Shown piece after piece: positions 1 to 44,211 of a stretch of 44,211 nt of DNA; position 1 is the stretch's first letter; the number at the start of each line of letters is the position of its first letter. A program made the position numbers and the translations under genes. This stretch comes from a virus: the IMG/VR virus record IMGVR_UViG_3300045136_000237, positions 1 through 44,211 of that record. One strand, written 5' to 3'. Below the pieces are notes generated by a model. That model saw only the letters and a list, made by a program, of their open reading frames with translations. It was not told the origin of the DNA and did no database searches.

Positions 1-253
1 GCGCGTAGTACGCGCGTGCCGTCTTGAACGCGTCATCGTCGGTAAAAGGACCGACGATGAAGTATCCGACCTTATCCAAGTCGGCAGCCAACATCGGATC
101 GAGTGTCGACTTGGGCCTACCGCGTGACGCGACACTGATCGGATCCGAAGCGATAAGCGCTTCGAATTCCGAAGGGTCGATCCGCGACGGCTTATCGGCG
201 CGCTGTTCGGCGCGCTGCGCCGACTGACGAGCCTTGACTTCGCTTTCACTCAT
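1..253 (-). CDS. AT-hook-like hypothetical protein, variant A (truncated by window edge)
   Basis: The reading frame starts at 253, with an AGGAGG ribosome site about 9 bases upstream, and runs off the left edge after 84 codons. Residues 22-26 read KPSRI and a GRPK motif at about residue 46 resembles the core of an AT-hook. It then has a conserved block KVGYFIVGPF. It is clearly homologous, along its whole visible length, to the complete 116-residue protein at 43385-43735. The two sit in the same position relative to the same neighbouring gene, so they look like two versions of one locus. The function is unknown; minor-groove DNA binding is only a guess from the GRPK/GRPR motif. Confidence 0.75.
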   Translation of the reverse strand, partial: MSESEVKARQSAQRAEQRADKPSRIDPSEFEALIASDPISVASRGRPKSTLDPMLAADLDKVGYFIVGPFTDDDAFKTARAYYA

Positions 254-360
254 GGCGCGTGCCTCCTGATGCGTGACGTTACTCGTGACGCGACGGAGTG
301 CCGTCACCGTGCCGTTCGCCTATTCGACTGTGTAGGTGCACGCCGTCCGCGCGTCGGCGC

Positions 361-410
361 GTCGGCGTTTACGCCGACGATTATACGCGACGATTGTTCA
401 GACGCGATTA
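361..410 (-). promoter_or_regulatory. Putative promoter and leader hairpin, variant A
   Basis: On the minus strand a TATAAT hexamer lies at 380-385. No good -35 hexamer sits at 17 bases; TTAATC at 406-411 is 20 bases away. Directly downstream is the palindrome GTCGGCGTTTACGCCGAC (361-378), which would form a 7-bp hairpin at the very start of the transcript. The right-hand version of the locus also has a hairpin here, of different sequence. The 254-512 stretch holds no gene apart from these elements. Confidence 0.4.
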
Positions 411-443
411 AGGGTAGATTAAGACATCTTCATCTTTCGCCGA

Positions 444-473
444 CGCGAAACCGAACGATCGTTCGGTTTCGCG
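444..473. repeat. Perfect 30-bp palindrome
   Basis: CGCGAAACCGAACG, AT, then its reverse complement give a perfect 30-bp palindrome about 40 bases after the stop codon of the gene at 513-707. There is no T-run on either side, so a simple intrinsic terminator is not obvious. In the right-hand version of the locus this insert is missing and only a short TTTCGCGCGAAA palindrome remains. It may be a weak terminator, an operator or a small hairpin insertion. Confidence 0.6.
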
Positions 474-577
474 CGAAAATTTCGAGTTCTCGTGCCCTCT
501 CTCGCACACATGTCAAGGCATCGAATTTTTCGATTTCTTGTCTTCGATGATCTTTTCGAGACTCGCAAGCTTCGCAT
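467..577. repeat. 111-bp direct repeat, left copy
   Basis: These 111 bases are identical to 44101-44211, the last bases of the window. The identity stops on the left at 466 (G) versus 44100 (C) and on the right at the window end. It covers the 3' end of the small gene at 513-707. The simplest reading is that the contig closes on itself here (a circle or circularly permuted genome of about 43.6 kb) and that bases 1-466 are an alternative branch of the same locus. Confidence 0.9.
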
Positions 578-707
578 CATGCACGATCAAAAGCTCGCTC
601 GCATCTCCTTTTGAGAAGATGCGCGGCCAGCGTCGATTGATGAAGATGTTTCTTTCGTTTCGCACACGCAATTCTAAATCGATATCAGCGAAGAGTCGCA
701 GCTTCAT
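513..707 (-). CDS. Array mini-protein 24 (last gene of array)
   Basis: A 64-residue protein starting MKLRLFADIDLEL, in an ATGA overlap with the preceding gene. Its closest relative is the protein at 898-1104, with which it shares the N-terminal pattern [KR]LR-x-[YF]AD-x-DLEL and a following block of RN, a hydrophobic run and R-x-W. The C-terminal part (about 45-64) is a charged helix, LEKIIEDKKSK, as in the other array members. It is the promoter-distal end of the operon. Its last 21 codons lie inside the 111-bp repeat. The function is unknown. Confidence 0.8.
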   Translation of the reverse strand: MKLRLFADIDLELRVRNERNIFINRRWPRIFSKGDASELLIVHDAKLASLEKIIEDKKSKNSMP

Positions 708-901
708 TCTCCGAGCAGCTTCTTTTCTACGTCAGAATATTGCTTTGCGTCATCTGCCTTTCCTTCCCAGAGATTGAGCGCCGCGTAATTCTTCAATTTG
801 TTTTTCCGAAGCGTAAGCGTCACCCATCTATTCGTCTGTCGTTCGACAGGTAAGAGGTCGATATGACTTCGAGCGACGACCAAACGATTTGTTAGCTTCA
901 T
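704..901 (-). CDS. Array mini-protein 23
   Basis: A 65-residue protein with ATGA overlaps on both sides. It begins MKLTNRLVVARSHIDLL and carries the IDLL strand, then NRWVTLTLRK, which matches the RWVLLALW segment of the protein at 1101-1331. The core Trp strand is ALNLWEGK, and the C-terminal helix (DVEKKLLGE) is unusually short. No catalytic motif or signal peptide is visible. The function is unknown. Confidence 0.8.
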   Translation of the reverse strand: MKLTNRLVVARSHIDLLPVERQTNRWVTLTLRKNKLKNYAALNLWEGKADDAKQYSDVEKKLLGE

Positions 902-1104
902 TCCTTCGCCTTAGTTGTTACGCTCTCGATCTCTCTCCCTATATCATTCCCCCATCGATCCTTGCACGCTATGAATAACTCAACTGCGATCGTCTTCTCG
1001 TTGCCCGAGTTGTATCGCGCACGCCAATTCCTGCTTATGAGTAGGTTTCTTCTTCGATCAGTAGTAAGTTCCAAATCGAAGTCAGCGTAAACGCGCAGTC
1101 TCAT
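898..1104 (-). CDS. Array mini-protein 22
   Basis: A 68-residue protein, MRLRVYADFDLEL at the N-terminus, overlapping its neighbours by four bases on each side. It is a close sibling of the final array gene (513-707): both follow the DLEL strand with an Arg/Asn-rich turn and ISRNW or INRRW. The C-terminal IGREIESVTTKAKE is the predicted amphipathic helix with a basic end. The function is unknown. Confidence 0.8.
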   Translation of the reverse strand: MRLRVYADFDLELTTDRRRNLLISRNWRARYNSGNEKTIAVELFIACKDRWGNDIGREIESVTTKAKE

Positions 1105-1331
1105 TCTCTCTTTGTCTTTGCTGTTGCTTTCTCTATCGTTTCCGATAGTTCGCTCTCGATTCGGCGAAAGGTGAGGAATGTTCTTTCGCCGATCTTCTTA
1201 TCTGCCCAGAGATCAAAGTTTATAGCAGACTGGCTCAACCAGAGCGCAAGCAACACCCATCTGTAATTTCTGAAAGGCGACAACATTTCAACGTCTCTGT
1301 AGTGATCAGGTGTGCCTCGACTTAGCCTCAT
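1101..1331 (-). CDS. Array mini-protein 21
   Basis: A 76-residue protein. An open frame extends 12 codons further upstream, but the internal ATG at 1331 (MRLSRGTPD) matches the family start pattern and keeps the overlap with the previous gene short, so it is preferred. It has DVEML, then RWVLLALWLS, a FDLWADKK strand and the helix FRRIESELSETIEKA with a Lys-rich tail. It is a complete example of the array layout. The function is unknown. Confidence 0.75.
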   Translation of the reverse strand: MRLSRGTPDHYRDVEMLSPFRNYRWVLLALWLSQSAINFDLWADKKIGERTFLTFRRIESELSETIEKATAKTKRE

Positions 1332-1494
1332 TTCTGAATCTCGCTTTCTGAACTTCGTCTTCGACACGACGAAATACTGAATTTTGATAGTCTACTCGCA
1401 AATCGAGTTGCCTATGAAGAACAGCAAAGATCAGACTCTTGTCAGCACGAACAAGCTCGACGTTGTTGTCAGCCGCGCACTTGACGAGTTTCAT
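1306..1494 (-). CDS. Array mini-protein 20
   Basis: A 62-residue protein starting MKLVKCAADNNVEL. The AADNN block is shared with the protein at 2806-2997. The segment ADKSLIFAVLHRQ is recognisably like the D-K-hydrophobic strand of the proteins at 3181, 2806 and 2640. The tail is FRRVEDEVQKARFR. It overlaps the gene before it by ATGA and the gene after it by 26 bases. The function is unknown. Confidence 0.8.
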   Translation of the reverse strand: MKLVKCAADNNVELVRADKSLIFAVLHRQLDLRVDYQNSVFRRVEDEVQKARFRNEAKSRHT

Positions 1495-1670
1495 AGTCCG
1501 TCTCTTTCCCGTCGTTTCATAGCTCTCGTGATCATACTTTCAACTGACTCCCATGTCTTACTCAGGTACAGTTTAGATTCTTGATCAAGGTGTCGTAGAT
1601 AGGCTGTCAGATTGTCTTTCTTGTCTCGAAGATCGACATCTCCAAACGATACGCTTTTTACAAGTTTCAT
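1491..1670 (-). CDS. Array mini-protein 19 (59 aa)
   Basis: A 59-residue protein found by reading the gap between its neighbours; it is short enough to be missed by a 60-codon cutoff. It starts with ATG at 1670 (MKLVKSVSFGDVDL) and ends in TGA at 1491, with four-base ATGA overlaps at both ends, which is strong evidence that it is real. It has VDLRDKKDNLTAYLRH, a KLYLSKTW strand and the helix VESMITRAMKRRE. The function is unknown. Confidence 0.8.
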   Translation of the reverse strand: MKLVKSVSFGDVDLRDKKDNLTAYLRHLDQESKLYLSKTWESVESMITRAMKRRERDGL

Positions 1671-1891
1671 TTGTGCTTTCTACTCTTGCGTCGTTTTCTT
1701 GCGTTCTCTATCCTGATTTCAAAATTCAGAAGTTCACTATATTCTTTGTTTCTTCCTACTCGTGTTCTGACACCAAGTCTTGCGAGTTCGTTTCTCTGAC
1801 ATACATCGCAGTCGCAAACATAGAGACTAACATCTTTGAGTAGTGATCGTTGCGTTAGCTGAACTTCTCTATGATACTTTCGCAGTCTCAC
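1667..1891 (-). CDS. Array mini-protein 18 with Cys cluster (GTG start)
   Basis: A 74-residue protein whose first codon is GTG at 1891 (M-RLRKYHREVQL). This choice matches the family start and gives a 23-base overlap with the previous gene. Unlike its siblings it has a cysteine cluster, CDCDVC, at residues 27-32, which could bind a metal. The C-terminal helix FEIRIENARKRRKSRKHK is strongly basic. The function is unknown; nucleic-acid contact by the basic tail is only possible. Confidence 0.75.
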   Translation of the reverse strand: MRLRKYHREVQLTQRSLLKDVSLYVCDCDVCQRNELARLGVRTRVGRNKEYSELLNFEIRIENARKRRKSRKHK

Positions 1892-2072
1892 GCGTCGGTC
1901 TCTCGATCTCGAATTCGATATTTTTCCAAGCCTTTTTCGTGTCCTCGCACCAGACGTTTAAGTCGTGCTCTTTCGAGTTATCTCCTCGATAGAACACGAC
2001 AAGATTTGACCCTTGGTGTTCGAGCGTTAGCATGTCGTTGTCTCCGACGATATGAACTTCACGAATTCGCAT
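1869..2072 (-). CDS. Array mini-protein 17
   Basis: A 67-residue protein. The ATG at 2072 (MRIREVHIVGDND) fits the family start better than an in-frame start 8 codons upstream. It is a sister of the next protein upstream (2059-2259): both have SNL, two hydrophobics, F[FY] and GD[SN] followed by KE, and both end in WKNIE. The Trp strand is LNVWCED. The pair shows that local tandem duplication followed by divergence built the array. The function is unknown. Confidence 0.8.
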   Translation of the reverse strand: MRIREVHIVGDNDMLTLEHQGSNLVVFYRGDNSKEHDLNVWCEDTKKAWKNIEFEIERPTRETAKVS

Positions 2073-2259
2073 GTCTTTTATCGACTTCTGTCTCAATGTT
2101 CTTCCAGTCTCTGCATCGAAGATCGATGTAATATTCCTTGAAAGAGTCCCCTACCGCAAAGAAAATTGCTAGATTACTTCTCACACCGTTCTTGATATTG
2201 ACATTGGAAAGAACGAGGAGACCTGAGGTATTAGCGACTACGGCCTTTCGCATTCTCAT
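2059..2259 (-). CDS. Array mini-protein 16
   Basis: A 66-residue protein, MRMRKAVVANTSG; a start two codons later is equally possible. It shares SNLAIFFAVGDSFKE and WKNIETEVDK with the protein at 1869-2072. Its Trp strand is degenerate (YYIDLRCRD), with the tryptophan moved into the helix start. It overlaps the preceding gene by 29 bases. The function is unknown. Confidence 0.75.
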   Translation of the reverse strand: MRMRKAVVANTSGLLVLSNVNIKNGVRSNLAIFFAVGDSFKEYYIDLRCRDWKNIETEVDKRHANS

Positions 2260-2440
2260 ATTTGTACCTGATCTCGTGCTCGATCTCGAACCACACCCCT
2301 TGGCCTGAAAGCAGAGACTCCTTGTTCACCCAGATATCCATAAATCTTTCTCCGAAGAGGATGAGAGACCATCTCATTCCCGATAGACCGTGTGTGCTTA
2401 GGAGTATTCGCTTCGTGAAGTGATTCTTTCGTAATTTCAC
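2231..2440 (-). CDS. Array mini-protein 15
   Basis: A 69-residue protein starting MKLRKNHFTKRILL. It is a close paralogue of the protein at 2437-2643: both have N-[HN]-F-[TA]-KRILL near the start and a DIW strand (MDIWVNKE here). The C-terminal helix is VWFEIEHEIRYKYEN. It is joined to the previous gene by ATGA. The function is unknown. Confidence 0.8.
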   Translation of the reverse strand: MKLRKNHFTKRILLSTHGLSGMRWSLILFGERFMDIWVNKESLLSGQGVWFEIEHEIRYKYENAKGRSR

Positions 2441-2643
2441 GTTCTTCGCTTTCCAAAATTCTCGCGCCTCTTTATCGCGAGCTCAATCTCGAACTCTACT
2501 TCAACCCACTTCCAAGCAGACGATCTATCAGTCCAGATATCGAGAATAGGATTTCCTAAGAGCAGAACAGACATCAACTCATTTGGCGACTTTGTCACAT
2601 TTAGCAATATTCTCTTCGCGAAGTTGTTTCTTTTTATCTTCAC
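2437..2643 (-). CDS. Array mini-protein 14
   Basis: A 68-residue protein, MKIKRNNFAKRILL, with four-base overlaps on both sides. It pairs with the protein at 2231-2440. The middle has ELMSVLLLGNP, then LDIWTDRS, then WVEVEFEIELAIKRRE, the clearest form of the family's Glu-patterned C-terminal helix. No membrane segment is predicted by eye. The function is unknown. Confidence 0.8.
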   Translation of the reverse strand: MKIKRNNFAKRILLNVTKSPNELMSVLLLGNPILDIWTDRSSAWKWVEVEFEIELAIKRRENFGKRRT

Positions 2644-2822
2644 TTCTTCTTTGCCCTGGCACGCATGTGCTCTTCTACGAATTCATCCAACCAAGTCGCG
2701 TGCCTAGAACCAAACACGAACATGTCTGTCTTTGTTTTCCCTTTTCGCAAGTACATCTGAATGATCTTTCTGTCTGGGCGAATATCGAAGTCGAAAGCGC
2801 CTTCCCTAACGATCTTTATCAT
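2640..2822 (-). CDS. Array mini-protein 13 (60 aa)
   Basis: A 60-residue protein, MIKIVREGAFDFDI. The stretch FDIRPDRKIIQMYLRKG matches the IDVTSKDKIIM segment of the protein at 3181 and IDISDQLIMF of the protein at 2806. The Trp strand is replaced by DMFVFGSR, and the helix WLDEFVEEHMRARAKKK keeps the acidic-then-basic pattern. It overlaps the previous gene by 17 bases. The function is unknown. Confidence 0.8.
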   Translation of the reverse strand: MIKIVREGAFDFDIRPDRKIIQMYLRKGKTKTDMFVFGSRHATWLDEFVEEHMRARAKKK

Positions 2823-2997
2823 TTTTCTGTCTCTCAGTCTTCAGCACTATTTCGTCGATTTTCTTGAACTGCTTTCCGTCCCATACCCAGGCATCCAATC
2901 CGAAGCCGTACGTCGTCCAAAGCGAGAACATTATCAGTTGATCAGAAATGTCAATGAAGCCGAGGTTGTTATCCGCGGCGTCGTTTTTCAGTCTCAT
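2806..2997 (-). CDS. Array mini-protein 12
   Basis: A 63-residue protein, MRLKNDAADNNLGFIDI. It shares AADNN with the protein at 1306-1494. The central part is LIMFSLWTT followed by LDAWVWDGK, then KKIDEIVLKTERQK. It overlaps the previous gene by 29 bases, so start and stop are interleaved in two frames. The function is unknown. Confidence 0.8.
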   Translation of the reverse strand: MRLKNDAADNNLGFIDISDQLIMFSLWTTYGFGLDAWVWDGKQFKKIDEIVLKTERQKNDKDR

Positions 2998-3178
2998 CTC
3001 GTCTCGAGTTCTTTGCGTATGTTGTCGATCTCTCTATGTATGAGACATTCATTCCCCTCCACCCTTTCTTGTCAGCAATTGCAATCCAGACATAATAAGG
3101 TTCGGGCGATAGCCCGAACAAATATCGATTCTCCCAACTCAGCTTTTTGGCGATAACAGCGCCTGCTTTTAGCTTCAT
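2969..3178 (-). CDS. Array mini-protein 11
   Basis: A 69-residue protein, MKLKAGAVIAKKL, starting two bases after the previous stop (TAAAAATG). It has the strand PYYVWIAIADKK and the helix-like MNVSYIERSTTYAKNS with a very basic end (EKRRRG). The N-terminal hydrophobic-Asp strand is not obvious, so this is one of the more diverged members. The function is unknown. Confidence 0.75.
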   Translation of the reverse strand: MKLKAGAVIAKKLSWENRYLFGLSPEPYYVWIAIADKKGWRGMNVSYIERSTTYAKNSRRDETEKRRRG

Positions 3179-3180
3179 TT

Positions 3181-3378
3181 TTATGACTCTTGCGTCTCGT
3201 CGATCATCTCATCAACACCGCGGAACCATCCACTTTCTCGCATAAAGTATACGTCGGTTCCTCTTTCTTCGTCCGAAAACTCTGGCGTTTCTCGTCGAAG
3301 AAACATAGGCATGATGATCTTGTCTTTGCTTGTCACGTCTATGTCTTCTTCGACGAAACTACGAACGACTCTCATCAT
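3181..3378 (-). CDS. Array mini-protein 10
   Basis: A 65-residue protein with two adjacent ATG codons; the second (MRVVRSFVEEDIDV) fits the family start. It has IDVTSKDKIIMPMFLRR, then a DVYFMRESGW strand and VDEMIDETQES. It lacks the basic C-terminal tail of most siblings and ends acidic. It overlaps the previous gene by 20 bases. The function is unknown. Confidence 0.75.
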   Translation of the reverse strand: MMRVVRSFVEEDIDVTSKDKIIMPMFLRRETPEFSDEERGTDVYFMRESGWFRGVDEMIDETQES

Positions 3379-3565
3379 TTCTTTTCAGTCTCGAGACGAC
3401 CGTGTCTTCGATACCCTTCGCGAGCTCGCCAATTCGGTAGTAGAAGTCGAAGAGATTTCTTATGCTATGTCTACTAGGCGGGTTGTGCAGGTAACAAACA
3501 AGTCTGCCCCTGTGATCGAGCATATCAATGTCACCGATTTCTCGATTGTGATCTACTATTCGCAT
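3359..3565 (-). CDS. Array mini-protein 9
   Basis: A 68-residue protein, MRIVDHNREIGDIDML. The IDML strand is followed by RGRLVCYLHNPP, an aromatic strand FDFYYRIGE and the helix KGIEDTVVSRLKRNDE. Tyrosines stand where other members have tryptophan. It overlaps the previous gene by 35 bases. The function is unknown. Confidence 0.75.
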   Translation of the reverse strand: MRIVDHNREIGDIDMLDHRGRLVCYLHNPPSRHSIRNLFDFYYRIGELAKGIEDTVVSRLKRNDESRS

Positions 3566-3719
3566 CTCTAATCACCCACTCGATACTCTTTCCTTCGTAC
3601 TCGTCCTTGCCGACTTTGCGCATCGGAGTATAGAGATCTTCTCTCGTGAACGTTGTTACGTTGTTTCCCTTGCCTGAGAGAAGATCTATGAACTTTGTCA
3701 TTTTCTTTAGCCAAAGCAT
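3531..3719 (-). CDS. Array mini-protein 8
   Basis: A 62-residue protein, MLWLKKMTKFIDLL, starting four bases after the previous stop. An ATG six codons later exists, but the longer start aligns LKK-x-x-KFIDL with LKKNSPRFLDL of the protein at 3851, so it is kept. It lacks a clear Trp strand and ends EWVIRDANSRSQSRNR. The function is unknown. Confidence 0.7.
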   Translation of the reverse strand: MLWLKKMTKFIDLLSGKGNNVTTFTREDLYTPMRKVGKDEYEGKSIEWVIRDANSRSQSRNR

Positions 3720-3723
3720 GTTC

Positions 3724-3945
3724 TCATCTTTTGTTGAGTTTACGAAGGAGCGATCTGTAGTTGATTGTCTCCTCGAGTTTCCTGTTCAGAAGGCTGTTCT
3801 CTCGCCAGAGAAATGTCGCGATGATTACATCGGCCTCTCTCGTCTCCCATTCATCGTTCGGGTGAAGAATAGAGAGCAGATACCGTCCCTTTTTCTCTTC
3901 GTTCACGAGATCGATGTATCTTACGCTGTCTCTCTGTAGTCTCAT
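3724..3945 (-). CDS. Array mini-protein 7
   Basis: A 73-residue protein, MRLQRDSVRYIDLV. It belongs with the proteins at 3851 and 4122 (RF[LI][DN]LR in those, RYIDLV here). It then has RYLLSILHPND, DVIIATFLWREN and the helix LNRKLEETINYRSLLRK. It lies 95 bases inside the 3' end of the gene before it, in another frame, because that gene has lost its usual stop. The function is unknown. Confidence 0.75.
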   Translation of the reverse strand: MRLQRDSVRYIDLVNEEKKGRYLLSILHPNDEWETREADVIIATFLWRENSLLNRKLEETINYRSLLRKLNKR

Positions 3946-4141
3946 TCGACAAGCCTCTTATACTGAGCTCTGTCTCTAATTCCGAAAGACCGTACTTTCT
4001 GCCTCTCATCCAGATAACTACTTCATCATCGTCGCCGAGATCGGGGTAGGTTTTCGTTCTGCGTGCGAGGGATATCTGAACGATGTAACCACTCGCAACT
4101 CGCAAATCTAGGAATCTTGGACTATTTTTCTTGAGTCTCAT
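3851..4141 (-). CDS. Array mini-protein 6 (96 aa, extended C-terminus)
   Basis: A 96-residue protein starting at 4141 (MRLKKNSPRFLDLRV). It is the sister of the protein at 4122-4340; both have [SR]RFL[DN]LRV, QxSL, R-x-x-KTYP and GDDDE. In the sister the frame stops right after NETQEK; here it continues past NETTER for about 28 basic residues and overlaps the next gene by 95 bases. The extra tail is probably read-through into sequence whose real product is the next gene. The function is unknown. Confidence 0.7.
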   Translation of the reverse strand: MRLKKNSPRFLDLRVASGYIVQISLARRTKTYPDLGDDDEVVIWMRGRKYGLSELETELSIRGLSNETTERQRKIHRSRERREKGTVSALYSSPER

Positions 4142-4340
4142 TATGATAGTAGTTGAGATCTCTTTCAAGCTGCGTAGTGCCGTGCTTTTTGTTTCTTACA
4201 GATAATGTAATTTCATCATCGTCGCCGATCTTTGGATAGGTTTTCATTATGCGCGAGAGCGATAACTGAATAACCCCCTCCTCTTTATCTTTCTCGACAC
4301 GAAGATTCAGAAATCGCGACCATGCCTTTCGGAGTATCAT
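4122..4340 (-). CDS. Array mini-protein 5
   Basis: A 72-residue protein, MILRKAWSRFLNLRV, joined to the previous gene by ATGA. It is nearly collinear with the protein at 3851-4141 over 70 residues (VIQLSLSR, MKTYPKIGDDDEITLSV, QLERDLNYY), making this the clearest recent duplication in the array. The acidic GDDDE turn might bind a cation, but no enzyme family is recognised. The function is unknown. Confidence 0.8.
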   Translation of the reverse strand: MILRKAWSRFLNLRVEKDKEEGVIQLSLSRIMKTYPKIGDDDEITLSVRNKKHGTTQLERDLNYYHNETQEK

Positions 4341-4558
4341 TGTCTTTGCTCCAGCACTCTCTCTATTTCCGTATCCATCTCTACGTAGTCACCATACTTT
4401 CTTCTTTGAGCAACGCGCATCCAGAGCTCGCAATCGATTACCGATCCTCGGAATATTTCCAGCATAGGATCGATGTCCCTAAGTCGTTTGCCCCAATCCG
4501 CAACGTATAGAACTCTCGATGTTTCTGAATTGACATCAAGTCCTCTTCGAATTTTCAT
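4337..4558 (-). CDS. Array mini-protein 4
   Basis: A 73-residue protein. ATG at 4558 (MKIRRGLDVNSE) is chosen over a GTG two codons upstream because it gives the family start. It has GLDV, VLYVADWGKRL, a CELWMRVAQR strand and the helix VEMDTEIERVLEQRQ. It overlaps the preceding gene by 23 bases. The function is unknown. Confidence 0.75.
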   Translation of the reverse strand: MKIRRGLDVNSETSRVLYVADWGKRLRDIDPMLEIFRGSVIDCELWMRVAQRRKYGDYVEMDTEIERVLEQRQ

Positions 4559-4745
4559 TCGCACTCACAACTAAGCTATCGATTGGCATAGCTACCGTAT
4601 ACTCTCTTTTGATTTTCACCCAGACATCGTATTGCTCGTCTTCCTCCATATTGTGAATCTCCACGTAGAATCTCTTTGTCGAATCAGAAATCATGCTAAC
4701 TGTTGTTGTCGAGAGGATCGGGAAGACACGCCTAATAATTCTCAT
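4536..4745 (-). CDS. Array mini-protein 3
   Basis: A 69-residue protein; ATG at 4745 (MRIIRRVFPIL) sits in an ATGA overlap with the previous stop. The segment RFYVEIHNMEED resembles RCFEIIHEEY in the previous protein and RYFEILLEG in the one before, so the first three array genes form a subgroup. The Trp strand is YDVWVKIKRE. The function is unknown. Confidence 0.8.
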   Translation of the reverse strand: MRIIRRVFPILSTTTVSMISDSTKRFYVEIHNMEEDEQYDVWVKIKREYTVAMPIDSLVVSANENSKRT

Positions 4746-4957
4746 TCTCTTCGTTCCCAATTGCGACAATCCTCTAGCTTGCCCTCGAGCTCGATTGACA
4801 TACGCTGATCCTTATCTCTCAATATCGAAATCGAGAGTTTGTCTGGAAAGTGCTCCGGAGCGTATTCTTCGTGAATAATCTCGAAGCACCTTCCTCCGTA
4901 TTTCGACGAAATCGTTGCAACCTTTCCGTAGATCCAGTTGTCCTTCTTGATTCTCAT
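4742..4957 (-). CDS. Array mini-protein 2
   Basis: A 71-residue protein; ATG at 4957 (MRIKKDNWIYGK) is in an ATGA overlap. Further in-frame starts upstream would lie inside the previous gene and are rejected. It has RCFEIIHEEY, LSISILRDKD and the helix MSIELEGKLEDCRNWERRE. The tryptophan of the core strand is absent. The function is unknown. Confidence 0.8.
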   Translation of the reverse strand: MRIKKDNWIYGKVATISSKYGGRCFEIIHEEYAPEHFPDKLSISILRDKDQRMSIELEGKLEDCRNWERRE

Positions 4958-5178
4958 TCTCGTCGGTGCCTCGAGCACGTATACCAAGCGATATCTCGCG
5001 TGTTTTTCTCGCTCGTCATTGCGAGCATACACACGTCATACATTCTCGCCTCTTGCAAAAGATTTGCCGTCTCAGGAACTGTTGCCGTAGCGACATGCTG
5101 TCCCTCGAGAAGGATCTCGAAATAGCGAACGCGAGCCCTGCGCAAAGTCGCGACGTAATCATTGAACGACATCTTCAC
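4954..5178 (-). CDS. Array mini-protein 1 (first gene after the VWA protein)
   Basis: A 74-residue protein, MKMSFNDYVATLRRARVRYFEILLEG. Its ATG overlaps the stop of the metallopeptidase-VWA gene (5175-5178), so translation of the array is coupled to that gene. It is atypical: the N-terminus is longer and the core is MYDVCMLAMTSEK with no tryptophan there. It shares the R-aromatic-x-EI strand with the next two genes. The function is unknown. Confidence 0.75.
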   Translation of the reverse strand: MKMSFNDYVATLRRARVRYFEILLEGQHVATATVPETANLLQEARMYDVCMLAMTSEKNTRDIAWYTCSRHRRE

Positions 5179-6449
5179 AGCTCCTTGCTCTGAATCTCGA
5201 AGTCGATATCTCGCAGCGCGTTCTTGAGCGACTTATCGTTCGGCAAAATAAAGATATTCATCGGGACTTCATTCGGCAACTTTTCCGGAAAGTCGTAGAT
5301 CTCGCCGTCAGTGACCCAAACAATTGCGTCATACTTTCGGCGAGACATTGCGTAAGCAAAAACCTGTGCGCAAGTCGTCCCTCCCCCACCAGGAATACTC
5401 GTACCCGGAATCCAAGGATACACGCCGGTATCAAACGTAACGCAATCGACGTTGTCTTCTCGCTTCAACCACGAGGCAATTCTCGTGGCGATCTCGAGAC
5501 GCTGTCCGAACATGCTTCCCGACGCGTCAACCGCGACGAGATAATTCACCTTCGGGAAGCGCGCCACACCGCGCGTTTCCGCAAAGTGACCCTCGCGACT
5601 CCAGGTGCGAACAAGTTCTCGCTTTCCGAAATTCTTGACCTTTCTCACGTGCTCGATAATCTTGCGGGCATACGGGACAGGAAGCGGCTTGGGAACAGGA
5701 GCCTTTCGCGTGCGATTCTGAATATCGAGACCGGCACTTTCGCCCATCTCTTTCCGTGCCAGAATCTGCGCACGCAACGCTTCCTGAATTCTTGCTTTCA
5801 GTTCTTCCTGAGGAATCTTACGCTCGTCATCACCGTCGATAGGCTGAACGTGACAAGCAAACTCGGGAGGAATGTGAAAACGCTTGACGCGATAGGGACG
5901 GATGGCAATTCTGCAGGAGAGAATTGCGCGGCCGATCCGCCCCAATTCCTCGAGGTTTAGCAAAGCGCTTTCGCGCTCTGCTTCTTCTTCGGCGTAAGCG
6001 TTGAAGTCCTCGTCGATGAGATACTGACAGTGCTCTGCAACTGTCTCGATTTCCTTGACGAACTCCTTGAAGAGTTCGTCTGCTGTTTTCTCTTTCTCCT
6101 CGGTCTCGCTTTGTCGTTGCCTGATAGCGTCGGCGATTACTTTCGCCATTTCGATCCTTCCTTCAGGCAACGTGATTCCGAGATCGCGTTCGACAAGCGA
6201 GCGCGTTACTGTTTCGTCCGGCAGTTTCGACTTGCACCTTTCGTTGATGTAAACCTCAGTTGCAATCTCGTAGGCCTTAGCGTAGACAGGATCGTCTTCC
6301 GCTTTCGGCCAATTGATAAGATCCCCGAGCGCGATATGCCACAATTCGTGCTCGAGGATCGCTGCGATTTCTCGTTTCGGTCGATCGACTGGCACGATGA
6401 TTGTCGTGCCGCCGTCGACAATTTGTGTCGCTCCGTAGATCGTTTTCAT
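5175..6449 (-). CDS. Metallopeptidase-like plus VWA-domain protein (DUF2201 type)
   Basis: A 424-residue protein with two parts. The N-terminus has an HExxH motif, HELWH at 34-38, in a region like the putative metallopeptidase domain DUF2201_N. The C-terminus is a VWA domain: the MIDAS motif DASGS is at 308-312, a Gly/Thr loop at 353-359 and VTDGE at 379-383. In bacteria such proteins are usually paired with a MoxR AAA+ ATPase, as here (7079-8188), and the pair is thought to act like a chaperone or metal-dependent remodelling complex. Whether the HExxH part cleaves peptides is not known. It differs from CobT, the VWA partner of CobS, in having the HExxH domain. It overlaps its neighbours by four bases at each end. 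Confidence 0.9.
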   Translation of the reverse strand: MKTIYGATQIVDGGTTIIVPVDRPKREIAAILEHELWHIALGDLINWPKAEDDPVYAKAYEIATEVYINERCKSKLPDETVTRSLVERDLGITLPEGRIEMAKVIADAIRQRQSETEEKEKTADELFKEFVKEIETVAEHCQYLIDEDFNAYAEEEAERESALLNLEELGRIGRAILSCRIAIRPYRVKRFHIPPEFACHVQPIDGDDERKIPQEELKARIQEALRAQILARKEMGESAGLDIQNRTRKAPVPKPLPVPYARKIIEHVRKVKNFGKRELVRTWSREGHFAETRGVARFPKVNYLVAVDASGSMFGQRLEIATRIASWLKREDNVDCVTFDTGVYPWIPGTSIPGGGGTTCAQVFAYAMSRRKYDAIVWVTDGEIYDFPEKLPNEVPMNIFILPNDKSLKNALRDIDFEIQSKEL

Positions 6450-6667
6450 CCCTCATCCTCCTCGCTTTTTAGCAACATGTAGCGACTCTTTTCATTGACA
6501 CGATACTCTTCGACATCCCTCCCGTCAAACAGCTCATCATAAGCGAGACGAACGTAGTTGAATGCTCGAAACTTGAAGAAGATTTCGAAGTCATTCAATC
6601 TGAGAAGATTGTTCGGCTTTCCGTTCTTGTACATCAGGCAGGAGTCACGATCCCTTGCCACTTTCAT
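6446..6667 (-). CDS. Small hypothetical protein between MoxR and VWA genes (3 of 3)
   Basis: A 73-residue protein. ATG at 6667 follows a GGAAAGGAAGCGG purine stretch and lies within the end of the previous gene; an earlier in-frame start at 6709 is less likely. It has LLRLNDFEIFFKFRAF, a DELFDGRD segment and a very acidic end. It looks distantly like the array proteins downstream but lacks their basic tail. Its stop overlaps the ATG of the VWA gene. The function is unknown. Confidence 0.75.
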   Translation of the reverse strand: MKVARDRDSCLMYKNGKPNNLLRLNDFEIFFKFRAFNYVRLAYDELFDGRDVEEYRVNEKSRYMLLKSEEDEG

Positions 6668-6881
6668 TCCGCTTCCTTTCCCCGAGGTCTTCCCAGCGCG
6701 AGATGTCAATGTCGAATAGCGTACTCGAGACCCACTCGTAGCCCATTGCCGTTAGCGTAAGATCTCGATGCCAAAACCTGATAACGTCGATGTTCATATC
6801 GAAAACCTCATCCTCGACCTTGGTCCTTTTTCTCCTGAGGATATATATTGTTTGCTTACTCCCGCTTTGCCTTAGCAGCAT
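6645..6881 (-). CDS. Small hypothetical protein between MoxR and VWA genes (2 of 3)
   Basis: A 78-residue protein, MLLRQSGSKQTIYIL. It is homologous over its length to the upstream protein at 6856-7101: M-x-L-[KR]-QS, TxYI, DEV, a D-hydrophobic strand, then [NG]-x-GW-V-[AS]-S and a short acidic/basic tail. The pair is another local duplication inside the operon. The genes overlap by 26 bases. The function is unknown. Confidence 0.8.
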   Translation of the reverse strand: MLLRQSGSKQTIYILRRKRTKVEDEVFDMNIDVIRFWHRDLTLTAMGYEWVSSTLFDIDISRWEDLGERKRNESGKGS

Positions 6882-7101
6882 TTCTTTTCCTGTTCAACAT
6901 GTCCCCACTTTCGACGAGCTCGTTCCAGTTTTTGATGATCTTGAAGAAACTACTCGCAACCCACCCGGCGTTCATTACCGTGAACTGATAGTCAGGATGC
7001 CGGAGCGAAATATCGCATCCGGCATCCATCGTCAAAACCTCGTCCGAACTGCTGTGCGAAATATACAATGTGTATTTCTTAGGACTCTGCTTCAGAAACA
7101 T
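6856..7101 (-). CDS. Small hypothetical protein between MoxR and VWA genes (1 of 3)
   Basis: An 81-residue protein starting at 7101, behind a good AGGAGG ribosome site about 10 bases upstream and inside the 3' end of the MoxR gene. It has MFLKQSPKKYTLYIS, DAGCDISL, NAGWVASSFFKI and a Lys/Arg-rich tail. The start-Trp-basic-tail plan is like a longer version of the array family. The position next to the MoxR gene suggests it works with that protein. The function is unknown. Confidence 0.8.
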   Translation of the reverse strand: MFLKQSPKKYTLYISHSSSDEVLTMDAGCDISLRHPDYQFTVMNAGWVASSFFKIIKNWNELVESGDMLNRKRNAAKAKRE

Positions 7102-8188
7102 TCTTTCGAGTCCTCCTAGGACGCTTAGCGTTAGCCCAAAGCGTCCCGTTTTCGGCGTCGCGAATCAATCCATCGACCACAGCCGTAGACTTCTTGATGA
7201 AACTTTCCTCCGTTTCGTTTCGCATCACCTCGATCTCACCCCCATTCTCATCGAGGATCTTGGAAACATTCTCCCACCACGATCGGAGGATCGTTTGCCG
7301 ATCCTCCTTCTTCGGATGGTTTCGCCAGATCTTATCGATGACCGTCATCAGGTCATCGGCGGTATCCTCTGCCGTAATCGCGGCCGTAGCCGCGATTGCG
7401 TACTCGGGAACCGAGATGCTATCCCAAAGGTTTTCGCGCTTCACAACCTCGAGGAAATCCTTAGGCGTAAGCTGAATTTGCGCCTTCATCTGCAAGAACA
7501 TATCCTCTGCGAGATCTCGCGGAAAGATCCCGAGAAGCGTAGTCCACAACTGTTCGCGCGTGAATCGGCGAACGTTATCCATAACCCAATTCAGCGCCCG
7601 AGCGTTCACTCGACGCGCAACGGGCAACTCGATTTCCGAAGCAGGAAGATACCCCTCCGGAATAACGATATTCTGAGGGAGTCGCGGTCGGGCGTGAACG
7701 AAAACGAGCCGACCAGACAAAGCAATACCCGTTTCGTCAGAGAGCCAGATCTCCGGCGAAACGGGCTGCATTGCCGCGACAATGATCGTATCGGGATGAA
7801 GCGAAACTTTGTGGACTCGCTTATCCCAAAGCAGAGTCAAGGTCGTCGCCAAATTCTCGGGACGAGCCTTGTCCAATTCGTCGAGGAAAAGAATACCCGG
7901 ATGGTGATGCAGTTCCCACACCCATTCCGGGTACGACCAGCGCAACGTATCTCCATCTCGTGTCGGAACCCCGAGAAATTCCTCGGGCAATTCCGTTGCC
8001 AGCAGGCGAATCACGAGAGGATAATTGAGCTCGCTAGCCAATTGCTTTACGCGTGCCGTCTTCCCGCTTCCCGATTCGCCGATCAAACAAACGCGAAGGT
8101 TTTCCGCCTCTCGGGGAAAAACCTTCACGAGCTCGATAGGATCGACGGTATTCGGGATCATCTTGGCTTCGCGGTTCTCGTCACTCAT
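7079..8188 (-). CDS. MoxR-family AAA+ ATPase
   Basis: A 369-residue ATPase. Walker A is GESGSGKT (37-44), Walker B is ILFLDE (99-104), and a conserved E-L-P-E-E-F-LG block at 66-73 and a LSGRLVFV segment are typical of the MoxR/AAA_5 group that partners with VWA proteins. MoxR ATPases use ATP to insert cofactors or remodel protein complexes together with their VWA partner, which lies three genes downstream. The ATG at 8188 overlaps the stop of a 58-codon gene. The C-terminal 100 residues are charged and end in a basic RPRRTRK stretch that may bind nucleic acid. CobS is an alternative label, less likely because the partner is not CobT-like. Confidence 0.92.
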   Translation of the reverse strand: MSDENREAKMIPNTVDPIELVKVFPREAENLRVCLIGESGSGKTARVKQLASELNYPLVIRLLATELPEEFLGVPTRDGDTLRWSYPEWVWELHHHPGILFLDELDKARPENLATTLTLLWDKRVHKVSLHPDTIIVAAMQPVSPEIWLSDETGIALSGRLVFVHARPRLPQNIVIPEGYLPASEIELPVARRVNARALNWVMDNVRRFTREQLWTTLLGIFPRDLAEDMFLQMKAQIQLTPKDFLEVVKRENLWDSISVPEYAIAATAAITAEDTADDLMTVIDKIWRNHPKKEDRQTILRSWWENVSKILDENGGEIEVMRNETEESFIKKSTAVVDGLIRDAENGTLWANAKRPRRTRKNVSEAES

Positions 8189-8357
8189 TTCCGTTCTCCT
8201 TTTCGCCGAAGATGTTGTTGAGGTTTCGCCAGAATTCTTCGATCTCGTTCTCGAGATCGGCTGGCTCGTCGATACTCGCCTCGATATTCACCTCCTGTCG
8301 CCATTCGCTTTCCTTGAGGATTGCCGCGTCAATTCGCGGGTCTGTCACGTCACGCAT
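8181..8357 (-). CDS. Small acidic hypothetical protein (58 aa)
   Basis: A 58-residue frame from ATG at 8357 to TGA at 8181. It overlaps the zinc-finger gene before it by 8 bases and the MoxR ATG after it by 8 bases, which is the same coupling as elsewhere in the operon and is the main evidence that it is translated. It is acidic, with an ENEIEEFWRNLNNIF helix near the C-terminus. An AAGGAG site inside its 3' end serves the MoxR gene. The function is unknown. Confidence 0.7.
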   Translation of the reverse strand: MRDVTDPRIDAAILKESEWRQEVNIEASIDEPADLENEIEEFWRNLNNIFGEKENGNE

Positions 8358-8556
8358 TTTCGGTCATGCAGATCTTGCAGAGGATGAGGTCCGAATAGTC
8401 GTGAGCGAACAGATCCTCCATGTGAAAAATATACCTGCCCTTTCCACGACACTTTGGGCAGGTATTCCCACCAAGATTTCCCTCGCCGTGACACATTAGG
8501 CAAGTCGCGACGAGCGTTCGCTTCTGGAGCAATTCGAGAAGCTGCTTCGTCTTCAT
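8350..8556 (-). CDS. DnaJ-type zinc-finger protein (no J domain)
   Basis: A 68-residue protein with CLMCHGEG (Cys 19, 22) and CPKCRGKG (Cys 33, 36), two CxxCxGxG motifs like those of the DnaJ cysteine-rich domain, plus a third pair CKIC (60, 63). The J domain itself is absent. Such free-standing zinc modules can hold other proteins or nucleic acids. A GGAGG site lies 11 bases ahead of the ATG. Standing just ahead of the MoxR and VWA genes, it may be an adaptor for them. Confidence 0.85.
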   Translation of the reverse strand: MKTKQLLELLQKRTLVATCLMCHGEGNLGGNTCPKCRGKGRYIFHMEDLFAHDYSDLILCKICMTENA

Positions 8557-8559
8557 TTT

Positions 8560-8766
8560 CTAGTAGTCCTCCTTTTCCGTCGCCTCCCAAAGCTTTCGGA
8601 TACTCTCGCAGGTTTCGCAATCGCAACCCTCGAGAAGAAAATCGTGAAGCAATTCCTCGAGCGGCCTCTGAAGCAAGAGCTCGAGATCGCTTCCGCTTCC
8701 CGTTCCCATTTCCCTTTCCTTTCCTTCGCTCTGGTATTCGCGCCCAAAGCCGCGCAGCCGACGCAT
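8560..8766 (-). CDS. Small Cys-containing hypothetical protein, first gene of the MoxR/VWA/array operon
   Basis: A 68-residue protein starting MRRLRGFGREYQ at 8766. An open frame extends further upstream but crosses the -10 and -35 of the promoter at 8783-8811, so the internal ATG must be used. It has an acidic helix DLELLLQRPLEELLHDFLLEG followed by CDCETC, a possible metal site, and ends acidic. There is no strong ribosome site and the leader is only about ten bases. The function is unknown. Confidence 0.7.
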   Translation of the reverse strand: MRRLRGFGREYQSEGKEREMGTGSGSDLELLLQRPLEELLHDFLLEGCDCETCESIRKLWEATEKEDY

Positions 8767-8782
8767 GTGGTCGGCCGCGATG

Positions 8783-8811
8783 ATGATACCATGAGACAAT
8801 TTAGGTGTCAA
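8783..8811 (-). promoter_or_regulatory. Strong sigma-70-type promoter of the MoxR/VWA/array operon
   Basis: On the minus strand TTGACA (8806-8811), a 17-base spacer and TATCAT (8783-8788) make a near-consensus bacterial promoter. The first ATG is 16 bases further on. All genes from 8766 to 513 follow without a gap large enough for another promoter, so this one probably drives about 8 kb. Its strength suggests early transcription by host RNA polymerase. Confidence 0.85.
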
Positions 8812-8948
8812 GCCCGAGATGATTGAGCGCGCAACTATGCGCGCCTACGCGTGACAATTATGCGAGTCCCTGGGCGCGCTATATAGACTAATGCACGCGT
8901 GCCTTATCTATGCGCGCGCGCACGCGCGTAGGAGAATATGCGTGACGA
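8812..8948. other. GC-alternating intergenic region with palindromes
   Basis: This stretch between two operons has no believable gene. It contains GCGCGC-AACTAT-GCGCGC (8827-8844), a GCACGCGTGC palindrome near 8893, CTATATAG and long GC alternations. The word AACTATGCGCGCCT (8833-8846) occurs again at 42515-42528. These could be repressor sites acting on the promoter just downstream, or a weak terminator for the operon that ends at 8949. Confidence 0.4.
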
Positions 8949-9179
8949 TTAGCGCCGAGCATAGAGCGACACGATTAGTGTCGCCAAGGCCGCGCTCATT
9001 AGTGCGCTCGTCAGGTCGTCGCGAATATACGCTACCCCGTAGATGAGCACGGAGAGCAGGACGATTTCTCGAGCCTGCTTTGTCCCCTTCCAAAGCGAGG
9101 CGAATGCGAGCCGTAGTCGATTCTCGCGCTCGTTCTTATTCGTAGGACGTTCAACAGCCACGATCTTGACACTCCTCAT
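8949..9179 (-). CDS. Small membrane protein
   Basis: A 76-residue protein. The first 38 residues are charged and basic; the rest is two hydrophobic segments, IVLLSVLIYGVAYI and LMSAALATLIVSLY, separated by RDDLTS, so it is probably an inner-membrane hairpin ending in RR. It is the last gene of the replication operon, 8 bases after the previous stop. Its role is unknown; phage membrane proteins of this size can anchor replication or exclude other phages. Confidence 0.65.
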   Translation of the reverse strand: MRSVKIVAVERPTNKNERENRLRLAFASLWKGTKQAREIVLLSVLIYGVAYIRDDLTSALMSAALATLIVSLYARR

Positions 9180-9187
9180 ACGTCGTG

Positions 9188-9424
9188 CTAGTCTTCATCA
9201 TCGATGTACGATTCCTCTACCCCGCTTGTTAGCAAGGCGCTTGTCAAGACGAGCGTATCACGCGAAACCGAATCGCGCAACTCGAGCTCGAGAATTCCGA
9301 GCATTTTTCTCCACGCCTCAAACGAGCTGATTAACGTTTTCTTTTTCCAAGACGATCGAGTTCCGCGAGGACGCGCCGCGCCAGACAAGGCATCGCGAGC
9401 CGAGCTATTCGACTGAATCATCAT
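9188..9424 (-). CDS. Small hypothetical protein
   Basis: A 78-residue protein starting at 9424 (two successive ATG codons) inside the end of the rusA-like gene, a 20-base overlap. The first 28 residues are basic and Ser-rich; the rest (FEAWRKMLGILELELRD, then LVLTSALLTSG) looks helical, and it ends acidic. No family is recognised. The overlap and the operon position support expression. Confidence 0.6.
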   Translation of the reverse strand: MMIQSNSSARDALSGAARPRGTRSSWKKKTLISSFEAWRKMLGILELELRDSVSRDTLVLTSALLTSGVEESYIDDED

Positions 9425-9887
9425 CGATCACCTGACTTGCTATCTGAAACTTGCTCGGGCCTTCGTTCTCAGAAACTATAATAATGGCGCCCTGATTCTC
9501 CTCGCCGCCTTGAACCTTCTTTAATCTAAGTTCGTTTACATAAACGTCATCGATTATAACGGCGCCTTTGAGCGCGTCCAGAATCGCACGTGCGAGCTTA
9601 TCGATGTCGCTCTTGCGAGTGCGCTGCATGACAAAGATGATCTCGACCGAACAGTCTCGAAAGAGTCTCCTAAGACCGGCTCGGTCGGCAGCTTGCCTCG
9701 CCGTCTCGTAGACCTTCTTGCTCCAAGGTAAAAGATCGTTCTTGTTAGAAGGGAAGATCGCCCCTCGGTAGGTCGTCATCGACCCCTTCGGTACCGGTCT
9801 CCCGCTCACGAAGAAGCTCAGGCTCTTGATATCGTTCACTGAAAACAATCTTATCATAAATACCTTCTGGCGAGTCGGGGGGATCAA
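9405..9887 (-). CDS. rusA: RusA-like Holliday-junction resolvase
   Basis: A 160-residue protein at most; an ATG at 9857 would give 150. It has the RusA signature: VSGRPVPKGS near residue 28, then RKSDIDKLARAILDAL with the metal-binding aspartates and IIDDVYV after it. RusA enzymes cut four-way DNA junctions symmetrically to clear recombination or replication intermediates before packaging. Its 5' end overlaps the primase/helicase gene by up to 142 bases, in another frame. It belongs to the same set as the nuclease and annealing protein upstream. Confidence 0.9.
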   Translation of the reverse strand: MIPPTRQKVFMIRLFSVNDIKSLSFFVSGRPVPKGSMTTYRGAIFPSNKNDLLPWSKKVYETARQAADRAGLRRLFRDCSVEIIFVMQRTRKSDIDKLARAILDALKGAVIIDDVYVNELRLKKVQGGEENQGAIIIVSENEGPSKFQIASQVIDDDSVE

Positions 9888-11415
9888 ATGTAATCCGAAC
9901 TATCTGCGGCTGAATTCTCGGGCGCATAGGGGCTGGCTTAGTGTTCGTGATCTTCAGATCTCTCCACCCGATACCCTCGGCGAGGACGGTCACAGAAAAA
10001 CTGCCCCTTGCATTATCGCGCTTGGCGATACTGCCGTATTCCTTCACTCCTTCGTTCGACCTGAAGTCGCCCGAGTTGACATGATCGATCAGAATGTTGC
10101 TTGTTCCTAGCTGCCTGAGAATCTCGTAGAGCTCGTGAATTGGGGCTCCGGGGTCTCGACCCTCGTTCGATGACCTGATGGCGCGGTTGACAGGCGAGAC
10201 GATCAGGACCGTGACATCATTCTCGACGATCGCTCTGCCGACATCGTCGACTGCCTGCCATAGAGGATCAGTCATGCGCATATAGAGGTATCGCCCTTCC
10301 GGGAGGGCGGCGTGCCCTGCCGAGATCGCAGCCGTCCTCGCCAGCCACTCATCCTCCCCCTCATCCCAGTCAAGCAGCATAACCTTCTCCACGCTGCTCG
10401 GCACCCACCCAGGAAGGATCATCTTTCCCGCAGCAAGCGATAGCCCGATCCCGTCCGCCAGCGTGCTCTTACCGGCCGCCCCAGGACCGAAAAGAGAGAT
10501 CGTCCTTCCTCTCGCCAGCCTCCCCCACAAAACCCACTCGATCTTATCTGGCCGAGTTGGCTTGTTCAGAACTCTGACGATTTGCTCAGTGTCTTGAGTA
10601 TTTTCAATAGCCCTAGCAATCAGGTAGTCGATCCTTCTTCTCCATGTCTCCTGATCTGTCTTGGTAACTTCGCTTGCGTCCTTGGCGATCCTCTGGATGC
10701 TGAGCTCGGAGTAAATGCTGATACTTCGTCTGCAGACAAGGCCGCCGAGGTCGAGGAACCCCTGTCGCTTGGCGTAGATCTCGAGAATGGCCGTAGCGTC
10801 TGGCTTCCTAGATGACACTCTCCTGATCGTCACTCTCCAATCCGGGGCTTCGAGCGAGAAGGATCGGAACCCGCTCTTGTAGAACCTGGCTTCGGGGAAC
10901 GACGACGGCTCATAGGTCGCGGCCTTCTCTAGCAATTCGAGAACTGACTCGCGAGTGAAGATCTCCGTGGCATCGTATGCGTCTGCTCCCTCGCCGAGCA
11001 TGAGAAGCTTGGGGTCGAACCACCTTACCTGAATGCCGAGCAGAACAAGCTCCTGCGCGATCTTGCGCATGTGCTCGATCCCTACTGCATCATTGTCTGG
11101 CCAGAGAACAACGATCTTTCCTGCGAGCGAAGAGAGCACGGAGCTAGATGGGGTGGTGTGCGCTCCGCACACCGTCGCAACTGCGTCGACCCCTATCTCC
11201 CAGAGCGCTTCGGCCGCTTTCTCTCCCTCTGTCAGGACGACCGTGCTGCCAAGGTCTCTGTGAATACCGTAGAGTGGTAGGTCTCGCGTGGAGACAGAAA
11301 GCCCAACGGAGCCGTCAGGCTTTCTCCAGACGAAGCGCTTGCCGTTCTCGAGGTCAATACGCTCGTGAACGGCGACAAGCTCCCCCGTCTCGTCGCGAAT
11401 CTCGTATTTACGCAT
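9745..11415 (-). CDS. TOPRIM primase-like / RecA-fold helicase fusion
   Basis: A 556-residue protein. A TOPRIM domain is near the N-terminus: TEGEKAAEAL (Glu 63, 65) and WPDNDAVG (Asp-Asn-Asp 107-109). A RecA-like ATPase follows, with Walker A GPGAAGKS (310-317) and Walker B LLDWDE (347-352), as in RepA/AAA_25 and DnaB-like replicative helicases. I expect it to prime and unwind at the phage origin. No archaeo-eukaryotic primase or zinc motif is evident at the extreme N-terminus. Start and stop with the upstream gene overlap as TGATG. No phage DNA polymerase was found, so host polymerase is probably recruited. Confidence 0.85.
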   Translation of the reverse strand: MRKYEIRDETGELVAVHERIDLENGKRFVWRKPDGSVGLSVSTRDLPLYGIHRDLGSTVVLTEGEKAAEALWEIGVDAVATVCGAHTTPSSSVLSSLAGKIVVLWPDNDAVGIEHMRKIAQELVLLGIQVRWFDPKLLMLGEGADAYDATEIFTRESVLELLEKAATYEPSSFPEARFYKSGFRSFSLEAPDWRVTIRRVSSRKPDATAILEIYAKRQGFLDLGGLVCRRSISIYSELSIQRIAKDASEVTKTDQETWRRRIDYLIARAIENTQDTEQIVRVLNKPTRPDKIEWVLWGRLARGRTISLFGPGAAGKSTLADGIGLSLAAGKMILPGWVPSSVEKVMLLDWDEGEDEWLARTAAISAGHAALPEGRYLYMRMTDPLWQAVDDVGRAIVENDVTVLIVSPVNRAIRSSNEGRDPGAPIHELYEILRQLGTSNILIDHVNSGDFRSNEGVKEYGSIAKRDNARGSFSVTVLAEGIGWRDLKITNTKPAPMRPRIQPQIVRITFDPPDSPEGIYDKIVFSERYQEPELLRERETGTEGVDDDLPRGDLPF

Positions 11416-12275
11416 CAGAGGACGGTGATGCTGGTAGCCTCGATATCCTTGTACCGAATAGTCTCACCGCCGCGATCGAAGGCCTTGTTCTTCATCACGC
11501 CCGTAACCCTGACCTTCTTCGCGCTACGCAGGTCCTCCTCAACCTCACTGTCGGGGATGTAGATGTTGCTCGCGATAAGCTTGCCCTGGCGATCGCGCAG
11601 CTTCTTGAGTCTCCACATTCCCTTCCCGTCGAGCGTCGCCTCCTCGATCGTCCCCTCCCAGCTCCCTTCCTGTGGGGCCGCGAGAGATTGCTTCTGACTA
11701 GATCGAGGGAACTTGACAACCTTCCCTGTCTCCTGAGTCTGCGCCTGCGTCTGCGCCTGAGACTGCGAAGCAACTTGTCGCACAATCGAGGCGACGGTGT
11801 TGGCGTACTTCAGCTCAGGGTAGGCGTAGATACCGCGGTAAGCACCAGCGAATGCCTCCCTGAGCGCGCGGCCCTCAGCAACATCTAGGAGGGCCTCGAT
11901 AGGACGAGGAGAGGGCGATGTGTCATAGTCACGCGATGTCGCCACAGCAGAGACTGTGCGACCGAACATGTAGCCCTCTTCGCTCGGGCCGACGACCTTG
12001 ACGATGGCGACAATCGTCCCGTCATCCCACCTTTTCACATCGCGCTCGATATTGTAAGACTCACCCCACTTCGTCCGCAGATGAGTGAGAGAGACCCACG
12101 GGAGGACCCTTCCGTTAATAGACATCAGCCCGGCCTCTCCCTTGCGAATCGAGAGGTTGGCATCTGTCAGTAGGCCGATAGCCTCCTCGGCCCCTTCCTG
12201 CATGTCATACCCTCCCTCCGCGGCAGCTGCGAGGTTGCTTTCGTGAAGGGCCTCGGGGTCGTAATCTTGCTGCAT
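11415..12275 (-). CDS. Putative ssDNA-annealing / recombination protein
   Basis: A 286-residue protein. Residues 45-150 include a block with TVSAVATSRDY and then ALLDVAEGRALREAFAGAY, which resembles the core of phage single-strand annealing proteins (Erf/Rad52-like), where an A-T-x-A and G-RALR pattern is common. A Gln/Thr-rich linker (SQAQTQAQTQ) follows, and a C-terminal 90 residues look like a small beta-barrel, possibly an OB fold that binds ssDNA. The position between a PD-(D/E)XK nuclease and a primase-helicase fits. Exact family assignment is uncertain. Confidence 0.5.
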   Translation of the reverse strand: MQQDYDPEALHESNLAAAAEGGYDMQEGAEEAIGLLTDANLSIRKGEAGLMSINGRVLPWVSLTHLRTKWGESYNIERDVKRWDDGTIVAIVKVVGPSEEGYMFGRTVSAVATSRDYDTSPSPRPIEALLDVAEGRALREAFAGAYRGIYAYPELKYANTVASIVRQVASQSQAQTQAQTQETGKVVKFPRSSQKQSLAAPQEGSWEGTIEEATLDGKGMWRLKKLRDRQGKLIASNIYIPDSEVEEDLRSAKKVRVTGVMKNKAFDRGGETIRYKDIEATSITVL

Positions 12276-12284
12276 CTTCCTACC

Positions 12285-13040
12285 TCAAAGCTTCAGAGAC
12301 TTCTCTAGAGACCTCTTTAGGTTCCAGAGATGTAGAATGGATTTTACGCCTTCGATGAGGCTGTTGTCAAGAGGCCTGAGAATCGGGGTGATCCTACCCT
12401 CCTTGATCCAGAGAACGCCAACTCCTTCAACTCCATACATGTCTTGAATCGTCTCTGTCTCTACTTCGTCAACCTTCCACACCTCTCTCCCGTTCCTGCT
12501 CCTTGAAATCATCTCGAGATAGGCACACTGTCGACCAAGTGCGTAAGCAGTCGCCTGAATGAAGGCTTCGGGGTGAATGTACTTCGAGGTCTTGATGTCA
12601 AGGACGTAGGCCTTATCTCGAATGCGCGCTAGCAAGTCGTAGCGGCCGCCATAGCCGAGGTCGGTGTTCAACACGGCGTTCTCCGACCCGAGAACCTCGA
12701 GCCTTATATTCTCTGCAAACTCGCCCCAGGCGGCTAGCAGTCGCTCCTCGTCCTCTGTCTCGGCGACAACCGCAGACGGGTCGCTGTGCGCGAGCTCGAT
12801 CAGCTTGTGAGTAGCCGTGCCCCTGGCGCTAGCCGTGTCCCTTACTCGCTCGTGAGCCGAGGACAGGTACTCGATTGCCTCACCTGTCGGTAGGTCTCTC
12901 CACTCCTGTTCGGTAACGGCGGCGACGGCTGCCTGCCTGGCAGCCCAGTTAATGAGGTTTTCACCACCCCCGAGGACATTGCGAAGAACCGTCGTGAACG
13001 AGGGGAACTCTTCGCCCTGATAACGATACCATCTAGACAC
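12285..13040 (-). CDS. PD-(D/E)XK nuclease (RecB/Cas4-like)
   Basis: A 251-residue protein with GTG as first codon at 13040, eight bases inside the previous gene. The nuclease core is visible: a RGTATHKLIE helix around residue 75, GGRYDLLARI with Asp 135, and YVLDIKTSK with Asp 148 and Lys 150. This is the PDDEXK_1 group of RecB- and Cas4-like exonucleases. With the annealing protein next to it, it would form a two-part phage recombination system (exonuclease plus annealase). No Fe-S cysteine cluster is visible, so it is not a typical Cas4. Confidence 0.85.
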   Translation of the reverse strand: MSRWYRYQGEEFPSFTTVLRNVLGGGENLINWAARQAAVAAVTEQEWRDLPTGEAIEYLSSAHERVRDTASARGTATHKLIELAHSDPSAVVAETEDEERLLAAWGEFAENIRLEVLGSENAVLNTDLGYGGRYDLLARIRDKAYVLDIKTSKYIHPEAFIQATAYALGRQCAYLEMISRSRNGREVWKVDEVETETIQDMYGVEGVGVLWIKEGRITPILRPLDNSLIEGVKSILHLWNLKRSLEKSLKL

Positions 13041-13230
13041 AGTACACCAGCCAACTAAGCATCATGACTCGCTCGTCCCGGGTTCCTTCGTAGTCCCCCC
13101 TGGTTAGCCTCATCTTGAATTCTTCTCCACTGATCCCCAACCATTCCCGAGCACGCGTATCTAGCTCGATCTCAAGCTGCTCCTTGACGACTCGGATCGC
13201 TTCTCTCAGGTCGCTCTCGCCGCTACTCAT
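13033..13230 (-). CDS. Small hypothetical protein
   Basis: A 65-residue protein with an AGGAGGGG ribosome site ahead of ATG 13230 and an 8-base overlap with the previous gene. It is mostly helical and charged (LREAIRVVKEQLEIELDTRAREWLG), with no motif I recognise. Its stop overlaps the GTG of the nuclease gene, so the two are translationally coupled. Confidence 0.65.
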   Translation of the reverse strand: MSSGESDLREAIRVVKEQLEIELDTRAREWLGISGEEFKMRLTRGDYEGTRDERVMMLSWLVYCV

Positions 13231-13447
13231 CTAGCATTCCCCTCCTGATCGCCTCAGATATCCCTGGCCTGCCACGCACTTTAGCGAGAAGCATGATAGC
13301 ACGAGCGAGGGCGCGTCGTCTAGCGACAATGTCGATCAGGCACACACCACAGGCTCGCCAGTCAGTGATGTTCTGATTGTACGAGACGCTAGACCTCTGA
13401 CATAGCTCGCATGGTGCTCGGACTTGCTGCAACCCTAAGATTCTCAT
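13223..13447 (-). CDS. Small zinc-ribbon-like protein
   Basis: A 74-residue protein with two CxxC pairs, CELC (13-16) and CGVC (33-36), which can form one zinc-binding knuckle, followed by a basic helix IVARRRALARAIMLLAK. It begins 59 bases inside the end of the epimerase gene, in another frame. A small nucleic-acid- or protein-binding role is plausible. Confidence 0.65.
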   Translation of the reverse strand: MRILGLQQVRAPCELCQRSSVSYNQNITDWRACGVCLIDIVARRRALARAIMLLAKVRGRPGISEAIRRGMLDE

Positions 13448-14405
13448 TGATGACTCCGTAGTGTCTCATTAGTCTCAACCAATTCAGACGCTTCGTTCGG
13501 AACAACGAGATATCGGCTCTATTATTCCACGCGAACACGACGAGCTTGTCGATCTCTTGCTTAAAGAATTCTACCGATGTCTCGCTCTCTTTGAGAATCC
13601 CGTCCTCAAGTGCGAGAGAGCAGTCAGCTCCGTACGTTCTTGCGTCCCTGTCTCCTCTGATCCTGCTCGCGTCGACCTTCTCGCCGCAAATCCTCAGCCT
13701 GCTTTCGACGATGAAGTTGACGAGGTCGTAGATGCGGCAGGAGATGTTGGCGACGTTGTACGTCTTGTTACGCTTCTCGCGAGAGAAGATTGCTCTGACG
13801 ATCGCTCTGACGGCGGTGTCGATCGAGCAGAGAGGACGAATGGCTGTGCTGTACTCGATGGGATCGACGATGCTCATGTTGTTGGCGGCGAGGTCTGTTC
13901 GGAACATCGGGGAGGGGCCGAAGAGAGTCCCGAACCGAAAGATTACGTGATCCTCTGCTCGCCTGACGTATTCCTCAGCCTTGACCTTCGAGCGAGCGTA
14001 CGCCGTGAGAGGATCGAGGCTGTCGCTCTCGCGCATGTTCTTCCCCGCCCCTCCGTAGACCGAGCACGAGGAAGCGAGGATGTGCCTTGCCAGAGGCCAG
14101 CGATCGATGATCTCCTTCACGGCCTCGGCGTTGATTTGCATTGTCGGCTCCTCGAACTCCTCGCTCATCGGATCGTTGCTGATGGCGGCGAGGTGAACGA
14201 TGACATCGAACATTGTTTCGGTTTCGATCTTCGGGAGGTCCCTGACATCAACGAGCATGACGCCGTAGAGATTCGGAGGGCAGATCGCCGTTGGGAGGAA
14301 CCATCCAGTGTCGCACCCCCAGACCTCGGCCTTGTTCATGTCGATGAGTCGTTGCATCAAAGCCGAGCCAAGATAGCCGCAGGCCCCCGTGACAAGAACT
14401 CTCAT
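13389..14405 (-). CDS. NAD-dependent sugar-nucleotide epimerase/dehydratase
   Basis: A 338-residue member of the extended short-chain dehydrogenase family. The NAD-binding motif GACGYLG is at 7-13, VIVHLAAIS follows as the fourth strand, SSCSVYG holds the catalytic serine region, and YARSKVKAEE holds the Tyr-xxx-Lys pair. These enzymes epimerise or dehydrate nucleotide sugars. The last 70 residues have no clear counterpart in short family members. It overlaps the RmlD-like gene by ATGA, so the two act together. Confidence 0.85.
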   Translation of the reverse strand: MRVLVTGACGYLGSALMQRLIDMNKAEVWGCDTGWFLPTAICPPNLYGVMLVDVRDLPKIETETMFDVIVHLAAISNDPMSEEFEEPTMQINAEAVKEIIDRWPLARHILASSCSVYGGAGKNMRESDSLDPLTAYARSKVKAEEYVRRAEDHVIFRFGTLFGPSPMFRTDLAANNMSIVDPIEYSTAIRPLCSIDTAVRAIVRAIFSREKRNKTYNVANISCRIYDLVNFIVESRLRICGEKVDASRIRGDRDARTYGADCSLALEDGILKESETSVEFFKQEIDKLVVFAWNNRADISLFRTKRLNWLRLMRHYGVINENLRVAASPSTMRAMSEV

Positions 14406-15205
14406 GCGATTGTCTCCTTTCGTCGCTTCAGATCCATGAGCGCATCAACGATGTGCCTCGACGGGGGGAGGAAGGTGTTCGTCAGGCGAGAGTCCTCCGG
14501 CCGTGGAATGCCGTCGTCGGGCTCGTATTCGTTGTATGGGATCTCGACGATCTTTTGCTTCGGCAGCCCGAAAACCTCTCGCGTGCTAGCCCAGAGCTCG
14601 GGGAGCGAGACCGAGGGTAGGGTAACGGAGTGAACGATCCTGCCGATGTATGCCCCTAGGTGTTCGATCACAAAGGCGATATCTTCGGCTACGAACGGGG
14701 CGTAGGACGGTGTGACGCGATGACGAACGAGGCGAACCTCTTGATCGGTCGAGGTAAGGGCACGCTCAACGATGCTCGGTCCCTTGTGCGAGGGGTAGGG
14801 GCCGAATAGCGAGGAAACTCGCACAACTACCCCTCCTCGCGCCAGAGTCTCCTGCTCGCCGTGAAGCTTAGACCTGCCGTATTCGTTGATAGGCAGGGGT
14901 CGATCCCATTCCCTGTGAGGCCCCGGACCAGAGAACACGTAGTCGCTCGAGATATAGATTGTAGGGATCGTGGCTGCCACGTTGGCGGCCCCTCGAGTAT
15001 TGACTCGCCGAGCCAGGGCCGGATCGGCCTGAGAGGCTCGGACATGGACTGTCGCGGTGTTAACAGCCAGGGAGAAGGAGCTCAGAACTCTGCGGCAGGA
15101 AGACAGATTTTCAACCTCGATCTCGCTATGTGAGATCAAGGTGCAGTTGAGGCTCTCCGCCAAACTTTGAGCCAGACACCCTGTTCCGATTACTGCCAGC
15201 CTCAT
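14402..15205 (-). CDS. RmlD-like nucleotide-sugar reductase
   Basis: A 267-residue protein resembling dTDP-4-dehydrorhamnose reductase. It has an N-terminal cofactor loop (GTGCLAQSL, 7-15), YISSDYVFSG with the conserved SSDYVF, and NEYGRSKLHGE carrying Tyr-xxx-Lys. RmlD reduces a 4-keto sugar to give dTDP-rhamnose; whether this protein uses the same substrate is unknown. Its start lies 80 bases inside the previous gene. With the adjacent epimerase and the distant nucleotidyltransferase it suggests synthesis of a modified deoxy sugar. Confidence 0.8.
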   Translation of the reverse strand: MRLAVIGTGCLAQSLAESLNCTLISHSEIEVENLSSCRRVLSSFSLAVNTATVHVRASQADPALARRVNTRGAANVAATIPTIYISSDYVFSGPGPHREWDRPLPINEYGRSKLHGEQETLARGGVVVRVSSLFGPYPSHKGPSIVERALTSTDQEVRLVRHRVTPSYAPFVAEDIAFVIEHLGAYIGRIVHSVTLPSVSLPELWASTREVFGLPKQKIVEIPYNEYEPDDGIPRPEDSRLTNTFLPPSRHIVDALMDLKRRKETIA

Positions 15206-15746
15206 CTCGTTGTCGCTTCCACTCTTCGTACGCCTTCTTGGCTAGTCGCCTCTCGATAGCCAGCTTTCGGGCGCGCTCCTTCTTGATCTCCTTCATCCCT
15301 TCGTAGTACGCGCCCGTAGCACACCATCCATTTATACCACGAATAAATGGACGTGTCAACGGTTTTTCGCAACAGATTACCCCGCCAATCATTGGGGTAT
15401 TACAGTTGATGCAAAACAGGACCGGGCCTAGTCTACCTCTCCACGCCCACTTCCTCAGGATTGCAAGCGTGTTCTTCGTGAATTCGTTGTCGGCAGGATA
15501 GAAGCGCATATCCTCACTCCACGGCGAGGAGTTGAGAGTAAGGAAGAAGTAAGCGGCTCGCTCTCTCGTGCTCGCCGAGGTGTTCGGGTAGGGAACGAGG
15601 TAATCGTCTCTATGACCCTTTCGGGCGGCGTAGTGCTCGCCGACCGAAATATTCGAGACGATATAGACCTCAGTATTCTTGCCGAGCGTTCCGAAGACTA
15701 CTCGCTCGACTCGTCCGGCTCGGTGATCATGAACTCTCTTCCCCAT
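15126..15746 (-). CDS. Hypothetical protein with Cys pairs
   Basis: A 206-residue protein starting at 15746 behind a GGAG site. The first 100 residues are mixed, with HYAARKGHRDDYLVPYPNTS; the middle has FCINCNTP and VICCEKP, which could bind zinc; and the last 70 are a basic helix (MKEIKKERARKLAIERR). I do not recognise the family. The basic C-terminus suggests nucleic-acid contact. It overlaps both neighbours. Confidence 0.6.
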   Translation of the reverse strand: MGKRVHDHRAGRVERVVFGTLGKNTEVYIVSNISVGEHYAARKGHRDDYLVPYPNTSASTRERAAYFFLTLNSSPWSEDMRFYPADNEFTKNTLAILRKWAWRGRLGPVLFCINCNTPMIGGVICCEKPLTRPFIRGINGWCATGAYYEGMKEIKKERARKLAIERRLAKKAYEEWKRQRDEAGSNRNRVSGSKFGGEPQLHLDLT

Positions 15747-16195
15747 TGCTCCAGTATCCTTGCGACAGCTGACGTGTTGAACTCCGTGCTCTTGACTCTG
15801 ATGATCATCGCATCCCCGAGTGTCTTTGTATCATACAGCTCGAGGTCCGATCGCATAACAAGGACGGTAGGGCGCGCAAGCTCGGCGCGCGCGCCCTTCT
15901 GATGTACGACAATCCTCCCCGCAAGCTCGACAATTCCAAAGACGACCTGGTTGCCGACGTAATTGAGGATGGACGGGGTCGGAACAGCTACGTTGAAAAG
16001 CGTCTTAACAGCGAAGACGCCGTAGAATCCGCACCTACAGTTCTCTCCAGGGACAGCGTGAATGCTGACTCTGTCGAGAAGCTTTGGCATCAGGCAGTTC
16101 GCCCGAACGTACCCCGTCCCCTCAGGAACCCATGGATTACCCTGCACGAAGGCGCAGAGTTCCTTCTGATACCTCCAGATTCTGTACGCGAACAT
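15698..16195 (-). CDS. Conserved-type phage hypothetical protein
   Basis: A 165-residue protein. It has HAVPGENCRCGFYG (Cys 53, 55) in the middle and VELAGRIVVHQKGARAELARP after it, an arrangement I associate with unnamed proteins in other phage genomes. No catalytic motif is plain. It starts where the previous small gene stops and runs 49 bases into the next gene. The function is unknown. Confidence 0.65.
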   Translation of the reverse strand: MFAYRIWRYQKELCAFVQGNPWVPEGTGYVRANCLMPKLLDRVSIHAVPGENCRCGFYGVFAVKTLFNVAVPTPSILNYVGNQVVFGIVELAGRIVVHQKGARAELARPTVLVMRSDLELYDTKTLGDAMIIRVKSTEFNTSAVARILEQWGREFMITEPDESSE

Positions 16196-16341
16196 CAGAC
16201 AGGGACGAGCTCTGGTTCCTTGGGGGCCTTCTCGGGCGCCGTCGGCTCCTTGGGTTTTTCGGGTTCCTTCGGCTGAGGAACCGTAAGCGGGGGCTTATTA
16301 GGGACTTCAGTGATTGTTCTAAGCGGCTTACCGATCTCCAT
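16195..16341 (-). CDS. Pro/Lys/Glu-rich small protein (48 aa)
   Basis: A 48-residue frame from ATG 16341, which forms a TAATG junction with the previous stop. The C-terminal half is a repeat of PKEP/PEKP units (PQPKEPEKPKEPTAPEKAP), a stiff, extended, charged sequence. In-frame starts further upstream would run through the zinc-protein gene. It may be a spacer-like peptide; the function is unknown. Confidence 0.5.
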   Translation of the reverse strand: MEIGKPLRTITEVPNKPPLTVPQPKEPEKPKEPTAPEKAPKEPELVPV

Positions 16342-16583
16342 TATGGCCACCCTTTCGGCCAGACTGCAATTCTGCACGTTCGTCTGAGGTGTTCCGCGCA
16401 AAGCCAGCCCCACCTCGTCGGACCGTATACGTGCACCGCCGGATGATTACCGACGGAGCAGAACCCAGGATTAGGCGTACCCTCCGCCTCGTCACCAGCC
16501 CGACACTCCTCGCATTCCCATGGAATGCCAGGGGTGTTCGTGCTTCCGAGCTTTCCACAGACTTTGCAGCGAACAGGGTACAC
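16341..16583 (-). CDS. Zinc-ribbon protein
   Basis: An 80-residue protein rich in Cys and His: CKVC (6-9), CEEC (24-27), then CSVGNH and CAEH, enough for two zinc sites. It starts three bases after the AAA+ gene stops. Such small zinc ribbons often modulate transcription or bind DNA. The specific role is unknown. Confidence 0.75.
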   Translation of the reverse strand: MYPVRCKVCGKLGSTNTPGIPWECEECRAGDEAEGTPNPGFCSVGNHPAVHVYGPTRWGWLCAEHLRRTCRIAVWPKGWP

Positions 16584-16586
16584 ATT

Positions 16587-17624
16587 TTATGATACCGCGA
16601 ACCCTACTCGCTTCTCGCTCGTAGAAGTAATCTGCTGTCCCGAGGCGTAGCACTCGGCGAGTGTCATTGACTTCCCCTCGGGAAGATACACGCCGTGCTT
16701 CGATGCCCAGGCCTGGACTTCATGCGGGGCGAGCTCAGAAAACCTGACCTTTGCCAAGCACCTACCAGGGCGAGTCAGGGCCGGGTGGAGCGTCAGGTCT
16801 TCATCGTTTGTCGTCAGGATGAGAATGACCTTCAGCCCCTGACCAAGCAGCCCGTCCGCCATGTTAAGGAGCCTGCCGATTGCTTCACTGTAGTTACTGT
16901 CGACGCGAACAAGATCGCCAACATCCTCGAGGACGACAACCTTCCACCTCTCATCGTCTTCGAACGAGCTGTCTGCCACAGCCTCAAAAAGATAGTTTGT
17001 GTGAAGCAGGAACCTCTCGGGGTCCGAGACGACATGACTCTCGGCCCAGTCTTTCCACGTCTCAAGCAGGGCTCGAATCGCGTAAGTCTTCCCAGTTCCT
17101 GGTGGGCCGTAGAAAAGAATGGCGCCAGAGCGTTCGGGCACAAACGATGCCAGCCGCGCGAGCGCTCTCTGCGTACTCTCTGAGTAGTTACCGATAATTT
17201 CTGAGAGTCGCGTAACCCCGATGTTTCTCGTCAGGCAACTTATCCCGTTCTGACACTCATACCAAAACGTTGTCTTCACCTGCCCTTCCGGGGCCTTGTC
17301 CTCAGGGATCGTGCGCCTGATAATCCCGAGGACCTCTCTAGCGATAGTCTCGTCAGTGGCGGCGACCCATGCCGTGGCATCCTTCCTCCAGATGTAGATC
17401 ATCGCCGCCCATCGCCTGTCTGGAGAATTCTCCTCATAGACTACTCGCAGCGTTGTGCTGCTTCTATGTGCGGCAACCTTTCTCCCGAGGCGGGGGTACT
17501 CGTTGGGGACTTTGACCGGAGCCCAGTCCTCTCGAAGAATGACCGGGAACTGAGAGTGAGCCATGCTCATAAATTGAGCCGAGGCGATGTCGTCAGGCCC
17601 GTTGACAATGATCTGTGGGTTCAT
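16587..17624 (-). CDS. AAA+ ATPase, first gene of the replication operon
   Basis: A 345-residue protein. The C-terminal half is an AAA+ domain with Walker A GPPGTGKT (173-180), Walker B VVVLED (229-234), a sensor TTNDE and an RPGR arginine-finger region. The N-terminal 150 residues are unique. Phages use such ATPases as helicase or clamp loaders and as chaperones; the sequence alone does not say which. The ATG at 17624 is six bases from the -10 box of a strong promoter, so its mRNA is probably leaderless. It heads a run of overlapping genes down to 8949. Confidence 0.85.
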   Translation of the reverse strand: MNPQIIVNGPDDIASAQFMSMAHSQFPVILREDWAPVKVPNEYPRLGRKVAAHRSSTTLRVVYEENSPDRRWAAMIYIWRKDATAWVAATDETIAREVLGIIRRTIPEDKAPEGQVKTTFWYECQNGISCLTRNIGVTRLSEIIGNYSESTQRALARLASFVPERSGAILFYGPPGTGKTYAIRALLETWKDWAESHVVSDPERFLLHTNYLFEAVADSSFEDDERWKVVVLEDVGDLVRVDSNYSEAIGRLLNMADGLLGQGLKVILILTTNDEDLTLHPALTRPGRCLAKVRFSELAPHEVQAWASKHGVYLPEGKSMTLAECYASGQQITSTSEKRVGFAVS

Positions 17625-17630
17625 GCAGAG

Positions 17631-17659
17631 AGCCTAGCACACGACGCAAGGACTGTCAA
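17631..17659 (-). promoter_or_regulatory. Promoter of the replication operon (leaderless)
   Basis: On the minus strand TTGACA (17654-17659), a 17-base spacer ending in TGC, and TAGGCT (17631-17636). Only six bases separate the -10 box from the ATG at 17622-17624, so transcription probably begins at or next to the start codon. The full consensus -35 and the extended TGC element make the site convincing. Confidence 0.85.
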
Positions 17660-17700
17660 CAACAAAGACCTTGCACTACAAAGACTTTGCATCAAATATT

Positions 17701-17727
17701 GACGGCGCCGCTTGCTACGGCGCCGTC
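17701..17727 (-). terminator. Hairpin terminator after the lysis cassette
   Basis: GACGGCGCCG, a seven-base loop and CGGCGCCGTC form a perfect 10-bp GC-rich stem 43 bases after the stop of the gene at 17771-18016. The following bases (AATATTTG on the minus strand) are AT-rich but not a T-run. It separates the lysis region from the promoter of the AAA+ gene. Confidence 0.65.
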
Positions 17728-17770
17728 ACGAGCGAAGGAAGGGAGGGAGTGCTTGTCCGCTTCTGCTCTC

Positions 17771-18016
17771 TTACATTATATCAAGTTCTTCACATTTTGC
17801 GCAACCCTCTTTCGACTCGCCGGTTGTTTCGTGATACCGAAGGTGCGCCGCGCGAAGCTGCGCGAGCTCTCGTTCTCGCTCTCGCCTCCACATCTCGAGC
17901 TTCCTGTTCCTACAGTGCTCGCAGTAATCGCATTCCTCGACCTTGATGAGAGAAATGAGAAATGCTATTACGAAGAGAAAGAGACTGAGTGCGGCAAGAA
18001 CGTCTCGCTCGGACAC
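17771..18016 (-). CDS. Small single-pass membrane protein with Cys cluster, possibly spanin-like
   Basis: An 81-residue protein. Residues 8-25 are a hydrophobic segment (LAALSLFLFVIAFLISLI) that would anchor it. It is followed by CDYCEHC (29-35), a charged helix rich in Arg and Glu, and CAKCEE near the end. The layout, an N-terminal anchor plus a charged helical tail just after the holin, recalls the inner spanin subunit, but the cysteine cluster is unusual for one. It is the last gene of its operon. Confidence 0.6.
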   Translation of the reverse strand: MSERDVLAALSLFLFVIAFLISLIKVEECDYCEHCRNRKLEMWRRERERELAQLRAAHLRYHETTGESKEGCAKCEELDIM

Positions 18017-18022
18017 ATCTTA

Positions 18023-18232
18023 CTACTCGACTCCGAGCCCCGACTTAACCCAGCTGACGATATCATCCTTACGTCGCCGAATGGCAGAGACGAGAGCACC
18101 GAACACGCCAATGACTAAAGTGCGAGCATCGACCTCGGCATCGCCGGTGAACGTCATCTGGACAAGAACAAAGGCCAAAGCGGTCTCGACAAAGTCAACG
18201 ATAGCCTTACGAACCCAAAGTGGAAGATTCAC
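18023..18232 (-). CDS. Putative holin
   Basis: A 69-residue protein with a hydrophobic helix at about 12-30 (VDFVETALAFVLVQMTF) and a second at about 38-50 (LVIGVFGALVSAI), then a basic patch RRRKD. Small size, two membrane segments and the position directly after the endolysin, with a four-base overlap, point to a holin that opens the inner membrane at lysis. No specific holin family is recognised. Confidence 0.65.
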   Translation of the reverse strand: MNLPLWVRKAIVDFVETALAFVLVQMTFTGDAEVDARTLVIGVFGALVSAIRRRKDDIVSWVKSGLGVE

Positions 18233-19161
18233 TTCGCAACCTCACTTGCTACAGCATCAATCGCCTTACCGACAGCCTCGGTCGCCGCGGCTCGTGCCCT
18301 CTCGAGCGCGCTCGCAATAGCGGGCTTTATGGGATACTCGTAGAGTCGCGGATTGAAGAGTCGGTCACGGGGCACCCAGACGAGAAATTGTCCCATCGTC
18401 CCCGTTACACGACTCGTCGCTACGATGGCCAGCCTCCATCCCCAGTCGACCTTATCGCCGTTCATCGGCGCACCGAACGTACGAATCGTGGCGTCGCGCG
18501 AGAAGGTGCTAATCTGCTTCCCCCCGGGAGCATCGTAGAACGGAGTACCGGCCTTGACATCCCAAAGCTCCTCCTTGTAGTTCACGCTCATCTGATCGCT
18601 AACCTCCTTGTAGACAACAGTTCCAATTATAGCGCCCCAGCTCGGGTACATGAATGTCTTGATCTCTGAATCCGTGATCACATCCGGCTGCGTGCCAGAA
18701 GGGGCAAGAGGATCACACCACAGCAATCTGTTGTCGAGTGTTCGCTCAACGTACACCGCGTGCCCGCCAGTAAAGCCAGGATCCCACCTCCTTAGCCTAT
18801 GCCCACTCGGGAAGTTCCCCATCTTCCCGTTGACGATTGCGGCTGCGCCTGGCTGGAGACCAGAAAGGAGAGAGTTTGCTCCCGCAACGACAGGCGGCAT
18901 CGTAATGCCGTATCGCTTCTTCAGACCGCGCGAGAGATCGTCGAATGAGGCTCCCCCGAGCGGACCGAGACCAGAATCGGCCCGAAGGGCCTCGGCCTCA
19001 GCATGAGTGGCAGGGATGTTTCGCCCGATAGCTCGAACCCACTCTACGGCCGAGGCGAACAGACAATCCTCCCACTTCGCGTCGTCAACCCTCCCATCAG
19101 GCCATTCGTGCGCCCCTTCGCGCTCGGAAACGTGAACGTGCCCGACAGCCCTGATCTTCAC
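18229..19161 (-). CDS. Putative endolysin: cysteine peptidase-like domain plus SH3-like domain
   Basis: A 310-residue protein. The N-terminal domain has Cys 33 in a KWEDCLFASAVEWV helix, His 134 in GGHAVYVE and Asp 150 in LLWCDPLAP, a Cys-His-Asp order like that of C39/papain-fold peptidases. A segment after residue 205 (DVKAGTPFYDAPGG and following) looks like a bacterial SH3 domain for cell-wall binding, and an Ala-rich helix ends the protein. It would cut peptide bonds in peptidoglycan. The flanking small membrane proteins complete a lysis cassette. Confidence 0.75.
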   Translation of the reverse strand: MKIRAVGHVHVSEREGAHEWPDGRVDDAKWEDCLFASAVEWVRAIGRNIPATHAEAEALRADSGLGPLGGASFDDLSRGLKKRYGITMPPVVAGANSLLSGLQPGAAAIVNGKMGNFPSGHRLRRWDPGFTGGHAVYVERTLDNRLLWCDPLAPSGTQPDVITDSEIKTFMYPSWGAIIGTVVYKEVSDQMSVNYKEELWDVKAGTPFYDAPGGKQISTFSRDATIRTFGAPMNGDKVDWGWRLAIVATSRVTGTMGQFLVWVPRDRLFNPRLYEYPIKPAIASALERARAAATEAVGKAIDAVASEVAK

Positions 19162-19373
19162 GTTAGGAACCTCACGGCGATAGAAATTACGGCTGATAGA
19201 GCCCCAGCTGCGCCTGCCACCATCGCAAGCCTCACGCTAATGTTATCGACCTTCCGCTCGACAGCCCTGATATCTGATCTGAGAGCGAGAAGCTCGGCTC
19301 GATGCTCCTCTCGAACCTCTCGAATAAGGGCGTAGACTTCTCGGATGGTCGCGCGCCCGTTTTCCTCACTCAT
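19158..19373 (-). CDS. Coiled-coil membrane protein (haemolysin XhlA-like)
   Basis: A 71-residue protein. Residues 8-45 are a charged helix (REVYALIREVREEHRAELLALRSDIRAVERKVDN), and a C-terminal segment LAMVAGAAGALSAVISIAV would cross the membrane. This plan matches XhlA-like proteins that assist holins in Gram-positive phages. It overlaps the endolysin gene by four bases. A lysis role is likely but not proven. Confidence 0.65.
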   Translation of the reverse strand: MSEENGRATIREVYALIREVREEHRAELLALRSDIRAVERKVDNISVRLAMVAGAAGALSAVISIAVRFLT

Positions 19374-19983
19374 TTATTTGCGAAGCTTCTTGAGCGTCTG
19401 AGCCAGCCTTGCTCGCTTCTGAGCCAGGGGGCCGTACTGTCCTGCAAGAGCAGCCCTCATTTTTGCAGCAGGAATCGGCTCGTCTTCGGGTACGCCGAGC
19501 TGCCTGTGAAGGGCTCCTGGCTTCTTGATCGCCTTCTGGATCCAGTTCTTCGACTTCTTGCTCGTCGCCATCGAACATCCTCTCAATATCTTCCCAGCTA
19601 GTAAATCTTACGGCTAGGTCATCAATGTAAATTCTGGCGGGAATCTTCTCGCCGGTAACGCTATAGATATATTTTAGCAAATCGTGTCGCCTGAGAACGC
19701 TCATAACATATCGATACTGAGCATCCCAACCCTTGCTTCTCTTAAGGTCCTGATAGAACCATGAAGATAGCCGAGAGGTGAAGATGACGATGCGATAGCC
19801 TCGCTCGTAGAGCTTTTTGATTACCTCCTTTGCTCCGGGCTTGAGCGCGATCTCTTCATCGAAGACATCGCCTCGCTCAACAAGCGTGCCATCGAAGTCG
19901 ATGGCCACAGTCTTCGAGACCTTCTTGCTATATCCGTTTGCGATGAAGAATTCGTAGTTATTCATCGAGTCTTTCGTAGACAA
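19366..19983 (-). CDS. HAD-superfamily phosphatase with overlapping C-terminal extension
   Basis: A 205-residue frame. Residues 25-135 form a HAD phosphatase: DFDGT (29-33) with the nucleophile Asp, FTSR as motif II, and YIDD (119-122) as motif IV. Such phage proteins are sugar-phosphate, nucleotide or polynucleotide 3'-phosphatases. After about residue 137 the frame runs through the gene at 19374-19571 in another register and becomes low-complexity and Ser/Arg-rich, which is unlike a folded domain. Either the overlap is real, or a stop has been lost and the functional protein is the first 140 residues. Confidence 0.8.
   Translation of the reverse strand: MSTKDSMNNYEFFIANGYSKKVSKTVAIDFDGTLVERGDVFDEEIALKPGAKEVIKKLYERGYRIVIFTSRLSSWFYQDLKRSKGWDAQYRYVMSVLRRHDLLKYIYSVTGEKIPARIYIDDLAVRFTSWEDIERMFDGDEQEVEELDPEGDQEARSPSQAARRTRRRADSCCKNEGCSCRTVRPPGSEASKAGSDAQEASQINE
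19374..19571 (-). CDS. Small basic phage protein
   Basis: A 65-residue protein starting MATSKKSKNWIQKAIKKPG at 19571, with GAGAGG about eight bases upstream. WIQKAIKKPGALHRQLGVP is a block I have seen in small phage proteins without known function. It is strongly basic (LAQKRARLAQTLKKLRK). It lies wholly inside the 3' end of the HAD frame; its better composition suggests that it, not the HAD tail, is the selected protein. Confidence 0.65.
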   Translation of the reverse strand: MATSKKSKNWIQKAIKKPGALHRQLGVPEDEPIPAAKMRAALAGQYGPLAQKRARLAQTLKKLRK

Positions 19984-20233
19984 GATTCAGGGCCTCCGTA
20001 TACCCTACGATGTCGACAAGATTGTCATAATGTCTCGAGAACGACTCTCGCACTGCTTTCATGACAATCATGCAAAGAGCTACCTTCCATGGCGGAATCG
20101 GCCCTGTACCGAGAATCGCTCCCCATCCCTCGCCGATGCGCGTGAACGACTCGTATGGATGGCCGTATGTCTTCTGCCTCGGGCCTAGCGCAACTTTCTT
20201 GCCTTCTAGTGCTGGACTGCGTCCTTGTCGCAT
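19958..20233 (-). CDS. DUF6378-like protein
   Basis: A 91-residue protein with the pattern TYGHPYESFTRIGEGW near residue 22, PWKVALCMIVMKAVRES in the middle and HYDNLVDIVGYTEAL near the end. This matches small phage and bacterial proteins grouped as DUF6378, which I recognise from that pattern; the function is unknown. AGGATAGGG lies just ahead of the ATG. It overlaps the HAD gene by 26 bases. Confidence 0.75.
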   Translation of the reverse strand: MRQGRSPALEGKKVALGPRQKTYGHPYESFTRIGEGWGAILGTGPIPPWKVALCMIVMKAVRESFSRHYDNLVDIVGYTEALNLVYERLDE

Positions 20234-20242
20234 TTCCCTATC

Positions 20243-21019
20243 CTACACAATCTTGCTAAGTGGTTTGTCGAGATACTTCATGTGATTGAAGTGCTCTCGT
20301 TTTGGTGATGTCATGCTGCGCTGCCACGCGATGTAGCGATACCTGTCGCCGAGATCATAGTAGAAGCTGTTCTCTGGAACGTGAGCGTGCGGGCGTAACT
20401 TGACGATCATTTCTGTAAGATCCAAGCCTGAGGCGTAGAGAGCAGAGATCATGCGCTCGAACGAACTCATGACGACACCCCAGCCGATATCTCGAACTCG
20501 CGAATAGCCGATTTTATCAACATGCTTCTTGGCGTAGCTGATCCTGCCCTCGTCGTCGATCATGACGCGATCCACGACATTAACCGGCGCTCTCCAGCAG
20601 ATAGCGACGGCCTCCTTAGTCTTGACGAGACTGTAGGCCTCGGCCAGGACATTCTGAGGACCGAAGGCCGTGTCGGGGAACATGATCCCGACGTAGGGTA
20701 CTTTATAGGGCAGGTTCTGTAGCCCAAGCCAAACAGTCTCGCCCGTCGATGCTGGCTCGTACGGAATTTCAATTGCCTCGACCTCCGGAATTGGGAGGTG
20801 ATTGACGAAGCACGAACGATGACTGCGAGGGTAGACGTAGGCCGCCTTGATGTCGCAGCCGAGAACCTGTGCCTGACGTAATGTGTTGAGCGAGAGTTCA
20901 TACATCGGCCCCCAGTTCCCCTTGATGTCTACGACAGGGGCGAACATCTTGTGCCCCCTCCAGCCTAGAAATCTCGTGCCCATCCCCGCACAGGGGACGA
21001 GCATCAACAGCTCAGTCAC
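20243..21019 (-). CDS. Sugar-1-phosphate nucleotidyltransferase
   Basis: A 258-residue protein with the nucleotidyltransferase signature: PCAGMGTRF (9-17), then KMFAPV for the sugar-phosphate side and a FPDTAFGP segment carrying the metal-binding aspartate. Enzymes of this fold join a sugar-1-phosphate to UTP or TTP to give a nucleotide sugar. Together with the epimerase, the RmlD-like reductase and the two glycosyltransferases it could supply an activated sugar. It is coupled to the exonuclease gene by ATGA. Confidence 0.85.
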   Translation of the reverse strand: MTELLMLVPCAGMGTRFLGWRGHKMFAPVVDIKGNWGPMYELSLNTLRQAQVLGCDIKAAYVYPRSHRSCFVNHLPIPEVEAIEIPYEPASTGETVWLGLQNLPYKVPYVGIMFPDTAFGPQNVLAEAYSLVKTKEAVAICWRAPVNVVDRVMIDDEGRISYAKKHVDKIGYSRVRDIGWGVVMSSFERMISALYASGLDLTEMIVKLRPHAHVPENSFYYDLGDRYRYIAWQRSMTSPKREHFNHMKYLDKPLSKIV

Positions 21020-21621
21020 CAGGTAGGCCTCTCGAGCAAACCACAGCGACGAAATTCGTCGAACACAAGTCGCAGGACCCTCACGTCCCGAACATTGTGA
21101 TCAACGATGTAGTCCATCGCTTCCTTCTCTCCAGCTAGGGCTCTATGCCAGTAGCGAGGGACAATGCTCGTTTTCTCTTCGAGCAACTCAAGAAACTCCT
21201 GCACTGCCTGCAAGCGATGAGAGTGAAGCTGAAGGTATTTGCGAGACTCACGCAGGAGATCAATGTGCTTGACTGCGCGGCTGATGACCTTCGACCTTGC
21301 GTTCGGATTGGCAATCAGCCTGGCATTCAGCATGGGGATGTCGAAACCAAAGGGCGACCCGGTTGGCGACATGCCGCGCTTCCCATTCCAGGAGACGAGG
21401 ATGTCGTGTTGCACGAGGTGGTCGCGGATACTCATCGCCAGCTTCGTATCGTCGAACTTTTTGCCTCCGACTCGATACTTCGGATCATCTAGCCTCGCCA
21501 CCCAGATATCGTCTTCCTTGGCGTGAGCGCAGGCACAGGAGAGCAGGTGACCAAAGGATCCATTAAGGGCCGTGGCTTCGAGATCGAAAAAGCCGATCTC
21601 GAAGTTAATGTACTCGCTCAT
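21016..21621 (-). CDS. RNase H-like 3'-5' exonuclease (DEDD type)
   Basis: A 201-residue protein. FFDLEAT (Asp 13, Glu 15) is motif I, FDIPML is motif II and HNVRDVRVL is motif III of the DEDD exonuclease family, close to the exonuclease domain of family-B polymerases. It would trim DNA or RNA ends. The ATG at 21621 is chosen because it sits seven bases after a strong -10 box; an ATG three codons upstream lies at the edge of that box. It is the first gene of the operon. Confidence 0.85.
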   Translation of the reverse strand: MSEYINFEIGFFDLEATALNGSFGHLLSCACAHAKEDDIWVARLDDPKYRVGGKKFDDTKLAMSIRDHLVQHDILVSWNGKRGMSPTGSPFGFDIPMLNARLIANPNARSKVISRAVKHIDLLRESRKYLQLHSHRLQAVQEFLELLEEKTSIVPRYWHRALAGEKEAMDYIVDHNVRDVRVLRLVFDEFRRCGLLERPTW

Positions 21622-21628
21622 GCGTCTC

Positions 21629-21657
21629 ATGATAATGCGTATCTATCGATTTGTCAA
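21629..21657 (-). promoter_or_regulatory. Promoter of the exonuclease-to-lysis operon (leaderless)
   Basis: TTGACA (21652-21657), a 17-base spacer and TATCAT (21629-21634) on the minus strand, seven bases ahead of the ATG at 21621. The -35 hexamer overlaps the stop codon of the tail gene at 21654. The hexamers are the same as in the promoter at 8783-8811, so both may be used by the same polymerase form. Confidence 0.85.
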
Positions 21658-23000
21658 TATAGTTCGAAGAACGGGCGAGTCAAGGTAACCGTAGCAGGTA
21701 CGAGATTAGGTGCCGCGAATCGCACGAAGCTCGCCGCTGCGGCGGCAGCCTCTGGCGTAGCCCCCCAGGCTGCCCTAATATTGGAAAGTCGATACAGGCC
21801 AGGCTGCGGGAAAATAAATCTCAGCCTTGCGTTCGCGTAGCTGTGCCAAGCCGACACAACCGTGAATACGTTCTTACCGCTGATCCTCGCTGCCCTACAC
21901 TCATTTGCGGGATTGGGGGTACTCGGAGATGTTGCCGAAACCCAGTCGACTGCGATATGGATTGGGAACCCACTGATGATATCCGCCGCTACGGCAAGAT
22001 ACAGACCGGAGAACGACGAGGCCGGAGCCTGCAACGTAAAGGCGTGCAGGAGCTCGGCTCGGTAGCTCGTAACATTGACATCAATGGAGGCCGTCGTGGC
22101 CGTCAGGCTTCCCCCTGCAACCGTCCACGATGTGTTCTGATGTTGATTGACTGGCCAGCTCGTTAAGACCTGAAAGTCGATCTTGATCTTCCTCGGCATT
22201 AGAGGATGGATTGGGATAGCCCTCATCTCGGTGCCGACAGTAACATTATCAACCCCAGGGTTGGTAATACTGTCAGCCCTCGAGAGAGCATCAAAGATAG
22301 CATTGGATGTCTTTGTGCCGACAGCCCCGTAAAGTGAGCACTTAGGGACGATCTGCTCGTTCTCATAAACAGGGTTTGGCTCCACAGGTTTAACTGACGC
22401 AATCGTCACATCCCACCAAACAGGCCTAGTCGGCTGAGCGTACGGAGGATTGGTCGAGGGCAGGGTTACAAAGTATCCCCCGCTCGTTCCAATATTCTGT
22501 GTAATATTAACAGTTGTCGTATAATCTGCTCCGTTGAACTCCGCCTTTTCGACTCTCAGGACGAACGACCATCTCCAGGCCTGAAGCTTCTGTGATCGAA
22601 TCTCTTCAAACTTCAGCCCCCCGATCAGCGAACCGTAGACGATCGTTTCCCCTGAGCCCGCAGGATCAGGATCCCAGGCCAACGTAATCAATCCCCTTCC
22701 ACCGGTCGTAAAATTATCGTCTGAAATCTCGGTATCCGGATCGAAGAAGTATCTCGCGGTGTCGAGCTGCAGCTGGAGATCCCTGAGGCTGGCGAGGGAG
22801 CTCGCAAACCCGGAGACAGCAACGTGTGTTCTCTGAGCCGCCACATCCCCTCGCGGCTCGATACCGAACGGAACGAGGGGGGCATAGGAACTAGGGGCTC
22901 TCGGGAAGACCCTTACCTCCTGCACCCAAATGTCTCCGTCGAGAGTCATAACCGGGACACCGGCGGACCAGATTGTAAGATATCTAGGCTCGAGGAACAT
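21654..23000 (-). CDS. Tail protein, large beta-rich
   Basis: A 448-residue protein. It is beta-rich and Thr/Ser-rich, with few charged helices, as tail tip and fibre proteins are. The N-terminus has GDIWVQEVRVFPRAP, the middle VVWW-type strands and NITQNIG, and the C-terminal third (AVDWVSATSPSTPNP, ARLRFIFPQPGLYRLSNIRAAWG) looks like a carbohydrate-binding jelly roll. It follows the distal-tail-like gene directly. The exact place in the tail is not clear. Confidence 0.6.
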   Translation of the reverse strand: MFLEPRYLTIWSAGVPVMTLDGDIWVQEVRVFPRAPSSYAPLVPFGIEPRGDVAAQRTHVAVSGFASSLASLRDLQLQLDTARYFFDPDTEISDDNFTTGGRGLITLAWDPDPAGSGETIVYGSLIGGLKFEEIRSQKLQAWRWSFVLRVEKAEFNGADYTTTVNITQNIGTSGGYFVTLPSTNPPYAQPTRPVWWDVTIASVKPVEPNPVYENEQIVPKCSLYGAVGTKTSNAIFDALSRADSITNPGVDNVTVGTEMRAIPIHPLMPRKIKIDFQVLTSWPVNQHQNTSWTVAGGSLTATTASIDVNVTSYRAELLHAFTLQAPASSFSGLYLAVAADIISGFPIHIAVDWVSATSPSTPNPANECRAARISGKNVFTVVSAWHSYANARLRFIFPQPGLYRLSNIRAAWGATPEAAAAAASFVRFAAPNLVPATVTLTRPFFELY

Positions 23001-23933
23001 CTACCTAAATACCTCCGGAACTAACGCCACCCATGTTCCACTCATGGAGTTGACGTATAGATTTATCGGATTTACATCTGATGTAACAAGCGGCACATAC
23101 CCGGATCCCGAAACAGGTGCGACGAGAAGCAGCAGTGGGACCGTGGTCTGCGTTCTCTCGTCTACTGTGTTTCTGTAAATTACCCCCCGGAGAGAATCAA
23201 AAATACCGCCTGGCGCAGGGATGCTCAGCGAGAACTGCGGCGACGCCCCCCACCAATAACTCTGCGGCGAGTTGCGCACAGAAATCGTGCACGTACCGCC
23301 AGATGTCGAAAGATATACCTGCGAAACACCGGGGTATGTTGGCACAATGATGTTGTTCACTGAGGCGGTCAACGTGACCTGCTTGATCCTCATTGCCCCT
23401 CGAAGAGCAGCCGTCGTACCATCCGAAAGCACTCTAAAAGCACTGGTGTTGAACAAGTATGCATTGGCTCTGTGCGTAATTACCGAAAAGCTGAATTTCG
23501 AAGACAGCGTTCCCTGCCTGAACCTGGAGAAGACATATGACGGCAACTCGCGAGGCCTGAAGTACAGCGCAAGAGTCTCCAGACTAAAAGACTCTGTGAA
23601 GACTAGTCTATCAAAGCCATTTGGACAGAATGGGTCGGCTGCGGGAGGGGTGCTAATCCAGATATTCTCGGGGTTGAGGGCACGATCGATACTGTGAACG
23701 ATGTCCCGAACCTGTGTACTCGCTGTAGCAGAAATACGCCCCTCAAAATTAATGACGTACCCAGCCTGCCCCTGCATCTCGACAATGCGCGGCAGCCCAT
23801 ATGGATCACGAACGTCAGCGCCGGGGTTCGCAATCTCGTCGACTGTCACGCGATCGACAAACGTCGTCGACCGATCGTTGATGTTAACTCCTGGATAACC
23901 AAGCAGGATATCATGCGTTAGGCTAATGATCAT
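23001..23933 (-). CDS. Putative distal-tail-like protein
   Basis: A 310-residue protein. The N-terminal 110 residues, with FEGRISATASTQVRDIVHS and ALNPENIW, have the feel of the Dit N-terminal domain that forms the ring at the end of a siphophage tail. The rest is beta-rich with a Ser/Thr/Gly-rich second domain. It is joined to the connector gene by TAATG. The identification rests on pattern and position, not on a diagnostic motif. Confidence 0.5.
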   Translation of the reverse strand: MIISLTHDILLGYPGVNINDRSTTFVDRVTVDEIANPGADVRDPYGLPRIVEMQGQAGYVINFEGRISATASTQVRDIVHSIDRALNPENIWISTPPAADPFCPNGFDRLVFTESFSLETLALYFRPRELPSYVFSRFRQGTLSSKFSFSVITHRANAYLFNTSAFRVLSDGTTAALRGAMRIKQVTLTASVNNIIVPTYPGVSQVYLSTSGGTCTISVRNSPQSYWWGASPQFSLSIPAPGGIFDSLRGVIYRNTVDERTQTTVPLLLLVAPVSGSGYVPLVTSDVNPINLYVNSMSGTWVALVPEVFR

Positions 23934-24628
23934 TATCTACGTTCGCTAGCTAGGTAGAGAGAGCGATACGATTGAGCCTCTTCGTTCAGCACTCTAACCG
24001 TCGCCAGGAGATCACTCGGAGTAGCCGAGTCAACAGCGTTCGCCTGCAGCCATTGAGCGAAGTTCACCCTGTCCATGAACAGTCTGTTGAGCGCGAGAGC
24101 GCTGGCTCGGTACACGACGGCCCAGTAGTACGCATCATCGACAGTAGAGCTTTCGGCTGGAGTAGAGACCGTCCTGACGCCGTAGGTGTAGCGAATGAAC
24201 AAGAAACCCGTGTCCTTGTACGATTCGAGATATATCACGGGGACATAGAGCCTCCACGTTGCGATAGCACCCGCAGTCGTGCTCACTCGCTCGACAAACC
24301 ACCCACTCCCCATATCTCCCCTAATGGCGCGCGGGATCGTCATAACGAGATTCCCGTTATTGCCGTCGAGGAGACTGACATCGAGCACTCTCGGGTCGGG
24401 TTGCGGAAGAGTGAAGTTAACGGCGAACCTTGCCGAGGCGAACTGAGCAGAAATGCTCGACAGAGCAATGGAAGTAGTCCCCGTGCTGCGCACTCGCGTA
24501 ACTTCAACCCAGGCGTGCGCTTGCTTGATGTAGGCGTTGAGATTCGCGTCGCTCCACGTTGCGGAGCCTGGATCGCTTACAATTTGACGAATATCGGTAC
24601 GAACATTAGCCGAAATCCATGTGGCCAT
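23933..24628 (-). CDS. Head-tail connector protein (gp6-like)
   Basis: A 231-residue protein. The start, NVRTDIRQIVSDPGSATW followed by SDANLNAYIKQAHAW, is typical of phage connector or adaptor proteins that sit below the portal. The middle is beta-rich and the C-terminus is a long helix (VRVLNEEAQSYRSLYLASERR). A TAAAAT hexamer lies six bases ahead of the ATG and could be an internal promoter, but AGGA in the same bases could instead be a ribosome site. Confidence 0.7.
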   Translation of the reverse strand: MATWISANVRTDIRQIVSDPGSATWSDANLNAYIKQAHAWVEVTRVRSTGTTSIALSSISAQFASARFAVNFTLPQPDPRVLDVSLLDGNNGNLVMTIPRAIRGDMGSGWFVERVSTTAGAIATWRLYVPVIYLESYKDTGFLFIRYTYGVRTVSTPAESSTVDDAYYWAVVYRASALALNRLFMDRVNFAQWLQANAVDSATPSDLLATVRVLNEEAQSYRSLYLASERR

Positions 24629-24642
24629 AGTCCTATTTTACA

Positions 24643-25314
24643 CTATCGACTTACTATCCATCCGTCCGTCGTAATTCCTCGCTCGCCTTCTTCTCGCACG
24701 ATAATATCGAGAGCGCCAGGGACGGGGTAGAAAGGACCAAACCTCGCGTGCAGCCTCAGCCAGAAGTGTGCATCCCCGAGCCTGATGTCGGCTTCTTCGG
24801 GCCTGACAGGCCACCTGTCCTCAGAAAGCGGATGCATGACTTGTGTGTGATCAATCACGCAGTACGCGTTGTGCACGATGCTGTTCGCCTCATGCATGCC
24901 GTACACACGAAGCTGCGAACAATAGACAACAGTTTTGCGAGCGATGCACTCTTCGTACATCAGCTCGTACTTCTTGTTCGATGGTTTGGAGTCGTCCGTG
25001 CAATAGGTAATAACTGCGTCTTCGTAGCGAGAAGCAACAAGATCGAGAGCAGCGTTGATCTTTAGAGAGTAGGGGATGAGCAGGTATCTATCGTTTTCCT
25101 TGGGAGTAGGGACAATAAGGATCTCGGCCCCGACTCTCCTCAGATAGTCTACTTTGTCGGCATCCTCCTCGTCTTCGCAGCCGACAATGAGAAGATCAGG
25201 CCACTTCGTTCCCGAGTAGATAGCGGCAGCTATCTCGCGGTAACGATCGCGGGAGCGGCGATAGATCGTCCAGATGACGACAAGAGGAGCGCCTTCTTGA
25301 ATGCTTCCACCCAT
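24643..25314 (-). CDS. GT-A-type glycosyltransferase-like protein
   Basis: A 223-residue protein. An N-terminal strand PLVVIWTIYRRS, a LLIVGCED segment and ITYCTDDSKPSNKKY with adjacent aspartates in the place of the metal-binding DxD motif suggest a glycosyltransferase of the GT-A fold. A closing LGDAHFWLRLHARFGPF could hold acceptor residues. It overlaps the preceding glycosyltransferase gene by 85 bases. The donor and acceptor are unknown. Confidence 0.6.
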   Translation of the reverse strand: MGGSIQEGAPLVVIWTIYRRSRDRYREIAAAIYSGTKWPDLLIVGCEDEEDADKVDYLRRVGAEILIVPTPKENDRYLLIPYSLKINAALDLVASRYEDAVITYCTDDSKPSNKKYELMYEECIARKTVVYCSQLRVYGMHEANSIVHNAYCVIDHTQVMHPLSEDRWPVRPEEADIRLGDAHFWLRLHARFGPFYPVPGALDIIVREEGERGITTDGWIVSR

Positions 25315-26501
25315 TCTTTTGCCCTGTCTCTGTAGTTGTATTCTCGCTCTATGCGTGCCCTGGCACGCTCACCGATTTCTTGCCTCAGGTTGGCATCATT
25401 CACGAGGGCGTTGATCGCGTATCTCCACTGATATCCAGACCTTGCCAACAGCCCATCCTTCCCATGTTTGACGACCGAATAGGGGTGATATCTATGCGCA
25501 AAGTCCTGCCCGACGAAAGCCGCCCCCGTAGCAGAGATCTCCATCCAGTGTAGTTCGCTCTTGCATCGGTCGAACTCGTCGCCCCCGAGGGGAGCGACGC
25601 CGATATCTGCGTGCACGTCAGCAAGGAGGCGAGGGAATTCGGTGTGATCGACTCGTTCGTAGACCTCATCGAAGACTTTCTTGAACAGTGGCATAAGATT
25701 GTCGTCGTCGGCCCCGATAAAGACCGAGGTCACCTTACCCTTTTGGCGCAGTTCCTCAATGGCGAGGTAGCAGTGCGGAGTGCCGTCCTCCTTCTTGCCC
25801 GTGAAGTACGAACCAAGATAGTCGCGCATGCGAGCAGCGCTTCCGTAGTAGACGATGCGAACTTTGCTGTGATCATGCTTGCACTCGGATCGTGAAAGTT
25901 TGGACTTGTAAAGTTCAGGATTGAGAGAGTTGCGAATAACGACGACATTCTTGTTGTAGGCGGAGTAGAACTCGGACAGGGCAGGCGTGCTCACAGTCAC
26001 GACGTGAGCACGCCTAGCCATTCTCGCTACCAGGTCTCTCTCGTGATCAACGTCAACCTTGTACCCGTTCCAGGATTTGACACCGTGAGAGATATGAAGA
26101 TCATCGGTTTCATAAACAATTCCCTTCTTCCACGCCTTCTCCACAACCTCCCAGACAGGACGAGTAATCATGTCTTGAGGGGCAACGACATGATTTGGGC
26201 CGAGTCGCGCATGCTCGTTCGCGCCACTGATGTCGTCGAAATGCCACCGAAGATTTGCACAGGATGGCGATGAGCACTTCCAGCTCGTGTTATAGTACCT
26301 TCTGAAGAGCAGAACGTCGAGAGTGTCAAGAACAGACAGATCTATCTGCGCTTCACCTGTCTGCGGGTTGACGACAACATTGAAGTCTCGGAGGAAAACT
26401 GGCTCCCAGTCGAAGAAGGGGAAGAGCGGTGCGTGCATGCCGCCGCGGTACTCGTGACAGGGACCCGCCTCGACGAAACCCCAGAACCCTACTCTTTTCA
26501 T
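25230..26501 (-). CDS. GT-B-type glycosyltransferase
   Basis: A 423-residue protein. IVYETDDLHIS near residue 128, then RIVYYGSAAR opening the second Rossmann domain, FIGADDDN, and KSELHWMEISATGAAFVG near residue 330 with the family GT4 E-x7-E-like region. GT-B enzymes transfer a sugar from a nucleotide donor. It is the first gene after the capsid terminator and has its own promoter. The substrate may be the virion or the host envelope. Confidence 0.8.
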   Translation of the reverse strand: MKRVGFWGFVEAGPCHEYRGGMHAPLFPFFDWEPVFLRDFNVVVNPQTGEAQIDLSVLDTLDVLLFRRYYNTSWKCSSPSCANLRWHFDDISGANEHARLGPNHVVAPQDMITRPVWEVVEKAWKKGIVYETDDLHISHGVKSWNGYKVDVDHERDLVARMARRAHVVTVSTPALSEFYSAYNKNVVVIRNSLNPELYKSKLSRSECKHDHSKVRIVYYGSAARMRDYLGSYFTGKKEDGTPHCYLAIEELRQKGKVTSVFIGADDDNLMPLFKKVFDEVYERVDHTEFPRLLADVHADIGVAPLGGDEFDRCKSELHWMEISATGAAFVGQDFAHRYHPYSVVKHGKDGLLARSGYQWRYAINALVNDANLRQEIGERARARIEREYNYRDRAKEWVEAFKKALLLSSSGRSIAAPAIVTAR

Positions 26502-26508
26502 AACAGTA

Positions 26509-26517
26509 AGTATAGCA
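26509..26517 (-). promoter_or_regulatory. Extended -10 promoter of the glycosyltransferase/tail operon
   Basis: TGC-TATACT on the minus strand (TATACT at 26509-26514), seven bases ahead of the ATG at 26501. No good -35 is visible because the capsid terminator occupies that place; the extended TGn motif may make up for it. The transcript would be leaderless. Confidence 0.65.
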
Positions 26518-26524
26518 GAAAAAG

Positions 26525-26554
26525 AGAGGCCCCCGCAACACAGCGGGGGCCTCT
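26525..26554 (-). terminator. Strong intrinsic terminator after the major capsid gene
   Basis: AGAGGCCCCCGC, a six-base loop and GCGGGGGCCTCT form a perfect 12-bp GC-rich stem, followed on the minus strand by CTTTTTC. It lies 24 bases after the stop codon of the capsid gene. This is the clearest terminator in the window and separates high-level capsid transcription from the glycosyltransferase gene. Confidence 0.93.
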
Positions 26555-26577
26555 TGCTCCCTAGGCTAACTTAGCAG

Positions 26578-27519
26578 TTAGCCGTTGAGAGCGGTGGACT
26601 CGACACGAACCGTTCGATCGACGTTGGCCGAGCGAATCAGGCGGCAGCCGAACATCGTCTTCCAGCCGATAATCGCCTTCTGGGCGATCGGGTCGACATG
26701 GTCCCCGCCGGGCGGGACGACGAAGACCTGAAGACGCTGCATCCACTGAAGGACGTACGCATCAGGCCCGAAGAACGTGGTGGCGTAGACATTCGCGCCA
26801 CCACCGCCAGCCCCCAGGAACCTCGAAGCTCGCGTGCTCACAAGGAACCGAACACCGGCGTACATACCGATCTCGGCATTCGAGAGCGGCCCGCCCATCG
26901 TGTTCGTGTACTTGTAGATATCCATCCAGCCGCCGCTAGCAGTGTCACGCATAAGCGACCCCGCAGCCCACGGATGGATGATCGCACGATAGAACCCGTC
27001 GGGGAATGGCGGAACATCGTTCGCCTGAAGCTGCGCCACGGCTCGCTTCACCAGATCCCCGGTGAGAACGGCCGTAACCGCAGATCGGGCAGCACCGTTC
27101 GAGTAGATGACGTTCGTGCTGTTCAGAAGCTCAAGACGAACGAGCTCGTCGATCGACTTAGCAGCCTGATCTCCGACACGCTCGCTTGCAACTTCGAGCA
27201 AGTTGTGCGGCGACTGAAGAGCAGCAACATCCGAGATCGCGACCGTACCCCCGATCTGCGTAGCGCTGAACGACTCGACGTTAATCGAGAGCGCCTGATC
27301 AGTCGGAGGCGTACCTTCGGTAAGGGCAGACGTGATAGCAGGAAGGTCAGGATAGGCGACGAGAGTGATAAGGTTCGTGCCCTTGATAAACTCGCCCTCC
27401 TGATAGTTCCCCGGAAGAGCATGCACGTACCGCCCACGAAGGTTCTCGAGAACTCGGCGCTGCACCCAGGCCGTAACCGTCAAGTTGAAGTTCGTGGTTG
27501 CGGTCGTGGTGGTAGGCAT
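26578..27519 (-). CDS. Major capsid protein (N4-gp56 type)
   Basis: A 313-residue protein. RRVLENLRG at the start, AITSALTEGTPP near residue 65, QIGGTVAISDVAAL near 90 and ERVGDQAAKSIDELVR near 113 follow the pattern of the N4-gp56 family of HK97-fold capsid proteins. It lies right after the scaffold gene, has an AGGAG site 12 bases upstream and ends at a strong terminator, all as expected for the most abundant virion protein. It builds the icosahedral shell. Confidence 0.85.
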   Translation of the reverse strand: MPTTTTATTNFNLTVTAWVQRRVLENLRGRYVHALPGNYQEGEFIKGTNLITLVAYPDLPAITSALTEGTPPTDQALSINVESFSATQIGGTVAISDVAALQSPHNLLEVASERVGDQAAKSIDELVRLELLNSTNVIYSNGAARSAVTAVLTGDLVKRAVAQLQANDVPPFPDGFYRAIIHPWAAGSLMRDTASGGWMDIYKYTNTMGGPLSNAEIGMYAGVRFLVSTRASRFLGAGGGGANVYATTFFGPDAYVLQWMQRLQVFVVPPGGDHVDPIAQKAIIGWKTMFGCRLIRSANVDRTVRVESTALNG

Positions 27520-27541
27520 TTTTTACATCAACTCCTATGCG

Positions 27542-28111
27542 TTAGCTCAGACGCCCGAACAGGCCAAGGAAGGCCTGATTGAGGGCGCGACGATCTTCCT
27601 CTTCAGGAGTGAGCTGGCGCATGGGGTTATTCGCCTCCTCGGTGCCTGCCGACTCCGTCGCAACTGACTGCTGCGCAGTCAGCTTCTTCTCGATCGTGGC
27701 CAACCTGCTCTCGGAAGGGAGGGGGTCTCCAGGATCAAAAAGCGCGACGGCGTTCGGGAAGCGACGCGCAAGGCGCTCCCGACGTGCCTCCTCCTTCGCG
27801 ACTCGGAGCTCCTCAGCGAGCTTAGACTTCTCGTATTCCAGACGCTCCAAGTCGCTCATCTTTTCAAGCCGAGCCTTCTCGGCCTCGGATCGATACGACT
27901 CAAGATCGGCGACAAGCTTGGCTCGCTCCTTCAGGACAGAGTCAAGCTTTCGCTGCAGCCCCGCAAGGCGGCTCTTGAGTTCGTCGACCTGAGACAGAGC
28001 AGACTCAGCCTCTGCAGTCTGCTCAGACGCAGGCTGCAGCTGTTCATTGACGACGTTGTCAGAATCGGACTCGATAGTCTCATTCTGGGAAAGAATGGTC
28101 TCGTCACTCAT
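27542..28111 (-). CDS. Capsid scaffolding protein
   Basis: A 189-residue protein, acidic at the start, with a long coiled coil at about 40-120 (LKSRLAGLQRKLDSVLKERAKL and beyond) and an acidic C-terminal region ending in FLGLFGRLS. Coiled-coil proteins placed just ahead of the capsid gene usually direct procapsid assembly and then leave. The gene has its own extended -10 promoter six bases before the ATG. Confidence 0.8.
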   Translation of the reverse strand: MSDETILSQNETIESDSDNVVNEQLQPASEQTAEAESALSQVDELKSRLAGLQRKLDSVLKERAKLVADLESYRSEAEKARLEKMSDLERLEYEKSKLAEELRVAKEEARRERLARRFPNAVALFDPGDPLPSESRLATIEKKLTAQQSVATESAGTEEANNPMRQLTPEEEDRRALNQAFLGLFGRLS

Positions 28112-28117
28112 AGTTTC

Positions 28118-28126
28118 AGTATAACA
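28118..28126 (-). promoter_or_regulatory. Leaderless promoter of scaffold and capsid genes
   Basis: TGT-TATACT on the minus strand, with TATACT at 28118-28123 and six bases to the ATG at 28111. The -35 region is weak. Placement between the last giant virion gene and the scaffold gene, together with the terminator at 26525-26554, defines a two-gene capsid unit that can be expressed at a high level on its own. Confidence 0.7.
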
Positions 28127-28134
28127 CTAGATAG

Positions 28135-31100
28135 CTAAAACTTTCCTCCGAATTCGCGAAATGCTGGAATTTCGGGAGGCTCCTGAGACGCGTCGAAGAA
28201 CTGACCAGCAAAATCAAGACGCTTATCGAGATCGAGAACAGAGATAATGACCTGAGGAATCTCCTCTATGCTTTTGGCAACCAACGGAATGGTGCGCAGG
28301 AGACCGAACCCCGTCACAGCCCCCACGGTCTCCCTGCCGATGAAGTCGCCAATCCCTTGATAATTAAGTTCTCCTTTGTTCGCTCTAGCCATATGCCTGG
28401 CCCATGCTGGGACATGAATGGGGAGGTTATGCGGCCAGGCCGGAACGAGCATGTCGAGCGCGAACGTCATGTTCGCGCCGTTCTCGCCTAGGACGTTGAG
28501 AAGATTCTCGGGGTCGTCGGCCGCCTGCGCGAGAAGGGCCTCGTTGACACGCTTGTACGCCTCGTATCCAGAGAATGGCACGCTGAATCCCCAGACGCCC
28601 TTAATCGTGGCCCCACCAAACGGTTTGTAGAGGAATTCAGCCAGCCGCTTCGACACCTTCCAGTAGTACGCGAGAGGATAGAGCCCGAGGAAGGGGTGGT
28701 TGAACGAACGAAGCAGCCAGCCGCGGTTGGGATTGAAGTACTGCGTCTCGAACGCGTCCTCGAGCGACTTCCGCGCGAGATACTCGAGTGCGTTGACGAG
28801 CGTTTCTTGTGCGTTGTCGTCGAGCTGTAGTTTGGTTACGGCGACCTTTGGCAAATCTGCCACGTCCCCCGCCGGGTCCATATATCGCTGAAGCTCTTCG
28901 ATCGGGACATCGTCGATATCGACAACATCGTCTCCCTTCTTGACAAAGAAGGCGACCTTGCCCTCCTTCATGCCCGCCCCGCCGAGCATCATCCTCTCCC
29001 GAAGGAAGCTCATGAACCTGTCAACCTGCCTTGTATCCCTGCCGTATGCATCGAGGTAGAGTTCAAAGATGTCGGGGAAGTTCTTCTGCAGATACGCCTC
29101 GTAGTTCGCAGCGTGTCGCTGCGAGAACTCGACGAACATCTGCCTGTCCTTGATGAGCTTAATGTCGGGGACCGTAATCCCGATAGCACCCTTGAGCGTC
29201 TTCTCCGTCCACACCCAGCTCCCGCCCGCGGCGTCGAAGATGACATCCATGCCAAGCGTGCGCATCAGCGGAGAGTAGAGGGCGAGATAGGCAGGGTCAG
29301 GATTCTCGAACGGGTGACGACCGAATTTCGCCTTGCCTCGCAGCACCGGCCAGAAGTACGCCTCCAACCACTCCTGCGCCTGGAAGAACGGGTCGAGAGC
29401 GAAGCGATACATCGGGTAGATCTTGTTCGCAATCGTGGCAGCAAGAATGGAGCGAGACTTGAGGCGAGACGTTAGGGCCGGGAGGAGACCAACGTCCTTC
29501 ACACTACCGACCCAAGTCTTGAGAACGAGGAAGCGAGGGTCGCCGTACTCCTTCATGATCGCCTCGATCTCGCTCCTCGAGAAGTACTTCTTGAGAGCAT
29601 CCATGACCCCACCGAGCGAGAGCCCCGGGGGGCCTTGCGCCTCCTCCTTGCGAGCAGCCTCGTTCAAGGCTTCATAGAGATATCGAGCTCGCTGCCTGGC
29701 ATCCTCTGCCCTTGGCAGCTCCCTGGCAGCTTGCTTGAGCTGCTCGGGATCTGTGATCTTGCTAGCAAGCTCAGCATATTGAATTGAGTACTCTTGCCTG
29801 AAGAGCTGCTCAAGGTTGTCTGCCAGACGCTTCTGAAATGTGAACTGAACTCTGAACTGCGGAATGCGCTTGATCGCCTCGATGTACTCCCTACCAACCA
29901 TGGGCTGCACGTGAAGGGGAGACACATTTGAGAGGCTCGTCCAGACTCGGACGACCTCCTGAGTCGTATTCTCATCGATCTGTTCGAGCGTCTTCGTAAT
30001 CGGGATGGGGGGACGGAATCCGATCGTATAGCCGAGATCGGCGTGCTGCGCATTGAACTTCGCAACCTCGGCCATAGCCTCGGCTTTCACCGCAGCGCTA
30101 ATCTTCAGACGATTGATAAAGTCAGGGGTAAGCTCGCGCGGAAGGCGCGCATACTTAGGCCCACCGACGCCCTTAACTGTGTCGATGATGATGCCTAGTC
30201 TTTCGAGCAGCTCTTTCTCTGTGCCAGACATGGCGGCCTCGAGTAGCCTCGAGACATTGGCGCCCTTGGCGATCTCTTCGAACTGAACGGCTCGCGAGAT
30301 GAGAGCAAGAGCCTCCTGCCTGAATTGATCAGGCGAAATCTTCTTCTTCCTGAACTGTCCCCTGAGCGACCTAATGTCTTTGACTAGCGCACTGGCTTTC
30401 TGAGCCGTAAGCGTGCGCTCGCTGATGAGGTTGAGCCCTTCCTTCGTCAAGATATAACCCCCAACCTCTGGTCGACCAATCCTTAGTGGCGGGATTTCGG
30501 TCTTCTTCAGGTCGCGAATGGCGGCCCCATAGAGGAGGTGATGCATGGTGATGAGATCATCTCTCTTGATCCCATTCTTCAGCCAGTGATCGATGAGCTT
30601 CGCCAAACCGCTGGAAGCGAAGTCCTCGGTCTCTCGAATCCCCCTAACGCCCTCCTTAAGCAAGACCACGGAGGATTGCTTGCCAGCGGGCCTCGGCGGT
30701 GCCACAAATCGAACCACAAAATCGAACTTCTTGCCTTTTCCTTTCACTGCGCCAAGGTCTAGCTTGGCCCCGAAAGAGCTAGACAGCTGCCCACCAGCCT
30801 GAAGATCGTAGATCTTTTGGGCAAAGGACGGTACCTTGTTGTAGTTTATCCTCTCCATCCGGGCGATCTCTGAAAGCTTAATATCGCTCCCGTATTCTGC
30901 GCCCAGCCTGCTGATAGCCTCCACGTAGGCCCTATGAATTTCGTCAACCAGGTCAGTCATCTCTTTCTTAGACAGTGATTCCTTCTTCAGCAGGTCTGAG
31001 ATATTAACCCATACCTTATCCCACTCCTCTCTTGAAAGACGCTTCGGCACAAAAGCAGCCTGACCTTCTTCGGCGAGTCTGGCGGCGACCTGAGCCGCCG

Positions 31101-32481
31101 TCTCGGCCAGGTCGGCGCCATCAGCAATCTTCGGCGCGAGCGAGGGCGAGATTCGCCTCGCCGCCATAATCGCCCAGACAACTTCTGGGGAAGCGTCAAG
31201 ATTTTTGACAGAGGAGAGCTGCTTTCTCAGGATGAGGCCCTCTTCGCTGTTGAAAGCCCTCTTAATGTCCGTCTCGAGAGAGTTCGGGACGACATACGTT
31301 CGGAGGTACGAGTTGAACTTCTCGACATCCTCCTGAAGCATGCGCTCTGCGCGCCCGCCCATCTTGCTGATGTCCTCTCGTCGCTTCGCGATCGCCTGAG
31401 CCACATCCTCGAAGGTGTTGTAATTGTCTGGATTCAGGAACCTGCCAACGGTCTTGCTGATCCCGATCGCCTCGAGGTACTCCTTCACATCCTGCGGCGA
31501 CATCTTGCTCATGGCGGCCATGCGCCCAAGCGGCATCTCGGGGACGACGAGCGACATTTCTGCGCCTAGTCGCTCGGCAAGAACGGCGTTATGCAAGAAA
31601 CCGTTGTAGTACGCAGCAGCCTCAGCAAACTCGCTCGCAACCTGCGGCGAGAGATTTGCAGTCGGAGCGGCCTCCTCAAAAACCTTGCTGAGGCTAATAT
31701 ACCTCTTCTGACCGACCGATCGGAGGAACCCCGAAACAACTGGGCCGCTGTTCGTGAGAGCGTCGAGAACCGGAATACGCGAAGCAAACGCAAGCAGTAG
31801 GCGAGCTGGGGCCGAAACGGCCTGCGTCAGGCCAAGCGCCCTCGCCGCTGCGCTGACCTTGCCAAACGGGACAACAAGAAGGGGGTCGTAGACTAGAAGA
31901 CCGAAGAGGTTCTTGGCGAAGTCGTCACCGAATGGCTTACCGCTCTCGACGGCCTTCCAGGCCAACTCCCGAAGGTCTGCATTAGGGTTAAACTTGAGCT
32001 GAGCCAGGATTTCCGCAGGCAGAACGTCTTTCGCCTTCGTAAGCCCGAGGATCGAGAGCGGCAGGAACGGATCGAAGGCCGCCGGAGCGTTCGGCGACCT
32101 CCTGGCGGCCTCGAGGTTGCGCTCTGCCAAGAACGCCTCGACATGCTTGGCCGGAAGAGTCAGGAGATCGAGCGCGCCGCCGACAAGATTTGCTCCGATA
32201 TTTGCAATCCCCCCAACAATATCAGCCACGCCCTTCTCGGCCGTGCCGACAACGTCTTTGATCGGTTGGGGCATAATCGAGCCAACGGCTCCAATCGGGA
32301 CGCCGACCGTGTACTTGAACAGCTCGCTAGCGCTTGTCAGGGTTTCGCTCACCGCGCCGGGAATGTCGACCATGCTGTAGTCGACGGCCCCCGGCTTGAC
32401 GCTTGTTTCGTCCTGCCCGATAGAGATCTGCGTTGGAAAGCTAAACTGCGAGGGCCGAGTAAACTGCTTGTAGTCGATCAT
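28135..32481 (-). CDS. Giant virion protein (1448 aa)
   Basis: A 1448-residue protein. The first 120 residues include Gly/Ala/Val-rich hydrophobic stretches (TVGVPIGAVGSIM; GIANIGANLVGGALDLL) that could touch membranes. Long charged helices follow to about residue 950, then aromatic-rich segments, one being FNHPFLGLYPLAYYWKV. No enzymatic motif is evident. The place between the portal and the scaffold genes and the size suggest an internal virion or ejection protein, or an unusual tape measure. It overlaps the previous gene by ATGA. Confidence 0.7.
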   Translation of the reverse strand: MIDYKQFTRPSQFSFPTQISIGQDETSVKPGAVDYSMVDIPGAVSETLTSASELFKYTVGVPIGAVGSIMPQPIKDVVGTAEKGVADIVGGIANIGANLVGGALDLLTLPAKHVEAFLAERNLEAARRSPNAPAAFDPFLPLSILGLTKAKDVLPAEILAQLKFNPNADLRELAWKAVESGKPFGDDFAKNLFGLLVYDPLLVVPFGKVSAAARALGLTQAVSAPARLLLAFASRIPVLDALTNSGPVVSGFLRSVGQKRYISLSKVFEEAAPTANLSPQVASEFAEAAAYYNGFLHNAVLAERLGAEMSLVVPEMPLGRMAAMSKMSPQDVKEYLEAIGISKTVGRFLNPDNYNTFEDVAQAIAKRREDISKMGGRAERMLQEDVEKFNSYLRTYVVPNSLETDIKRAFNSEEGLILRKQLSSVKNLDASPEVVWAIMAARRISPSLAPKIADGADLAETAAQVAARLAEEGQAAFVPKRLSREEWDKVWVNISDLLKKESLSKKEMTDLVDEIHRAYVEAISRLGAEYGSDIKLSEIARMERINYNKVPSFAQKIYDLQAGGQLSSSFGAKLDLGAVKGKGKKFDFVVRFVAPPRPAGKQSSVVLLKEGVRGIRETEDFASSGLAKLIDHWLKNGIKRDDLITMHHLLYGAAIRDLKKTEIPPLRIGRPEVGGYILTKEGLNLISERTLTAQKASALVKDIRSLRGQFRKKKISPDQFRQEALALISRAVQFEEIAKGANVSRLLEAAMSGTEKELLERLGIIIDTVKGVGGPKYARLPRELTPDFINRLKISAAVKAEAMAEVAKFNAQHADLGYTIGFRPPIPITKTLEQIDENTTQEVVRVWTSLSNVSPLHVQPMVGREYIEAIKRIPQFRVQFTFQKRLADNLEQLFRQEYSIQYAELASKITDPEQLKQAARELPRAEDARQRARYLYEALNEAARKEEAQGPPGLSLGGVMDALKKYFSRSEIEAIMKEYGDPRFLVLKTWVGSVKDVGLLPALTSRLKSRSILAATIANKIYPMYRFALDPFFQAQEWLEAYFWPVLRGKAKFGRHPFENPDPAYLALYSPLMRTLGMDVIFDAAGGSWVWTEKTLKGAIGITVPDIKLIKDRQMFVEFSQRHAANYEAYLQKNFPDIFELYLDAYGRDTRQVDRFMSFLRERMMLGGAGMKEGKVAFFVKKGDDVVDIDDVPIEELQRYMDPAGDVADLPKVAVTKLQLDDNAQETLVNALEYLARKSLEDAFETQYFNPNRGWLLRSFNHPFLGLYPLAYYWKVSKRLAEFLYKPFGGATIKGVWGFSVPFSGYEAYKRVNEALLAQAADDPENLLNVLGENGANMTFALDMLVPAWPHNLPIHVPAWARHMARANKGELNYQGIGDFIGRETVGAVTGFGLLRTIPLVAKSIEEIPQVIISVLDLDKRLDFAGQFFDASQEPPEIPAFREFGGKF

Positions 32482-35400
32482 AGGACCCTACTACCAGTGG
32501 AGCGCCCCCCGCCACCACCAGAGGGGAACGACGGAACGCTCAGACCAATACTGGTCTGCAGGCTTGGGATCTCGCCAAGCCTACCAAGCTGATACGTATA
32601 CGAGATTGTTGGAATAGTCGGAGGAGTATAAGTTGGTGGCTTTGGAGCAGACAGCGTGGGCGGAGTGTAGTACTGAGTGAACGGAGGCGCTGATGACGGA
32701 TAGGAGACGCTTGGTTGCGTGAACTGATATGCTCCGGTCGGAAGCTGCGCCGGAGACGGGGTCGTCGGCGTAGTAAACTGCTGACGGGGAACTGGCTGCC
32801 CAGGGGCCGCAGGGGTCGGAGCGGGAAGGGGTGCCAGGGTCGAGGCGGCCGGCCCCGTCGGCATCTGCGTATGAGATTGTTCGAAGAACTGCCGACCTTG
32901 AGACACGGCTGGGGTAACGTACTGCGTCGGAGTAAACTGCTTAGCGGCAGCGATAGCTGCCTGCGCACCCGTATAGGCTGCGTATTCGCCTCGCATGCCA
33001 GGATGGAGATCGACGGCAGAGAACGGCTTCGTAACACCTTTCGGCGGCTCGGGTGGCTTGTACGTGAAGAGGTTGGGATAAATCTGAGCAACCGATGTGA
33101 TCCCGACGGCTCTGGCCCTTGTACCGAGAACGGCCCCAGACGGATGGACTGTGACGGGCTGCCCGCCAACAATCATCGGACGATGGAGGTAGCCCTCGCG
33201 AATTTCATCAGCATACATGCTGATATTGGACTGTGCCCTCATCGCAAGCGGGGAATCCCCAAGCCCGCTAGCCTGGAGAGTAGCAAGAAAATTCTGAGTC
33301 TCGCGAAGCCTGACCTCGGGGATAACCGTGCGGTCGAACGGCAGGACAGACCCGACAGACATAAACTCGAGACTAAGGAGGTTCGGGCCTTGATCAATGA
33401 ACTGAATTGGGACGTACGTCGCTCCCTTGGGGTCTGTGATAGTATCGACTCGCGCCGTCCCGTTGAGCATATAAAGCCTGAACGGGTCGTGATCGAAATA
33501 GATAAATTGATTGGTGAGCGGGTCTTTGATCGCCCAAACGTACCCGCTCGGCGTCGTTAGCCTGTACCCGATCTGGGCTGCAGGGTTCTGCTCCTTCTTC
33601 GAAGGAGGAGAAACTGTTTTCTGGAATGCCTGACCGATCTCCTCGGGATTGGTTGGGTCCTTGACGGCGAACCCATAGATCGGAGTTTCCTCGCTCGAGT
33701 ACACCGTTGCTGTGAGTGTGCTATCAGGATCAGTCGGAGAGCGAAAAACCTCGATATACGTGTGGGCCTCAGGTGGGACGAGCTCGGCCTTGATCGCTCG
33801 ATAAATATCATTCTGCGCATCGTACATAAGCACGCCAACACCCGGAGTCGTGTTCATCGTGACAACAGCATTCCCGTCACTCGTTCGAGAAACGCTGATC
33901 TGAACGCCAAGCGTATTCCAGGTATTGGCAAGATCAGCTGCAATCTTGTTGATGTTCTCAGCATCCGAGGAGGTGAGCCTGAGGTCGGTCGTGAAGCCGC
34001 GATAGAGATCGCTCACCGTAAAGCGCGCCGGAGTCGATCCATTACTCACCAGAGTCATGATCTCGTTCAGAAGGGCACCGAGGAACTCAGGCTGAACATT
34101 CTTGTTGTCCTTGACGCTTTCATAAAGATCAAGCAAGTCGTTTACGTACGAGTTGATTGCGGCCTGCTCGAGGTACGGGTTGCCCTTTGCGGCGGCCATG
34201 GCGGCGTTGAAGCGATCACGCCTTGCAAAATACGCCTGTCGCTCGTCAAGCGTCTGAATTGCGATGAACGCAGGCAGCACATCTTCCTGCAGCTTCTGAA
34301 CCTGATTCAGGAGTTGCTTGTTTCCAGTGCTCGATGCATACCTGACTGCGTCGTTGATGCTCTGCGCGCCGCTCTGCAGGAGAGACACGAACGCCTCATA
34401 ACCCCCCGGAACGAGTTCATTTACGAGAGCAATGAACCTTGATTCATTCAGAACATCGATGATCGACCTGTTCCCCGCGAGAAGACCCTCCGCCTTCGCG
34501 GCCTCGGTCAGCATGTTGATCATGGCGATCGAGTTCGTATACGGTTGGAGAATTTTCTCGACCTGCTTAGCCTGCGCCTCTGCCTTTGCTCGCTGTGCGG
34601 CAGCAAGCCCTCGGGAAACAGCGTGCTGAGCCCAGGCCGCCGCGCTCTGCGCGAGCTGACGATAGATCTCACTGTCCTTCGGGTACTTCGACATCTCCTG
34701 CTTGTAGAAATTCGCAACCGCCGAAGCAGAGATCTTGCCTTGCTTGAACTTCATAATGACTTCGGACTCGCGAGCCTGAAAGTCAACCTGAGCCCTGAAC
34801 GAATCCCACCTCGTCCAGTTTGGATTGTCCGGTGAGTACATGTCACGCGCTTCCTCGATTGCTCTCAGAAGCATGCTGTCGGTCACGTACTGCCCTTTGT
34901 ACTTTCCCCCAACCCTCCAGGCGTCGTACATCAGCTGAGCCGTCAGCTCCTTGTCGTTCATCTCGTACGTCGTTGCGAGAGTAAGAAGCTGATTGCGCAG
35001 GTCTCCCCCAACAGTGTTAGCGAGCTCTCGAATTCGCCTAGCCGCCTCGGAGCCAGAGATCTTCCCTGTGCGATAGAGTCGATCAATCTCCTGCTGCTGA
35101 AGCGTAACCTGATATCTTGCTAATACGTCTTCGACCTGCTGCTGCAGCTCGCTATCGTTGGCCTGCCTCGCCTTCTCGGCAAGATCTCCAAGCAGCGACA
35201 AGAACCGAGTATCGTCAACAAACTGTCCTTGATACTTCGTGCCGTTCTGCCAGGCGTTGATAATGTCTCTGAGCTCCTCATTGATAGCGCTCCTGAGATA
35301 TGCTTGAGCGCTCGAGAGCATCTGCGCTCGATTGACGGAACTCAGCGACTGGTCAGCGGCGTTCTTGTAAAAGCGATAGACATCGTATTCGTCAATCTCG

Positions 35401-35663
35401 CCGTCGTAGAACTGTGTCAGGATCTTCGCCTCGGCAATTCTGAACTGCGTCTCTCTATACGTCTCCATCCATTGATCGCGAATGGGGCCCTCGGATTCAG
35501 AGATACGCATTTCAATGTGCGCGAGAATCTGCTCGTCAGTAACATTACCATTCCTCCAGCCGTCGAACATCGCCTGATCTTCGGCGGCCTTCTGACGAGA
35601 GATGATGCTGCTTATCGTGCCGAATAGATTAGGGGCTCGTGATAGGAGGTCGAACCTGCTCAT
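32478..35663 (-). CDS. Large virion protein with helical repeats and Pro/Thr-rich tail (1061 aa)
   Basis: A 1061-residue protein. The N-terminal 350 residues carry a repeated helical module: a W-[RQ]-x-G turn near residues 35, 133 and 245, the two later copies continuing as KY[QK]GQ[FY]V-[DT]-D, and a G-[EK]-I-[SD] turn near 86, 197 and 307. A helical middle and a beta domain follow. The last 140 residues are rich in Pro, Thr, Gln and Tyr, with APKPPTYTPPTIPTI-like stretches, a flexible tail. It is probably a structural protein joined to the portal; the function is not known. Confidence 0.7.
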   Translation of the reverse strand: MSRFDLLSRAPNLFGTISSIISRQKAAEDQAMFDGWRNGNVTDEQILAHIEMRISESEGPIRDQWMETYRETQFRIAEAKILTQFYDGEIDEYDVYRFYKNAADQSLSSVNRAQMLSSAQAYLRSAINEELRDIINAWQNGTKYQGQFVDDTRFLSLLGDLAEKARQANDSELQQQVEDVLARYQVTLQQQEIDRLYRTGKISGSEAARRIRELANTVGGDLRNQLLTLATTYEMNDKELTAQLMYDAWRVGGKYKGQYVTDSMLLRAIEEARDMYSPDNPNWTRWDSFRAQVDFQARESEVIMKFKQGKISASAVANFYKQEMSKYPKDSEIYRQLAQSAAAWAQHAVSRGLAAAQRAKAEAQAKQVEKILQPYTNSIAMINMLTEAAKAEGLLAGNRSIIDVLNESRFIALVNELVPGGYEAFVSLLQSGAQSINDAVRYASSTGNKQLLNQVQKLQEDVLPAFIAIQTLDERQAYFARRDRFNAAMAAAKGNPYLEQAAINSYVNDLLDLYESVKDNKNVQPEFLGALLNEIMTLVSNGSTPARFTVSDLYRGFTTDLRLTSSDAENINKIAADLANTWNTLGVQISVSRTSDGNAVVTMNTTPGVGVLMYDAQNDIYRAIKAELVPPEAHTYIEVFRSPTDPDSTLTATVYSSEETPIYGFAVKDPTNPEEIGQAFQKTVSPPSKKEQNPAAQIGYRLTTPSGYVWAIKDPLTNQFIYFDHDPFRLYMLNGTARVDTITDPKGATYVPIQFIDQGPNLLSLEFMSVGSVLPFDRTVIPEVRLRETQNFLATLQASGLGDSPLAMRAQSNISMYADEIREGYLHRPMIVGGQPVTVHPSGAVLGTRARAVGITSVAQIYPNLFTYKPPEPPKGVTKPFSAVDLHPGMRGEYAAYTGAQAAIAAAKQFTPTQYVTPAVSQGRQFFEQSHTQMPTGPAASTLAPLPAPTPAAPGQPVPRQQFTTPTTPSPAQLPTGAYQFTQPSVSYPSSAPPFTQYYTPPTLSAPKPPTYTPPTIPTISYTYQLGRLGEIPSLQTSIGLSVPSFPSGGGGGRSTGSRVL

Positions 35664-37576
35664 TGCTCAGTTTCGTTAGGAGTGATGCTGATCGGCTGCT
35701 GCGAAAGGATCCTGCCGCTCACCTGACCTTTCTGCAGCATCGTCTGAAGCAAGAGCTGTTGCTGTGCGTTCGAGCTTATTGGAGTTGGGGTCTGAGCTTC
35801 ATTGCTCGGCGGCTGATTCATGGCGTTCAGTCCTGCGTAGAGCTGATTCCCCGCCTCTTGCGCTTGCTGCTGAATGCTCTGCTGTTGCTGCTGCACGCCA
35901 AGCTGCTGCGCAATTGCGTAGAGCTGAAGCTGAGCCTGAGCGGCCGCAGGCTGCAGCGCAGCGTCGCTCTGCTCGCTGCGAATGACATCCTTCTCGCCAG
36001 TAGCGTCGTCGACTCCGGTAGCGGTCATGGCGCGCTCCATGCTCCAGATTCGAGCGTTGACGAGGTTCACAGCCATCGTGGCGATCTCGAATTTGTCACG
36101 CGGCGTAAGATCAGGCGGCTGCTGATCGAGTTCGATTCCTCCTCGCTCGAAGATCGAGCGCACGGCCGAGTCCGCCCTGGCCCAGGCGCGAGCACACATC
36201 TCCCAGCGCTTCTTTCGCCAGGCGTAGAAGAGCGCTCGCTTCATCGACATCCTGACTTCATACTGCGAGACAAGGGCGGCAATTGCCTTGCTGCTACCGA
36301 GCACGGCCGCAGGGGCCTTGCCTCGCAGAACCTCGTTCAGCCCCGTAATGTTCTCGATCTCGTCGTCGAGCTTTCTGACGTAGTCCATGCTCTGAACTTC
36401 AGGGATAAACGGCACGATCGGCTCGATGCGATTGCCTGCACCTGGGGCGACGATGCTATCAGGAGGAGGGAAAAGATCGTCAGCGATGCTCGCAGGGGCC
36501 TCTGGGCCGACGAGCTGCCATCGCTGACCTTCGGTTGTACTCGCAATGAGCTGACCAATGTTGCTCAGTCGCTCCTCCTTCTCTCGAATAAGCTGCTCGA
36601 TGTCATAAAGCTCCGGCTTCCCATACGGCCAGCCAGGGATGAACGTGTTCGGGAGGATGAGATAGGGTAGGTCGTCGAACTCTGGATGGTCCTTCAGCTT
36701 GACCAGCGCCCCGCCGCAGAACACGGCCTCGATGACCTTACCGTCCTTGATCACCCAGTAGTCATAGATCGTGATGAGATCTTGCAAATATGGCGAGCCC
36801 TTGCTGAGCTTACGATAGTTCAGCTGCTGTCCGAGAGGATCGGCGTGTGTCGTTCCTGCCTCGAGCGTGTCGATGGGGAGAGCGAACGCGAAGCGTTCGC
36901 CCTTGAGATCGACACCGAATATGTCGACAGGATAGCGCTCGAGCGCCGCGTCGACAGACATCTGATAGACATAGACGCACGAGCGCATGCGCGTGTAGTC
37001 GGTGCTATCCCAGGTCACGTAGAGATTATGAGGGAGCTCTATAATTCTCGTTCGAGGGATGCGCGCGACAGGATCGAGTTCGATCTTCGTGAACGTGTAA
37101 CCGTAGAGCGCCTTGACGAGACAGGCTTGATGATCCTTGAGTTCGATATTGTCTTCGCGCTTCCAGGCAAAGTACAGACGCTCTACGTCATCGGCTGCCT
37201 GCCTTGCGTCTTCATCATTCGATTGAGCAAGAATGCGCTCTTGCGGTTGCTGCGACTGCAGAGCGGCAGGGATTTCGACGTAGATCGGGTAGACGTTCAG
37301 CGAGATGTGCACTCTACCGATGTTCTCGACAGCGTGCTCAGGCCAGTGATCAGCTCCTCCTGTCGTGAACGTCTGAGGGAAATAGAGGTTGTCGAAGCGA
37401 CGAGCGCGTTCGCGCAACATCGCGTTGACGTTCTCGACGCTCGTCTTTCGAGCAATGACTTCTTCGAAGACTTGCGTCGCAGCACGAGCTTGCTCGCTAG
37501 AGACGAGACTCCGAACACTCATGAGGTAGCGATCGTCACGTTTATCGAACTTCGAGAGCAAGTCAGCGAGCGACAT
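35660..37576 (-). CDS. Portal protein
   Basis: A 638-residue protein directly after TerL, overlapping it by 14 bases. It has the mixed helix and strand pattern of portals, HNLYVTWDSTDYTRM and YDYWVIKDGKVIEAVFCGG in the first half, and a long stem helix region with ENITGLNEVLRGKAPA, as in portals of the DUF4055/SPP1-like type. The C-terminal 100 residues are Gln/Ala-rich (QQQQQSIQQQAQEAG). It forms the dodecameric ring through which DNA enters and leaves. Confidence 0.85.
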   Translation of the reverse strand: MSLADLLSKFDKRDDRYLMSVRSLVSSEQARAATQVFEEVIARKTSVENVNAMLRERARRFDNLYFPQTFTTGGADHWPEHAVENIGRVHISLNVYPIYVEIPAALQSQQPQERILAQSNDEDARQAADDVERLYFAWKREDNIELKDHQACLVKALYGYTFTKIELDPVARIPRTRIIELPHNLYVTWDSTDYTRMRSCVYVYQMSVDAALERYPVDIFGVDLKGERFAFALPIDTLEAGTTHADPLGQQLNYRKLSKGSPYLQDLITIYDYWVIKDGKVIEAVFCGGALVKLKDHPEFDDLPYLILPNTFIPGWPYGKPELYDIEQLIREKEERLSNIGQLIASTTEGQRWQLVGPEAPASIADDLFPPPDSIVAPGAGNRIEPIVPFIPEVQSMDYVRKLDDEIENITGLNEVLRGKAPAAVLGSSKAIAALVSQYEVRMSMKRALFYAWRKKRWEMCARAWARADSAVRSIFERGGIELDQQPPDLTPRDKFEIATMAVNLVNARIWSMERAMTATGVDDATGEKDVIRSEQSDAALQPAAAQAQLQLYAIAQQLGVQQQQQSIQQQAQEAGNQLYAGLNAMNQPPSNEAQTPTPISSNAQQQLLLQTMLQKGQVSGRILSQQPISITPNETEQ

Positions 37577-39044
37577 TGAAGTATTCGAACTTCCTTCTTA
37601 CTGCAAGAGACGCTTGATAGCGCATATATTTTTGTATAAACCATGTTATCATAGCCAGAGTTATAACACCGTCTTGTTGCAATTTCTGATCATCGAGTCT
37701 GTACGAAATCAGCTGTCTTCGAAGCGTGTCGGCGTGATCGAGAGAATTCGAAACAATGATCTTGTTGTCGTCGAGCGCGAGTCTCAGCGAAGTGAGGATG
37801 TCGCGCTTCTTCGCGATGCTGTTGAACGTGTACTGATGCAGCGAGTCGCCAAGATGCTGAAGCGCCTCACCGAAGGCGTGTCCTCCGAAGCTCGTGCTAT
37901 CGATAATGCACGGAACGATGTTGCGTGAGAGCGAGCGATAAAGATAGACGAGGCGACTGATTTCATCGACGAGCAAAAGCATGCTTCGATCAGATGAGAA
38001 GCGCTTGATCTCGCAGACTTCGATCTTGTCTTTTCTAACGCGAGCGACGATAATCCAGGCGTCGTCGTACGTCAGAGCAGGGTCGCAGCCGACGACGTAT
38101 CGATCGCCGTCTTGATGCTGACTCGTCGCTTCGTTGACGAAGCTCTGTGTCACGCTTTGCTGACTGAAGTAAGCACCGACATCTTGCACGAACTCGCCGT
38201 CGATGTTCTGCTTGACGAGCGACGGAGGGATGCTGCGCAGAAGTTCTTCGAACAAACGTTCATCGAGTCCGTAGCCAATGTTGTCTCGCGTGCTCATCCG
38301 AACCCAGACAGCTCGATCATCGCCTTTCAGAGACTGCACGAGATCGTAGAACTCACCGAATCCGAGAGCAGGGGTGCTGACATAAATAATGGGACCGCCT
38401 GTCGAGAGTCTCCGAAGATGCAGGACTTCGTTTCTGATCTGCGTCAGGTATCGCTCGAAGGCGCACTCGTCGAAGCTAATGCCGTTCATCGTCAAACCGA
38501 GGAGCGCACGAGCCTTCTCGTCGGTGTGACGAATGTGCAGCTCACCTCCTCCGAAGATCGAGTTGACTTTGATACGCGTCGCAAGAGCGTTCGACTCGAA
38601 CGTCAGAATCTCACCGTAGGCTCTGCGAAGGGGGCAGCCAATCTTGGCGCTCTGCGCAGGATGAGATTCGCTAAAGATACGCTCGATTTCGTCGTAGAGG
38701 AGCTTGCTGACCTTGATCTCGTACGAGAGATGATACCAGTTGTAAGGCTGCCTCAACCACCGAAGCAGCTCCTCTTCGCTGTCGTTCGAAGGAGGGGGCA
38801 AGCCTATCTTGTACAAAATCGCCCAGAGACAGATGATCGCTAGCGCAGTCGTCTTGCCTGCGCGGTTGCCTGAGGTGACGACGATGTCTAGATATCTCCA
38901 AGCGTCGACGTTGTCGCTATTATTGTCGCGCTCTTGTACGACTTCGAAGACTCGACGCTGCGCAGGATTCGGCTTGACGCCTAACACGTGCTCTGAGAAC
39001 TTCGCGATGTCGTATCTGTACGCGCTAAGATCGAGTTCTTTCAT
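37563..39044 (-). CDS. terL: Terminase large subunit
   Basis: A 493-residue packaging motor. Walker A is SGNRAGKT (58-65), Walker B is ISFDE (189-193), and a coupling motif YVSTPALG is near 221. The nuclease domain has VVGCDPAL with Asp 321 and IIDSTSFGG further on. It pumps DNA into the procapsid and cuts it at the end of packaging. It starts two bases after the preceding tail gene. The sequence does not show whether ends are cos or headful. Confidence 0.95.
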   Translation of the reverse strand: MKELDLSAYRYDIAKFSEHVLGVKPNPAQRRVFEVVQERDNNSDNVDAWRYLDIVVTSGNRAGKTTALAIICLWAILYKIGLPPPSNDSEEELLRWLRQPYNWYHLSYEIKVSKLLYDEIERIFSESHPAQSAKIGCPLRRAYGEILTFESNALATRIKVNSIFGGGELHIRHTDEKARALLGLTMNGISFDECAFERYLTQIRNEVLHLRRLSTGGPIIYVSTPALGFGEFYDLVQSLKGDDRAVWVRMSTRDNIGYGLDERLFEELLRSIPPSLVKQNIDGEFVQDVGAYFSQQSVTQSFVNEATSQHQDGDRYVVGCDPALTYDDAWIIVARVRKDKIEVCEIKRFSSDRSMLLLVDEISRLVYLYRSLSRNIVPCIIDSTSFGGHAFGEALQHLGDSLHQYTFNSIAKKRDILTSLRLALDDNKIIVSNSLDHADTLRRQLISYRLDDQKLQQDGVITLAMITWFIQKYMRYQASLAVRRKFEYFNVAR

Positions 39045-39046
39045 CG

Positions 39047-40138
39047 TCAGATCGTCGTAGGAACGCAGAGAAGCGAATAGCGCTGATCGTGCTGCTTGCT
39101 CGTGATCTGAAGTCCAACAACTCGCATCTCGATAGGCACGACAGTATCAGCATAGAACGAAGAGAAGTTCGTGAATGCATTGTCTTCTGGCATGACGAAG
39201 ACATGCGACAAAAACAACTGAGAAGGGCGCACAATCACGTCAGTCGTCAAAGACGAAGGGAAGAGATCGACGAGCGTGTACTTCGTCGAAAGTCGCTTTG
39301 CTTCGCTTCGCGCGAGCGCATCGAGTGTGTTCTGATTCGTGATGTCAGTGTAGATTCTTGAGACAGATCTTCGCTCCAGGAATCCTACAGGAGATTGCGT
39401 GCTATAGATCACGCTACTTCCGTCGCGCTTCACGCCGAGAGCTCTGACTTCGTTTGCATATTGTTCGTAATCTGAGATCGAGAAGCTGCGAAGCGACGCG
39501 TCTCTCGTCAGAAAGAGAGAGACATAGTTTGTAGACGAAGGCTCGAGCGACATCCTCAGTCTGTTGTTCGCGATGTCGTCATAGAGAAAATATCGCTTCG
39601 TGTCTGTGCGCTGATCGTTAGCGACAGCGATCACATCGCGAATGAGATCGAGGCGAGGCTGAAAGGCGCTATAGTACGACGCAGTCTCGGTCGTCGTGAC
39701 AACAGCAGACGCGTTGAGCGTGTTGAGAACGCGCATCGTGCGCGAAGCTTTCTTGATTTGATCACTGACGATCGAGCTGACAGTCGCGTTCGTGTACTCT
39801 TCGGTCACGTCTGTCAGCGAGTATCGCAGAAGCTGCACGTAGTCGATGCCTGTGAACGTTACGAGATTCGGAGAGCGAGTCTTGTTGACGAGCACGCCTC
39901 TGCCGACGACTGTCTCGTCGTCGGCAACGAGCTGAAAGACGGGGATGAAGTCCTCGCCGACAGAAGGCTCGACAGCGAAATTGGCGAGGTACTTCGTGTA
40001 AGGAAACGAGCACACAATCTGCGCGCCGACATCGAAGTACTTCTCGTACGTCATCTCCGTCGGCACGCCGATATAGTGCGTCTCCATGACGCTTCGTGTG
40101 CTGAACGCATACTTGAAACCTAGCTCAACACGAAGCAT
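39047..40138 (-). CDS. Tail/baseplate hub-like protein (ReqiPepy6 gp37-like)
   Basis: A 363-residue protein. It has a beta-rich N-terminus, VTFTGIDYVQLLRYSL near residue 95, a domain with ASYYSAFQPRLDLIRDVI and a KRYFLYDD segment, the layout I associate with siphophage tail proteins of the ReqiPepy6 gp37 group. It is placed ahead of terL, far from the other tail genes. The call depends on overall pattern, so the precise role in the tail is uncertain. Confidence 0.55.
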   Translation of the reverse strand: MLRVELGFKYAFSTRSVMETHYIGVPTEMTYEKYFDVGAQIVCSFPYTKYLANFAVEPSVGEDFIPVFQLVADDETVVGRGVLVNKTRSPNLVTFTGIDYVQLLRYSLTDVTEEYTNATVSSIVSDQIKKASRTMRVLNTLNASAVVTTTETASYYSAFQPRLDLIRDVIAVANDQRTDTKRYFLYDDIANNRLRMSLEPSSTNYVSLFLTRDASLRSFSISDYEQYANEVRALGVKRDGSSVIYSTQSPVGFLERRSVSRIYTDITNQNTLDALARSEAKRLSTKYTLVDLFPSSLTTDVIVRPSQLFLSHVFVMPEDNAFTNFSSFYADTVVPIEMRVVGLQITSKQHDQRYSLLCVPTTI

Positions 40139-40149
40139 TTTCAGTCAAC

Positions 40150-40188
40150 GTGTCTGACTTCGTCAACGTGTCTGACGAAGTCAGACAC
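40150..40188. promoter_or_regulatory. 16-bp perfect hairpin between coiled-coil and tail genes
   Basis: GTGTCTGACTTCGTCA (40150-40165), a seven-base loop and its exact reverse complement (40173-40188) straddle the stop codon of the coiled-coil gene. The left arm lies within a partial duplication of GTCAACGTGTCTGAC (40144-40158 and 40162-40176). No T-run follows, so it is more likely to block ribosomes or stabilise mRNA ends than to terminate. Confidence 0.65.
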
Positions 40189-40828
40189 CGTACTTTCTCT
40201 GAGTCGATCCTGCAGGTCCCCGAGGCGCTCTCGCAGCGCCGCGAGAAGCAGCACCTCGAGCAAGCTGACGCTTCTGAGCACTACCGTAGAGCTTCGTAAC
40301 TTGAATCTCTTGCAGCTTCTGATACGCGCTCTTCGCAGCTTCGTATTGCTGCGCAAGCTGATTCACTTCGTTCAGTCGCTCGGCGTACGCACGCTGAAGC
40401 TCTTCGTATGCAGACTGAAGAGAAGCATTCTGCGCATCATACGATCCTTGCGCGCTCTGAAGCTGACTGAGCTGTCGATTGTATTCAGCGATCGCCGACT
40501 TGTACTGTGCTTCAGCTGCGCTAGCAGCAGATGTAGCAGAGACATACTCTGAGGCTCGCTGCTGAGCCTCGGCGATCGCAGCCTCGGCTTGCGATCGAGC
40601 CTGTTCATACGCCGACGCTTGCGTCTCGAACGTCATCTGCGCCTCTTTCATCTGCGAAAGTTGTTCGTTGAACGCTTGCTCTTCTTCTTGTCGACGACGA
40701 ACGTCGGAAATGACACCGTACGCAGATGAGCCTTGACTTACAGAACGAGACGCGCGAGTCTGCGCAAGCGACGAACTGCCAAGAAGACTACCTCGACGAA
40801 CGCGAGATGCTCGAGAATTCAGTGCCAT
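40181..40828 (-). CDS. Coiled-coil virion-associated protein
   Basis: A 215-residue protein from ATG 40828, with AAGGAG about ten bases upstream. A basic Ser-rich N-terminus (MALNSRASRVRRGSLLGS) leads into a long Ala/Gln/Glu/Tyr-rich coiled coil from about 45 to 180, and the C-terminus is Arg/Ala/Gly-rich with a second basic patch. It could be an internal head or tail protein that binds DNA through its basic ends. No family is recognised. Confidence 0.65.
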   Translation of the reverse strand: MALNSRASRVRRGSLLGSSSLAQTRASRSVSQGSSAYGVISDVRRRQEEEQAFNEQLSQMKEAQMTFETQASAYEQARSQAEAAIAEAQQRASEYVSATSAASAAEAQYKSAIAEYNRQLSQLQSAQGSYDAQNASLQSAYEELQRAYAERLNEVNQLAQQYEAAKSAYQKLQEIQVTKLYGSAQKRQLARGAASRGAARAPRGPAGSTQRKYGV

Positions 40829-40835
40829 GATTAAC

Positions 40836-41273
40836 TTACTCCTTGACCTCGGTTTCTTTCTCGATGTGTCGCTGCGCAGAAGCGACGAGCATGCGAGCGA
40901 CTCGAGAAGCAACTTCTACTTCGATGCGAGCCTTGGCTCGTTCATCGAGATACTTTTGAGCGATGATCGCATCGCGAACGCTCGGACGAAGCAGTCCTGA
41001 ATCGAGAGCGCTGCTCACGAGCTTGATGACTTGCTTGTAGATGTCAGTATCTTCGTCTATCTTCCAGACTTCATGTTGTTTGACGATCGTCTTCGTCTCG
41101 AGATCGAGCTCGCGAGCGACGTGCGCTCGATGACGATAGAGAGCGTGCGTGCTGATACGCGCACCTCGAGAAGCAGCAAAGTCGATGATGTCGAGAACTC
41201 GCTGATTCAGTCGAAGACGCGCATCGATTTCTTCTTTGAGAGATGACTTGCAGATCGTGCACGCTCGGCTCAT
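40836..41273 (-). CDS. Putative terminase small subunit (zinc/HTH type)
   Basis: A 145-residue protein. It begins CTICKS (Cys 5, 8), then EEIDARL, a helix-turn-helix-like stretch and ALYRHRAHV (44-52), a layout found in many phage proteins lying just ahead of terminase genes. The rest is helical and ends in a long charged helix suited to ring assembly. It would recognise the packaging site. The hairpin-rich tract upstream (41733-42598) is a candidate for that site. The ATG is six bases after a -10 box. Confidence 0.6.
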   Translation of the reverse strand: MSRACTICKSSLKEEIDARLRLNQRVLDIIDFAASRGARISTHALYRHRAHVARELDLETKTIVKQHEVWKIDEDTDIYKQVIKLVSSALDSGLLRPSVRDAIIAQKYLDERAKARIEVEVASRVARMLVASAQRHIEKETEVKE

Positions 41274-41279
41274 GCTATA

Positions 41280-41308
41280 AGTGTAGCACAGACTAACTCA
41301 TTTTGTAA
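41280..41308 (-). promoter_or_regulatory. Leaderless promoter of the packaging/virion operon
   Basis: TGC-TACACT on the minus strand (TACACT at 41280-41285), a 17-base spacer and TTACAA (41303-41308). Six bases separate the -10 box from the ATG at 41273. It lies at the end of the upstream gene and probably starts transcription of the whole terminase-portal-virion block. Confidence 0.7.
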
Positions 41309-41684
41309 GCGAAGCGATCGCGCGCTGAATATCTTTGTCTTCAGCTGTCTTGTGAATGATATACAGTCTCCACTTTGTGTCTTTCTCGTCTTTCGGGAGC
41401 GGAAGAAAAACTTTGATGATCTTCTCCAGTCCTGTGAATTTGACTCTGTTCTTGAGAGTGATGCGCCCTAGCGCAGCCTCAACGTAATGTCGTCGACCAA
41501 CACAACGAGGAGTAGGAATCGGCTTGAAGAAGTCGACGCAGTCAGAATGAGGACGCACAAGCAAAGGACTGAAGTGAACAACCTTCTCTCCTCGTTGACG
41601 CGCACGCCGAACTCTGCCTTCGAGAATGCGCTGCTGCCAAGGATTAGGGTCAAGCTCAAGATACGTCTTCTTGATCTTGCTCAT
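41298..41684 (-). CDS. Hypothetical protein
   Basis: A 128-residue basic protein. It has NPWQQRILEGRVRRARQRG near the start, RPHSDCVDFFKPIPTPRCVGRRHY in the middle and IIKVFLPLPKDEKDTKWRLYIIH near the end. No known motif is visible. It is the first gene left of the divergent promoter and its ATG lies six bases from the -10 box. A role in the switch to late transcription or in packaging would fit the position, but nothing proves it. Confidence 0.75.
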   Translation of the reverse strand: MSKIKKTYLELDPNPWQQRILEGRVRRARQRGEKVVHFSPLLVRPHSDCVDFFKPIPTPRCVGRRHYVEAALGRITLKNRVKFTGLEKIIKVFLPLPKDEKDTKWRLYIIHKTAEDKDIQRAIASLTK

Positions 41685-41690
41685 GCCTCG

Positions 41691-41732
41691 ATTGTAGCAA
41701 GCTCTTGATTTTGGTCAAGAGTGTGCTACAAT
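41691..41732. promoter_or_regulatory. Divergent promoter built on an inverted repeat
   Basis: ATTGTAGCA at 41691 and TGCTACAAT ending at 41732 are inverted copies, with a second inverted pair CTCTTGA/TCAAGAG inside. Leftward: TTGACC (41713-41718), 16 bases, TACAAT (41691-41696), then six bases to ATG 41684. Rightward: TTGATT (41705-41710), 16 bases, TACAAT (41727-41732). The -35 regions lie back to back, so the two directions probably compete or share a regulator. Confidence 0.8.
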
Positions 41733-42598
41733 GAAGTCGAGAGGCGCGGAGTCTCTCAAGCTCGGGTATGCGTACAGTGACGTGCGCATGCTGTCAGAGT
41801 CTCGTGGATCCGCTGTCAGGCAAGCAATCGTGTGGATTGTGACTTCAGATGAGGTCTGAAGTCTAAAGGCCTGTAGGAGCGACACTAGACGTGTGAGATT
41901 GCGTTCAGAGTCACGTGCTCTCATGCGAGTCGCAAGCTAGTAGAACATTTCGAACGTTGCGACGAGCGTGGCGAGAGAGCGACGCAATTCAACATTCACG
42001 CGCGTTTCCTGCTCGAAGGGCTGCCCGAGAGCGCACATAAGTGTCGTCGAAAGAGCCTATACGAGGCGAGAGCGAGAGCTGCTCGCATGCGAAGCATGCT
42101 CGCAGCTCAGCGTTCGTAGAACGCTAGAGCTGCTCTCAGTCGTAGCTCAGTCTGCTCGTTCGTATACAGACATGCTTTCCTACCAAGTGCTGACTCGTGT
42201 CAGCATCGGGTAGGATAGTATGCCTGCCGAAGGCTCGAGCTCGAGCTGCTCGCGATAGAGAGCAAGCGAACGAGCGAGAGCGCAGTCGAGCAAGCGAAGC
42301 GCAGCAAACGAGCGCAGTGACGCGAGGATTGCAAGCGAGAGCGTAGCAAGATAAGCGAGCGAGAGAGCGTGCTCGAGCGAGAGACTGAGGCGCGCTCGTC
42401 CGAAGCTCGATGCTGAAGGCGAGCGCAAACTCCCGAAGGGAGTTGTGAAGTAAGTAAGTAAGTAAACTAAGTAAGTAAGTTACAAGAGAAAGCCATACTC
42501 AGGCGCGCATCGTAAACTATGCGCGCCTCTCTCTGAGAGAGAATCAGACTTACGACTAACTCACGAAGCGATGTCTTTAGACTGACTCGCAAGAGTCG
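41733..42598. other. Long hairpin-rich region without a believable gene
   Basis: About 0.87 kb between the divergent promoter and the next gene. Frames here are low-complexity and lack ribosome sites. Hairpins include 41841-41863 (9-bp stem), 42076-42108 (two stems around a symmetric TC/TC internal loop), 42109-42125 and 42178-42215 (7+7 bp, loop TCGT). From about 42215 to 42420 the DNA is degenerate GCGAGCGA-like repeat. A TAAG tetranucleotide run lies at 42448-42483. A 10-bp-stem hairpin at 42501-42528 may end the gene at 42599-43075. Origin, packaging site and structured RNA are all possible. Confidence 0.7.
41739..42215 (+). ncRNA. Candidate structured RNA from the rightward promoter
   Basis: The rightward promoter at 41705-41732 (TTGATT, 16 bases, TGC-TACAAT) should start a plus-strand transcript near 41739. 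No open frame with a ribosome site begins soon after it, while several perfect hairpins follow as far as 42215. It would be the only plus-strand transcript in the window. The end point is set only by the last strong hairpin and is a guess. It does not match a tRNA or another RNA family I recognise. Confidence 0.3.
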
Positions 42599-43075
42599 TC
42601 AAGAGCCTAAGAATACACAAGCAAAGTAGATTTTCTCTGTGCTCAGTGCTTGTAGTGACTGAACTACTCCTGTAGCCTGACGAACGAAGGCTCGTAGCGT
42701 AATTCCTGATGTCAAGTAAAGTAAGGCAGAGACAGTCTGATGATTCGTTGAGTTTACGACGTATCCTTCTATCATCTGCCCCCGAATGTTAGCGGCGTCG
42801 TCTCTGATAGTCGCGCGTATCTCCGATCCTGCTGTTCCTGCTGTCGTAGGCATCCATCTTACTTGCAATGTCACCAACCACATACCGAGCAAGGACCCGG
42901 CGATGTTGAAGTTCCACCCCGAAGCGTCACTCTTTACCAATCCGTCGGTGTCGATCTCGACCGTAGGAGTGAACGTGTTTGGAGGATTGAATACCAGCGT
43001 TAAGGTTCCGTTTGCTACTGTCGCTGTTCCCGTGCTGACTGAGATGATCGCGCCTCTGAATGCCAGATTTCCCAT
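42599..43075 (-). CDS. Putative virion surface protein (C1q/TNF-like jelly roll)
   Basis: A 158-residue protein, all beta by eye. NGTLTLVFNPPNTF, then GSLLGMWLVTLQVRWMPT and GSEIRATIRDD, and finally KIYFACVFLGS, recall the C1q/TNF-like trimeric heads on phage fibres and capsid decorations, in which a G-x-W/Y-x-V-x-x-x-V-x-W strand is typical. It stands alone with its own promoter, so it may be made in large amounts. Host-receptor or carbohydrate binding is a reasonable guess. Confidence 0.65.
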   Translation of the reverse strand: MGNLAFRGAIISVSTGTATVANGTLTLVFNPPNTFTPTVEIDTDGLVKSDASGWNFNIAGSLLGMWLVTLQVRWMPTTAGTAGSEIRATIRDDAANIRGQMIEGYVVNSTNHQTVSALLYLTSGITLRAFVRQATGVVQSLQALSTEKIYFACVFLGS

Positions 43076-43081
43076 ACGTCT

Positions 43082-43090
43082 ATTGTAGCA
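43082..43090 (-). promoter_or_regulatory. Leaderless extended -10 promoter
   Basis: TGC-TACAAT on the minus strand (TACAAT at 43082-43087), six bases ahead of the ATG at 43075. The same nine bases form both arms of the divergent promoter at 41691-41732. The -35 region is not convincing. Confidence 0.7.
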
Positions 43091-43384
43091 TTCTCTATAC
43101 TCATAGAACTACTACGTAGAGTTTCGCGATAAAACTTCTGAAGTTACGTGCTGCATTCCCCTTGCGCGCGCGGCCGTCCGGCCGGCGAATGCCGCCGCCG
43201 TACCGGGGTCCGTTTCGAATTCTCGGGATTGGCGCGCGTCGATAGTCGGATAGGGTAGGCATACGCAGACACGTCGATTACTCGCGACGATTAGGGCGTG
43301 TCGGCGTAGGGCACCGCGTTTGTCGAATAGGTCGGCTCGCTCTCTCGCTCTCTCGCTCGCTACGCTCTCTCGCTCTCTCGCTCG
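43091..43384. other. Intergenic region with GC-rich hairpins
   Basis: No gene is visible. Near 43150-43210 there is a GC-rich run (GGCCGTCCGGCC, then CGGCGAATGCCG) that could fold and stop transcription from the cassette on the right. At 43261-43336 the DNA resembles, in reverse orientation, the promoter/leader region at 43980-44050. A 25-bp tandem repeat follows at 43339. Confidence 0.5.
43323..43336 (+). repeat. 14-bp inverted repeat, left arm
   Basis: TCGAATAGGTCGGC is the exact reverse complement of 43980-43993. A GGTGCC hexamer lies at the same distance beyond both arms, so the similarity is longer than the perfect core. The two arms enclose the cassette of two genes (43385-43938). Confidence 0.7.
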
Positions 43385-43388
43385 CTAC
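43339..43388. repeat. Two perfect copies of a 25-bp repeat
   Basis: A CT/CG-rich 25-bp unit (43339-43363) is repeated exactly at 43364-43388, the second copy reaching the stop codon of the gene at 43385. Similar GCTCGCTCGC runs occur inside both genes of the cassette (43677-43700, 43905-43920), where they encode Ala-Ser-Glu-Arg repeats. Slippage is likely to vary their length. Confidence 0.85.
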
Positions 43389-43735
43389 GCTCGCTCGAGT
43401 CGATTGACTCGCAAGAACAAGCGTCCCGAGCGAGTCGTAACGCGTGTGGTGCTAACGCGGTATCCCGATCCTTTCGCTGCTCGAACATAGAAGGATCGCG
43501 CAACTTTGAAGCTCGCATCGTCCCCAAAGGGCCCGATGACAAAGTACCCAACCTTTTCAAGATCACCGATCGACTCGCTATCAAGGGTCGACCGCGGTCG
43601 ACCCTTGCTAGCGACAATCGCGGGATCTTGAGCGATCAGTTCCTCAAAGGCCTGAGGATCGATGCGCGACGGTTTGCTCGCTCGCTCGCTCGCTCGCTCT
43701 GCGCTTTGCTTGGCCTTGATCTCGCCTTCGGTCAT
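43385..43735 (-). CDS. AT-hook-like hypothetical protein, variant B
   Basis: A 116-residue protein, the full-length counterpart of the truncated gene at 1-253. The N-terminus has an AERASERASKPSRIDP stretch partly made by a DNA repeat, then KGRPRSTLD, an AT-hook-like GRPR, and KVGYFVIGPFGDD. The C-terminus is basic (STTRVTTRSGRLFLRVNRL). ATG 43735 overlaps the stop of the previous gene by four bases. DNA binding is possible; the function is unknown. Confidence 0.75.
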   Translation of the reverse strand: MTEGEIKAKQSAERASERASKPSRIDPQAFEELIAQDPAIVASKGRPRSTLDSESIGDLEKVGYFVIGPFGDDASFKVARSFYVRAAKGSGYRVSTTRVTTRSGRLFLRVNRLERA

Positions 43736-43938
43736 TGTCGCTCTCCCTTTCGCTCTCGCTGTTCGAGTAGTTCGGCAGCGATCGCTCGCTGCAAGATAGA
43801 GACAGGATCGACTCCCGAGAGAGTCGATCCTGCTAGTGCGACAGCAACATTCGTCGCTTGTCGCTCTCGATAGAAGCGAGCGAGTCTCGATCGGTACCAG
43901 GTGATCGCTCGCTCGCTCGCTCTCGGTGAGTTGCTCAT
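43732..43938 (-). CDS. Small hypothetical protein present only in variant B
   Basis: A 68-residue protein starting at 43938 with AGGAGA about nine bases upstream. It is rich in Arg and Ala (SERAITWYRSRLARFYRERQ, then VSILQRAIAAELLEQRERKGERQ) and helical. In the left-hand version of the locus the ribosome site leads straight into the AT-hook-like gene, so this gene has been inserted or lost. The function is unknown. Confidence 0.7.
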   Translation of the reverse strand: MSNSPRASERAITWYRSRLARFYRERQATNVAVALAGSTLSGVDPVSILQRAIAAELLEQRERKGERQ

Positions 43939-43979
43939 CGCTCGCTCTCCTGAGTCGTGCGAGAGTCGGGAGAGAGTCT

Positions 43980-43993
43980 GCCGACCTATTCGA
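43980..43993 (-). repeat. 14-bp inverted repeat, right arm
   Basis: GCCGACCTATTCGA, reverse complement of 43323-43336. It lies in the leader of the cassette's transcript. The left variant has the related CGCCTATTCGACTG at the same place (about 317-330). Confidence 0.7.
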
Positions 43994-44006
43994 TTGTGCA
44001 GGTGCC

Positions 44007-44072
44007 GTGCGACGGCACGCGCGCCGTCGCACGCATTACACCGACAGGATACGTGCCGTGTGTTATGCTCAA
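44007..44072 (-). promoter_or_regulatory. Putative promoter and leader hairpin, variant B
   Basis: On the minus strand TTGAGC (44067-44072) and TATCCT (44046-44051) with 15 bases between them are a weak promoter. Downstream, GTGCGACGGC, a six-base loop and GCCGTCGCAC (44007-44032) form a perfect 10-bp hairpin. The left version of the locus has a hairpin in the same place with different bases, which suggests the structure is kept. Confidence 0.4.
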
Positions 44073-44100
44073 GTTAGGGGATGATTTAGATATCTTCATC

Positions 44101-44211
44101 TTTCGCGCGAAAATTTCGAGTTCTCGTGCCCTCTCTCGCACACATGTCAAGGCATCGAATTTTTCGATTTCTTGTCTTCGATGATCTTTTCGAGACTCGC
44201 AAGCTTCGCAT
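44101..44211. repeat. 111-bp direct repeat, right copy
   Basis: Identical to 467-577. The window ends exactly at the end of the repeat. The sequence to the left of each copy is related but clearly different, so the two copies mark a point where one sequence continues into two alternatives. Confidence 0.9.
44147..44211 (-). CDS. 3' end of array mini-protein 24 (second copy, cut by window edge)
   Basis: The last 21 codons of the gene annotated at 513-707, in the same frame, with the stop at 44147. It shows that the small-gene array also lies upstream of the variant B locus, as expected if the genome is circular or circularly permuted. Confidence 0.85.
   Translation of the reverse strand, partial: AKLASLEKIIEDKKSKNSMP

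Follow-up and report, generated by a model that had tools for sequence, protein, structure and literature searches.

A tandem array of 24 small genes, most apparently of one family, beside an N4-type AAA-VWA gene pair in a tailed phage genome

Layout of the array and its neighbours

The window, the whole 44,211-nt stretch of IMG/VR record IMGVR_UViG_3300045136_000237, carries 24 back-to-back intact ORFs of 59-96 codons on its minus strand from 5178 to 513. Inspection of the sequence found every one of them where a preliminary sequence-only reading had placed it. The ORFs cover 4660 of 4666 bases, which agrees with its "almost no gaps", and 21 of the 23 junctions overlap. Its description of the junctions as mostly ATGA overlaps was overstated, because the spacing is -4 nt at 10 of the 23; it is -14 to -95 at 11, where the C-terminal extension of g06 runs 95 nt into g07, and +2 and +4 at the remaining two. 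Proteins of ~65 residues therefore take up ~1/10 of a tailed phage genome, a share given correctly before for this 44.2-kb record, which may be incomplete. The array genes are as follows (basis of family assignment: P, leave-one-out profile; C, comparison with 394 control proteins; S, pair score).

4954-5178 (-): g01, first array ORF, 74 aa, GTG start (p=0.45; 74/394 controls score equally high)
4742-4957 (-): g02, 71 aa, weak member (P, p=0.03; C)
4536-4745 (-): g03, 69 aa (P; outscores all 394 controls)
4337-4558 (-): g04, 73 aa (P, C)
4122-4340 (-): g05, 72 aa, sister of g06 (S)
3851-4141 (-): g06, 96 aa, sister of g05 (S, P, C)
3724-3945 (-): g07, 73 aa (P, C)
3531-3719 (-): g08, 62 aa (P, C)
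3359-3565 (-): g09, 68 aa (P, C)
3181-3378 (-): g10, 65 aa, acidic, pI 4.4 (P, C)
2969-3178 (-): g11, 69 aa, weak member (P, p=0.0175; C)
2806-2997 (-): g12, 63 aa, relative of g20 (S, P, C)
2640-2822 (-): g13, 60 aa (P, C)
2437-2643 (-): g14, 68 aa, GTG start, sister of g15 (S, P, C)
2231-2440 (-): g15, 69 aa, GTG start, sister of g14 (S, P, C)
2059-2259 (-): g16, 66 aa, sister of g17 (S, P)
1869-2072 (-): g17, 67 aa, sister of g16 (S, P, C)
1667-1891 (-): g18, 74 aa, GTG start, weak member, very basic tail (P, p=0.027; C)
1491-1670 (-): g19, 59 aa, closest member to the consensus (P, 24.4 bits; C)
1306-1494 (-): g20, 62 aa (S, P, C)
1101-1331 (-): g21, 76 aa (P, C)
898-1104 (-): g22, 68 aa, sister of g24 (S, P, C)
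704-901 (-): g23, 65 aa (P, C)
513-707 (-): g24, last array gene, 64 aa, sister of g22 (S, P, C)

The flanking features are these:

8783-8811 (-): promoter-like site TTGACA-17-TATCAT with TGn (11/12 consensus matches, the strongest such site of the first 10 kb)
8181-8766 (-): three small genes (ORFs) heading the presumed operon
7079-8188 (-): N4-type AAA ATPase, MoxR/dynein-related AAA_5 (Pfam AAA_5, 7e-12; phrog_1297, 3.5e-18)
6856-7101 (-): u2, sister of u1 (pair z 16.0)
6645-6881 (-): u1, small gene duplicated with u2
6446-6655 (-): u3, small gene with several possible starts, positioned between AAA and VWA, outside the family
5175-6449 (-): N4-type VWA protein (phrog_1314, the PHROG of N4-like VWA proteins, E=1.1e-13)
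467-577 (no strand): 111-bp exact direct repeat of 44101-44211, the record end, across the g24 tail (found in the sequence)
444-473 (no strand): perfect 30-bp palindrome directly past the array, candidate terminator or operator

The VWA gene overlaps g01 by 4 nt, and its product carries an N-terminal HExxH motif (HELWH) and DxSGS/GGGGT motifs, of which HExxH, DxSGS and GGT are conserved in alignment. The AAA ATPase matches an N4-like ATPase by blastp (2e-13), and one of the small genes upstream of it (8350-8556) encodes a DnaJ-like CxxCxGxG zinc-ribbon pattern. An extension of the array into u1-u3 was considered and rejected: u1 and u2 form a pair of their own, with array-profile p values of 0.055 (borderline) and 0.30. 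The homologues of the AAA and VWA genes in phage N4, genes 24 and 25, are middle genes (PMC4193335). The promoter-like site is a consensus match rather than proof of a promoter, and no comparably strong site lies between AAA, VWA and the array; the array is likely the tail of an 8.3-kb operon behind it, together with the AAA and HExxH/VWA genes. This linkage, absent from the sequence-only reading, is the sole direct functional clue.

Small multi-copy phage genes may be structural, and the array proteins might accordingly be virion components (minor capsid, decoration or ejection proteins) kept in many variants; roseophage RPP1 has a second structural module close to its homologues of genes 24/25 (PMC4193335). 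We consider this highly unlikely, given that the array belongs to the AAA/VWA stretch, a long way from the block of terminase, portal and capsid genes at about 21654-40138, and that 50 whole records of portal-sharing phages contain no detectable array.

Common ancestry, constraint and protein plan

Each array protein was scored against a profile of the others, with the protein itself and its obvious sister left out. Twenty of the 24 reached p≤0.0075 against 400 shuffles, 19 stood above shuffles at p≤0.01 in a second run, and 17 outscored every one of 394 small proteins taken from related phages. Equivalent tests in nine control phages passed only 0-2 proteins each, which, with the shuffles, rules out ordinary hydrophobic patterning as the source of the signal. 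Within the phage's own genome, profile matches were confined to the array. The sole clear failure was g01, with no detectable family membership against either shuffles or the 394 controls; g02, g05, g11, g13, g16 and g18 were individually weaker, and the membership of g05 and g16 is carried by their sisters. The earlier proposal that most of the genes belong to one family is thereby upheld, and the profile comparison that it had called for finds links beyond the obvious sister pairs. As judged from sequence comparison, the statistics establish at least 19 of the 24 genes as copies of a single ancestor.

The four sister pairs already named in that reading are by far the strongest: g05/g06 (z=25.8), g16/g17 (15.8), g14/g15 (15.7) and g22/g24 (15.0), followed by g12/g20 (7.5) and g19/g20 (6.0). 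Adjacent genes are far more similar than chance predicts (p=0.0004), and therefore tandem duplication and divergence, as first suggested, draws strong support from pair scores, profiles and adjacency alike. Identity among copies is ~15-35%, with 46% in one pair. In all seven pairs examined pS exceeded pN, so that the genes are real and constrained; dN/dS was ~0.4-0.5 in pairs with unsaturated dS and below 1 in the pairs examined, showing no positive selection. Together, these comparisons indicate that one ~65-residue ancestor was duplicated repeatedly in place, and that its copies have stayed intact under average purifying constraint. We give very little credence to a non-adaptive expansion, in which recombination-made copies are retained only passively. 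The strong tracking of adjacency by similarity, a sign of repeated local duplication, fits such an origin, but passive copies should show stops and frameshifts, whereas all 24 are intact, with tight overlaps and a synonymous excess in sister pairs.

The shared protein plan described earlier held in part. Position 2 is K/R in 20 of the 24 proteins and position 3 is I/L/V/M in 21, but the "Trp strand" is a tendency, because the [DN]-hydrophobic-aromatic motif occurs in only 10. Likewise, many members but not all end in a basic tail, and the 12 C-terminal residues carry a net charge of -5 to +8. Two AlphaFold2 models were weak (pLDDT 59.4 and 66.6); the better of them, itself of low confidence, shows no more than a beta hairpin and a helix at the C-terminus, predicted elements compatible with the proposed alpha/beta plan, short of proof. 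A PDB fold search with a weak model gave no match below E=3.6.

Charge bears on another alternative, that the proteins bind nucleic acid or modify transcription or translation, acting on phage or host RNA/DNA. The pI is at least 8 in most members, and lysine/arginine-rich ends are seen in many, as this would predict; six, however, are neutral or acidic (pI 4.4-6.7), and no nucleic-acid-binding family was matched in Pfam, PHROGs, PADLOC or PDB, and we hold such a role to be unlikely.

Searches for relatives

Searches of Pfam, PHROGs and PADLOC gave best E-values of 0.0042-0.09, each for one member, and no convincing shared family; PDB sequence searches found no homologue, nor did any of these four resources link a member to a known inhibitor or anti-defence protein. 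A tblastn search with the 24 joined proteins against 50,697 phages reached only E=0.8. An alignment of the portal protein recovered 340 relatives in IMG/VR, and 50 whole records of such phages showed neither a detectable array nor a detectable VWA gene. Searches of IMG/VR with VWA, AAA, g05/g06, g22/g24, g14/g15 and the VWA alignment found no match, and no related phage with a different number of array genes, though very near records were possibly left out. In ten near-complete relatives the longest run of small genes, by a rough gene caller, was seven, and the small genes of the seven tested carried no family signal. A terminase search of bacterial genomes returned one short contig binned with Salinibacterium, too weak a match to name a host. 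By these comparisons the array proteins appear to be without known relatives, and we found no description of such a phage array in the open-access literature.

Putative host-directed effectors and the AAA-VWA pair

Our favoured reading, offered tentatively, is that the array is a diversified set of putative small host-directed effectors, serving host takeover or anti-defence. One ~65-residue gene was duplicated repeatedly in place, its copies diverging yet staying intact; these gapless, overlapping copies share a strand with the N4-type AAA and HExxH/VWA genes that precede them, and a strong promoter-like site heads the whole stretch. The copies would probably be made together, early or mid infection. 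Each copy may bind its own target, a host enzyme or a defence protein, through those parts of the small shared scaffold that vary, which would equip the phage in advance with a panel of inhibitors or anti-defence effectors aimed at the host. No result contradicts the suggestion of the sequence-only reading that the set may supply adaptors, inhibitors or substrates directed at varied host factors. The operon-like layout and the middle-gene timing of N4 24/25 count for this reading, as does the apparent lineage restriction of the array, with no relatives detected, which resembles that of accessory effectors. Against it, charges vary (pI 4.4-10.5) with no obvious target class, there is no resemblance to known inhibitors, dN/dS stays below 1, the searches turned up no relative with a different gene number that would point to strain turnover, and modelling yielded no reliable fold.

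Two systems may serve as precedents by analogy for effector logic. The host-takeover module of Bacillus phage SPO1 comprises 26 genes, and expression of several of them attenuates host growth (PMC6873191); like it, the array packs some two dozen phage genes tightly together. The SPO1 genes, however, are not described there as one diverged family, and the search of 50,697 phages detected no sequence relation of the array to any phage record. AcrID1 has 35 homologues, 26 of which lie close together in four rudiviruses, and its authors propose duplication and possible diversification (PMC11065993). Both cases thus involve several diverged, neighbouring paralogues of one small viral protein for which functional diversification is proposed. 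AcrID1, however, belongs to archaeal viruses, numbers some six or seven copies in each genome compared with ~23 here, and occurs mostly as single genes with a common regulatory sequence rather than as a gapless stretch; no Pfam or PDB sequence match links it to the array proteins.

The main alternative to effectors, which we regard as possible but doubtful, is that the array proteins are adaptors or clients of an AAA-VWA machine, each recruiting a different host or phage protein for remodelling or cleavage. In its favour, the AAA and VWA genes run on into the array along one strand, overlapping by short lengths, and no site between them looks as much like a promoter as the one at the head; the u1/u2 pair, also a product of duplication, lies between AAA and VWA, and the VWA protein retains HELWH and DxSGS. 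SPO1 gp53, for example, is an adaptor-like phage protein for a host AAA+ protease (PMC6873191). N4-like phages (Schitoviridae) also have homologous AAA (phrog_1297) and VWA (phrog_1314) genes in the gene 24/25 region with small genes beside them, in HN02 one between the two. Unlike the array, however, those small genes form no family in HN02 (0/17) or IME11 (0/20) at p≤0.01, so that in these phages the AAA-VWA pair has no array of this kind beside it, and linkage by itself is weak evidence.

We think it improbable that the locus embodies a novel phage strategy, in which a scaffold duplicated more than 20 times in one operon yields a panel of putative host-target binders, possibly interchangeable AAA/HExxH-VWA adaptors forming a combinatorial adaptor set. 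Clusters of small unknown genes are common in phages. Those of the nine control phages consist of unrelated genes, whereas most of the 24 here descend from a single ancestor; what would otherwise be a list of orphans becomes one evolutionary experiment, a single scaffold diversified many times. The linkage of the array to an N4-like AAA-VWA pair is a testable hint about that pair too, and the targets of two or three members would reveal how new host-directed proteins arise in a phage.

Layout and coding status of the array

The 44,211-base virus record carries terminase, portal and capsid genes of phage type, together with an array of 24 minus-strand ORFs (5178 to 513) of 59-96 amino acids apiece. 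These ORFs fill 4660 of 4666 bases: neighbors overlap by 4 nt at ten junctions and by 14-95 nt at eleven, and are separated by gaps (2 and 4 nt) at two. A simple gene caller, based on codon usage and trained on the long genes of the record, recovered most of them on this strand, and synonymous exceeded nonsynonymous difference in seven of seven sister or near-sister pairs. The array ORFs are therefore real genes under constraint. Overall, the analysis confirms and strengthens the 24-gene array described in an earlier sequence-only reading, and lends partial support to the interpretation offered there.

A perfect 30-bp palindrome (444-473) lies just past the array. An exact 111-bp direct repeat links 467-577 (the tail of g24, the last array gene, plus spacer) to 44101-44211, the record's right end; the borders of its two copies differ by a ~32-bp piece containing the palindrome, and on the minus strand each copy is followed by one of two related genes, a truncated one at 1-255 and another at 43385-43735. 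Possible explanations are a circular record with two strain variants at the repeat, or a tandem duplication there.

Elsewhere in the record are an AAA ATPase with a DUF5925 domain (16587-17624; Pfam 2.4e-8) and, judged by eye, two neighboring nucleotide-sugar epimerase/reductase-like genes (13389-15205) and further glycosyltransferase-like genes (24643-26501).

Family membership and origin

Pairwise alignment of the array proteins yielded four strong pairs, precisely the sister pairs named in the sequence-only reading, and a sparse network of weaker links. In a leave-one-out test, each protein and its sister were removed, a profile was built from the remainder, and the protein was scored against its own shuffles. 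Twenty of 24 reached p≤0.0075; the first gene product, g01, was the sole plain negative, and g05 without its sister g06 gave 0.065. A control set comprised 394 real small proteins, almost all of them encoded by related phages; 17 of the 24 array proteins outscored every control and 23 of 24 fell within the top 2.5 percent. The same procedure applied to small proteins of seven structurally related and two N4-like phages found 0-2 members at p≤0.01, versus 19 of 24 in the array. The array profile matched 22 places in the record, its own training sequences included, all inside the array.

Similarity between array proteins drops with distance along the array (neighbor mean z 3.3 versus 0.85 in shuffled order, p=0.0004). 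Together with the family tests, this gives good support to repeated tandem duplication as the origin of the array, leaving out g01 and counting g02, g11 and g18 as marginal. The earlier claims that most genes form one family (19-20 of 24 pass leave-one-out) and arose by local duplication and divergence are thus borne out.

The proposed common fold fared less well: two AlphaFold2 models, built on alignments of the array proteins themselves, had pLDDT values of only 59 and 67. The better, of low confidence, predicts a beta hairpin and, after it, a long helix at the C terminus, an arrangement compatible with the strands-then-helix plan first proposed and too weak for claiming a common fold. A PDB fold search gave no match.

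Upstream genes and the putative operon

The following minus-strand features lie upstream of the array.

8811-8783, minus: promoter-like site TTGACA-17-TATCAT with extended -10, the strongest in the left 10 kb
8181-8766, minus: three further small genes
7079-8188, minus: AAA ATPase, in a PHROG of N4-like gene 24/25-type proteins
6856-7101, minus: u2, small gene paired with u1
6645-6881, minus: u1, small gene paired with u2
5175-6449, minus: HExxH/VWA protein, in a PHROG of N4-like gene 24/25-type proteins (phrog_1314)

The promoter-like site sits immediately ahead of this stretch, and only three others of similar strength were found in the record, on that same strand. We infer one putative operon of ~8.3 kb, comprising the small genes, AAA, u2-u1-u3, VWA and the array. 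Two of the three small genes between AAA and VWA, u1 and u2, form a second tandemly duplicated pair (z=16, 42% identical); their membership in the array family is not convincing.

A small protein at the head of the stretch (8350-8556) has a DnaJ-like CxxCxGxG zinc-ribbon pattern. PHROGs labels phrog_1314 'HNH endonuclease', which looks mistaken for this VWA/HExxH family; the phage IME11 record names its member 'VWA-like domain-containing protein'.

Relatives and candidate functions

Relatives of the portal, terminase and capsid, with 38-49 percent identity, occur on many viral contigs from the environment, but array and VWA genes were not detectable in 50 of those records. One 3.4-kb contig (SCSV01000025.1), binned with a Salinibacterium metagenome genome, encodes a terminase with 39% identity, a weak hint of an actinobacterial host. 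Array proteins had no convincing relative in Pfam, PHROGs, PADLOC, PDB sequences or 50,697 phage genomes, nor did three sister pairs in IMG/VR. The array appears absent from the databases searched, where very near records may be hidden, and we do not claim uniqueness.

The array genes make up a diversified family of paralogs and run co-linear with the AAA-VWA pair. Its proteins could be adaptors or clients of an AAA-VWA machine, the main rival reading, though a rather improbable one. In N4, the gene 24/25-type genes are core, middle-period genes (PMC4193335). N4-like phages have an AAA-VWA pair in the same PHROGs, yet in the two such phages compared its small neighbors, unlike the array, form no family, which weakens the adaptor or client reading. 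Structural or nucleic-acid-binding roles, or a non-adaptive expansion, are less likely.

The most likely reading, a tentative one, is that the array encodes a putative panel of small, co-produced effectors that would be aimed at differing host or defense proteins. In its organization the array recalls the SPO1 host-takeover cluster (PMC6873191), and in its evolution the AcrID1 gene duplications of rudiviruses (PMC11065993), with no sequence relation detected to either. On present evidence the array varies known kinds, small-gene takeover clusters and expanded anti-defense families, and is not categorically new, although as an instance of a small phage gene expanded in tandem it is both new and extreme.
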